Shown here one piece after another: positions 1-39,483 of a DNA stretch of 39,483 nucleotides. Source of the stretch: a bacterium. Its GTDB lineage: Bacteria > Vulcanimicrobiota > Vulcanimicrobiia > Vulcanimicrobiales > SCRA01. Positions within the stretch are counted from its first letter, which is position 1. The number at the start of each line of letters is the position of its first letter. The translations under genes and the position numbers were made by a program. Under the pieces are notes generated by a model. The model had not been told where the DNA came from. It saw only the letters and a program-made list of their open reading frames with translations, and searched no databases. The stretch covers positions 1 to 39,483 of the forward strand of contig SCRI01000006.1 of the NCBI GenBank assembly GCA_004298675.1, written 5' to 3'.

Positions 1-25
1 GCCTCGCTGACCTCTCCGTGGGGAT

Positions 26-466
26 CTATTGCGCGACTTGCATGATGGCATGATCACTCACCCTGACGGACGTAGGTAGGCCCGGATACTGGAAAAGCGA
101 TTGGAAGACCCCGGTTGTCGTAACCTGAACGTAGACGATCCGCCGGCCCACTGCCGGCATCGCGCACGAAGGCAACGGCGTGCACCAGTACGTTGCCTGC
201 GCGGTCATCCCGGGGAGGCTCTGAGCGTCCCCAAGTGCCGCATTCTGCATGCCAACCGTGTCGGTGGCCGTGCCTAGCCCCTGTGCGCCGTACTGTACCC
301 CTGCCCGCGCGGCATTGGTCACCACGTCCGCGATCTGCATGTAGCGTCCGAAGTCTATCAGCCCCAGCAGCAAAAGCGCGAGCAGCGGGGTCACGATCGC
401 GAACTCGACCAGGCTGGTGCCCGCCTCAGAGCGGGAGAAGTGGTGGAGAAGGTTTGCGCGCTTCAT
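26..466 (-). CDS. tadE: TadE-like minor pseudopilin of the Tad pilus
   Basis: The 146-residue product begins with a short basic segment, then a glutamate-containing hydrophobic stretch at about residues 15-42 (GTSLVEFAIVTPLLALLLLG), which is the TadE/TadG N-terminal signature. It is processed like a prepilin and sits in the inner membrane with the remainder periplasmic. Two cysteines near residues 95-101 (WCTPLPSC) could form a disulphide. It is the last gene of the minus-strand unit and starts 5 nt after the TadG-like gene, so the two are likely cotranscribed. TadE proteins are needed for Flp fibre assembly; the exact step is not set by the sequence. The gene could also be called a general TadE/TadG-family protein. 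Confidence 0.85.
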   Translation of the reverse strand: MKRANLLHHFSRSEAGTSLVEFAIVTPLLALLLLGLIDFGRYMQIADVVTNAARAGVQYGAQGLGTATDTVGMQNAALGDAQSLPGMTAQATYWCTPLPSCAMPAVGRRIVYVQVTTTGVFQSLFQYPGLPTSVRVSDHAIMQVAQ

Positions 467-471
467 CGCTG

Positions 472-1620
472 CTACTCGGCGAGTACCGGCGGGAAGAGAG
501 CGGCGTCTGTGCTCGTCGGAGCCGGAATCGTCAACCCGCCCGTGTTGCTCTCGATCTCGCTTGCCACTAATTTGAAGTACGTGCGGCTCGACGCATTGAT
601 GTTGATCTTGGCGTTGGGGAAGTAGATCATTCCCCCCAGCGTCGAGTTCGAGGCGTTGATGTTGACCGGCTGGGTCGTCGCCGCGTCGTAGAAGAGCATC
701 CCGGCGTAAGGGCCGGTGGTGGGCGCCGTGAGATCGAAGCTAGCGCCGTTGGCCATGAAACGGCCGGTGGCGTAGATGGTCACGCCACTTCCGGTGAGCG
801 TCATGCCGGTCTCGCTGAAGTCCCCGTCGATGACGTACAGGCCGGGAGCGAACGTCATGGGCCCGGAGGCGTTGATCCCACTGTAGCATCCCGGGATCAC
901 TTGCGTTCCGGTCAGCGGCGGAGCGCCCGGGCAGCGTGGCGGTGGATTGTTGGTCAGGTTGCGGCAGGACGCGATGGTGAGACACGGATCGGCCGCCGGG
1001 ATCGGAGAGTTCTGCTGCGGTGTCGCGTCGGTATACGTGCCACCTACGACTGAGCCCGTCGCTACGATCGACGACATCGCTACGGTCGTGCTATTGAAAT
1101 GGAGATCGCCGTTGACGGTGATGCCGCACGTGGGCGCGTCGATGACTTGGTTGTTCATGATCGAATGGCCGTTGAGGATATAGATGCAGGGCCCTCCGGT
1201 GTAACCGTGGGCCAGCGCCACTGCGCGCGTGGTGACCCAGTTCACCGCGGCGCCGAAAATCGCCGAGAAGAATGCCGGATGCGACGCCTTGACCAGGACC
1301 TCCACCGCTCCCGCATTGCCGGCGTAGGGGCCGGTGGCTGGCGGGGTGTTGACCGTGACGATCGTCTTGACGCCGTCGTTGGTGAAGCCGTTCTTGGAGG
1401 CGTCGTTTTGGGAGGCCGTCACGACGTTGATCGCAGTGCCGTCATAGGCCAGTTGCGAGGCGCCGGCAAAGGCGGCGGCGTCGGCGGCAGTCTGCTGAAA
1501 GCGCTGGTTGTATCGAAGGTAGCCGGCGTCGACCGCCAAAGCGGCGAGGCCAAGGAGAACCGCGATGACGATGGCCACGAAGGGCAAGATCTGGCCTGTC
1601 TGTCCGGTGCGTCGCGTCAT
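472..1620 (-). CDS. TadG-like Tad pilus protein with a large C-terminal repetitive domain
   Basis: The 382-residue product has the N-terminal TadG/Flp signature: a basic start, then QILPFVAIVIAVLLGLAALA as a membrane segment, followed by an AADAAAFAGASQLA segment typical of the family. After about residue 130 comes a Gly/Asn/Thr-rich region of short beta-like repeats (NGHSIMNN, NGDLHFNS, DGDFSETGMTLTGSG, NINASNSTLGG) which looks like a right-handed beta-helix or polymer-forming fold. Five cysteines in residues 140-250 may form disulphides. The protein is expected to be anchored in the inner membrane with the repetitive part in the periplasm or at the surface. It lies between the secretin and tadE. 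It lacks a visible von Willebrand factor A domain, which many TadG proteins have. Family is fairly sure, role is inferred. Confidence 0.75.
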   Translation of the reverse strand: MTRRTGQTGQILPFVAIVIAVLLGLAALAVDAGYLRYNQRFQQTAADAAAFAGASQLAYDGTAINVVTASQNDASKNGFTNDGVKTIVTVNTPPATGPYAGNAGAVEVLVKASHPAFFSAIFGAAVNWVTTRAVALAHGYTGGPCIYILNGHSIMNNQVIDAPTCGITVNGDLHFNSTTVAMSSIVATGSVVGGTYTDATPQQNSPIPAADPCLTIASCRNLTNNPPPRCPGAPPLTGTQVIPGCYSGINASGPMTFAPGLYVIDGDFSETGMTLTGSGVTIYATGRFMANGASFDLTAPTTGPYAGMLFYDAATTQPVNINASNSTLGGMIYFPNAKININASSRTYFKLVASEIESNTGGLTIPAPTSTDAALFPPVLAE

Positions 1621-1667
1621 GACTTTACGCTTTCATCATTACTCGAGCGGAGAACGGCACGTGGCGG

Positions 1668-3101
1668 CTAGCGCGTGATGATCTCAGGCGTCATCACGAA
1701 GACGACGTCACTCTCGTTATGTTGATAGGAGGTGGAGCGGAAGAGCTTGCCGAGGATGGGGAGGTCACCCAGGATCGGCACCTTCTGAAGATTGCGCTGC
1801 TCGATGCGCCGCAGCATGCCGCCCATGATGATCGACTCGCCGGATTGGGTGATGATGTCCGTCGAGAGCCGGCTGGTCTTGAGCGCGGGGATGAGAAAAC
1901 CGTTAACCTGCACGGCGTCCTGGAAGTCGAGATCCGAGACCTCCGGCGCGATCTTCGTCTCCACGCTGCCGTCGCCCAGCAGCGTCGGCGTGATATTGAG
2001 TTGAACGCCGAACTGTTTATACACCACGCTCACCTGACCCAAGCCCGTGGAGAACGGGATCGGGATCTCCCCGCCTACGAGGAACGTTGCCGGCGAGCCG
2101 GGCATCGTCACGAGATCAGGAGACGAAAGCATCCGCGCGTGCCCCTCCTGCATCAGCAGGTCGATCGTCGGCGCCAGCCGGGTCGTGCGGAAGAAGGGGC
2201 CAGCGGTGAACGGCTTGCCGATGCCGCGTCCCTCCTCGACGATCGGGAAAGAGGGCGGTCCGAGAATGATGTTGTTGGGGTTGTTGGGATCGGGAGTACC
2301 CGCCTGGAAGCGCAGGCCTAGCTCGCTGCTGGCGGTGCGATCGATCTCGAGAACGTAGACTTTGACGTCGACCTGGCTCGTCGTGTCGGTGCCGATGCGG
2401 TCGATGAGTTTGCCGTCGGCGGCGAGGTACGGTCCAGCTAGCCCGCGCGTACGCTCGAGGATCGCTTGCCGGGTCACGGCGTCGTGCACGTGGCCGCTGA
2501 CGATGACGTTGCCTTTCCCGTCGAGGTCGACGCGAACGTCGTCGGAGCCGGGGAAACTGCTCAGTTGCCGCTGCAGGTCGCCGATCGGATGGGCCACGGT
2601 CACGGCATTGACGATCGTGTACTTCTGAGCCTTGGCTAGCGCGTCGAAGCGCGAAAGAATGTCACTTAAGAGCTGGAAATGCGCGCCGTCACTGACGGTA
2701 CCTTTCACGACTACGGCATCGTCGAAGTTCACGACTTGGACGCCCGGATCAGCGATTGACGTGCGCAGCATCTGCGCGATGTCATCGAGTTGCTGCTGCG
2801 TCACGGTGACGTCGTAGACGAAGCGTTTGCTGCCTGCCCAGACGTAGAGCGTGGTATGACCGGGTGATTTTCCGTTTACGACGACTTGCGATCCCGCCAC
2901 CGGCACGACACCGGCGATGCGCCCGTCACCCACGGCGACACGCGCTACGCCTGGCGCCGGGATGACCACCGAGTGTCCGCTCTGCAATGAGAGCATCGTA
3001 ATCGACTGTGCCGCCGCGGGAGCACTCCAGACGATGGTAAGCGCGAGTATGCCGGCGATGACGGCGCCGCCTGCGCGAGTTAGAACTGAATGTGTAGCCA
3101 A
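1668..3101 (-). CDS. cpaC: CpaC/RcpA secretin, outer-membrane channel of the Tad pilus
   Basis: The 477-residue protein has a signal peptide (about residues 1-31, ending near APAAA), an N-terminal pilus-assembly domain (QSITMLSLQSGHSVVIPAPG onwards), a BON-like ring-forming region (about 90-210), and the secretin core (about 245-475) with LLMQEGHARMLSSPDLVT, GGEIPIP and the C-terminal VPILGDLPILGKLFRS motif. It forms the outer-membrane pore through which the Flp fibre leaves, so it implies a diderm cell. The start is TTG at 3101: GGGAGGT lies 7 nt upstream, at 3109-3115, which is much better than any internal start. It is the first gene of a minus-strand unit with the tadG- and tadE-like genes and is divergent from the rest of the tad locus. 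Confidence 0.92.
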   Translation of the reverse strand: MATHSVLTRAGGAVIAGILALTIVWSAPAAAQSITMLSLQSGHSVVIPAPGVARVAVGDGRIAGVVPVAGSQVVVNGKSPGHTTLYVWAGSKRFVYDVTVTQQQLDDIAQMLRTSIADPGVQVVNFDDAVVVKGTVSDGAHFQLLSDILSRFDALAKAQKYTIVNAVTVAHPIGDLQRQLSSFPGSDDVRVDLDGKGNVIVSGHVHDAVTRQAILERTRGLAGPYLAADGKLIDRIGTDTTSQVDVKVYVLEIDRTASSELGLRFQAGTPDPNNPNNIILGPPSFPIVEEGRGIGKPFTAGPFFRTTRLAPTIDLLMQEGHARMLSSPDLVTMPGSPATFLVGGEIPIPFSTGLGQVSVVYKQFGVQLNITPTLLGDGSVETKIAPEVSDLDFQDAVQVNGFLIPALKTSRLSTDIITQSGESIIMGGMLRRIEQRNLQKVPILGDLPILGKLFRSTSYQHNESDVVFVMTPEIITR

Positions 3102-3146
3102 GCTCGTGACCTCCCGCGCTCATTATGTCACGCATTCTCGCGTTCA

Positions 3147-3171
3147 CGCGTTAACGCGGCGTCTACGCCGC
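3147..3171. promoter_or_regulatory. Palindrome and hairpin between the divergent tad units
   Basis: The spacer between cpaC (starts 3101, minus) and the plus-strand tad unit (starts 3262) holds a perfect 12-bp palindrome CGCGTTAACGCG at 3147-3158, directly followed and overlapped by an inverted repeat GCGGCGT/ACGCCGC (3156-3162 and 3165-3171). The positions suit an operator serving both directions. A weak plus-strand promoter can be drawn downstream (TTGCGC, 17 nt, CATGAT at about 3212-3240), but it matches consensus poorly. No regulator is identified; the role is inferred from position and symmetry only. Confidence 0.35.
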
Positions 3172-3261
3172 TTAAAACTTTGCGCATACACCCTCGTCGA
3201 CTCTTGCGCCGCTACTTTTCGCGTGACATGATGCGCGCAACCGCAAAGCGGAGGAATGATG

Positions 3262-3984
3262 ATGCGAACGCTGCTCTGGTCGATCTGCCTCATGCTCACG
3301 TTGCTCTTCATGCCGCATGCGGCGTCGAGCGCACAAGCGGAGCTCGCGCTTTCACGCGTGGCCAATCAATCGGGATTGAGCTATGCGTGGTTGGGTGTGG
3401 AGCGTGCGGTTTCGCTGACGCGCAAAGGCCTAGTGATCGTCCTTCGCCCTGGCGCGAACGAGTACGAAGTCAACGATCGTATCGAGGTGACGGCACAGGC
3501 ACCGCGCTATGCCGGCGGCGATCTCTACGTATCGCCGGAACTGGCGCGGCGGATCGAGACGCTCGCGCGTTACACCGGGAGACCGGTAGCGTCAGAGCGT
3601 CGTCAACGCGAGACGGCAGCCGCATCGCAGATGAGTGCGGGCGGTGGTCAGCTTGCGATTGAAGCCAGGCCGCTCGCGGGGCGAGAGGCCATCGTGGTCA
3701 ATGGTCAGGCGCCTCAAGGGGCACCTGTGACGATCACGCTCTTCGGTACCGTCTCTTCGGATATCCCCACGGTGGTCGTGAGTCGACATGACGTACAGGC
3801 CGACGTGAACGGGAGATTCCAGGCGGTCATTTCCATCGCGAGCGACTACTTTCGCGGAAGCGTCCTGCAAGTGGTGGCGACGTCGGGCCCTGGCGTCGCT
3901 CCGGCCTCCACGCAGGTGACCGTCGGCTCGCCCAATCCGCACGTCGAGGTGCCGGCCGAGAAAGCCTCACACGAGGTCTGGTGA
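3262..3984 (+). CDS. Secreted stalk-domain protein of the tad locus
   Basis: Three ATG codons stand in tandem at 3256, 3259 and 3262. GGAGG at 3250-3254 is 7 nt before the third, which I choose (240 residues). A signal peptide covers about residues 1-26, ending AASSAQA. Residues about 30-105 resemble the copper amine oxidase N-terminal (stalk) fold: a hydrophobic strand series (VSLTRKGLVIVLRPG, YEVND) and a late segment LYVSPELARRIETLARYTGR. This is a non-catalytic binding or stalk domain in other proteins. Residues about 150-225 look like an Ig-like beta-sandwich (ITLFGTVSSDIPTVVVS, VNGRFQAVISI). It is the first gene of the plus-strand tad unit, 42 bp before the first pilin, so a periplasmic or surface role in pilus biogenesis is plausible. 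No enzyme motif is visible. Confidence 0.7.
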   Translation: MRTLLWSICLMLTLLFMPHAASSAQAELALSRVANQSGLSYAWLGVERAVSLTRKGLVIVLRPGANEYEVNDRIEVTAQAPRYAGGDLYVSPELARRIETLARYTGRPVASERRQRETAAASQMSAGGGQLAIEARPLAGREAIVVNGQAPQGAPVTITLFGTVSSDIPTVVVSRHDVQADVNGRFQAVISIASDYFRGSVLQVVATSGPGVAPASTQVTVGSPNPHVEVPAEKASHEVW

Positions 3985-4026
3985 TCCGTGTGTCACTCAC
4001 TTTTAGCGACAGGGAGGGACTCTCAC

Positions 4027-4188
4027 ATGTTCGATCGTTTCACGGCTCTGCTGCGCGATGACGATGGCGTCACCATGGTGGAGTACGGTCTGATGCTGGC
4101 GTTGGTCGCGGTGGTCGCGATCACGGCAGTCACGCTGCTCGGGAACCACGTCTCGGCGCTCTTCAACAACATCGCCGGAGATCTGTGA
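4027..4188 (+). CDS. flp: Flp-type pilin, copy 1 (53 aa)
   Basis: The ATG at 4027 follows GGGAGG at 4012-4017 and gives a 53-residue prepilin. It has a short basic leader ending in Gly14, then VTMVEYGLMLALVAVVAITA, which is the class IVb Flp signature: cleavage after the glycine, Glu at +5 of the mature chain, Tyr next to it. The mature chain is about 39 residues. It is a structural subunit of the Tad fibre. An in-frame GTG at 3988 would add 13 residues but breaks the family start and has no ribosome binding site. The second pilin gene of equal length lies 59 bp downstream across a strong hairpin. Confidence 0.93.
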   Translation: MFDRFTALLRDDDGVTMVEYGLMLALVAVVAITAVTLLGNHVSALFNNIAGDL

Positions 4189-4195
4189 TACCCGC

Positions 4196-4229
4196 GCCCG
4201 CCCGCGAGGCCGAGGCGTCGCGGGCGGGC
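4196..4229 (+). other. Strong hairpin between the two pilin genes
   Basis: A perfect 12-bp inverted repeat, GCCCGCCCGCGA (4196-4207) and TCGCGGGCGGGC (4218-4229), encloses a 10-nt loop. It starts 8 nt after the stop codon of the first flp gene and ends 18 nt before the start of the second. There is no U-tract after it, so it is not a standard intrinsic terminator. Such a structure can protect the 3' end of an upstream mRNA segment or partly stop transcription. Either would raise the ratio of the first pilin over the downstream gene products. That effect is inferred. Confidence 0.6.
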
Positions 4230-4247
4230 CAACCTGAGGGAGGCGAC

Positions 4248-4409
4248 ATGCTACAGTCAGGGATCCAACTGTTGCGCGAAGAGCGCGGAACCACGATGGT
4301 CGAGTACGGTATTCTGCTTGGCTTCATTGCGATCGTGGCCATCGTTGGTGTTGGGGTGTTCGGGCAGGCGGTGCGTGCGCTCTTCACTTCCGATGCTGGG
4401 GCGCTCTAA
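4248..4409 (+). CDS. flp: Flp-type pilin, copy 2 (53 aa)
   Basis: The ATG at 4248 follows a GAGGGAGG purine tract at 4236-4243 and gives 53 residues, exactly the length of copy 1. The leader ends at Gly14, followed by TTMVEYGILLGFIAIVAIVG with the same Glu-Tyr pair at +5/+6. The two pilins differ over much of the hydrophobic helix and tail (VFGQAVRALFTSDAGAL here, LLGNHVSALFNNIAGDL in copy 1), so this is an old duplication rather than a recent repeat. It may be a second fibre subunit or a minor pilin. An upstream GTG/ATG extension through the hairpin was rejected because it would place the hairpin inside the coding region and spoil the short prepilin leader. Confidence 0.93.
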   Translation: MLQSGIQLLREERGTTMVEYGILLGFIAIVAIVGVGVFGQAVRALFTSDAGAL

Positions 4410-4427
4410 GAGCTGTTGGAGAAGCCG

Positions 4428-4949
4428 ATGTCACTTGCGCTCGCCGTCGTCCTCATTGCCGCCTTGGTCGCAGCTGCGACCGATGTGCGCAGCCAACGCA
4501 TCCCCAATGCGCTGACGGTAACGCTCGCGCTTGCCGGACTGATCATCAACGCGGCGCACGGCTGGCCGGCACTCCTCGCCTCGCTCGCGATCATGGTTGG
4601 CGTGTTAGTAGTCGGGTTGGTGGCCCATGCCGGCGGCTGGATGGGCGGAGGCGACGTCAAGCTCATGGCCGCGGCACTGGGGACGCTGGGCGCTGCGGAT
4701 GCGCTGCCGTTCGCGCTGTATACGCTTTTGGCCGGAGGCGCGCTCGCGATCGCGATCAGCATGGTGCGAGGTCGTCTTCTTGAGGTGGCCCGCACTACGC
4801 TTGAGATGGGCGTAACCATCGCGCGCGGTGCCGCTCCGGATAAACCACCGGTGGCAAGCAAGCTACCCTATGGACTCGCGATTGCCTGCGGGTCGATCCT
4901 CGTCACGCTCTCACACACGCTCGTTCCATCCTTGAGGCTGTTACGATGA
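4428..4949 (+). CDS. tadV: Prepilin peptidase TadV/CpaA (A24 family), first copy
   Basis: The 173-residue polytopic inner-membrane aspartic protease matches the compact TadV/CpaA form without the N-terminal methyltransferase part. The two catalytic aspartates are seen in AATDVRSQRIPNAL (about residues 18-31) and in the GxGD motif GGGDVKLMAAALG (about 74-86). Five or six membrane segments follow the family pattern. It cleaves Flp prepilins after the leader glycine. I take ATG 4428, with GGAG at 4418-4421, over an in-frame TTG at 4416. The gene overlaps cpaB by 4 nt (ATGA), so translation is coupled. A second A24 peptidase is encoded at the far end of the operon. Confidence 0.9.
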   Translation: MSLALAVVLIAALVAAATDVRSQRIPNALTVTLALAGLIINAAHGWPALLASLAIMVGVLVVGLVAHAGGWMGGGDVKLMAAALGTLGAADALPFALYTLLAGGALAIAISMVRGRLLEVARTTLEMGVTIARGAAPDKPPVASKLPYGLAIACGSILVTLSHTLVPSLRLLR

Positions 4950-5806
4950 ATACGCGCCGTACGACTCTCCTCATCGCTCTCGTACTCGCAATCGGTACTG
5001 GATTGCTGACGCTCAACTACGTGCGCTCCGTTCAGCAGAGCGCGGGCGAGCGCGGCCAGCCGCGCAGCGTCCTGGTGGCCGTCCAAGACATCCCGGCCCG
5101 CGCGCCGATCAACGCGGGGATGCTGCGCCGCGAGCTGCGCCCGGCCTCGGGTATAGACCCCGACGCGGTTACCGATGAGTCGAAGGCGGTGGGGGCGCTG
5201 GCCTTGATCACCATACCCGCGGGCTCTACGCTGACGGCCTCCAAGATTGGGCGCCCGGCGGACACGGCGTTGCCCGTGCGGTTGGCTCCAGGGATGCGCG
5301 CTCTGACGATTCCGGTAGACCGCGTCAAAGACGTGGCCGGAATGATCCAGCCCGGCGATCGTGTGGACGTCATTGCGATTCCGCCGCGCACCGGCAACTC
5401 GCCGCCCGCGGCCGCGACGATCTTGCGAGGTATCCGCGTGCTGGCGATCGGCGCGAAGCTGGAGTATCCGTCCGCGAGCCCGGGTAGCGGCGACGAGAAC
5501 TCGACCACGGCCACCCTGGAGGTGACTCCCAAGCAGGCCGACCTGCTCGCGATGGCCGACGTCAACACCACCCTGCGGCTCTCACTGCGCTCGCCGCGCG
5601 AGCCGGTAGCGTCATTGGATACCGAGCCGCTGCGGTTTGCCGCGGCCCAGGCCCCGGCACCGGCGAGAGTGGCGCCGGCACCGGACCCGCCAGCCGTCGA
5701 TCCAAAGGCGCTACCGAAGCGTGCGCCAGTGCTCCAGGGCGTGACGATCATCGACGGTGACCGGGTAACGCTCTCCACCGCAAGCAACGGATCGGGCCAG
5801 CCATGA
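4946..5806 (+). CDS. cpaB: CpaB/RcpC Tad pilus assembly protein with SAF domain
   Basis: The 286-residue protein starts with one membrane segment (about residues 7-26), then a SAF domain (about 40-105: VLVAVQDIPARAPINAGMLR to ITIPAGSTLTASKI), then the CpaB/RcpC core with VPVDR-like VKDVAGMIQPGDRVDVIAIP (about 130-150). The C-terminal 50 residues are Pro/Ala-rich. The protein is periplasmic, anchored in the inner membrane, and is thought to link the secretin to the inner platform; SAF folds also bind glycans or peptidoglycan in relatives. It overlaps tadV upstream and the fusion ATPase downstream by 4 nt each (ATGA), so the three are translationally coupled. Confidence 0.9.
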   Translation: MNTRRTTLLIALVLAIGTGLLTLNYVRSVQQSAGERGQPRSVLVAVQDIPARAPINAGMLRRELRPASGIDPDAVTDESKAVGALALITIPAGSTLTASKIGRPADTALPVRLAPGMRALTIPVDRVKDVAGMIQPGDRVDVIAIPPRTGNSPPAAATILRGIRVLAIGAKLEYPSASPGSGDENSTTATLEVTPKQADLLAMADVNTTLRLSLRSPREPVASLDTEPLRFAAAQAPAPARVAPAPDPPAVDPKALPKRAPVLQGVTIIDGDRVTLSTASNGSGQP

Positions 5807-7893
5807 GCGCCGCATACTCCGTCTTCGTCGGGGCCAAGGGTGGCAGCGGCGTTACCAGCATCTGCGTGGCTTTGGCCAAGGCACTGAGCGAAACGCGTAA
5901 GGTGGCGCTAGTCGATGCGGATCTGACCGGCCGGCGCAGCGCCGGGATCCTGCTGGAAGCTCTTCCGGAGCTCGACGCAGCACGCATGCAATCGATCGCC
6001 GCGATCGCGCAACTCGATCGTATCACGGTGGCGGAGTTAGCGCCGTCGTACGGAGCCGCGTTTGCCGTCTCTCTCGGCGAGTCCGAGCAGCTGGCCCTTT
6101 CGCTGCAGGAGCTGGACGTTGTCCTGGTTGACATGCCGCAGCCGTTCGCTGCCGCGGTGCGCCCCTTCATCGCGCGTGCCTCGCGTTGCTTCGTGGTGCT
6201 CGAGCCGACGCTGTTGGGCGTGGCAGGGGCACGCGCCGCGCTCGAGGAGTTGGATGCGTTCGGCGTGCCGCAGTCCAGGCTCTCGCTGTTGGTGAGCCAG
6301 CGCGCGGCGGAGCGGCTGGCGAGTGCCGCGGAGATCGAACGGGCGCTTGGCGTGCGCGTGGTGGCGGAGTTTCCTCCGCTAGCCGAACGCGGCTTCGCGC
6401 GCGCCGTCGCCAAGCTCAAGGCAGAGATCGAAGCAATCGCAGCGGAGCCTTCGCTCGAGGCGCTGCGCTCGTCGAGTCGCGCGCCGGTGGGCGACCGCCG
6501 GCAGCAGCGGCGGGGTGCCGAGCCTGCCAGTAACGGGCATGCCTCCTCATCCGAAGGGGTGGCGCGAACGGATGCTCCAGCGGCGGCTCATGGTGAGCTG
6601 CCGGCACGCGAGTGCCTGAAGCTAAAGATTCACGCCGCGCTGTCCGAGCGCATCGACCTGGTGGCGGCAGGCAACGCTCGCGGGGACGCGGCCAAGATAG
6701 CTCAACTGCGAGAGAGCATCGGGAGGATTGCGCAGGAGGTGCTGGCCGGCGAGCTCGGTGCCCGATCCGCCGAGGACGACGCGCGCCTCAAGCAGGAGAT
6801 CGTCAACGAGACCCTCGGCTTCGGTCCGCTGGAAGACCTGATGGCCGATCCGGATGTCACTGAGATCATGGTCAACGGCTACCAGACGATCTACGCTGAG
6901 CGTTTTGGTGTGATCGAGCTGACGAGCAAGAGATTCGCGAGCGACAAGCAGTTCCGTATCGTCATCGAGCGCATCGTGACCCCGCTCGGCCGGCGTGTCG
7001 ACGAGTCCTCGCCGATGGTAGACGCGCGCTTGAGCGATGGCTCCCGCGTGAACGCGGTGATCGAGCCGATTGCACTCGACGGGGCGATGCTGACGATCCG
7101 CCGCTTCGGCAAACGTCTCCAGGCCACGGATCTCGTGCAGTTAGGTTCGGTGACCCAACAGGTATTGAACTTCTTGAAGGCAGCGGTGCAGGCGCGGCTC
7201 AATGTGGTGATCAGCGGTGGGACGGGGTCAGGAAAAACGACGTTCCTCAACGTGCTCTCCAACTACCTGCCCACCAACGAGCGTATCGTCACCATCGAGG
7301 ATGCCGCCGAGCTCAAGCTGATGCAGCCGCATGTCGTGCGCATGGAGTCGCGTCCACCGAACATCGAGGGACGTGGCGAGATTCGCGCGCGCGATCTCGT
7401 GCGCAACGCGCTGCGCATGCGCCCCGATCGCATCATCGTCGGTGAGGCGCGTGGCGCGGAGGCGCTCGATATGCTCCAAGCGATGAATACCGGCCACGAC
7501 GGTTCCCTTACCACGATCCACGCCAACTCGGCCCGGGATGCCCTCTCGCGTATCGAGACGATGGTGCTGATGGCCGGCTTCGACTTACCCGTGCGCGCTA
7601 TCCGCGAGCAAGTAGCGAGCGCGGTCGATCTCGTCATCCAGGTCGCACGTTTGCACGACGGCTGCCGCAAGGTCGTTTCGATCAGCGAGGTGGTCGGCAT
7701 GGAGGGTGACATCGTGACGATGCAAGAGCTGGTTCGCTACCGGCAGCAAGGCCTCGACCTGGACGGAAAGGTAGCCGGAGAATACCAGTTCACCGGGGTG
7801 CAGCCGCAGTGTCTCAAGCGTTTCGAGGAAGTAGGCGTCGCCTATGACGTCCGCGAGCTCTCGAGCCTGAAGCTGGTGGAGTCGCTATGGTAA
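5803..7893 (+). CDS. TadZ(CpaE)-TadA(CpaF) fusion ATPase of the Tad pilus
   Basis: The 696-residue protein joins two usually separate subunits. Residues 1-215 are a MinD/ParA-type ATPase of the TadZ/CpaE family with a deviant Walker [11 protein letters not shown] (10-19) and a Walker B-like VVLVDMPQP near 107-115; no receiver domain precedes it. Residues about 215-275 are an Arg/Ser/Ala-rich linker. From about 275 to 696 lies the secretion ATPase TadA/CpaF with the N-terminal [20 protein letters not shown], Walker [10 protein letters not shown] (472-480), Walker B-region GEARG (Glu548) and the histidine box [10 protein letters not shown] (His573). All motor residues are present, so the motor half should power pilus extension, and possibly retraction, while the TadZ half would place the machine at the pole. 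The gene overlaps cpaB and tadB by a few nt. There is no separate tadZ or tadA in the window. Confidence 0.92.
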
Positions 7894-8747
7894 CCATGGC
7901 TTCGCTCGCCCTCACCGCCACGTCGATCGCGGTGGCAGCGCTGCTGCTCTACGTCCTCTGGGATGCGCTAGGGACACGCATCTCGCAACGCGTGCGACGC
8001 ACGCGCGATCTCCTCAGCCGAGCGGGCGTCAGTGCGAGTCCTGAGGAGCTGCTGCTCTCGGCCGTGGGAGGCGCGGCGATCCTCTGGATTACCATCGTGA
8101 TGTTCGTACGTCCGTCGCTGCCAATGAGCGCGCTGCTGTTGGCGGCAATTCCGGCCGCAGCGGTTGCTGGTCTCTATCTGTGGCTAAACCTGCGCTACCA
8201 GCGGCGCTTGATGGCCTTCGTGCAGCAACTCGAGTTGGCACTACGCCTCATCGGGAGTGGCCTGCGGGTTGGACTGGGGCTGCGTCAGGCGCTTGCGCTC
8301 AGCTTGGAGGAGCTGCCGGATCCAGCCCGCTACGAGTTTACGCGCGTCATCGGGCAGAGCAACCTCGGCGTCAGCGTCTACGATGCGCTCGACGAACTGG
8401 CCGTACGGATGGCGGGAAACGATACGTTGATGATGGCGCGCGTCATCCGCATTCAGTCGCAAGTTGGAGGCGACTTGGCGAAGGTGCTCGAGCACCTGGC
8501 GACCACGATCAGAGAGCGTCGCCGTATGGACCGCAAGAAGCGGGCGATCACGGCTGAGGGGCGTTCGAGCGCGATCGTCTTGTGCGCCATTCCGCTGGCC
8601 ATCGCCGCCTTCATCATAGCGACGCAAGTCCACATCGGGCATGCTCTCGTGTACACGACCGTTGGGCGCGGAGCGTTGATGGCCGTAGCCGTGCTCGAGC
8701 TGCTCGGGATTGGGACGATTCGCGTGATTTTGCGTAAGTTCGCGTAG
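7887..8747 (+). CDS. tadB: TadB inner-membrane platform protein
   Basis: The 286-residue protein has N-terminal membrane segments (about residues 5-23, 53-98), a central cytoplasmic type II secretion F domain (about 110-225, with LELALRLIGSGLRVGLGLRQ and RVIRIQSQVGGDLAKVLEHL) and C-terminal membrane segments (about 232-280). TadB and TadC form the inner-membrane platform that the TadA motor acts on. The ATG at 7887 overlaps the end of the fusion ATPase; a second in-frame ATG at 7896 is also possible. It lies directly upstream of tadC. Confidence 0.9.
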   Translation: MVTMASLALTATSIAVAALLLYVLWDALGTRISQRVRRTRDLLSRAGVSASPEELLLSAVGGAAILWITIVMFVRPSLPMSALLLAAIPAAAVAGLYLWLNLRYQRRLMAFVQQLELALRLIGSGLRVGLGLRQALALSLEELPDPARYEFTRVIGQSNLGVSVYDALDELAVRMAGNDTLMMARVIRIQSQVGGDLAKVLEHLATTIRERRRMDRKKRAITAEGRSSAIVLCAIPLAIAAFIIATQVHIGHALVYTTVGRGALMAVAVLELLGIGTIRVILRKFA

Positions 8748-8764
8748 AGGTGGAGGAAGGCGTC

Positions 8765-9616
8765 ATGCTGCTGCTCATACCGATCCTCGGTGCCCTATCG
8801 GCGTTTCTCTTCGCGATCTCGCTCATTCCGGTGAAGAGCCCACTGGCGGAGCGCCTGGAGGCGCTGCGTGTGGCGAAGACGCTGGCGGGGCCGGCGAACT
8901 CCACGGCGCGTGCCTTCGAGTTGATCTTCAGCAAAGAGCGCCGTGGGCAGTTGGCACAGCAGTTGGTTGAAGCCGGTTGGTATACCGTGACGCCGGCGCA
9001 GATGGGTTTGCGCGTCGTCGGTGGGGCGTGCCTGGGTGTGGCGCTCGCGCTCGTTGCCCTACATTCGCTGCACCTGCCGTTCGCCGTGCTCGCGCTGCTC
9101 TGCGCGCTGCTCGTGGTTGGCCTCGCCTACGCACCGATCATCTTGCTCAACGGAGCCATTGAGGCCCGCAAGGCGGCTGTCCAACGGGCGCTTCCGGACT
9201 TCCTGGACATGGTTGCCACCACGGTACAGGCCGGGCTCTCGTTGAACGCGGCGCTCGCCTATGCGGTGGATGCCGCCCCTGGGCCGCTGGGAAGCGAGAT
9301 CAAGGAGGCACTCTCCGAGATGCGTCTGGGCCGCTCGCGTGTCGATGCACTCAAGGCCGCGGCGTTCCGCGTGAACCAGCAGGAATTTTCGACCACCGTC
9401 ACCGCCATCACGCAATCTGAGCGCATGGGCACCAATATCGCCGCCGTGTTGAGCGAGGTGGCGGAGGACACGCGTAATCACCGCATCCTGCTGCTCGAGG
9501 AGCGCGCGGCAAAATTACCGGTGCAAATGACGATGCCGATGGCCTTCTTTCTACTGCCGGCTATTTTCGTGGTCATCTTTGGCGCAGCCGCCGCCAACTA
9601 TTTCGCGAGCCGATGA
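8765..9616 (+). CDS. tadC: TadC inner-membrane platform protein
   Basis: The 283-residue protein is the second T2SSF-domain platform subunit: one N-terminal membrane segment, two central ones (about residues 80-125), the F domain (about 140-245: LPDFLDMVATTVQAGLSLNA, AITQSERMGTNIAAVLSEVA) and a C-terminal membrane anchor. I prefer ATG 8765, with GGAGG at 8752-8756 eight nt before it, over an in-frame GTG at 8750 that would place the ribosome binding site inside the gene. The stop overlaps the ATG of the next gene by 4 nt. It pairs with TadB as the core of the fibre-assembly platform. Confidence 0.9.
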   Translation: MLLLIPILGALSAFLFAISLIPVKSPLAERLEALRVAKTLAGPANSTARAFELIFSKERRGQLAQQLVEAGWYTVTPAQMGLRVVGGACLGVALALVALHSLHLPFAVLALLCALLVVGLAYAPIILLNGAIEARKAAVQRALPDFLDMVATTVQAGLSLNAALAYAVDAAPGPLGSEIKEALSEMRLGRSRVDALKAAAFRVNQQEFSTTVTAITQSERMGTNIAAVLSEVAEDTRNHRILLLEERAAKLPVQMTMPMAFFLLPAIFVVIFGAAAANYFASR

Positions 9617-10221
9617 TGCTGGCCGCGATCTCTGGCGCGCTCGTTCTCGGCAGCGTCGGATGGCTGGGTGCGGCCGCCGGATCGGCATTGGTGGCCGAGA
9701 TCGATCCGTTGCCTGAGAGCCCATCTTCGAGCCTGCCGCCGGTACCGTGGCTGGTCGCTGGTTGCGCGGTACTGGGCGCGTTCATCGTGCCGCACGCCGC
9801 GTCGATGCAGATTGGCGTGACCGCGCTCGTCGTCTTTGCACTGGTCGCGGCGTGGTGCAGCGACGTGCAACGCGGAATCGTGCCAGACATTTGTACGCTG
9901 GGACCGTTGGCCGCGATTCTGTTCGTCGCGGCCATCGAGCATCGGCCGGCTGCGTGGCTCTCCGCCACGATCGTCTTCGTGCCGTTTGCCCTCACGGCGT
10001 GGCTCTCCGGCGGGCGTGGTATGGGATGGGGAGACGTCAAGCTCGCCGCGTTAGGTGGCGCGGTGCTTGGCGCGCCGATTGCACTGTCCGCTTTTGCCGT
10101 CGCTTCGGCCGTGGCTGCTGTGGTTCATTGGAATGCCGGGGTCAGGGGGGTTCCCATCGCCTTCGCACCCTACCTAGCCGCTGCGATCGGCATTGGACTC
10201 GCGGCCGGTACGCCACTCTAA
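9613..10221 (+). CDS. Second A24-family prepilin peptidase
   Basis: The 202-residue polytopic protein carries both catalytic motifs of A24 aspartic proteases: CSDVQRGIVPD (about residues 82-92) and the GxGD motif GMGWGDVKLAALGGA (about 136-150). It is longer at the N-terminus than the TadV-type copy at 4428, with about 75 extra residues containing two membrane segments and a Pro/Ser-rich loop, but lacks the cysteine motif of the PilD methyltransferase domain. It probably cleaves prepilins of this pilus, perhaps the TadE/TadG-like ones or one of the two Flp pilins; the division of labour is inferred. It overlaps tadC (ATGA) and the following membrane gene (TAATG). Confidence 0.85.
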   Translation: MMLAAISGALVLGSVGWLGAAAGSALVAEIDPLPESPSSSLPPVPWLVAGCAVLGAFIVPHAASMQIGVTALVVFALVAAWCSDVQRGIVPDICTLGPLAAILFVAAIEHRPAAWLSATIVFVPFALTAWLSGGRGMGWGDVKLAALGGAVLGAPIALSAFAVASAVAAVVHWNAGVRGVPIAFAPYLAAAIGIGLAAGTPL

Positions 10222-11600
10222 TGCGTGTGCGCCGAGAGGTAGCGGCTGTCGCACTCTTGGTTACGGGCGCGCTGCTCTTACAGGGCTTCGCGGTGGCACG
10301 CCACGGTCTGCTGATGGGCGACTTTCGCGCCTTCTTTTGCGGAGCGCAAGCCGCCGCGCACGGCCAGAATCCATATCTCTCTGCGGCCCTGGCAGCGTGC
10401 GAGAGCGTCCCGGAACCGGCCGGGCTCTTTCAGACCGCCGCCGGTACGGTGGTGCCGGCGCCGCTGCCGCCGTATGCGTATGCGTGCTTCTGGCCGCTCG
10501 TATTCCTGCCGTTTCCTCTGGCAGCCGTGCTGTGGTTCGCCATCTTGCTGGGCGCATGCGCGGTCTGCGCGCGTAGTCTCGTACGAATTGCGAGCGTGGA
10601 ATACGCCGATGCTTGGGCGCTGCTGGCGTTCGCGCTGGTGGGCCTCTCCGTGCCGTTGGGCGAGATCGTGCCGCTGGTCCTCGCGGCGCTCTGCTTGGCG
10701 GCCCTTGCCGTCGAGCGCGGTGCGCTCGCGGTGGCAGTAGCCTGGTGCGCGCTAGCGATGATCGAGCCGCATGTGGCGTTGCCGGCGCTCTGTGCGCTGG
10801 CGTTGTGGCGTCCTGCCGCGCGCGTACCGGTGGCCATGTGTGCGAGCGTGCTCGTTGCGCTCTCCGTGGTGCTGGTCGGTCCGGCAACGATGCTCTCGTA
10901 CATCACGAAGGTGCTGCCGGCCCATGCGTTGGCCGAACTGCCTCGCAATACGCAGTTCAGTCTTGCGTGGATTGCGTGGCGTTTGGGCGTGGAGGACGGA
11001 TTGGCGCTGCGCCTGGGTTCACTCTCCTACGTCGTGATGTTGGCGCTGGGCATCGTCGTTGCGGGAGTACTGGCGCGCCGTTGGAAGCGACCCGCCGCGC
11101 TCGTGCTGCTGCCGGCGACGGCGGTGCTCTTGGGGGGCGTATTCATTCACATTGGGCAGATGGCCGTGGCGCTGCCGTTCGTTGCGCTGGCATTGCACCA
11201 TGCCCGGCGTGGGCGTTGGGCGCTGCAATTGGCGCTGCTGCTGCTGGCTCTGCCGTTTCAATACGTGGCGCAGGAGCCCTGGGCACTCTTGCTCGCGGCA
11301 CCGTTATGCGGATGGCTGATCTGGCGTTTCGTGCGCGCCGATGTGCTGCTCGCGATACGCGGCGCGTCCGCGCTCGTATTGCTCGATAGTGCGCTCATGT
11401 TCGCGCTGGTGGAGTGGCAGCCGGTGGCAGCGCTGCAGACGCTCTCCGTGCCGCCGATCGATCCGGCGCTACCGCAGAGTTCGTGGGCCGCGATGATTCG
11501 CGCGCAGGCGGTGGGAAACGGCGCTGCCTGGCTGTTCAAACTTCCGACCTGGCTGGCGCTGGTCGCAACGCTGGGAGTTGTCGTTGGGGAACGGCCGTGA
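10221..11600 (+). CDS. DUF2029/GT87-like polytopic membrane protein 1
   Basis: The 459-residue protein has about ten membrane segments. An acidic loop after the first segment carries GDFRAFFCGAQ (Asp34), followed by NPYL, a Cys-Glu pair (60-61), PAPLPPYA (79-86), MIEPHVALP (180-188) and FIHIGQMA (about 310). The loop aspartate after the first membrane segment followed by DPY-type residues resembles GT-C glycosyltransferases of the DUF2029/GT87 group, which use polyprenyl-phosphate sugars. The ATG at 10221 overlaps the stop of the A24 peptidase by one base, so the gene belongs to the tad operon. A role in modifying pilin or pilus-associated glycan is inferred. A longer upstream reading in the same frame overlaps the peptidase gene and is rejected. 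Confidence 0.7.
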   Translation: MRVRREVAAVALLVTGALLLQGFAVARHGLLMGDFRAFFCGAQAAAHGQNPYLSAALAACESVPEPAGLFQTAAGTVVPAPLPPYAYACFWPLVFLPFPLAAVLWFAILLGACAVCARSLVRIASVEYADAWALLAFALVGLSVPLGEIVPLVLAALCLAALAVERGALAVAVAWCALAMIEPHVALPALCALALWRPAARVPVAMCASVLVALSVVLVGPATMLSYITKVLPAHALAELPRNTQFSLAWIAWRLGVEDGLALRLGSLSYVVMLALGIVVAGVLARRWKRPAALVLLPATAVLLGGVFIHIGQMAVALPFVALALHHARRGRWALQLALLLLALPFQYVAQEPWALLLAAPLCGWLIWRFVRADVLLAIRGASALVLLDSALMFALVEWQPVAALQTLSVPPIDPALPQSSWAAMIRAQAVGNGAAWLFKLPTWLALVATLGVVVGERP

Positions 11601-13027
11601 TACGCCGCTTGCTGCTCGCGGTTGCGATGGGCGTCGCCGTGGCCGTGCTGCTGGAGCTGGCTACCGTCTCTGGGCGCAGCATGATTGACTTCACGGCGTT
11701 CTATTGCGCTGGCCAGACGATACAGGATCACGGAGACCCCTACCGCGCGCAGCCGCTGGGAGCCTGCGAGGCGAGGCGCGGGGATGAAGGTATCTTTCGC
11801 GTGAGGCACGTCGTGATGCCGGCTCCTCTGCCACCGTATGCGCTCGCTCCTTTTGCAGAACTAGCAAGACTGCCTTATGAGCGCGCGCTCGCGGTATGGC
11901 GCGTGCTGCTGATCGCGGGAATTCTCGCGACGATTGTAGCGCTGCGAAAGGCAGCGGAGCTGCCGTGGCCTGTCGTAGCGCTAGCGTTGCTGACGACTGA
12001 CGTGGTTGCGGGGGTGCTCCCTGGCCAGCCGGTTCCGCTGGTCGTTGCGGCAATCGGCATCGGCGCGTGGGCGCTCGGGCGAGGCGATGATCGTCTTGCC
12101 GGTGCTGCCGCATGCGTTACGATGCTGGAGCCGCATCTTGGGCTACCGGTGTGTCTCACGCTCTTTCTTTGCCGTCCGAGGGCGAGGGCTGTCATCGCCG
12201 GCGGTGCCGTTGCGGCGTCGGTGCTCGCGGTTACCATCATGCCGCTCTCGATGAATCTCGAGTTCTTGACGCAGGTCCTGCCGAAGCATGCGGCCACCGA
12301 GATACCATGGTTTGGACAATATAGCCTTACGCACGCGCTCTTCGTTCTAGGCGCCAGCGATCACTTCGCGCTGACCGCAGGGCTGCTCTCTTACGTCGCG
12401 ATGTTCCTATTTGCCGTCATCGTAACGCCTCGCGCCGCGCGTTGCCTTGGTGCACCGGGCCTCCTCGTCGCGCTTCCTCCGGCTGCGGTAGTCCTTGGGG
12501 GCACGTACATTCATCTCCCTCAGATGGCGGCAGCGGTACCCGCGGCGCTGATTCTAGCCGGGCGAGCGAAGGGAACCGTTTCCGGTCTTGGGAAAGCGGC
12601 GGTCGTGCTCTTGACCGTGCCGGGTATCCTGTTCGGAGCCACCGGCGTTGCGTTCGTCGCGGCGGGCATCGCGTTATTGCTTACGGTGCTGCTTTTCCGG
12701 CCTCTGCCGGTCGTAAGCACTGCCGTAGCCGCCACCGTGCTCAGCATTGGGATGACGTTGCACGGTTTGCACCCCGTTAAACGAACGCCGGGGCAGTGGT
12801 CCGTCGCCGCCGCGGCTCGGGCAGACGAGTTGGCGGATGACTCGTGGGGCCGCTTCGTGCGTGAAGAGGATCCTGGGCTCAAGGAACATCGCTTGGAATT
12901 GCTCGCGGCACTGCCAACCTGGGCGGGCCTCGGTCTGCTGTGCGGCGCTGCGGCCTTAGGCGCCTGCGCCGGCGCGCGGAGCCAACAGCGGTCCGAGACT
13001 GCGCTTCCAGATCCATGCCGCGGCTAA
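11597..13027 (+). CDS. DUF2029/GT87-like polytopic membrane protein 2
   Basis: The 476-residue protein is a paralogue of the preceding one. It shows IDFTAFYCAGQ (Asp31), GDPY, a Cys-Glu pair (57-58), PAPLPPYA (75-82), MLEPHLGLP and YIHLPQMAAAVP at matching places, and ends with a conserved extracytoplasmic loop containing ADDSWGRF before a last membrane segment LPTWAGLGLL. The GTG at 11597 overlaps the previous stop (GTGA), so the genes are coupled. The C-terminal 72 nt overlap the end of a convergent gene. Function is inferred as for copy 1: a GT-C type sugar transferase or a protein derived from one. Confidence 0.68.
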   Translation: MIRRLLLAVAMGVAVAVLLELATVSGRSMIDFTAFYCAGQTIQDHGDPYRAQPLGACEARRGDEGIFRVRHVVMPAPLPPYALAPFAELARLPYERALAVWRVLLIAGILATIVALRKAAELPWPVVALALLTTDVVAGVLPGQPVPLVVAAIGIGAWALGRGDDRLAGAAACVTMLEPHLGLPVCLTLFLCRPRARAVIAGGAVAASVLAVTIMPLSMNLEFLTQVLPKHAATEIPWFGQYSLTHALFVLGASDHFALTAGLLSYVAMFLFAVIVTPRAARCLGAPGLLVALPPAAVVLGGTYIHLPQMAAAVPAALILAGRAKGTVSGLGKAAVVLLTVPGILFGATGVAFVAAGIALLLTVLLFRPLPVVSTAVAATVLSIGMTLHGLHPVKRTPGQWSVAAAARADELADDSWGRFVREEDPGLKEHRLELLAALPTWAGLGLLCGAAALGACAGARSQQRSETALPDPCRG

Positions 13028-14113
13028 GCCGAGGACGATGACTGCGAGAAGCCTGAGCCAGGTTCCAACGTAGGGGATGGCGGGCAGCAGGTAGATCACA
13101 AATGCCGCACGCGTGCGCAGCGGCTCTGGCGCCTGCGCAACTAAAAGCAGCAGCATCGGGAGGAGCATGACGGCATCGTAGGCATACGCGTGGGGAGAGA
13201 TCGCGAGCCCGATCATGCACGCGGCCGCGCCGGCCTCCGTGGCTCCCTGCCGTGTGAGTCCCGGCAGCGCCAATGCGAGGAGCGCAACGGCGGAACCGAT
13301 CGCCAGCGGGAGCGGCGCTCCGATCGATTGGACCAAGCTGGGCAGACTCAACGTTTGGTGGGCGTTGAAGAGCGCGTCGGCACGGTAGTACGCTGCAATG
13401 GCGCGCGCCTGGTGCAGCGGCCAGGCCGAGTCACCCCCGGTTGCCGCAACGCTCAACAGATACCACACCGCGGCCATCGCGACAACGACGACGCATTCCC
13501 GCCAGCGGCGCCGGATCAGGAGCAGCCCGAGCAGCGGCAACGCGAACGTTGGCTTGTACAGCAGCAGCCCGATGGGGATTGCGGTGAGGAGCGGACGTTG
13601 CGCGGCCAGTCCGCCGATCGCGAGGGTGGCGAGTAGGACCCCTAGCGGAGCATTCTGCCCGATGGTGACAGCGTCACCGATCGGCGCCCAGGCTAGGCTC
13701 GCCACGATGCCTAGCGACGCGGGGAGATTGAAGATGCGCGCGCCGGCAAGCCCGGCGCCGGCGGCGCATGCGAGCATCACGACGGCGTTGACGTAGAACG
13801 AGGCGAAAATCGAGAGGTGACTGCCGGGAGCATACGCGTATGCCACGGCGGGCGGATATGGGAAGATGGCCGTGGCGGTCGTTTGAATTCCGTGTGTATG
13901 CTGAAACGCGCGGAAGAGCGAGGGATCACTCAGCGCATGAGTCCCCGCGAGCCTCCCCGCGGAGTAAAACGTGAGCCAGTCGGCGAGCATGTGCGGCGGG
14001 CCCAGCACTGCTCTCAATGGGAGCAACCCCACGATACTCAGGGTGACGCCCCATGCGATGAGACGGTGCCGTGCGTCGCGACTCTTTCTCTCGTCGCCCG
14101 CGACGTTGATCAT
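12956..14113 (-). CDS. DUF2029 (GT87-family) glycosyltransferase
   Basis: The 385-residue polytopic protein is the most typical DUF2029 member of the group. After the first membrane segment it has ADWLTFYSAGRLAG (Asp45) and DPSLFRAFQHTHG, then FPYPPAVAYAYAP, and alternating membrane segments to the end. In this family the loop aspartate acts in transfer from a polyprenyl-phosphate sugar on the outer face of the inner membrane. It lacks the Cys-Glu and PAPLP signatures shared by the other three. It starts at 14113, overlapping the end of the upstream minus-strand gene by 4 nt (ATGA), and its last 72 nt overlap the convergent gene. Confidence 0.75.
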   Translation of the reverse strand: MINVAGDERKSRDARHRLIAWGVTLSIVGLLPLRAVLGPPHMLADWLTFYSAGRLAGTHALSDPSLFRAFQHTHGIQTTATAIFPYPPAVAYAYAPGSHLSIFASFYVNAVVMLACAAGAGLAGARIFNLPASLGIVASLAWAPIGDAVTIGQNAPLGVLLATLAIGGLAAQRPLLTAIPIGLLLYKPTFALPLLGLLLIRRRWRECVVVVAMAAVWYLLSVAATGGDSAWPLHQARAIAAYYRADALFNAHQTLSLPSLVQSIGAPLPLAIGSAVALLALALPGLTRQGATEAGAAACMIGLAISPHAYAYDAVMLLPMLLLLVAQAPEPLRTRAAFVIYLLPAIPYVGTWLRLLAVIVLGLAAAWIWKRSLGPLLAPRAGAGA

Positions 14114-15552
14114 CCGGAGGTCGCCTCCGGCTGAACCCCATGCGTGCCCGATCTCCGCGACGGCAGCGCCCTTGAGATCGCGCTCCAGAGCAGGAGGATG
14201 AGGCCAACCCAGGTTAGCGCTCTACTCCACCAAGCCGCCGCGCTCCCATGCGAGTAGGTGGCGGCGACCTCGATCGTCCAGCTGGCCTCGGCGAGCGCTC
14301 GTGGTTGACCGGTAGCATGCGCAAGAGTTCCCGTGTGTGGCAGCCATACGTTGAGGAGCACGAGCGCGAGCGTTGCGATGACGGTGAGGACGAGGCCGAG
14401 GCGCATCCCGAGAAAACAGCACGCGAGTACGAGCACGGCAAGTGTTGCGACGATGATGGGGTCGCCGGTGAACGCGACGAACTCCCATGGCACGGCCAAC
14501 AACAGCAGCGCAAGCACGGCTAGAAGGCGGCCCTGTTCCGTTTTCGTGGAGAGGACGAGCGCGAGTGGTATCGCGGCGGCAATCTGATCGGCGTGCATGT
14601 AGGGACCGCCGAGCACGACGAACGCTGCGGGCGCAAAGACGAGGTACGCTGGATCGCGCCCGTTCGCGTAGAGGCGCCCCGCGACGAGAATTCCCAGCAA
14701 AGCCATGACCAGGTATGATAGCTCCCCGTAGTGGGCCGCCGCCGTCGCCGAGAGGCCAAACGCATAGAGCACCGCGCTCAAGCTGAACTGAAAGATGTGG
14801 CGCAGTTCCGCAGCGGTCTGAGCCGGCAAGACGCGCGTCATATACTCGACGTTTTCGGAGAGGCCGAGGAACGCAAACGAAAGCGCGGCAAGTGCCAAGA
14901 TCCCGATCATCAATACGGGACGTGAACGCGGCGCCCACAGGGCAAGCGAGATGACGATGGGCAGCGCAAGGTGAGGCTCGATCATTGCTACCGTGGCCGC
15001 GGCCGCCGCGAGAGCGTATCGTTCGTGCCGCAGCCACAGCGCACACAGCGAGATGGCGCATATCGAGATCGGCGCCGGGTTACCTGCCGCTAGCGGAAAG
15101 ACGATCAGGGGCAGGAACGAGGCGCTGAAGACGACCCAGCGCTCGATTCCGGTTAGGAGCGACAGCACGTGCACGGAGAGCACGAATGCGCCGATGAGCA
15201 CGAGAGCCCAGACGCCCGCCGCCATTCGATACGGGAGCAGCGATAAGGGCACGAACGCGGCGATGGCGTATCCCGGCAGCGGTGCCGGCACGACGATATG
15301 GTTACGGGTGTGAACGAGAAACGGACCCGTGGACTTGGACTCGCAATCGTAGAGCGGTTGTTGAAGGTACGGGTCGTCGCGCTGCGTTGCCGTCGTGGCG
15401 GCGCAGTAGAAGGCTTTGAAGTCGATCATCCACGGACTCTGGCGCATCGCGAAACGCGGGATGGAGAACGCCACGGCGAGCACCATCAGGGCCGTAACCG
15501 CCACCATGAGCGCCGGATTTGCTGAACGCAGCCGCTGGATCACCTCGTTCAT
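14110..15552 (-). CDS. DUF2029/GT87-like polytopic membrane protein 3
   Basis: The 480-residue protein has the same signatures as the two plus-strand paralogues: IDFKAFYCAATT (Asp44), DDPYL, a Cys-Glu pair (70-71), PAPLPGYA (89-96), MIEPHLALP, YMHADQIAAAIP, and a C-terminal loop with EASWTIEV before the last membrane segment. The start is ATG 15552, with GGGAG about 6 nt upstream; an open frame continues to 16053 but that part is a shadow of the cyclase gene. It is the first gene of a two-gene minus-strand unit with the DUF2029 protein, and diverges from the cyclase gene. Being on the other strand from its paralogues suggests an inverted duplication that has diverged. Confidence 0.68.
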   Translation of the reverse strand: MNEVIQRLRSANPALMVAVTALMVLAVAFSIPRFAMRQSPWMIDFKAFYCAATTATQRDDPYLQQPLYDCESKSTGPFLVHTRNHIVVPAPLPGYAIAAFVPLSLLPYRMAAGVWALVLIGAFVLSVHVLSLLTGIERWVVFSASFLPLIVFPLAAGNPAPISICAISLCALWLRHERYALAAAAATVAMIEPHLALPIVISLALWAPRSRPVLMIGILALAALSFAFLGLSENVEYMTRVLPAQTAAELRHIFQFSLSAVLYAFGLSATAAAHYGELSYLVMALLGILVAGRLYANGRDPAYLVFAPAAFVVLGGPYMHADQIAAAIPLALVLSTKTEQGRLLAVLALLLLAVPWEFVAFTGDPIIVATLAVLVLACCFLGMRLGLVLTVIATLALVLLNVWLPHTGTLAHATGQPRALAEASWTIEVAATYSHGSAAAWWSRALTWVGLILLLWSAISRALPSRRSGTHGVQPEATSG

Positions 15553-15651
15553 GCGTTGCTCCCGATCCGGATCGATGTTCTCTGACCGAGGATACGTGGC
15601 GCTTGCTCGCCTCTTGCTTCGCCGGTGGCCAGGGGTATCTCTCTTGATGAG

Positions 15652-16101
15652 ATGCACGTCGAGACCGCCCTCGAGGTCGCGGCCCTGCCCCACACGGTCT
15701 ACGACGCCGTCGCCGCCGTCGAGCGCTGGCCGTCGTTCCTCCCCCATTACCGCTACGTTCGGCAAAACGCCGACGGCTCGTTCGCCATGGCCGCGCGCCG
15801 CGGGTGGATCCCCGTTCGCTGGGCGGCGCGCGTGGAAGGTGACCCGAGCCTCCCAGCTCTGAGATTCCGCCATACCGCGGGCTGGACGCGGGGCATGGAG
15901 GTGTGCTGGAGATTCGAGCCCTCGTGTGGCGGCACGCAGGTAACGATCGTCCACGATCTCGATACCCGCACGCAGCCGCTCGCGGGTGAGTGGTTCGCGC
16001 GGCGCGTGGTCGGTGAATTCTTCGTGGAGGCAATCGCGCGGCGCACGCTCCACTACGTCAAGGAACTGCTGGAGGGCCGCCGACGCTCAACATCGCCGTA
16101 A
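15652..16101 (+). CDS. SRPBCC (polyketide cyclase/dehydrase-like) protein
   Basis: The 149-residue protein fits the START/SRPBCC fold: the opening VETALEVAALPHTVYDAVAA, then VERWPSFLPHYRYVR, a middle beta-rich part (RFRHTAGWTRGMEVCWRFEP) and a long C-terminal helix (VVGEFFVEAIARRTLHYVKELLEG). Such proteins bind hydrophobic ligands; some are polyketide aromatases/cyclases, others are CoQ10-type lipid chaperones. I use ATG 15652 because the family N-terminus begins there; a GTG at 15625 is possible, and neither has a clear ribosome binding site. Its 3' end overlaps the ketosynthase reading frame, which suggests translational coupling and a joint role on an acyl or polyketide chain. Confidence 0.75.
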   Translation: MHVETALEVAALPHTVYDAVAAVERWPSFLPHYRYVRQNADGSFAMAARRGWIPVRWAARVEGDPSLPALRFRHTAGWTRGMEVCWRFEPSCGGTQVTIVHDLDTRTQPLAGEWFARRVVGEFFVEAIARRTLHYVKELLEGRRRSTSP

Positions 16102-17309
16102 CGGGCATCGGCGTCATCTGCCCCGCCGGCCACGATCCCGCTTCGCTCTGGGCGGGTGTAGCTTCCGGAGCGAGTTTCGTGCGGCGCATCACGCGCTTCG
16201 ACCCCGCGCCTTTCCGCTCGCAGGTCGCCGGTGAGATCACCGGGTTCGATCCTCTGGAGCGTTTGGACGGCAAGCTCGCCAAGCGCCTCGACCGTTTCTC
16301 GTCATTGGCCGTGGTAGCGGCGGAGGATGCGTTGCGCGACGCGGCTCTCATGCGCGTCGAGGAGCCGGAGGAGTTCGGCGTGAGCATCGGCAGCGCGCTA
16401 GGCGGGGCGGCATTGGCCGAGGACCAGCATCAACGCTATCTCGTAGGCGGCATCGGCGCGGTACGCCCCGTGCTGGCCATCTCCGTTTTCGGGGCCGCCG
16501 CGGCGTGCAACGTCGCGCAGCATTGCGCGCTGCACGGCCCAACCCTCGGCAATACCAATTCGTGTGCTAGCGGGGTGACGGCGATCGGTGAGGCCTGCCT
16601 GTTGATGCAGCAGGGGCGTGCGCGCCGTATGCTGGCCGGCGGCGTCGAGGCTCCGTTGGCCCCGCTGACCTTCGGCGCCTTCGATCTCTTGCGCGCAATG
16701 TCGGCGAAATGGAACGCTGCGCCGGCGCGCGCGTCGCGCCCGTTCGATCGCGCTCGCGACGGTTTTGTGATGGCCGAAGGGGCCGCCATCTTCGTGCTGG
16801 AGCGCGCGGAGGATGCCGTGCGGCGCGGCGCGCACGTCTATGGATCGATCGCAGGCTTCGGCCTGAGTAATGACGCCTTCCACATGTCGGCACCGCGCGA
16901 GGACGGCAGCGACTCCGCGCGCTCCATGCTGACCGCCCTCGCCGACGCCGGCATGACGCCGCAGGAGGTGGAGTGCGTGAGCGCGCACGGCAGCGGTACT
17001 CCACCCGGTGATGCCGCCGAGGCGCGGGCGCTCGAGCGCGTGCTGGGGGAACGGCTTCCGCGCGTCCCGGTGGTGGCGACCAAAGGCTGCCATGGCCACG
17101 CGCTGGGCGCGACCGGTGCGCTGGAGGTGGCGATCGCGCTCTTGGCGCTGGAGCGCGGCGAGGTGCCGCCCAGCGTCAACGCCGACGATCCCGATGAGCC
17201 GGTGGCGGTGGCCGCTGCGGCACGCTCCATGCGCATCGAAAACGTCTTGAAGAACACCGCCGGCTTCGGCGGTCTCAACGCGGCGTTGGTGCTGCGGAGG
17301 GAGGCGTAG
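16083..17309 (+). CDS. FabF-like beta-ketoacyl-ACP synthase with non-canonical start
   Basis: From 16083 the protein has 408 residues, close to FabF length. It opens NIAVTGIGVICPAGHD, aligning with the FabF N-terminus, and has the catalytic Cys in NTNSCASGVTAIGEA, His in SAHGSGTPPGDAAE, Lys/His in TKGCHGHALGATGALE and the GFGG loop near the end. It therefore should condense malonyl-ACP with acyl-ACP. No ATG, GTG or TTG exists in frame between the stop at 16014 and GTG 16179, and starting at 16179 would remove the first strand and loop. GGAGGG at 16071-16076 is well spaced for ACG at 16083 (or CTC at 16086; ATC at 16092 is too far). The coordinates use ACG. It overlaps the cyclase gene by 19 nt and the convergent GT39 gene by 35 nt. 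No acyl carrier protein or chain-length factor is nearby. Confidence 0.8.
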   Translation, partial: TLNIAVTGIGVICPAGHDPASLWAGVASGASFVRRITRFDPAPFRSQVAGEITGFDPLERLDGKLAKRLDRFSSLAVVAAEDALRDAALMRVEEPEEFGVSIGSALGGAALAEDQHQRYLVGGIGAVRPVLAISVFGAAAACNVAQHCALHGPTLGNTNSCASGVTAIGEACLLMQQGRARRMLAGGVEAPLAPLTFGAFDLLRAMSAKWNAAPARASRPFDRARDGFVMAEGAAIFVLERAEDAVRRGAHVYGSIAGFGLSNDAFHMSAPREDGSDSARSMLTALADAGMTPQEVECVSAHGSGTPPGDAAEARALERVLGERLPRVPVVATKGCHGHALGATGALEVAIALLALERGEVPPSVNADDPDEPVAVAAAARSMRIENVLKNTAGFGGLNAALVLRREA

Positions 17310-18846
17310 AGAGCGCGGCATGCGCGCGCTTGCGATACTCGCGCCAGTGGCGCTCCGCGTCCGGCAGCAGCACGGCGTTATCGGTATGGTAGACCGGCCA
17401 CTTCACGCCCGCGATCGCTACCAGCGGATAGCGCTGCAGCCAATGGTAGAGGTCGCTGTTGGCGCGCATGCGGCGGGATTCCACGTCGATGAAATAGCGC
17501 GCGCCTTTGCGAATGGCGCTCTCTTGATCGAAAGGCGTCCACACGGCCGGGTCCTCTTCCCAACCGTAGCGGTTGATGTAGTAGAGGATGGCGGGATCGT
17601 AGTGCCCCATCACCACGAGTACGTCCTTGGGCAGCCCGCCGTCCAGCGCGCGCGCCTGCTCGTAGACGCCGGTGCGCCAGACGTAGTACTTGGCGACGCG
17701 CGCGCGGTCGATGGCCGTCGTTGCGGCGAGCGCGATCGCGGCCACGAGCAGCCACGCCACTCGTTCGGCGTGACCGACCGGACGCGCGCGCTGGTAGAGC
17801 CATCCGCTGGCGCCGCCGCCGAACAGCGCCGCCAACGGCAACACGGGATACAGATAGTAGTCGACTGGCTCGACGGTGACGACCGCGAATCCGTAGAGCG
17901 CCACCGCCGCCAGCCACGTCCACAGTAGCGTGGCGCCGGGCAGTGCGCGCGCCGCCAGCAGCACGACGCCTGCCACAGCTAGCAGACATCCGACGGGGCC
18001 CAGCATCGTCTGCCACAGGAAGTGCCACTCGTGGATGAAGGCCATCGACTTTGCCGCGAGCGCCGCGGGCGAGTACAGCGCCTCCAATAGCGCAGGGAGT
18101 ACGTGCCGCTGCGTGATTCCGCTGGCCCAGTGCCACTCCGCGATGGCGTGCTCGAAGCGCAGGTAGGCGACGAGCGGAATGAAGGCGACCGCGGCATACA
18201 GCCACGTCGCGGGCCGCAGGATCGTGGCACGCAGGCCGTGACGCCGGATGCCTAGGGCCACGATCGGCAGCGCCCCCAGCAGCGCCACCGGTTTGGCGAG
18301 AAACGCCAGCAGCGCCAGCAGCGCGGGGCGCCAGAACGAGCGCGTCTCTCCGGCGTGGTCTTCCAACCAGCACCAGGTGGCATAGAGCGCGGCGGTGAGG
18401 AAGAAGACCATCGTCGTGTCGGGCATGAAGGTGCGCCCGTAATAGACGCTCCCCGGGTAGACGGCGAAGAGGAACGCGGCCGCCGCCCCCGCCACGCTGC
18501 TGGCGAAGAGACGCCGCGCGAAGAGGCCGGTGAGGGCGATCGTACCCAGCGAGAACGCGATACTCAACAGACGTCCGAAGACTTCGTGCACGCCGAAGAT
18601 CTTGTAGAGCGTGGCAGCGAGAAAGGGCACGATCTGCAGCTCCAACTCCACGTAGTTGGGCGGCGGACCGTCGTAGTTGGTCTGCGGAAGGAACGGGTTG
18701 TAGCGCAGGAGTGCGAAGTTGCGTGCGATGGAGGCGGTATCGCCCTGGCGCCAGGACGGATGATCCAACAACGGGTCGTGGACACCGTGGAGGCGCAGCA
18801 CGAAGCCCAGCAGCAGCGCGGCCAGCAGCGCGAGACGAAAGCTCAC
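17275..18846 (-). CDS. GT39/ArnT-like membrane glycosyltransferase
   Basis: The 523-residue polytopic protein has about eleven membrane segments. The first extracytoplasmic loop has LDHPSWRQGDTASIARNFA (Asp about 40), and later ones PGSVYYGRTFMPD and DYYLYPVLPL, the layout of dolichyl/polyprenyl-phosphate mannosyltransferase (PMT, GT39) and ArnT relatives. The C-terminal part (about 390-500) is a soluble periplasmic domain (VLVVMGHYDPAILYYINRYG). It should move a sugar from a polyprenyl carrier to a lipid, glycan or protein. It overlaps gtrA by 4 nt and is the last gene of a three-gene glycosylation operon. Substrate cannot be read from sequence. Confidence 0.82.
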   Translation of the reverse strand: MSFRLALLAALLLGFVLRLHGVHDPLLDHPSWRQGDTASIARNFALLRYNPFLPQTNYDGPPPNYVELELQIVPFLAATLYKIFGVHEVFGRLLSIAFSLGTIALTGLFARRLFASSVAGAAAAFLFAVYPGSVYYGRTFMPDTTMVFFLTAALYATWCWLEDHAGETRSFWRPALLALLAFLAKPVALLGALPIVALGIRRHGLRATILRPATWLYAAVAFIPLVAYLRFEHAIAEWHWASGITQRHVLPALLEALYSPAALAAKSMAFIHEWHFLWQTMLGPVGCLLAVAGVVLLAARALPGATLLWTWLAAVALYGFAVVTVEPVDYYLYPVLPLAALFGGGASGWLYQRARPVGHAERVAWLLVAAIALAATTAIDRARVAKYYVWRTGVYEQARALDGGLPKDVLVVMGHYDPAILYYINRYGWEEDPAVWTPFDQESAIRKGARYFIDVESRRMRANSDLYHWLQRYPLVAIAGVKWPVYHTDNAVLLPDAERHWREYRKRAHAALSTPPSAAPTPR

Positions 18847-19265
18847 GCGCGGTCCTTAAACGTCCAATACTTGTTGACGAAGAAGTTCAGAAACATTCCC
18901 GAGACGGTCGCCGCGAACCAGACGCGGTGATTGCCGGCCACGTGCAGCGGGCCCTTCAGGAACCACGAGACCAGATCGCCGAGCAGCAACGCGAGGAACG
19001 AGACGGTGAGAAACTGCATGCCCTCGCGGCCGGGGTGACCGCTCGAGCGAAACGTCCAGACACGGTTGAGCGCGTAGTTCGAGACGCCGCCCAGCATGAA
19101 CGCGATGGAGAAGTCCCAGATGAACGGCCAGTGCGTGGCTTTGTCGAGGACGGTGAACGCGATGAGGTTGACGACGAAGCCGCTGGCCCCCACGATACCG
19201 AACTTGACGAACTGGCGCACGCCCCGGCGCGCGATGGCTGCGGCTACGAAGTTACGGGTAGTCAC
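18843..19265 (-). CDS. GtrA-family membrane protein
   Basis: The 140-residue protein has four membrane segments in the GtrA arrangement: FVKFGIVGASGFVVNLIAFT, then FSIAFMLGGVSNYALNRVWTF with the typical N-x-x-W-T-F motif, a third segment near 85-102 and a last one ending FLNFFVNKYWTF, which repeats the motif. GtrA proteins are thought to flip polyprenyl-phosphate sugars across the inner membrane, feeding GT-C transferases. Its place between a PIG-V-like and a GT39-like transferase, with immediate adjacency upstream and a 4-nt overlap downstream, fits that role. Confidence 0.88.
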   Translation of the reverse strand: MTTRNFVAAAIARRGVRQFVKFGIVGASGFVVNLIAFTVLDKATHWPFIWDFSIAFMLGGVSNYALNRVWTFRSSGHPGREGMQFLTVSFLALLLGDLVSWFLKGPLHVAGNHRVWFAATVSGMFLNFFVNKYWTFKDRA

Positions 19266-20795
19266 CTATGCGATCCAATACCAATCGGCGAAGAGGACGG
19301 TAAAAAGTCCTAAGAGTGGGAGACTGAACGCCACGACGGCGTTATTGACGGCGGGGCGGCGGCCCCAGATTGCGAGCACCATGAAGATGGGGAAGAGCAC
19401 CAGCGCAAAGCGCGGCATACTCATCAAGCTCGAGGTCGACAGCGGAATGGCGATGGAGAGCAGCATGTACACCCAATAGGACGTCCGCAGCGTGCGAAGT
19501 CCCAGAGCGAGCATGGCGATCATGAGCGCGGTGAAGACCAACTCGATGCTCTGATAGGCGATCGATGACGGTAGATGCGCGTGCGTGATCAGATGGATGC
19601 TGTTGCCGACGCTGACCCAAGGCGGAGCGAGGTGGCGATGCCAGTGACTCTGCACGTGTGAAAAGTAGAGCGGATCGCCGACGAGGACCCAGAGATAGCC
19701 CATGTACGCGAGCATTCCCGAGGGTACCAGGGCGATTCCAGCCACGCTGCGCCACGAGATGCGTTCACCGCTGCGATGCGCCGCCCACCATTCGATGGCA
19801 AAGGGCACGAAGAGCAGTACGCCTTCGACCCGCGTGGCTGAGGCGCAGGCGCCGATGAGGCCGGCCAGGAGCCACTGACGTTGGCGGATATAGTAAAACG
19901 ACGCAACCGTGAGAGCGAAGAAGAGCGATTCGGTGTAGACCGCCGAGAAGAAGATCGCCGTGGGAAAAATCGAGATGTAGAAGATGGCGCGGTAGGCTAC
20001 ACGGCGGTCGTGCAGCTCGTGCTCCACCAGTTTGTAAAAGAAGAGCAGTCCGAGGTAGAGCGCGACGTTAGAGACGATCAAGCCGGCCACCAGGTGTGAG
20101 CCGGTGAATTTGCCGAGGATTGCCAACAGCATCGGGTAGAGCGGGAAGAAGGCCATGTTGGTGCCATGGTAGCCGCCGGTGGCGATCTCGATGTAGTGCT
20201 GCGCGTCCCAGCGTCCCCAGACCGTGAGCAGGAGATCGTGGGAGGCGGCCCAGTGCGTCCCGGCGCGCTGCCCGATCAGCGTCGCGCCGAGCAGCGCGAT
20301 GATGATCAGTGGGATGCGCGTCACCAGATACGTGACGGTGACTTCACGGACGGTCTGATTGAGACGGGTGGCCGCCAGTAGTTTCACCGCTCCCCAGAGC
20401 GCGGCGGTAACGATGAGCACGGGGCCCTCGGGGAGCACCCGGAACGGAAGCAGCAGCAGCGGCAGCCACAGCAGATACACCGGCAGGAAGCTCCACGCAT
20501 CCAGCACCAGTGCGGTGCGATGGGAGATGCCGGTCCGCCAGGAGAGATAGTTGGCGTACCCTCGCCAGGCCGCGATGCAGGCCGCCAGACCGAGTGGCAG
20601 CGCTACCGCCAGCACCAGGTCCGTAAACGCGAGCAGCGCATGCAGGTGCGAGACGGCGGTGTACCAACCGAAGAAACCGGCCGTTAAGCCGGCGCCGGCT
20701 ACCCCGGCAAGGGGAGCGGGCCCCGCGGCATAAAGAAGCCCCTGAAAGAGGGGTCGTACACCGGTTGGTGGTGCGTGGTTGCTGCGCGCCGACAT
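19266..20795 (-). CDS. PIG-V-like mannosyltransferase (GT-C)
   Basis: The 509-residue polytopic protein has about 12 membrane segments. The PIG-V family signature is visible as WGRWDAQHYIEIATGGY (about residues 192-208) followed by FFPLYPMLLAILGKF, and later ESLFFALTVASFYYIRQRQW and ATRVEGVLLF. The acidic loop WD is the expected catalytic site. Bacterial members are annotated as mannosyltransferases using polyprenyl-phosphate-mannose. It starts the minus-strand operon with gtrA and the GT39-like gene, whose promoter should lie in the spacer shared with glpX. The acceptor is unknown. Confidence 0.8.
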   Translation of the reverse strand: MSARSNHAPPTGVRPLFQGLLYAAGPAPLAGVAGAGLTAGFFGWYTAVSHLHALLAFTDLVLAVALPLGLAACIAAWRGYANYLSWRTGISHRTALVLDAWSFLPVYLLWLPLLLLPFRVLPEGPVLIVTAALWGAVKLLAATRLNQTVREVTVTYLVTRIPLIIIALLGATLIGQRAGTHWAASHDLLLTVWGRWDAQHYIEIATGGYHGTNMAFFPLYPMLLAILGKFTGSHLVAGLIVSNVALYLGLLFFYKLVEHELHDRRVAYRAIFYISIFPTAIFFSAVYTESLFFALTVASFYYIRQRQWLLAGLIGACASATRVEGVLLFVPFAIEWWAAHRSGERISWRSVAGIALVPSGMLAYMGYLWVLVGDPLYFSHVQSHWHRHLAPPWVSVGNSIHLITHAHLPSSIAYQSIELVFTALMIAMLALGLRTLRTSYWVYMLLSIAIPLSTSSLMSMPRFALVLFPIFMVLAIWGRRPAVNNAVVAFSLPLLGLFTVLFADWYWIA

Positions 20796-20800
20796 GGTCA

Positions 20801-20896
20801 GCCAGGCTTCTGGCCTCTCTCCGGGTGCCCCTGGCGGCCCAGCCTGCGGAGGGTAATGGGTTGCAAGGGTTTCACCGGCGGTGTGCCAACTTTTTT
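20801..20896 (+). promoter_or_regulatory. Structured leader candidate upstream of glpX
   Basis: The 139-bp spacer between the divergent mannosyltransferase and glpX holds several nested inverted repeats: GCCAG/CTGGC (20801-20814), a longer arm CTCTCCG/CGGAGGG (about 20816-20852) enclosing CTGG/CCAG, and a short CACCGGCGGTG hairpin (about 20873-20883) followed 7 nt later by six T residues (20891-20896). The whole is about 40 nt before the glpX ribosome binding site. It could be an attenuator or leader RNA, or simply promoter sequence for either direction. It does not match a riboswitch class I recognise. Confidence 0.3.
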
Positions 20897-20934
20897 CATC
20901 TCTGACCAGACATTAGCGAGAGGAGCATCTAGCC

Positions 20935-21939
20935 ATGGCCACCTTGACACCGGCACCGGCGCAGGAGAACGTCGTCGACACTCTGGATTTCGTGAAGGTG
21001 ACCGAGGCCGCTGCGCTCGCCGCCTCTCGTCTCATGGGCAAGGGGCAACGCGATGAGGCGGACGCATCGGCCGTGGAGAAGATGCGCGAGACGCTCAACG
21101 AGATGCGTATCTCCGGTCGCGTCGTCATCGGTGAAGGGGAGCGCGACGAGGCGCCGATGCTCTTCATCGGCGAAGAGCTGGGTGCGGGCGGTCCGGCGCT
21201 AGACATCGCCGTTGACCCCGTCGAGGGCACGAACCTCGTAGCCAACGGCCTGCCGAATTCCATCGCCGTGTTGGCCGTCGCGGAGCACGGTGGCCTGCTG
21301 CACGCTCCCGATTCCTATATGCAGAAGCTTGCCGTGGGGCCGAAAGCGGCGCCGTACGTGCATATCGACGCCAGCGTTCGCGACAACTTGGAAGCCGTGG
21401 CCAACGCGCTCGAGCGTCCCATCAGCGACGTGACGGTGGTGATCCTCGATCGCCCGCGCCACAAGGATCTCATCGACGACGTGCGCGCCGCCGGCGCACG
21501 CATCAAGCTGATCTCCGACGGCGACGTCGATGCCTGCATCGCCACGGCCATCGAGGGTACGGGGATCCAGGTGGCCATGGGGATCGGCGGCGCCCCCGAG
21601 GGCGTGCTCGCGGCGGCCGCGCTCAAGTGTCTGGGCGGTGGCTTCTTCGGCCGTCTCAAGCCCCGCAACGAGCAGGAGGCGCAGCGCGCCCGCGCGATGG
21701 GCTTCGGCGATCTCGACCGCGTGCTCTCGATGGATGATCTCGTGCACGGCAAAGACGTCGTCTTCTGCGCGACCGGCATCACCGAGGGCGATCTCTGCCA
21801 TGGTGTGAAATTCTTCGGAAACGGCGCGAAGACGCACTCGATCATCATGCACGCGGCGACGGGCACCGTACGTTTCGTCGAGTCCACGCACCGGCTTTCG
21901 GCTCGCCCGTACCGTGCGGGGGGCGCGCAGCTCGGGTAA
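20935..21939 (+). CDS. glpX: Class II fructose-1,6-bisphosphatase
   Basis: The 334-residue protein matches GlpX: an N-terminal [23 protein letters not shown], the metal-binding [18 protein letters not shown] (about residues 64-81), VDPVEGTN (about 90-97) and the late [20 protein letters not shown]. It hydrolyses fructose-1,6-bisphosphate to fructose-6-phosphate in gluconeogenesis or the Calvin cycle; cyanobacterial-type relatives also act on sedoheptulose-1,7-bisphosphate. AGGAG at 20921-20925 is 9 nt before the ATG. It heads a plus-strand group with yqeG and aroE. The metal-binding residues look intact. Confidence 0.95.
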
Positions 21940-21958
21940 CGAGAAGCCTTTCCCCGGC

Positions 21959-22450
21959 GTGTTCACGTTTCTCAAGCCCGACGGACAGGCCCGCAGCTTG
22001 GCCGAGGTTTCGATCGATGCCCTGTGCGACCAACACGTACAGGGCGTGATCGTCGACCTCGACAACACGCTGGTCGGCTACCGTCAGGATCGCCTCCCGG
22101 ATGACCACCAGAGCTGGCTCGAGCAGGCGCGCTCGCGAGGGCTGCGCTTGATTCTGCTCTCGAACAACTTTCACGATCGCGCCGCCGTGGTGGCGCAGGC
22201 GGCGGGCATCGCCTGCATCGCCAGCGCTCTCAAGCCGCTCCCTGGCGCCTTCCGCCGTGCGCAGGCGCTGCTGGGGACGCCGCCGGCGCGCACGGTGGTC
22301 ATCGGCGATCAACTCTTCACCGACGTCCTGGGCGCCAAACTCTGCGGCATGCGCACGATCCTGACGGAGCCGCTGGTGCGGCATGACTTCGTGACCACGC
22401 GGATCTTGCGGTTCTTCGAACGTTTGGTCATGCCGGAACGCCGGACGTGA
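21959..22450 (+). CDS. YqeG-family HAD phosphatase
   Basis: The 163-residue protein has the HAD motif I as VIVDLDNTLVGY, motif II as ILLSNN (Ser/Asn), a lysine in ASALKPLPGAFRRA and motif III in VVIGDQLFTDVLGAKLCGM, in the YqeG (HAD-IIIA) layout. Members are cytosolic phosphatases, with yeast and plant relatives acting on phosphatidylglycerophosphate. I choose GTG 21959 because the family N-terminus (FTFLKPD) begins there; GTG 21914 would overlap glpX by 26 nt. It is followed by aroE through a GTGA overlap; yqeG-aroE neighbours are common in Firmicutes-like genomes. Confidence 0.88.
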   Translation: MFTFLKPDGQARSLAEVSIDALCDQHVQGVIVDLDNTLVGYRQDRLPDDHQSWLEQARSRGLRLILLSNNFHDRAAVVAQAAGIACIASALKPLPGAFRRAQALLGTPPARTVVIGDQLFTDVLGAKLCGMRTILTEPLVRHDFVTTRILRFFERLVMPERRT

Positions 22451-23229
22451 GGCGTCTGTGCGTCATCGGCGATCCTGTCGCCCATAGTCTCAGCCCCGCC
22501 ATCCAGCAAGCGGCGCTGCGGGCGGCCGGTATCGAGGGGACGTACGAGGCGGTGCGAATCCAAGCCGGCGGCCTGCACGAGCGGTGGGCGGAGCTGCGCG
22601 CGGACTTTACGGGCTGCAATGTGACGACGCCGCTCAAAGAGGAGGCGGCGGCGTTGTGCGACCGGCTCGACGGCGTTGCACGCGCGGCGGGTGCGGCCAA
22701 CACGCTGTCGTTTGGCGACGACGCGGTGGTGGGCTGGAATACCGACGGTGAAGGCGCCGCCTTTGCCTTGGCACAGGCCTGCGGTGCGCCGGAGGCGCGG
22801 GGTCTGCGCGTGGCGGTGCTTGGGACGGGGCCTGCCGCGCGGGCCGCCGTGCTGGGCTTGGCCGCGCATGGCGCTTGCACGCTCGTGTGGGGGCGGCGCA
22901 GCGCAGGCGTCGACGCGCTGGCGGCGCTGGACGCGAGCGTGCGGCCGTGGAGCTACGAGCCTGTCGACGGTGTGCTCTCGACGCTCCCGCCGGGGGCTGT
23001 GCTGCCCGCGGATCTGGCGGAGGCGCTGCGGCGCAGTCCGGTGATCGTCGATGCCAACTACGGCGAACGGGCCGATTTGGGGGAGCGCCTGGGTCGCGCC
23101 GTGCGGGATGGGCTGGGGATGCTGATCGGTCAGGCGGCGGCCTCGTTCCGGCTTTGGTTCGGCGTGGAACCGGATGTCGCGACGATGGCGCGGGCCGTGA
23201 ACTTTAGATTACGCGCGCGTCCGGCTTAG
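22447..23229 (+). CDS. aroE: Shikimate dehydrogenase
   Basis: The 260-residue protein shows the substrate site HSLSPAIQQAAL (about residues 13-24), the catalytic lysine in NVTTPLKEEA (about 58-67), AANTL and GWNTDGEGAAFAL (about 86-110). The Rossmann fold begins at VAVLGTGPAARAAVLGLAAHG, with Thr instead of the more usual Gly in the second position of the GxGxxG loop. It reduces 3-dehydroshikimate to shikimate with NADPH in aromatic amino acid synthesis. The GTG start overlaps the yqeG stop by 4 nt. The last residues of the substrate domain (GLGMLIGQAAASFRLWFG) match the family end. Confidence 0.94.
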   Translation: MRRLCVIGDPVAHSLSPAIQQAALRAAGIEGTYEAVRIQAGGLHERWAELRADFTGCNVTTPLKEEAAALCDRLDGVARAAGAANTLSFGDDAVVGWNTDGEGAAFALAQACGAPEARGLRVAVLGTGPAARAAVLGLAAHGACTLVWGRRSAGVDALAALDASVRPWSYEPVDGVLSTLPPGAVLPADLAEALRRSPVIVDANYGERADLGERLGRAVRDGLGMLIGQAAASFRLWFGVEPDVATMARAVNFRLRARPA

Positions 23230-23315
23230 GATTTCTTCATCTGGATGCGCGTATGCTGGCGGTGGAGACGCACACACTCCCGGAATCCCATCCGAAAAAC
23301 TCGCGAAACGGCGTG

Positions 23316-23338
23316 GCCGCCTGCATCCTGCAGGCGGC
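23316..23338. terminator. Bidirectional hairpin between convergent aroE and MBL genes
   Basis: A perfect 10-bp inverted repeat GCCGCCTGCA/TGCAGGCGGC (23316-23325 and 23329-23338) with a 3-nt loop lies between two convergent gene ends (23229 and 23349). Position and symmetry suit a shared terminator. There is no adjacent U-tract in either direction; on the minus strand a GTTTTT run appears about 13 nt after the stem. Confidence 0.45.
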
Positions 23339-23348
23339 TGCGTCGTTG

Positions 23349-24272
23349 CTAGGGCTCGAGCGCGTATTCGACGACTGCGCCGATCGGCGCGGCCGCTCCG
23401 AGCTCCTCAGCCGCGACCGGATCCCCCAGGCGTGCGAGGTCCAACTCGAGCAGCGTGCGTTCCGCGGCCGTTGCGCAACGCTCGCGGACGCGGCGCACGC
23501 GCCCCTGCGTCTCCAACGCATCCAGATACGCCAGGACCTGCCGCGCGGCGGCCGGCCACAGCAGCTGATCGATCTCGGCATAGATGCGCTCGACCAGTGC
23601 GGGGATCGTGGCCGCGCCAGCGCGCAGTTCTGCGAGCACTTGACGCTCGCGCAACGCGCGATGCGCGATATACTCGTCGAACTTCGCGCGCGGCGTCTCG
23701 ATCGCCGGACCGTGGCCGCCGTAGATGCGCTCGGCGCCGGCATAGCGATCGCGCAGGGTCTCGAGCGTGTTGCGGTAGGTTGCCATCTCGCCGCCCGGCG
23801 GCGCGATCACGACGGTGCCCTGGCCAACGACGACGTCCCCGGTGAAGAGGGCGTGCTCGTCGCGGAGATAGAGCGCAACGTGATCGACGGCGTGGCCCGG
23901 CGCATCGCTCACCTCCAGGCACAGATCATCCAACTCGAAGGTCTTGCCATCCCAGAGCGTCGCCGTGTGAGCGAACGAGGAGCGCGGATGGCCGTAGACG
24001 GTCGCGCCGGTGAGCGCAGCCAGGCGGGCCGCGCCGGGTGCATGGTCGGGGTGGCCGTGCGTGACCAGGATCGCCGCGATCGTGGCCCCGCGGTCCGAGG
24101 CAGCGAAGGCGAGGTCAAGTGCGTGTCCTTGGTGATCGGGACCGGGATCGATGGCCACGAAACGGTCGCGTCCGGCGTCGATGAGATAACTGTTGGTGCC
24201 GCTCAACGTCATCGGCCCCGGATTGGGGGCGCGCAGGCGCGAGACGCGTTCGCTCAGCCGTTCTAGCGCCAT
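23349..24272 (-). CDS. Metallo-beta-lactamase-fold hydrolase (LACTB2-like)
   Basis: The 307-residue protein has the opening MTLSGTNSYLID, the metal-binding THGHPDH (about residues 70-76), a later His in APGHAVDH, Asp in FTGDVVVG and the last ligand in YGGHGPAI. A C-terminal winged-helix-like part follows (about 230-305), with LVERIYAEIDQLLWPAAARQVLAYLDALETQG. That layout is the LACTB2/RNase-like group, whose characterised members are endoribonucleases or acyl thioesterases. It starts 1 nt after the stop of the Nudix gene, so the two are coupled. All metal ligands appear present; the substrate cannot be fixed. Confidence 0.88.
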   Translation of the reverse strand: MALERLSERVSRLRAPNPGPMTLSGTNSYLIDAGRDRFVAIDPGPDHQGHALDLAFAASDRGATIAAILVTHGHPDHAPGAARLAALTGATVYGHPRSSFAHTATLWDGKTFELDDLCLEVSDAPGHAVDHVALYLRDEHALFTGDVVVGQGTVVIAPPGGEMATYRNTLETLRDRYAGAERIYGGHGPAIETPRAKFDEYIAHRALRERQVLAELRAGAATIPALVERIYAEIDQLLWPAAARQVLAYLDALETQGRVRRVRERCATAAERTLLELDLARLGDPVAAEELGAAAPIGAVVEYALEP

Positions 24273-24273
24273 C

Positions 24274-25080
24274 TCACCAGCGTTCCATGTACTCGTCGGG
24301 GAGGCTGAAGTCGGTCAGCGCCGCGTCCAGCGGATCGGGGCTGACGGCGAGGATCTCCTTCCTGCGCGCGTGTTCCAGCAGCGCCTCCAGGGAGTGAAAG
24401 CGAGCCAGCCGTTGTAGGTGCAGGCGCGTGGGGTAGACGATGCGCATCTCGCCGCGCTGCGCGCGTTCGAGCGCTGCGGGCGGCTCGATCCACACCCCGT
24501 GCGTGGTCTCGACGAGATCTGCCGCCGCAGCCTGCTCCGCAGGCATCGTGGTAATGAAGAAATACGCGTCGAAGCGGCGCGGTTCGCCGGGCGGCGTGAT
24601 CCAGCGCGAGTAGGCCTCGACGCTCGAGAGGTCGATGGTCGCGTGCAGTTGCGCGATCGTTTGGGCGAAGGTGGCGTCGCCGCGCTGGAGCGCGCCACGC
24701 GCGCGCGCCAACTCCGGTGCGGACGGCTGCGGCGAGCGTACCAGCAGAACCCCTGCTTCTTCGAAGAGCTCCCGCACGCAAGCCACCAGCAGGCCGCGCT
24801 GCTGCGCGGGGGCAAGCGGCACGGCGTATGCCACCGCGTTGCCGACCGGCACGCTGCGAAAGAGGTGCTCTAGCCGGCCGTTCTCGACGCCGGCGACGCG
24901 GCCGGTGATTGCGTCGTCGCTATCGAGTGCTTCCAGGGCGCCGCCGGGAAAGACGTAAGCGTCGGGAACGAAGGCGCTCGCGGCGCTGCGCCGCAGCATG
25001 AAGACTTGGAGGCGCCCGTCACGCGGGCGGACCACCATGATCGTTGCGGCGGGGCGCGGGACGAGCGGGGTGCTGTCCAT
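24274..25080 (-). CDS. NUDT19-like Nudix hydrolase
   Basis: The 268-residue protein starts with an RPAATIMVVRP strand and LRRSAASAFVPDAYVFPGG, and has the C-terminal half of the Nudix box as ACVRELFEEAGVLLV (about residues 98-112). The box is interrupted by a long insert between the GG and the REL part, typical of NUDT19/NUDT8-type proteins that cleave CoA derivatives. It heads a two-gene operon with the MBL-fold hydrolase; this gene pair is also seen in actinobacteria, suggesting they act together on CoA-type compounds. That link is inferred. Confidence 0.85.
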   Translation of the reverse strand: MDSTPLVPRPAATIMVVRPRDGRLQVFMLRRSAASAFVPDAYVFPGGALEALDSDDAITGRVAGVENGRLEHLFRSVPVGNAVAYAVPLAPAQQRGLLVACVRELFEEAGVLLVRSPQPSAPELARARGALQRGDATFAQTIAQLHATIDLSSVEAYSRWITPPGEPRRFDAYFFITTMPAEQAAAADLVETTHGVWIEPPAALERAQRGEMRIVYPTRLHLQRLARFHSLEALLEHARRKEILAVSPDPLDAALTDFSLPDEYMERW

Positions 25081-25242
25081 GCTGGGCTCGTTTCGGGATA
25101 CCAGGCGCCGGCCCTACCTCGCCGCGCGACATGAGCGCTCGAGCGCGTGACGTAACGATCGAATTCGCGCGTGGTCCTGACGGTAATTCCACGGGCAGGA
25201 GCGCCCCCTACCCCGACGAATAGCAGGCGGTCCCGGCGTGGT

Positions 25243-25317
<75 letters not shown>

Positions 25318-25320
25318 GTT

Positions 25321-25560
25321 TTACAGGCGCACGCCGTCAGCCACGCGCTGTTTGATGGTATCGTAGAGCCGGCCGATGTCCTCGCGAAAACGCAGCGCCA
25401 TCGACTCGACGGGGGTTCCCGCGGCCGCGACGCAGAGCTCCTCCGCAACAGCCGCAAACACGCTCGTGACGATGCGATCATCCGGCATCTCGGGGCGCCC
25501 GCTGTGCACGTTGCGGGCATGCGTGATCTCTTCCTCGATCTGTCTATACGTGATGCGCAA
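25321..25560 (-). CDS. Small protein of unknown function (79 aa)
   Basis: I do not recognise this 79-residue protein. It is probably real because a perfect AGGAGGT (minus strand, 25570-25576) lies 9 nt before its TTG start. The sequence is predicted mostly helical with no membrane segment: [16 protein letters not shown], then a short Pro turn MPDDR, then [18 protein letters not shown] and [20 protein letters not shown]. It has one cysteine and a charged C-terminal helix. The overall look (a PxDxR turn followed by helices) recalls small FlgM/anti-sigma-type proteins, but the match is too weak to name it. It is tail-to-tail with tRNA-Thr. A minus-strand promoter can be drawn as TTGAAT, 18 nt, TAGGAT near 25595-25625, with low certainty. 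Confidence 0.6.
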
Positions 25561-25686
25561 GGGGAAAGCACCTCCTGTGCCTACGCAAACGTTATCCTAG
25601 GAACCCAGGTCTAGCCTATTCAAGTTGGACGGAGAGCCGCATGCTCCGCTGGGATTTGTAAAGCGCACGTAAAATGCGTTCCGCCG

Positions 25687-26289
25687 CTAGCGCGTGGCGA
25701 TAAGCGCGTAGTGGAAGCGGAGCGTTTGGGCGGCGACGATCGTGAAGCCGTGGCGCTCCAGACGCGCACGAGCCTCCTCCAAGCGGTAGACGTGCGCTGC
25801 CGGGGGGCCCACGGGGCGGTCAACCGCGGCGTTCCAGTCGATGAAAACCGCGCGTCCGCCCGCGGCTAGCAGCGCCAGCAGGTCGTCGAGGGCAGCGTTG
25901 CCCACCTCGTGGAGCACGTTCAGTGCGAGGACACGGTCGGCCACGCCGCGCAGTGCGGAGAGGGCCTCGACGCCGACGGCCTCGAGATTTTTCAGGTGTG
26001 CCGCCTCCGGCTTCGCCCGCAGCAACGCGAGCATCTCCGGCTGCTCGTCCACCGCGACGACTCGCAGGTCCGGGCGCGCGCCGGCGATAGCGATGGCGTA
26101 CGTTCCGGTGCCGGTGCCGAAGTCCACCACGCAGGCTTCATACGGAGCGTCGAGCAGCGCCAACACCTCGCCGGGCGGGAGATAGGTGAAGCGCGTTGGG
26201 TCGTCCAGGCGTGCTGCTTTCGCGGGATCGAAGCGCCGCGGTTGCCGGGCGCCGTGGCGATCGTTGAGCGAATGATCGTGCGAGTCCAT
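25687..26289 (-). CDS. Class I SAM-dependent methyltransferase
   Basis: The 200-residue protein has a His/Arg-rich N-terminus (MDSHDHSLNDRHGARQPRRF), then YLPPGEVLALLD, the SAM-binding motif I VVDFGTGTGTYAIAIAG (about residues 52-68), motif II acidic residue in LRVVAVDEQPEMLALLR and motif III-like LALNVLHEVGN. The fold is complete to about residue 200 (RFHYALIATR). It resembles UbiE/COQ5-type methyltransferases broadly, but no signature fixes the substrate. The start is ATG 26289; no clear ribosome binding site is seen. It is divergent from mqnB, so a link to menaquinone synthesis is possible but not shown. Confidence 0.8.
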   Translation of the reverse strand: MDSHDHSLNDRHGARQPRRFDPAKAARLDDPTRFTYLPPGEVLALLDAPYEACVVDFGTGTGTYAIAIAGARPDLRVVAVDEQPEMLALLRAKPEAAHLKNLEAVGVEALSALRGVADRVLALNVLHEVGNAALDDLLALLAAGGRAVFIDWNAAVDRPVGPPAAHVYRLEEARARLERHGFTIVAAQTLRFHYALIATR

Positions 26290-26385
26290 GCGCGGGCGGC
26301 TTCGGTCCGCTCGAGACGGCCTCCTTGACGCAGCGGCTTCGCCGCCAGGCACCCGCCGCCGGCGGCGAGAACAGCGTCTCCCGTC

Positions 26386-26994
26386 GTGAAATCACGCTTG
26401 CTCGTCGTCTCGGCGGTACCGGCCGAGCTCCCGCCTCCCGCCCCGGCGCTCACGCTCTTGGCGGCCGGCATCGGCCCAGTGGAGGCCGCCTCCGCCGTGG
26501 CTGCGGCGCTGGCGCGTGAAGAGTACGGCGGCGTCATCTCCGTGGGTATTGGGGGGAGTTTCGGGACCTTGACCAACGGCACGATTGCGGTCGTGGCGGA
26601 GGAGATCTTCGCCGAGTTGGGCGTTGAGAACGGCGAGGCGCTGCAATTGCCGCCTGGCGTGACGCTCGTCGACCGCGCCTACGCCGATCCCGTGCTGGTT
26701 GAGACCGCGCGGCGCGCGCTCCCGCGTGCCGCGGTAGGGCGGGGCGTCACCGTTGCAACGGTCACCGCTACGGAGGAGCGCGCCGCGCAGTTGCGCCGGA
26801 GCTTCGATCCGTTAGTGGAGTCGATGGAGGGCTTTGCCGTCCTGCGGGCCGCCCAGCGTGCGGGCGTGCGCGCGCTGGAGATACGCGCGATCTCCAATCC
26901 CGTGGGGACGCGCGATCGCTCGGCCTGGGATATTCCCGGCGCGCTCGCGGCGCTGCACGCTGCGTGTACCCGCTTGTGGGAGAGTCTGCTATGA
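26386..26994 (+). CDS. mqnB: Futalosine hydrolase
   Basis: The 202-residue protein belongs to the nucleoside phosphorylase/hydrolase fold, seen as LLAAGIGPVEAASAVAAAL, VISVGIGGSFG (about residues 49-59), VESMEGFAVLRAAQRAG (about 143-159, with the Glu that binds ribose) and SNPVGTRDRSAWDIPGAL. This last part is typical of MqnB. It removes hypoxanthine from futalosine in the futalosine route to menaquinone. The start is GTG 26386, with TTG 26398 as an alternative. It overlaps mqnD by 4 nt (ATGA), so the two are coupled. MqnA and MqnC would lie elsewhere. Confidence 0.92.
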   Translation: MKSRLLVVSAVPAELPPPAPALTLLAAGIGPVEAASAVAAALAREEYGGVISVGIGGSFGTLTNGTIAVVAEEIFAELGVENGEALQLPPGVTLVDRAYADPVLVETARRALPRAAVGRGVTVATVTATEERAAQLRRSFDPLVESMEGFAVLRAAQRAGVRALEIRAISNPVGTRDRSAWDIPGALAALHAACTRLWESLL

Positions 26995-27815
26995 GGCTGG
27001 CGTACTCGCCCTGCCCGAACGATACGTACATCTTCGCTGCGCTGACGCACGGTCTCGTGCCGGATGCGCCGCGCGTCGAGGTGGCGCTGCACGACATCGA
27101 GGAGCTCAATACCGCGGCGCGCGAGGGCCGCTACGAGTTGACGAAGATCTCGTACGGAGCGATTCCGTTCCTATTGGACCGCTATTGTCTCTTGCGCTCG
27201 GGTGGAGCGTTGGGGCGCGGCTGCGGGCCGCTGGTGGTAGCGCGTCCGGGCCTCGCGTTGGAACGTGTGCGCAGCGTGGCGATCCCGGGGCAACTGACGA
27301 CGGCGTATCTGCTGTTGCGCCTGCTGCTGGCCGAGCGTGGATTGGAGTCGCCGCAGGTGCGTATGCTGCGCTTCGATCGCATCCTGGGGGCCGTGGAGCG
27401 CGGCGAAGTCGACGCGGGGCTCATCATCCACGAGAGCCGCTTCACCTACCGCGAGCATGGTTTGCGCTCGCTGCTCGACCTCGGTGAATGGTGGGAAGAG
27501 ACGACGGGGCGCCCGATTCCGCTGGGGGGTATCTTGGCGCGCCGCGACCTCCCCGCGCGGCAGCGCGCGGCGGTAGAGACGTCGATACGCCGTAGCCTAG
27601 CGCATGCGCGCACGCACGAAGACGACGTCATCGGATACGTACGCGAGCATGCCCAGGAGATGGATGAACACGTGATGCGCAGCCACATCACCCTCTACGT
27701 CAACGATTTCAGCGACGACCTCGGCGCGGAGGGAGAGGGCGCGGTGCGCGCGCTCTTGGAACGTGGTGCGAAGGCCGGATGGACGCCGGCGGCTCCGGCG
27801 GATCCGTTCGCGTAG
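26991..27815 (+). CDS. mqnD: 1,4-dihydroxy-6-naphthoate synthase
   Basis: The 274-residue protein opens with LAYSPCPNDTYIFAALTHG, the MqnD signature, and continues with the periplasmic-binding-protein-like fold (ELTKISYGAIPFLLDRYCLL, VAIPGQLTTAYLLLRLLL, DAGLIIHESRFTYREHGL). It converts cyclic dehypoxanthinyl futalosine to 1,4-dihydroxy-6-naphthoate. The start ATG 26991 overlaps the mqnB stop. A longer in-frame start upstream lies inside mqnB and is not needed. Confidence 0.94.
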   Translation: MRLAYSPCPNDTYIFAALTHGLVPDAPRVEVALHDIEELNTAAREGRYELTKISYGAIPFLLDRYCLLRSGGALGRGCGPLVVARPGLALERVRSVAIPGQLTTAYLLLRLLLAERGLESPQVRMLRFDRILGAVERGEVDAGLIIHESRFTYREHGLRSLLDLGEWWEETTGRPIPLGGILARRDLPARQRAAVETSIRRSLAHARTHEDDVIGYVREHAQEMDEHVMRSHITLYVNDFSDDLGAEGEGAVRALLERGAKAGWTPAAPADPFA

Positions 27816-27831
27816 CGGCGCGCCGCGGCGC

Positions 27832-28128
27832 TTAACCGCCAGCGATGGCACCCACGATCAGCAGCGGCTCGGCGCCGCTGGCGACGGAATCCGGAAGCGG
27901 CGTGTCCGGCGCGTCGTGCGAGAGGTCGCGTTCGCAGGCGAAGAAGCGCAAGAAGGGGCGGCGCTGCATGGTCGCGCGGTCGCGAATCGTGCCGCAGAGC
28001 ACCGGGTATGCGGCTTCGAGCGCGTCGAGGACGGAGCGCTGCGTCACCGCTCCGTCGACCTCGATCGGCGTCTCGCCGCTGGTACGCGCCAGCGTGCGCA
28101 GGTGCGGAGGCAGCACCACGCGGATCAC
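27832..28128 (-). CDS. MoaD/ThiS-like ubiquitin-fold protein
   Basis: The 98-residue protein has a beta-grasp pattern ([39 protein letters not shown], then [12 protein letters not shown] and a C-terminal [10 protein letters not shown]). The end is a free Gly-Gly, as in sulphur carriers MoaD and ThiS, where it is adenylated and thiocarboxylated. No ThiF/MoeB-like partner is nearby. The GTG at 28128 overlaps the stop of the BNR-repeat gene by 4 nt (GTGA), so the two are translationally coupled. A role as sulphur carrier or protein modifier is inferred from the fold. Confidence 0.82.
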
Positions 28129-29240
28129 GGCAGCGTCTGCACCTCGACGGAGAGCACGGCCGGCAAGTCCCGCACGATGGCAGCCCAGTGTTCCCCGGCG
28201 TCGGCGGAGGCGTACACTTGCCCCCCGGTGGTGCCGAAGTAGATGCCGCATTCGTCCAGTTCGTCGACGGCCATCGCGTCGCGTAGCACGTTGACATAGC
28301 AGTCGCGTTGCGGCAGGCCGTTGGTGAGGGCCTCCCACTCCTCGCCGCCGCTGCGGCTGCGATAGACTTGCAATTTTCCGTCGAGCGGGAAATGCTCGGT
28401 GTCGCTCTTGATCGGTACCACGTAGATCGTCTCCGGGTCGTGCGCGTGCACGTCGATGGCGAAGCCGAAATCGGTTGGCAAATTACCGCTGATCTCGCGC
28501 CACGATTCACCGGCGTCGTCGCTGCGCAGCACATCCCAGTGCTTCTGCATGAACAGCACCTCGGGGCGCGCGCGGTGCATGGCCAGGCGGTGCACGCAAT
28601 GGCCGACTTCCGCGTTGGGGTCGGGGATATACTGCGAGGAGAGTCCGCGGTTGATGGGCTTCCAGGTCGCGCCGCCGTCGTCGGTGCGAAAGGCGCCCGC
28701 CGCCGAGATGGCGATGAAGATGCGCTGCGCGTCGCGGGGATCCAAGATGATCGTGTGCAGGCACATGCCGCCCGCGCCTGGCTGCCACGACGGCCCCGAG
28801 CCATGGCTGCGCAACCCCGCCAGCTCCTGCCAGTTGGCCCCGCCGTCCGTGGAGCGGAAGAGCGCCGCGTCCTCCACGCCGGCATAGACGGTGTCGGGGT
28901 CCGTGCGCGACGGTTCGAGATGCCAAACGCGTTTGAACTCCCACGGGCGTGCCGTTCCGTCGTACCATTGGTGCGTGCCGGGGACGCCCTCGTAGGTGAA
29001 CGCGTTGCCGACGGCCTCCCACGACTTGCCGCCATCGTCGGAACGCTGCATCACTTGGCCGAACCATCCACTGGTCTGCGAAGCATAGAGGCGGTTGGGT
29101 TCGGCTGGGGAGCCGTTCACGTGGTAGATCTCCCAACCCGCGAAAAACGGTCCCTCGACTCTCCAGTCCCGGCGTGTGCCGTCCGAGGAGAGGACGAACG
29201 CGCCCTTGCGGGTGCCGACGAGAACGCGGACACGGCTCAT
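28125..29240 (-). CDS. BNR/Asp-box repeat beta-propeller protein
   Basis: The 371-residue protein starts [17 protein letters not shown] at ATG 29240, with GGGAGG 9 nt upstream. It carries at least six Asp-box (BNR) repeats of the S/T-x-D-x-G-x-x-W type: [67 protein letters not shown] and [12 protein letters not shown]. These predict a six-bladed sialidase-like or glycosidase-like beta-propeller. There is no signal peptide, so it is probably cytosolic. It lacks an obvious sialidase Arg triad, so I do not call it a sialidase. It lies 79 bp after livM and is coupled to the MoaD-like gene. Confidence 0.85.
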
Positions 29241-29289
29241 CGTTGAAAGCCTCCCGGTGATCGCTAGTTGGGTGCTTCTACCCGCGAAC

Positions 29290-29311
29290 CCGGCCGAACT
29301 ATGCCGGCCGG
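29290..29311 (-). terminator. Hairpin after livM
   Basis: CCGGCCG (29290-29296) and CGGCCGG (29305-29311) form a perfect 7-bp stem with an 8-nt loop in the 79-bp spacer between livM and the BNR gene. No U-tract follows on the minus strand, so termination would be Rho-dependent or partial. The plus strand has TTTT just after it, but no plus-strand gene ends there. Confidence 0.35.
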
Positions 29312-29319
29312 CGTCTTTT

Positions 29320-30342
29320 CTACGCCCGCTTCGCGACCCCGCCGAGACCCCCGGGGAAGAACAGCACAAGCGCGACGAAGAGCGCGCCGAGGATGAACAG
29401 CGGCTCCGAAAGCGGCAGGCGCAGCACGCTCGGCAGCCCTTGCAGCGCCGGCGCGCCGGCCAGTGCCACGAGGCGGAAGTCCAGGTACTGATAGATGATG
29501 CCGCCGAGCACGGCGCCCCACAGCGTGCCCACGCCTCCCAGCACGACCATCACCAACAACGCGAGCGTGAAGCTAGCCGTCGTGACCTCGGGATTGGCGC
29601 CGCCTTGCAGCAGCAGGTAGACGACGCCGGCGGCCGATGCCAAGAGCGACGAAACGACGAACGCCAGCAGCTTGTAACGGTACGGATTGAGCCCGAGCAC
29701 CTCGACGCGCCCCTCGTTCTCGCGAATGGCCTGCCAGACACGCCCCGGCGGCGAGTGCACCACCCACCAGCCAACGGCATACGTGAAGGCAAGAAAGGCC
29801 AGCGCCACCCAGTAGAGGTTGTGCGTGTTGACCACGCCTACTAGCGGCGCCGGCAGCGCGTCAGCGCCGAGTGCCAGCCCTTCTTCACCACCCGTGAGCC
29901 CGAACGGGTTCTGCATGACGAGAATCGAGCCCGCCTGTGCAAAGGCCAGCGTCACCATCGCAAACGGGATGCCGCGCGTGCGCAGGCAGATGGCACCCAA
30001 CGCGAGCGGCAGCAGCACGGAGACCGCGGCCGTCAACAGCAACGCGTGCCAGAGCGTCCAATGCCAGCGCGAAAGCGCGATGGCCGTGGTGTAGACACCC
30101 GTCGCAAAGTAGAGCGCGTGGCCGAACGAGAGCAACCCGGTGAAGCCAAAGAGCAAGTCATACGTGAGCGCAAGGCCGCCGAAGACGAAGCACAGCGCTA
30201 GCAGGTTGAGCGTGCCTGGACTATTCAGCGAGCTGGAGAAGACGCCGGGAATCGTGGCGTGGATCCACGGCATGGCAACAAGCACGCCGGCCAGTCCCAC
30301 CACGGCAACCGCGCGCGGCGCGCGACTGCGCCGCACGTTCAC
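29320..30342 (-). CDS. livM: LivM-type branched-chain amino acid ABC permease
   Basis: The 340-residue inner-membrane permease has about ten membrane segments and the LivM signature [20 protein letters not shown] (about residues 66-85) and [18 protein letters not shown] (about 275-292). It pairs with LivH to form the channel of a type I ABC importer. It is the last gene of the livK-G-F-H-M series and overlaps livH by 4 nt (GTGA start). The C-terminus is long and ends [11 protein letters not shown]. Substrate is not set by the permease alone. Confidence 0.9.
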
Positions 30343-31223
30343 GTGATACTCCCGGCAACTCCGCCGGGACGTACCAAGAGCACGCCGGCAAGCAGCAGGA
30401 CGACGGCGAAATCACCGCTTCCGGTGGCCGCGTAAAAGTTGAGAAACTGCTGGAGCAGACCGACGACGGCGGCGGCGATTGCGGAGCCCGTGATCGAGCC
30501 CAGCCCGCCGATCATGACGACGATGAAGGCGAAGATCAGCAGCGCCGTGCCGCGCACCGGGTCGATCGTGCCGTAATACGCGCCGCCCAGCACGCCGGCC
30601 AGCCCCGCCGCTGCGCCGCCGATGGCGAAAACCAGCGTGAAGGCGCGCTCGACGTCGATGCCGAGCGCGCTGACCATGGCACGGTTCTCCACGCCCGCGC
30701 GCACGATCAAGCCATAGCGGGTGTGCTGCAGGAAGAGCAGCAGCACACCGAGCACCGCCAGTGCGACCACGATCACGAGTACGCGTGTGTTGGGGATCGA
30801 GGCTCCGAGAATCGTGGTGGTGGCCGTCATCCATGCGGGCAGCGCCAACTGCTTGGGATCGGAGCCGAAGCCGCCTTCCACCAGCGCCACGGCCGCTAGG
30901 GCCAAGCCCACCGTCACGAGGACCTGGCCGATCTGCTGACGGTAGAGCGGGCGAATCAGCACGACCTCCGTGAGCGCTGCCACCAGCGCCCCGGCTACGA
31001 CGCCGGCTACCAGGCCGGCCAGCCAGCGCAGCGGCAGCGAGGGGATGCCGGCGAGCGCTTCGCCGGCCGTCCACGCCGCGTAGGAGGCGATGGTGAAGAA
31101 CGCTCCGTGGGCGAAATTGAGGACGCGCATCAAACCCCAGATCAGCGAGAGGCCCGACGCGATCAAGAAGTAGAGAGCGCCTAGACCCAGGCCGGTGACG
31201 GTGAGCAGCACGACGGTGGCCAT
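30339..31223 (-). CDS. livH: LivH-type branched-chain amino acid ABC permease
   Basis: The 294-residue permease has eight or nine membrane segments, with LSLIWGLMRVLNFAHGAFFT (about residues 24-43) and FAFIVVMIGGLGSITGSAIA (about 231-250), both family hallmarks. With LivM it forms the transmembrane channel; LivG and LivF power it. It lies 6 nt after livF and overlaps livM by 4 nt. Its gene order after both ATPases is unusual compared with the E. coli livKHMGF order. Confidence 0.9.
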   Translation of the reverse strand: MATVVLLTVTGLGLGALYFLIASGLSLIWGLMRVLNFAHGAFFTIASYAAWTAGEALAGIPSLPLRWLAGLVAGVVAGALVAALTEVVLIRPLYRQQIGQVLVTVGLALAAVALVEGGFGSDPKQLALPAWMTATTTILGASIPNTRVLVIVVALAVLGVLLLFLQHTRYGLIVRAGVENRAMVSALGIDVERAFTLVFAIGGAAAGLAGVLGGAYYGTIDPVRGTALLIFAFIVVMIGGLGSITGSAIAAAVVGLLQQFLNFYAATGSGDFAVVLLLAGVLLVRPGGVAGSIT

Positions 31224-31229
31224 GGGTGG

Positions 31230-31955
31230 CTAGTGTCCCCTCGCAACGGCCGCGAGTCCGAGATATTGCCGGGCCAGCGCGGCGTCGCCCATGAGTGCAT
31301 CGACGTTGCCCGTGTACGCCACGCGCCCTTGATCTAGCACGATGACGTCGCGCACCAAACGATGAGCGACGCTGAGATTCTGCTCGACCAGCAGGATCGT
31401 GGCCACTTCGGCTGCGCGCTGCAGCACATCGGCGACGTGCTTGACGACCAGCGGCGCCAGGCCTTTCGTGGGCTCGTCGATCAAGAGTACGCGATTGCCG
31501 GCGTTGAGCAGGGCGCGCGAGAGCGCCAGCATTTGCTGCTGACCCCCGGAGAGTGTGCCGGCTTTCTGCGCAGCGCGCGTCTTTATCTCCGGAAACAGCT
31601 CGTAGACCAGGTCGTAGCGCAGTGCCGAGCCCGGACGCTCGGCCAGGCGCAGGTTCTCCGCTACCGTGAGGCTCGCGAAGACGTCACGATCTTCGGGAAC
31701 GTAGCCGATACCGCGACGCACCACCTCGTGCACAGGCAAGCCGATCAACTCCTCGCCGTCGAGCGTGACGCTGCCGGTGCGCGGAACCAGCCCCAGCATG
31801 CCGCGCAGCGTGGTCGTCTTACCGGCGCCGTTACGGCCGAGCAGACCCGTGATGCCGCCCTCGCGCACCACGAGCGAGACGCCCTGCAGGATGTGCGATT
31901 CGCCGAGGTGGACGTGGAGGTCGCGAGCCTCCAACAGCACGCGCCCTGAGCTCAC
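31230..31955 (-). CDS. livF: LivF-type ABC ATP-binding protein
   Basis: The 241-residue ATPase carries Walker A GRNGAGKTT, the signature LSGGQQQMLALSRALL and Walker B VLLIDEPTKGLAP, and the C-terminal VEQNLSVAHRLVRDVIVLDQ typical of LivF. It hydrolyses ATP together with LivG to drive import. The GTG start at 31955 overlaps the livG stop by 4 nt, so the two ATPases are coupled. Confidence 0.92.
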   Translation of the reverse strand: MSSGRVLLEARDLHVHLGESHILQGVSLVVREGGITGLLGRNGAGKTTTLRGMLGLVPRTGSVTLDGEELIGLPVHEVVRRGIGYVPEDRDVFASLTVAENLRLAERPGSALRYDLVYELFPEIKTRAAQKAGTLSGGQQQMLALSRALLNAGNRVLLIDEPTKGLAPLVVKHVADVLQRAAEVATILLVEQNLSVAHRLVRDVIVLDQGRVAYTGNVDALMGDAALARQYLGLAAVARGH

Positions 31956-32716
31956 AGTGGATCTCCCAGATAGGCGGACTGTACCGTCGCGCTGGCGATC
32001 ACGCGCTCGGGCGTGTCGATCGCCAGCAGCGCGCCGTGATGCATGACGGCGAGGCGATCGGCCAGACCCAAGATCAGGTCCATACGGTGCTCCACCATCA
32101 AGATGGTCGTGCCATGCTCGCGCTGGATACGCTGGATGACACGCATCATCTCCGGCACGTCTTCCATCGCCATGCCCGCCGTGGGCTCGTCCAACAGCGC
32201 CACCTTGGGCTCTCCGCAGAGCAGGATCGCCAGATCTAGCTTGCGCTTCTCGCCGTGTGAGAGGGTGGCCGCGATCGTGTGCGCACGCCCTTCCAAGCCC
32301 ACCAGCGTCAGCGCGTGGCGGGCGCGCTCAAGCGCGCCGTGGTCCCGCTGAGCCAGGCGCCACAGCGCGCCGCTGCCGCCCAAGTAGGCCCGCGCCGCCA
32401 GGCTTGCATTCTCCAGGACGCTCAAGCCCGCGAACACGGCGGAGGTTTGAAAGGTGCGCCCCAGACCCAGGCGCGCGCGCACGTACGGCGGCGCGTGCGT
32501 GATATCGCGTGATCCAAACATCACCGTGCCGCTACTGGGACGCACGATGCCGGTAAGCACGTTGAAGAGCGTCGTCTTGCCGGCGCCGTTGGGGCCGATG
32601 ATGACGAGAAACTCGCCCTCGCGCACCTCGAGTGAGACGTCCTCGACGATGGAGACGCCGCCGATGCGCACGCACAATCCCGTCGTTCGCAGCAGCGCGC
32701 GGCGTCCTGACTCCAT
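31952..32716 (-). CDS. livG: LivG-type ABC ATP-binding protein
   Basis: The 254-residue ATPase has Walker A GPNGAGKTT, signature LSHGEKRKLDLAILL, Walker B VALLDEPTAGMAMEDV and the LivG-specific C-terminal stretch MVEHRMDLILGLADRLAVMH ending SAYLGD. The Gly in the second position of the ABC signature is replaced by His (LSHGE), as in many LivG proteins. It lies 14 nt after livK and overlaps livF. Confidence 0.92.
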   Translation of the reverse strand: MESGRRALLRTTGLCVRIGGVSIVEDVSLEVREGEFLVIIGPNGAGKTTLFNVLTGIVRPSSGTVMFGSRDITHAPPYVRARLGLGRTFQTSAVFAGLSVLENASLAARAYLGGSGALWRLAQRDHGALERARHALTLVGLEGRAHTIAATLSHGEKRKLDLAILLCGEPKVALLDEPTAGMAMEDVPEMMRVIQRIQREHGTTILMVEHRMDLILGLADRLAVMHHGALLAIDTPERVIASATVQSAYLGDPL

Positions 32717-32730
32717 CGGCGAAGTACTCT

Positions 32731-33930
32731 CTACTTGAAGGGCCGGATCGGCGGCGCCACCGCTTGTGGCGAGAATACCTTGATCAACTTGGGCTCGATG
32801 CTGCCGTTCGAGTCCTCGAGTCTGGCCACGAACATCGGTTGGAGCATGGCGTGATCGGCGGCGCGGATGGTCTGGTGGCCCTTGGGCGCCTCGAACGACC
32901 AGCCTTCGAGCGCGGAGATCATGGCGTTGACATCGTCACCGCCGGTCTTTGCAACGGCGTGCGCGACCATCTGCGCCGCGACGAAGCCGTCGGGATCGAA
33001 AAGATCGGGAGCCTTGCCCGCCTTCTTTAGTGCCGCCACCAGGTAGTCGTTGGTTTTGCTCTTGGGCCCTTGATAGAAGTAGTGCGAGAGGAAGGTCAAC
33101 TTGGCCGCCACGGGGGCGAAGGTGGGGTAGGAGGCGCGCTGGTCGAGGCCGGTGACGACCTTGCTGACGCCGAAGACGCCCTGGTCATCGAGACTGCGCC
33201 ACATCGCCGCGGCCGTGGTACCGGCCCAGGCGACGAAGACCAGATCAGCCTTGGCATCTTTCGCCTTCTGCGCGAACGGCGTAAAGTCGTTGGCCGAGAG
33301 TGGGACGAAGAGGCCGGAGACGCTTGCGCCTTCGGGGCGAAGCACGGCTTCGACGGCCTTGGCGTTGGCCTGCCCAAAGGCACTGTCTTGCGCGAAGACC
33401 AGCACGCTCTTACCGCGCATGTTGCCGACGATGGCGGCCGAGGTCGCTACGTCCTGATACGTCTGGCGGCCGGAGCGGAAGGTGTAGCGATTGTTTCCGG
33501 TGATGCCGTCGGCGGCGGCGGCGCCGGAGATGAAGAGCACCTGGTTCTCCTTCGCCAGCGGAGCCAGCTGCAGCGCAACGCCCGAGGCTGTGGTGCCGGC
33601 GATGATCTTGTAGCCCTGACCGATCAGATCTTTGGCCGCGGCCACTGCCTTCGCTGGATCGCCGGCGTCGTCGTGCTCCGTGACGACGATCTTGTGGCCG
33701 TCCACCACACCCGTGCCATGCGTCACGTAGTCGAGGCCGATGCGAAAGCCTTCGGCGTACTGGGCCCCGTAGCTGGCCAACAGACCCGTCTTGGAATAGA
33801 TGAGGCCGACATTCACGGGTGCTTTGCTGCCGGCAGCCAAGGCCGGAGCTGGGAGCGTTAAGGAAAGGGACGGCAGCGAAAGGACCAACGAGGACGCGGT
33901 CAACTGCGTAAGCGCGCGGCTTCTGTTCAT
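32731..33930 (-). CDS. LivK-type periplasmic substrate-binding protein
   Basis: The 399-residue protein begins at ATG 33930, with GGGAGGA just upstream. It has a signal peptide (residues about 1-32, ending PALAA) without a lipobox cysteine, so it is a soluble periplasmic protein. The mature part (VNVGLIYSKTGLLASYGAQY) is the type I periplasmic binding fold of the LivK/AmiC group. It captures a branched-chain amino acid, amide, short-chain acid or aromatic acid and delivers it to LivHM. It is the first gene of the importer operon, with a divergent alpha/beta hydrolase 72 bp away. The substrate is open; urea is unlikely because the gene order is not that of urtABCDE. Confidence 0.88.
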   Translation of the reverse strand: MNRSRALTQLTASSLVLSLPSLSLTLPAPALAAGSKAPVNVGLIYSKTGLLASYGAQYAEGFRIGLDYVTHGTGVVDGHKIVVTEHDDAGDPAKAVAAAKDLIGQGYKIIAGTTASGVALQLAPLAKENQVLFISGAAAADGITGNNRYTFRSGRQTYQDVATSAAIVGNMRGKSVLVFAQDSAFGQANAKAVEAVLRPEGASVSGLFVPLSANDFTPFAQKAKDAKADLVFVAWAGTTAAAMWRSLDDQGVFGVSKVVTGLDQRASYPTFAPVAAKLTFLSHYFYQGPKSKTNDYLVAALKKAGKAPDLFDPDGFVAAQMVAHAVAKTGGDDVNAMISALEGWSFEAPKGHQTIRAADHAMLQPMFVARLEDSNGSIEPKLIKVFSPQAVAPPIRPFK

Positions 33931-34002
33931 GGCTCCTCCCGAAAGTACGAACAGGAGATTCCTGCAGGAGGCGCATGGTCCCTCCGCGCGTAACGCCGGC
34001 TC

Positions 34003-35274
34003 ATGAACGAGCGCATCGCCCTTGCCGAGCATGTCGATTTGCGCGCCGCCGCGGCCGCGCCGTACGCTCCAGCGGCCACGCTGCCTGCGGGCGCAACGAG
34101 CCTCTATGGCCCCGATGTACCATTCGGATCGCCCGCCTTCGCCATCCGCGATGCGGAGGATATCACGCCGTCCGCGCTGGCAGTGCCGCGCGACGCTATC
34201 CCCGGCTGGCGTGCCCTAGGATCGCTCTGGCCCGGGGAGCGCTTCATCGTGCGCATCCCCGAAGACTGGAACGGCCGGCTGGTGGCAGTTGGAACGCCCG
34301 CGCAGCGCTCGGAGTTCGCTTGCGACCGGTTCTTCAGCGATCCGCTGCTCGAGCGCGGCTACGCCTACGTGTGCGGCAACAAAGGGCAAGGCGACGGCGC
34401 GGTGCTGCTGGAGCCGGGCGCGCGCTTCACTCTGGACGGCGTGACGCTGCCGCGCTATCTGCTACCCGGCGGGCGCGGCATCTCGTTCTGGCAGCACGCG
34501 CCCGGCCATACGATGGAGCGCTGGGCCGAAGAGCTGATCGCGATCACGCGCGCGGCAGCCGAGGTTATCACGGCGGTACATGGCCAGCCGCCCGCGCAGA
34601 CGTTCGCGCTGGGGCTCTCCAACGGCGGTTACGAAGTGCGTCGCGCCATCGAAGAGAGCGATCTCTACGCCGGAGCGCTCACGTGGAATGCCGTGCTGTG
34701 GACAGTGGAGCACAATCTGCTGCGCCACTTGCCGCAGGCGGTGGCGGCGATGCGTGCGGGCCGGCCCGAGCGCCTGGAGGCGTTGGGTTTTCCCCCCGAC
34801 GTTCGCGGCATCTCCGGCGCCTCACTCTACGAGAAGAACTTCGCGACGTACTGGGCGCTGACGGCCTGGCTGCATGCGATGAACCTGGATCCGCAGACGT
34901 CGCTAGCGTATAGCGACGTGCGCGACCCGGAACCCGCGGAGCGCTGGAACGCGCACATCGAGGATTGGGAGTTCGACCGCTCACCCGTGATTGCGCAGCG
35001 CGTGCAGCGCTACGCCAACACCGGACGCATCCGCTGTCCGCTGGTGGAGTTGGCCTCCGAGTACGATCATCTGATTCCGCCCGCGCTGCACCTTGAACCC
35101 TATGCGCGCCTGATCGCGCGCGCGGGGCGCAGTCATCTCTATCGCAGCGAGATGCTGGCAAAGGCACAGCACGTGGACCGCTGGTCCGAGGACGCCGACT
35201 TTCCGCAGCTGGAGCTAGGCTATCCGCGCGTGCTGCGAGCGTTCGACGAGCTGGCCGCGACGACCGCGTCCTGA
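34003..35274 (+). CDS. Alpha/beta hydrolase (tannase/oligomer-hydrolase-like)
   Basis: The 423-residue protein has the nucleophile elbow ALGLSNGGYEVRRA (Ser about 208), an acid in ASEYDHLIPP (Asp about 350), and a His in LAKAQHVDRW (about 388), giving a plausible catalytic triad. An oxyanion-type VCGNKGQGDG precedes the elbow. The size and layout resemble the tannase/feruloyl esterase and 3-hydroxybutyrate oligomer hydrolase groups. No signal peptide is seen, so it acts in the cytoplasm. It is divergent from livK, so it may cut a compound brought in by the importer; that is inferred. The ATG at 34003 lacks a clear ribosome binding site. Confidence 0.75.
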   Translation: MNERIALAEHVDLRAAAAAPYAPAATLPAGATSLYGPDVPFGSPAFAIRDAEDITPSALAVPRDAIPGWRALGSLWPGERFIVRIPEDWNGRLVAVGTPAQRSEFACDRFFSDPLLERGYAYVCGNKGQGDGAVLLEPGARFTLDGVTLPRYLLPGGRGISFWQHAPGHTMERWAEELIAITRAAAEVITAVHGQPPAQTFALGLSNGGYEVRRAIEESDLYAGALTWNAVLWTVEHNLLRHLPQAVAAMRAGRPERLEALGFPPDVRGISGASLYEKNFATYWALTAWLHAMNLDPQTSLAYSDVRDPEPAERWNAHIEDWEFDRSPVIAQRVQRYANTGRIRCPLVELASEYDHLIPPALHLEPYARLIARAGRSHLYRSEMLAKAQHVDRWSEDADFPQLELGYPRVLRAFDELAATTAS

Positions 35275-35302
35275 GCAGCAGCGGTTGCGGCTGCACTGGC
35301 TA

Positions 35303-35358
35303 GCCCCCGCTCCCCTTGGGTGCCGCCCCTGCGTGCCGCCGGGAAGGGGGGCGGGGGC
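35303..35358 (+). terminator. Long hairpin after the alpha/beta hydrolase
   Basis: GCCCCCGCTCCCCTT (35303-35317) can pair with AAGGGGGGCGGGGGC (35344-35358): 14 Watson-Crick pairs plus one U-G wobble, with a 26-nt loop. The wobble is only allowed in plus-strand RNA, so it fits the hydrolase transcript. No U-tract follows. The rest of the 35275-35491 spacer shows no gene. Confidence 0.45.
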
Positions 35359-35491
35359 GCGCGGTAAACACACCACCCGCGCCATAACGCCGGCCTCCGA
35401 GGAACGCCGCAGGTAATTTCAAGGGCAGCGGACGGGGGAGGCGGGGCAAACGTGACTGGAAAACGCTTGCGGGACAAGGCGCACACGACGG

Positions 35492-35568
35492 GCGGCCGTA
35501 GCTCAATAGGATAGAGCGGGGGACTCCTAAGCCTCAGGTTGGAGGTTCAAATCCTCTCGGCCGCGCCA
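35492..35568 (+). tRNA. tRNA-Arg (anticodon CCT)
   Basis: Acceptor GCGGCCG (35492-35498) pairs with CGGCCGC (35558-35564), followed by discriminator G and encoded CCA (35566-35568). The D arm (GCTC/GAGC), the anticodon loop CTCCTAA with anticodon CCT, and T arm GGAGG-TTCAAAT-CCTCT fold. The anticodon stem GGGGA/GCCTC has a G-T wobble and an A-G mismatch next to the loop, a little weak but acceptable. It reads AGG, a rare codon in GC-rich genomes. Confidence 0.93.
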
Positions 35569-35613
35569 CTCTCTCAACGCTGCCAACTCCCGCACCTCGG
35601 GTCTTGCGCGGCG

Positions 35614-35622
35614 TGGTATACT
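35614..35622 (+). promoter_or_regulatory. Extended -10 promoter for rpmG
   Basis: TGG followed by TATACT at 35617-35622 is a good extended -10 element (TGnTATAAT-like, 5 of 6). No clear -35 sits 17 nt upstream, which extended -10 promoters can do without. Transcription would start near 35629, about 50 nt before rpmG, and could also cover tRNA-Trp and secE-nusG. Confidence 0.5.
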
Positions 35623-35678
35623 AGGGTGTCGAACGGACCGCACGTCCGTTCTCTTCATGTTCCGAAGGGGCACGGGCC

Positions 35679-35843
35679 GTGGCCAAGAAAGAGAATCGCG
35701 TCATCATCACGCTCGCCTGCACGGAGTGCAAGCGGCGCAATTATTCGACCACGAAGAACAAACAGAAGCATTCCGACCGGCTTGAGATGAGCAAGTACTG
35801 CCGTTTCTGCCGTTGCCACCGGGCGCACAAAGAGACGCGCTAG
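35679..35843 (+). CDS. rpmG: 50S ribosomal protein L33
   Basis: A GTG-started 54-residue protein reads [17 protein letters not shown], then [17 protein letters not shown], then [20 protein letters not shown]. It has two Cys-x-x-Cys pairs (14/17 and 41/44), so it is the zinc-binding form of L33. L33 sits near the E site of the 50S subunit. It lies in the standard place before tRNA-Trp, secE and nusG. The ribosome binding site (AAGGGG) is moderate. Confidence 0.95.
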
Positions 35844-35933
35844 AGCGCACTTCGCGGCGGGGCTGGAGAGAATAGTAGACTTCTAAAAGTAGATCGCGAA
35901 GGATTTTCGTTCAGCCCTAGCAGCGAAGAGCGA

Positions 35934-35953
35934 CGCGTGCTCGGATGCACGCG
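35934..35953 (+). other. Hairpin between rpmG and tRNA-Trp
   Basis: CGCGTGC (35934-35940) and GCACGCG (35947-35953) form a perfect 7-bp stem with a 6-nt loop, about 90 nt after rpmG and 42 nt before tRNA-Trp. No U-tract follows. It could limit read-through from rpmG or be an RNA processing site. The other part of the 35844-35995 spacer shows no gene. Confidence 0.3.
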
Positions 35954-35995
35954 AGCGATGAGCGACAACGGGATGGGCGAAAAGACGAGTGATAT

Positions 35996-36070
35996 AGGGC
36001 AGTAGCTCAATGGTAGAGTAGCGGTCTCCAAAACCGTTGGTTGCAGGTTCGAGTCCTGTCTGCCCTGCCA
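35996..36070 (+). tRNA. tRNA-Trp (anticodon CCA)
   Basis: Acceptor AGGGCAG (35996-36002) pairs with CTGCCCT (36060-36066), followed by discriminator G and encoded CCA (36068-36070). The D arm (GCTC/GAGT), anticodon arm GCGGT-CTCCAAA-ACCGT with anticodon CCA, and T arm all fold. Its place between rpmG and secE is widely conserved. Confidence 0.97.
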
Positions 36071-36079
36071 CATTCGAGC

Positions 36080-36100
36080 GCCGCGCGAAGTCTGCGCGGC
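36080..36100 (+). other. Hairpin between tRNA-Trp and secE
   Basis: GCCGCGC (36080-36086) and GCGCGGC (36094-36100) form a perfect 7-bp stem with a 7-nt loop, 10 nt after the tRNA-Trp 3' end. A pyrimidine-rich stretch (CTCGTTCTCCTC) follows. It may mark the tRNA 3' processing end or partial termination. Confidence 0.35.
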
Positions 36101-36149
36101 CTCGTTCTCCTCACCAAGGGATTGCAGATCGAGAGTGGAGAGTCGCACG

Positions 36150-36395
36150 ATGAATAGGCCGACCGGGAGCGGCGGCGGTGGGTCGCAGCCCCGTCAAGCG
36201 CGGGCCGCGGGCGGCATGCAGGTCAAGGAGTTCGTGCGTCAGCTCATGGCCGAGATGAAGCGCGTAACCTGGCCCACGCGAGACGAGTGGATCTCCGCCA
36301 CGGTCCTCGTCATCGCGCTGGTGGTGCTGGTGGGGCTGTTCACCTGGGCTGTGGACCTGGGCTTCCAGTGGCTCTTCAGTCTGGTGGGACACTAG
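36150..36395 (+). CDS. secE: Protein translocase subunit SecE
   Basis: The 81-residue protein has a Gly/Ser-rich start and then the SecE signature QVKEFVRQLMAEMKRVTWPT (residues about 24-43) and one C-terminal membrane segment (ATVLVIALVVLVGLFTWAV). It is part of SecYEG in the inner membrane. I choose ATG 36150, with GGAG at 36137-36140, over GTG 36135. The single membrane span is the usual minimal form. It is 9 nt before nusG. Confidence 0.95.
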   Translation: MNRPTGSGGGGSQPRQARAAGGMQVKEFVRQLMAEMKRVTWPTRDEWISATVLVIALVVLVGLFTWAVDLGFQWLFSLVGH

Positions 36396-36404
36396 GGTCG
36401 GTAC

Positions 36405-36968
36405 GTGATTGTGACAACGTCTGAAGATCGGCAACAGCTCAAGCACTGGTACGTGATTCACACGTACTCGGGCTACGAGAATAAAGTCAAGGCCAACCTC
36501 GAGCGGCGCATCCACTCCATGAACATGCAGGACAAGATCTTTCGCGTCCTCGTGCCCATGGAGGACGAGGTCGAGTTCAAGGACGGCAAGCGCAAGATTA
36601 CGCCCAAGAAGGTCTTCCCGGGTTACGTGCTCGTCGAGATGGTGATGGACGACGAGTCCTGGTACGTGGTGCGCAACACCTCCGGTGTAACGGGATTCGT
36701 GGGCTCGCCTGGCGGCGGAGAGAAGCCGCTTCCGCTTCAGGACAAAGAGGTCAAGACCATCCTCAAGCAGATGGGTATCGAGACGCCGCGCCTGAAGGTC
36801 GAGTTTGCGAAGGGCGATCGCGTCAAGGTGACTTCGGGGCCGTTCTTCGACTTCACCGGCATCGTGGACGAAGTTCAGCCCGAGAAGGAGAAGGTGCGCG
36901 CGCTGATCTCGATCTTCGGCCGCGAGACCCCCGTCGAGTTGGAGTTCTATCAGATCGAGAAAGTGTAG
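36405..36968 (+). CDS. nusG: Transcription termination/antitermination factor NusG
   Basis: The 187-residue protein has the NGN domain (KHWYVIHTYSGYENKVKANL, KVFPGYVLVEMVMDDESWY, VRNTSGVTGFVG) and a C-terminal KOW domain (GDRVKVTSGPFFDFTGIVDE, near residues 137-156). It binds RNA polymerase and supports elongation, Rho-dependent termination and coupling to the ribosome. The start is GTG 36405. There is no extra inserted domain. Confidence 0.97.
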   Translation: MIVTTSEDRQQLKHWYVIHTYSGYENKVKANLERRIHSMNMQDKIFRVLVPMEDEVEFKDGKRKITPKKVFPGYVLVEMVMDDESWYVVRNTSGVTGFVGSPGGGEKPLPLQDKEVKTILKQMGIETPRLKVEFAKGDRVKVTSGPFFDFTGIVDEVQPEKEKVRALISIFGRETPVELEFYQIEKV

Positions 36969-36971
36969 GCG

Positions 36972-36995
36972 CTCCGGGCCCACCGGCCCGGAGCC
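36972..36995 (+). other. Hairpin between nusG and rplK
   Basis: GCTCCGGGCC (36972-36981) and GGCCCGGAGC (36986-36995) form a perfect 10-bp stem with a CACC loop, starting 3 nt after the nusG stop. No U-tract follows. It could be a partial terminator or, less likely, part of the L1-type autoregulation site in front of the L11-L1 genes. The inner stem CCGGGCC/GGCCCGG recurs after rplL. Confidence 0.5.
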
Positions 36996-37070
36996 CTCGG
37001 CCGCGACCACCCGGCTGCTGGTGGCAGAATCGGCGGAGCGTACGCCCCGCCTTCGAAAGGACGACAGACC

Positions 37071-37496
37071 ATGGCAAAGCGTGCAGTCGCGAAAGTGATC
37101 CTGCAGCTTCAGGCAGGCAAGGCCACCCCCGCGCCGCCTGTCGGACCCGCACTGGGGCAGCACGGCATCAACCTCATGGAGTTCTGCAAGTCGTACAACG
37201 AACGTACGGCGAAGCAGGCTGGTGAGATCATCCCCGTCGAGATCACGGTCTATGAAGACCGCTCGTTTACGTTCGTCACCAAGACCCCGCCCGCGAGCTT
37301 TCTCATCAAGAAGGCCGCCGGCATCGAGTCGGGCTCGGCCGAGCCCAATCGCAAGAAGGTTGCGAAGCTGACGCCGGCTCAGATACGCGAGATCGCGCAG
37401 AAGAAGATGGCCGATCTCAATGCCAACGACATCGAGGCGGCCGCGGCGATCATCGCCGGGACGGCCCGTTCGATGGGCGTGGAGGTTGAGGCGTAA
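37071..37496 (+). CDS. rplK: 50S ribosomal protein L11
   Basis: The 141-residue protein has the L11 pattern: [38 protein letters not shown], the linker, then the C-terminal rRNA-binding domain ([18 protein letters not shown] to [12 protein letters not shown]). It binds the GTPase-associated centre of 23S rRNA with L10-L12. The stop overlaps the rplA start by one base (TAATG). Confidence 0.98.
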
Positions 37497-38197
37497 TGGC
37501 GCAGGGCAAGAAGTACCGCAACGCGGTGACGCAGTACGACGCGGAGCGGCTCTACGAGGCTGCCGAGGCGGCGGGCGTGGTCAAGCAGATTGCCACGGCG
37601 AAGTTCGACGAGACCGTTGAGGTTCACATCCGCCTGGGCGTGGATCCCAAGAAGAGCGACCAGAACGTGCGCGGCACGGTGCTCCTCCCCAACGGGACGG
37701 GGCGAACCGTGCGCGTCATTGCCTTCGCCAAGGGCGATAAAGCCAAGGAGGCGCAGGCCGCCGGTGCCGACTTCGTCGGCGATCAAGAACTCATCGACAA
37801 AGTGAAGTCCGGGTGGAGCGAGTTCGACGTGGCGGTGGCCACGCCCGACATGATGGGCGCGGTCGGCTCCAACCTCGGCCGCATCCTGGCACAGAAGATG
37901 CCGAACCCCAAGGCTGGTACCGTGACGCCGAACATCGCTTCGGCTATCAAGGACATCAAGGCCGGTAAGGTGGAGTTCCGGCTCGACAAGACCGGCATCG
38001 TCCACACGATCATCGGGAAGGTCAGCTTCGAAGGCACCGCTTTGGCGGAGAACCTCACCGTGCTCGTGGACGCGCTCGTACGCGCGAAGCCTTCCGCGGC
38101 CAAGGGCACCTATCTGAGGAGCATCACCATCTGCTCGACGATGGGTCCCGGCGTGAAGATCGATCCCAATCGTGTGAAGGCGGCCGTTCCCGCCTAA
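37496..38197 (+). CDS. rplA: 50S ribosomal protein L1
   Basis: The 233-residue protein reads [18 protein letters not shown], then [40 protein letters not shown] and [20 protein letters not shown], the conserved L1 blocks. L1 forms the mobile stalk at the E site, and in several bacteria represses its own mRNA. It follows rplK directly; a separate promoter and leader for rplJL come next. Confidence 0.98.
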
Positions 38198-38225
38198 GCT
38201 CGTACTGGAGTGGCTGGAGGTTGGT

Positions 38226-38254
38226 TTGACAGCCCCCAGCCGTTCTGGTAACAT
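38226..38254 (+). promoter_or_regulatory. Sigma70-like promoter of the rplJL operon
   Basis: A perfect -35 TTGACA (38226-38231) is followed by a 17-nt spacer and TAACAT (38249-38254, 4 of 6 to consensus). The start would be near 38261, leaving a leader of about 200 nt before rplJ. It lies 28 nt after the rplA stop, so rplJL can be expressed apart from rplKA. Confidence 0.75.
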
Positions 38255-38310
38255 CCCACTTTGGAGTCGTGCGCATCCGCCGCACACTCCGGCGTACCGT
38301 TACGTCTTCC

Positions 38311-38417
38311 GATGACCGCAGGTCGCGTGCGATAATGCCCTTCTTAAAGAGGGCGCCTGCCGAGGATGTCGCTCACCTTCGTCTGCACGAGCGCACCTCC
38401 GCGAAGCGTCGAGGTGC
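38311..38417 (+). promoter_or_regulatory. Ribosomal protein L10 leader
   Basis: The 266-bp spacer before rplJ holds the L10 leader core: GCAGG (38318-38322) pairs with CCTGC (38356-38360), GCCC (38337-38340) with GGGC (38351-38354), with a loop TTCTTAAAGA, and the conserved CCTGCCGAGG box at 38356-38365. Free L10-(L12) complex binds this fold to repress its own operon. Downstream, GCACCTC/GAGGTGC (38393-38399, 38411-38417) and a small GTCCC/GGGAC hairpin (38422-38435) follow, without a U-tract. The repression mechanism here is not settled by sequence. Confidence 0.85.
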
Positions 38418-38463
38418 CGCCGTCCCCACCGGGACACGTGCGGATATCATCTGAGGTGAATGA

Positions 38464-38991
38464 ATGCCTACCGCAAAGAAGGACGCGACGATCGAAGCGC
38501 TGCGCGAGCGTATGTCGCAGACGCGCAACGTCTTCCTGACGGACTTTCGCGGGCTGACGGTCGGCGAGATCTCGAAGCTGCGGCGCGCGCTCGGCAAGGG
38601 CGGCGCGTCGTACGGCGTGGTGAAGAACACCCTCTTCACCAAGGCTGCTCCGGAGATCGCCGGCCAACTCGAGGCGTACTTGCACGGACCCACGGCTATC
38701 GTCTTTGCGGGCGAGGACGTGGTGGCTCCAGCCAAGGCCCTTCAGTCGTTCATCGACGAGACTAAGAGACTCGAGGTCAAGGCCGCCATCGTCGACGGCC
38801 GCGTCATCGGGAAGGCCGAGGTCGAGCAGCTCTCCAAGCTCCCGAGCCTCGACGAGTTGCGTGCGCAACTCGTCGGCGTGCTCGTGGCGCCGCTGCAAAA
38901 TCTGGTCTCCACGCTCTCCGGCAAGCAAACAGAGCTAGCCGGCGTGCTCGAGTCGCTCGCCGAGAAAAAAGCCGCAAGCCCCGCCGCGTAA
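38464..38991 (+). CDS. rplJ: 50S ribosomal protein L10
   Basis: The 175-residue protein begins MPTAKKDATIEALRERM and has FLTDFRGLTVGEISKLRRAL, YGVVKNTLFTKAA and a long C-terminal helix (about 130-170) that docks L12 dimers. It anchors the L12 stalk on 23S rRNA and is the autorepressor of the operon. I use ATG 38464, with GAGGTG at 38453-38458, rather than the out-of-frame ATG at 38460. Confidence 0.97.
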   Translation: MPTAKKDATIEALRERMSQTRNVFLTDFRGLTVGEISKLRRALGKGGASYGVVKNTLFTKAAPEIAGQLEAYLHGPTAIVFAGEDVVAPAKALQSFIDETKRLEVKAAIVDGRVIGKAEVEQLSKLPSLDELRAQLVGVLVAPLQNLVSTLSGKQTELAGVLESLAEKKAASPAA

Positions 38992-39018
38992 CGCTACAAC
39001 AGGAGAAAGCAGATCATC

Positions 39019-39390
39019 ATGGCTGTTGCCGAGATCATTGACCAGATTGAGAAACTGACCGTCCTCGAGCTCAACGAGCTCGTCTCGACGATCAAGGACA
39101 AGTGGGGCGTCCAGGCTGCCGCGCCGGTGGCTGTGGCCGCCGCCGGTGGTGCCGCCGCGGCAGCCCCGGCCGCCGAGAAGACCGAGTTCGACGCCGTGCT
39201 GACCGAGGTCGGCGGCGAGAAGATCAAGGTCATCAAGGTCGTGCGCGAGCTCACGAGCCTAGGACTCACCGAGGCCAAGGCCTTCGTGGAGTCGGCACCC
39301 AAGGCCGTGAAGTCCGGCGTCACCAAAGAAGAGGCCGAGACCGTCAAGAAGAAGCTCGAAGAAGTCGGCGCCAAGGTCGAGATCAAGTAA
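39019..39390 (+). CDS. rplL: 50S ribosomal protein L7/L12
   Basis: The 123-residue protein has the N-terminal dimerisation helices ([20 protein letters not shown]), an Ala-rich hinge ([17 protein letters not shown]) and the C-terminal domain [20 protein letters not shown] and [20 protein letters not shown] that recruits translation GTPases. It is the last complete gene of the window. Confidence 0.98.
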
Positions 39391-39420
39391 GGTTCAAGCC
39401 GGGCCGAGTGGCCCGGAACC
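39391..39420 (+). terminator. Hairpin after rplL (attenuator candidate)
   Basis: CCGGGCC (39399-39405) and GGCCCGG (39410-39416) form a 7-bp stem with a GAGT loop, extended by GGTT/AACC (39391-39394, 39417-39420) across a 4-nt bulge, and followed by TTTC. It starts right after the rplL stop, where partial terminators before rpoB are common. Termination would be partial at most given the short T-run. Confidence 0.55.
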
Positions 39421-39437
39421 TTTCAAGGTCCAGGGGT

Positions 39438-39470
39438 CCCCGCGAGTGGAGCGCAGCGAAACTCGTGGGG
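39438..39470. repeat. Imperfect inverted repeat near the window end
   Basis: CCCCGCGAGT (39438-39447) and ACTCGTGGGG (39461-39470) pair over 10 bp with one G-T wobble and a 13-nt loop (GGAGCGCAGCGAA), followed by ATTTG. It lies 48 nt after rplL in the expected rplL-rpoB spacer. It resembles dispersed extragenic palindromes of GC-rich genomes, but no second copy is seen in the window. Confidence 0.35.
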
Positions 39471-39483
39471 ATTTGTCGGCGCC

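Follow-up and report, generated by a model that had tools for sequence, protein, structure and literature searches.

A lineage-specific subfamily of GT87 membrane proteins associated with Tad pilus loci

Three of the four GT87 membrane proteins encoded next to a tad pilus operon, in the 39,483-nucleotide stretch of DNA from an uncultured bacterium (Eremiobacterota) analyzed here (the window), belong to a lineage-specific subfamily that is previously undescribed and new as far as our literature search goes. The tie of this signature subfamily to Tad pili is strong but not exclusive. The copies linked to tad would most likely decorate parts of the Tad pilus or glycans made with them, a reading that builds on homology, predicted fold, conservation, co-occurrence and clustering with tad and that we hold tentatively, at somewhat under an even chance. 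Tad pili occur widely as adhesion machines, and the modification of their very short pilins has been little studied. If the enzymes decorate the pilus, they would be defined candidates for the glycosyltransferases of a Tad system and offer a way into the surface biology of a phylum with few cultured members.

The tad locus and its four GT87 genes

The window corresponds to contig C49 of a 3.0 Mb genome assembly. The tad pilus operon spans about 4.0 to 10.2 kb and contains two Flp prepilin genes, two prepilin peptidases, CpaB, a TadZ-TadA fusion, TadB and TadC, and the secretin, TadE-like and TadG-like genes are located to its left on the opposite strand (Table 1). Both Flp prepilins have a G↓x(4)E-Y cleavage motif, and the mature pilins deduced from the open reading frame translations are very short, about 38 amino acids, with very few Ser or Thr residues. 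Genes for PMT_2 and PIG-V type proteins are found farther right in the window.

Table 1. Features of the tad locus and adjoining GT87 genes (positions in the window)
Feature	Position	Strand	Evidence
TadE-like minor pilin/pseudopilin gene	26-466	-	Sequence; conserved beside secretin in relatives
TadG-like minor pilin/pseudopilin gene	472-1620	-	Sequence; conserved beside secretin in relatives
RcpA/CpaC secretin	1668-3101	-	Pfam Secretin 139 bits; pilus formation N-terminal domain 48.5 bits
Two Flp prepilin genes	about 4021-4188 and 4185-4409	+	ORF translations; motif assignment by inspection
First prepilin peptidase	4416-4949	+	Pfam Peptidase_A24 56.6 bits
CpaB/RcpC-type protein	4946-5806	+	Sequence, position; conserved in relatives' tad loci
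TadZ-TadA fusion (MinD/ParA-like domain + T2SSE ATPase)	5803-7893	+	Pfam T2SSE 221 bits, CbiA 36 bits
TadB-type inner-membrane platform protein	7887-8747	+	Operon position, sequence; homologue in same place in relatives
TadC-type inner-membrane platform protein	8750-9616	+	Operon position, sequence; homologue in same place in relatives
Second prepilin peptidase, CpaA/TadV type	9613-10221	+	Pfam Peptidase_A24 43.1 bits
Protein A, signature GT87/GT-C, 459 aa	10221-11600	+	Pfam GT87 32.8 bits (cut-off 25); motifs
Protein B, signature GT87/GT-C, 476 aa, GTG start	11597-13027	+	Pfam GT87 42.9 bits
Plain GT87 protein, 385 aa	12956-14113	-	Pfam GT87 48.1 bits
Protein C, signature GT87/GT-C, 480 aa	14110-15552	-	Pfam GT87 25.4 bits (cut-off 25); AlphaFold; fold match

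A sequence-only reading of this DNA had described four membrane protein genes at the end of the tad operon, two of them coupled to the second prepilin peptidase by short overlaps. The coordinates confirm a one-base overlap between the peptidase and protein A genes and a four-base overlap between those of proteins A and B. The placement at the end of the operon holds for these two; since the minus strand carries the genes for the plain protein and protein C, no more than two of the four genes are joined to the operon, and the possibility that all of them form part of it was ruled out. The minus-strand genes constitute a pair convergent with the operon, with the protein C gene first and a four-base overlap (14110-14113), and the 3′ ends of the protein B and plain GT87 genes overlap by 72 bases.

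Comparison within the genus showed protein A orthologues (69% identity) at the same place in two genomes and protein B orthologues with 61-66% identity. In two genomes of the genus, protein A and the second prepilin peptidase are separated by a small gene, labeled DUF192-like by its likeness to the scanned c20 protein, and translational coupling to the peptidase is therefore not general. These two genomes also lack the protein C gene at the corresponding place. Other GT87 proteins of the same genome are encoded on contigs C50, C42 and C74, and a fourth signature copy is on C80.

Family identity, predicted fold and conservation

The amino acid sequences of proteins A, B and C share 34-39% identity (BLASTP E 5e-46 to 1e-54). 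These proteins are true paralogues, and chance motif matches were therefore ruled out. Every motif that the sequence-only reading had ascribed to them was found. In the order A, B and C, these are GDFRAFFC, IDFTAFYC and IDFKAFYC (motif 1); ACES, ACEA and DCES (Cys-Glu); PAPLPPYA, PAPLPPYA and PAPLPGYA (PAPLP); MIEPHVALP, MLEPHLGLP and MIEPHLALP (EPH); HIGQMA, HLPQMA and HADQIA (late His); and SSW, DSW and ASW (Ser-Trp of the C-terminal loop). The fourth protein had been regarded as a plain family member without the Cys-Glu and PAPLP marks; this was confirmed, and it has no significant BLASTP match to protein C. All four proteins pass the 25-bit cut-off of Pfam GT87 (PF09594, formerly DUF2029), protein C narrowly, and their alignments cover almost the full length of that model. 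To this family, proteins A, B and C add invariant Cys50, Cys70-Glu71, PxPxPxYA and E-P-H/Q (residues are numbered as in protein C throughout).

The AlphaFold model of protein C, the one protein modeled, had a pLDDT of 91.1 and a pTM of 0.92. Its best fold match in the PDB was PimE (9dm5; E 2.4e-5, TM 0.56 for the query and 0.68 for the target), followed by ALG3 and PIG-U. A sequence search against solved structures produced a weak PimE match (E 0.52), so that the fold assignment rests on the model. The four proteins are GT87/GT-C proteins by sequence and predicted fold, the fold being that modeled for protein C, and the earlier assignment to a DUF2029/GT87-like, GT-C set is borne out by the Pfam scores and the fold match.

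PimE is a mycobacterial polyprenyl-phosphomannose-dependent mannosyltransferase (PDB 9dm5, 9dm7) in which D58 is the essential base, Y62, Y92, Q163, K195 and W319 are also essential, and K195 binds the donor phosphate together with W319 and H322 (PMC12041525). In all four window proteins a D58-like Asp follows the first membrane span and is part of the first extracytoplasmic loop. In a weak sequence alignment, PFTYPPFA of PimE aligns with the signature PAPLPPYA, and Gly157 aligns with the Gly that precedes PimE Q163; in the same weak alignment the three signature proteins, unlike PimE, have no basic residue at either of the candidate K195 positions. PimE K-L-T-P corresponds to M-I/L-E-P-H in the three proteins (Met-Ile-Glu-Pro-His/Gln across the family), Y92 to L/Y/F and Q163 to E/Q/N. 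The identity to PimE is 15%, and the acceptor-binding D160/Y161 are not kept. The invariant His320 of the signature family may stand in for PimE H321/H322. As the K195-type Lys is absent, we refer to these proteins as GT87/GT-C proteins and not as PimE-type enzymes. A GT-C subfamily without this lysine, essential in PimE, that nonetheless keeps the base Asp would test the flexibility of the GT-C mechanism.

Conservation was determined in alignments of 45 rows from relatives and 56 rows from named genome records, and in a 113-member set. Cys50 and Cys70 are found in all or nearly all members of the three alignments, and Pro61-Tyr62, Glu71, Pro91, Pro93, Tyr95, Gly157, Pro193, Gln255, His320 and Trp425 are near-invariant. 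Of 111 signature homologues, 99 retain the base Asp (D44). The expectation that the loop aspartate and the signatures would be conserved thus stood, with the signatures varying hardly at all among about 110 homologues. The Asp is kept in each of the 20 tad-linked copies tested, the three in the window among them, compared to 38 of 48 unlinked ones (p 0.03). In several clades away from tad, which include the C80 copy of the same genome, it is replaced by Ser, Asn or Ala and the cysteines stay; there are also tandem pairs with the Asp absent from one member or from both (L069).

When one genome per species (about 85,000 species) was scanned using the most conserved peptide as query, 38 loci were identified, a count from which distant members elsewhere may be missing because a single strict peptide was used. 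Nearly all of these loci belong to Candidatus Eremiobacterota or bacterium MAG records, and one is titled Rhodospirillales. Within the phylum, the family was present in 82 of 149 genomes (E 1e-20), all of them in the order of the window except for one genome of the same class, at 1 to 8 copies per genome.

Association with Tad pili

The presence of Tad in 61 genomes was judged by the Tad ATPase or secretin. The signature family was found in 43 of the 45 genomes with these markers and in 3 of the 16 without them (Fisher p 8e-9, uncorrected for shared ancestry). Across the phylum, 63 of 66 genomes with a Tad ATPase have the family, as read from two lists. Gene distances, taken from the positions of the search matches, showed 49 of 127 signature copies within 20 kb of a tad marker. 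The share of copies away from tad (61%) is inflated by contig breaks; 13 of the 21 copies in the eight assemblies with at most 9 contigs were within 20 kb. PMT_2 was used as a control GT-C family. Among the best-scoring matches, which were those listed, none of 154 PMT_2 genes was within 10 kb of tad and four were within 20 kb, a highly significant difference from the signature copies at the latter distance (p 1.5e-15). A general enrichment of GT-C genes near tad was rejected on the basis of the empty 10 kb interval among those listed matches. The plain GT87 protein was not incidental either, since its homologues were the most tad-linked (15 of 20 in relatives within 20 kb).

Signature copies occupy either end of tad loci, where they adjoin the secretin and TadE or lie past the second prepilin peptidase. 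On a tree of 70 rows, 12 changes account for the distribution of the tad-linked label, compared to 18.3 after shuffling, indicating that linked and unlinked copies are intermixed and yet tend to group with their own kind. The copies away from tad include that on C80 and, in four genomes belonging to a single genus, tandem pairs next to ftsA-type and dnaE-type genes. The second tad locus of the genome (C74) has no GT87 gene beside it, and two of the 61 genomes (G005 and G020) have Tad and not the signature family; the enzymes are thus dispensable for Tad. The many copies elsewhere and the tree rule out an exclusive tie. Of the earlier proposal of a new subfamily tied to Tad pili, the conservation, the co-occurrence across genomes and the proximity relative to PMT_2 support the tie, but with about 60% of copies away from tad it is not exclusive. 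A majority of homologues away from tad had been named as a reason to abandon the proposal; the raw numbers do show such a majority, yet what the objection had in mind does not apply, given how large the enrichment near tad is.

In many relatives, a gene for a BTAD-type regulator with an AAA-like domain is directly upstream of the glycosyltransferase pair. Several tad/glycosyltransferase clusters also have GT2, acyltransferase-3 and DUF2142 membrane protein genes nearby.

Possible roles of the tad-linked proteins

The signature subfamily tracks Tad pili across its order and may therefore put sugars on the pilus. The proteins would act as GT-C glycosyltransferases of family GT87 in the inner membrane, with a putative active site facing the periplasm, where a sugar would be transferred from a polyprenyl-phosphate donor to an acceptor in the cell envelope. 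Asp44 would be the catalytic base, and Glu-Pro-His/Gln would replace the phosphate-binding lysine region of PimE. The two invariant loop cysteines are on neighboring first-loop helices, and we regard a disulfide between them as probable. Candidate acceptors are Flp, the TadE/TadG-type subunits or co-exported envelope glycans. The more specific proposal of a dedicated Tad pilus glycosylation system, in which a GT87 subfamily confined to the order, braced by a disulfide and altered at its donor-phosphate site would work with a plain GT87 partner, is rather unlikely in our estimation. If true, it would be without precedent in the literature searched as a set of glycosyltransferases connected with Tad pili. 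Among the points that weigh against glycosylation of the pilus are the scarcity of Ser and Thr in such short mature pilins and the absence of a K195-like basic residue in the three signature proteins.

The first of these points also favors a realistic alternative, to which we give appreciable weight at decidedly less than even probability: the enzymes would serve general envelope glycolipids or a surface polysaccharide, the vicinity of tad being a favored site for surface genes and the pilus not the substrate. Most copies, including the conserved tandem pairs, are away from tad, PimE itself works on a glycolipid (PMC12041525), and the variable copy number and the patchy occurrence of the protein C gene are like those of fast-changing surface-glycan loci. 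However, a general envelope role fits less well with a family whose presence follows Tad across genomes, with the lack of clustering of the listed PMT_2 matches around tad, and with plain GT87 homologues that are mostly tad-linked.

It is improbable that some or all signature proteins are instead non-catalytic partners or scaffolds. PIG-U, one of the fold matches of protein C, is a protein of this kind, which keeps the GT-C fold and does not transfer sugar. The missing PimE-like lysine and the clades and tandem pairs that lost the base Asp while keeping the cysteines are consistent with such a role. Against it, the Asp is kept in every window copy and in all tad-linked copies tested, and the invariant polar residues in or near the expected active site (Q255, H320 and PxPxPxY) suggest a working site. 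The idea of non-catalytic membrane proteins, which the sequence-only reading had also raised, is thus unsupported for the window copies, and it is among some copies away from tad that the Asp was lost.

Decoration of the pilus, the reading we prefer, has parallels in known systems. TfpW carries out group IV pilin arabinosylation in Pseudomonas type IV pili, a product known experimentally. TfpW-like GT-C enzymes are likewise membrane glycosyltransferases encoded beside a pilus locus, although they act on type IV pili and the genes described here adjoin a Tad locus; the likeness drawn here is one of enzyme type and gene location. A literature search on GT87, DUF2029 or Eremiobacterota together with pili found no link. 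RcpC is a periplasmic ring protein and not a membrane glycosyltransferase, unlike the GT87 proteins, and the gene for its CpaB counterpart is in the same operon as those of proteins A and B. A passage in PMC12307814 cites earlier work that implicated RcpC in Flp glycosylation.

Genes within and beside the tad operon

In genomes of the same genus, a small DUF192-like gene separates the second prepilin peptidase of the tad operon from protein A, the first of the signature GT proteins (the GT87/GT-C subfamily); in the window, no such gene lies between them. DUF192-type genes were also found next to the second prepilin peptidase in other relatives. Another recurrent neighbor, beside this peptidase or the GT genes, is a polytopic membrane protein of about 470-520 amino acids (cluster c9), for which a Pfam scan of one member returned no match. 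Many of the order's tad loci encode, in the space separating the secretin from the first prepilin peptidase, a protein that carries a weak copper amine oxidase N-terminal-like domain. In the window, roughly 7-10 kb separate the tad operon from the genes for two further GT-C type membrane proteins, which belong to the PMT_2 and PIG-V families.

Coordinates and loci of the features (L-numbers label loci)
Feature	Location	Strand	Position
DUF192-like gene	L078:11574-11925; L079:6047-6398		between second prepilin peptidase and protein A
Cluster c9 protein	L082, L083, L088, L096, L100
Copper amine oxidase N-terminal-like protein	window 3256-3984
PMT_2 and PIG-V proteins	window 17275-20795	minus
AAA-like/BTAD protein	L081, L083, L085, L087, L088, L089, L090, L094, L111		adjoining GT pair
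Second tad locus, own genome (G000)	C74:41490-49568 (L117:8490-16568)

The second tad locus

The genome that contains the window carries another, complete-looking tad locus on contig C74, and no GT87-like gene was detected adjoining it.

Signature GT genes in relatives

Many relatives encode a protein of about 490 amino acids immediately upstream of their signature GT genes. Its N-terminus is AAA-like and it also contains a BTAD domain; it is probably a transcription regulator. Away from tad, two signature GT genes form a conserved tandem pair in four genomes of one genus (L101, L102, L106, L108), with dnaE-type and ftsA-type genes on one flank and other conserved genes on the opposite flank. 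In each of five loci (L010, L011, L012, L015, L020), one open frame of 930-1040 codons runs without interruption through two signature GT domains and may encode a fused protein.
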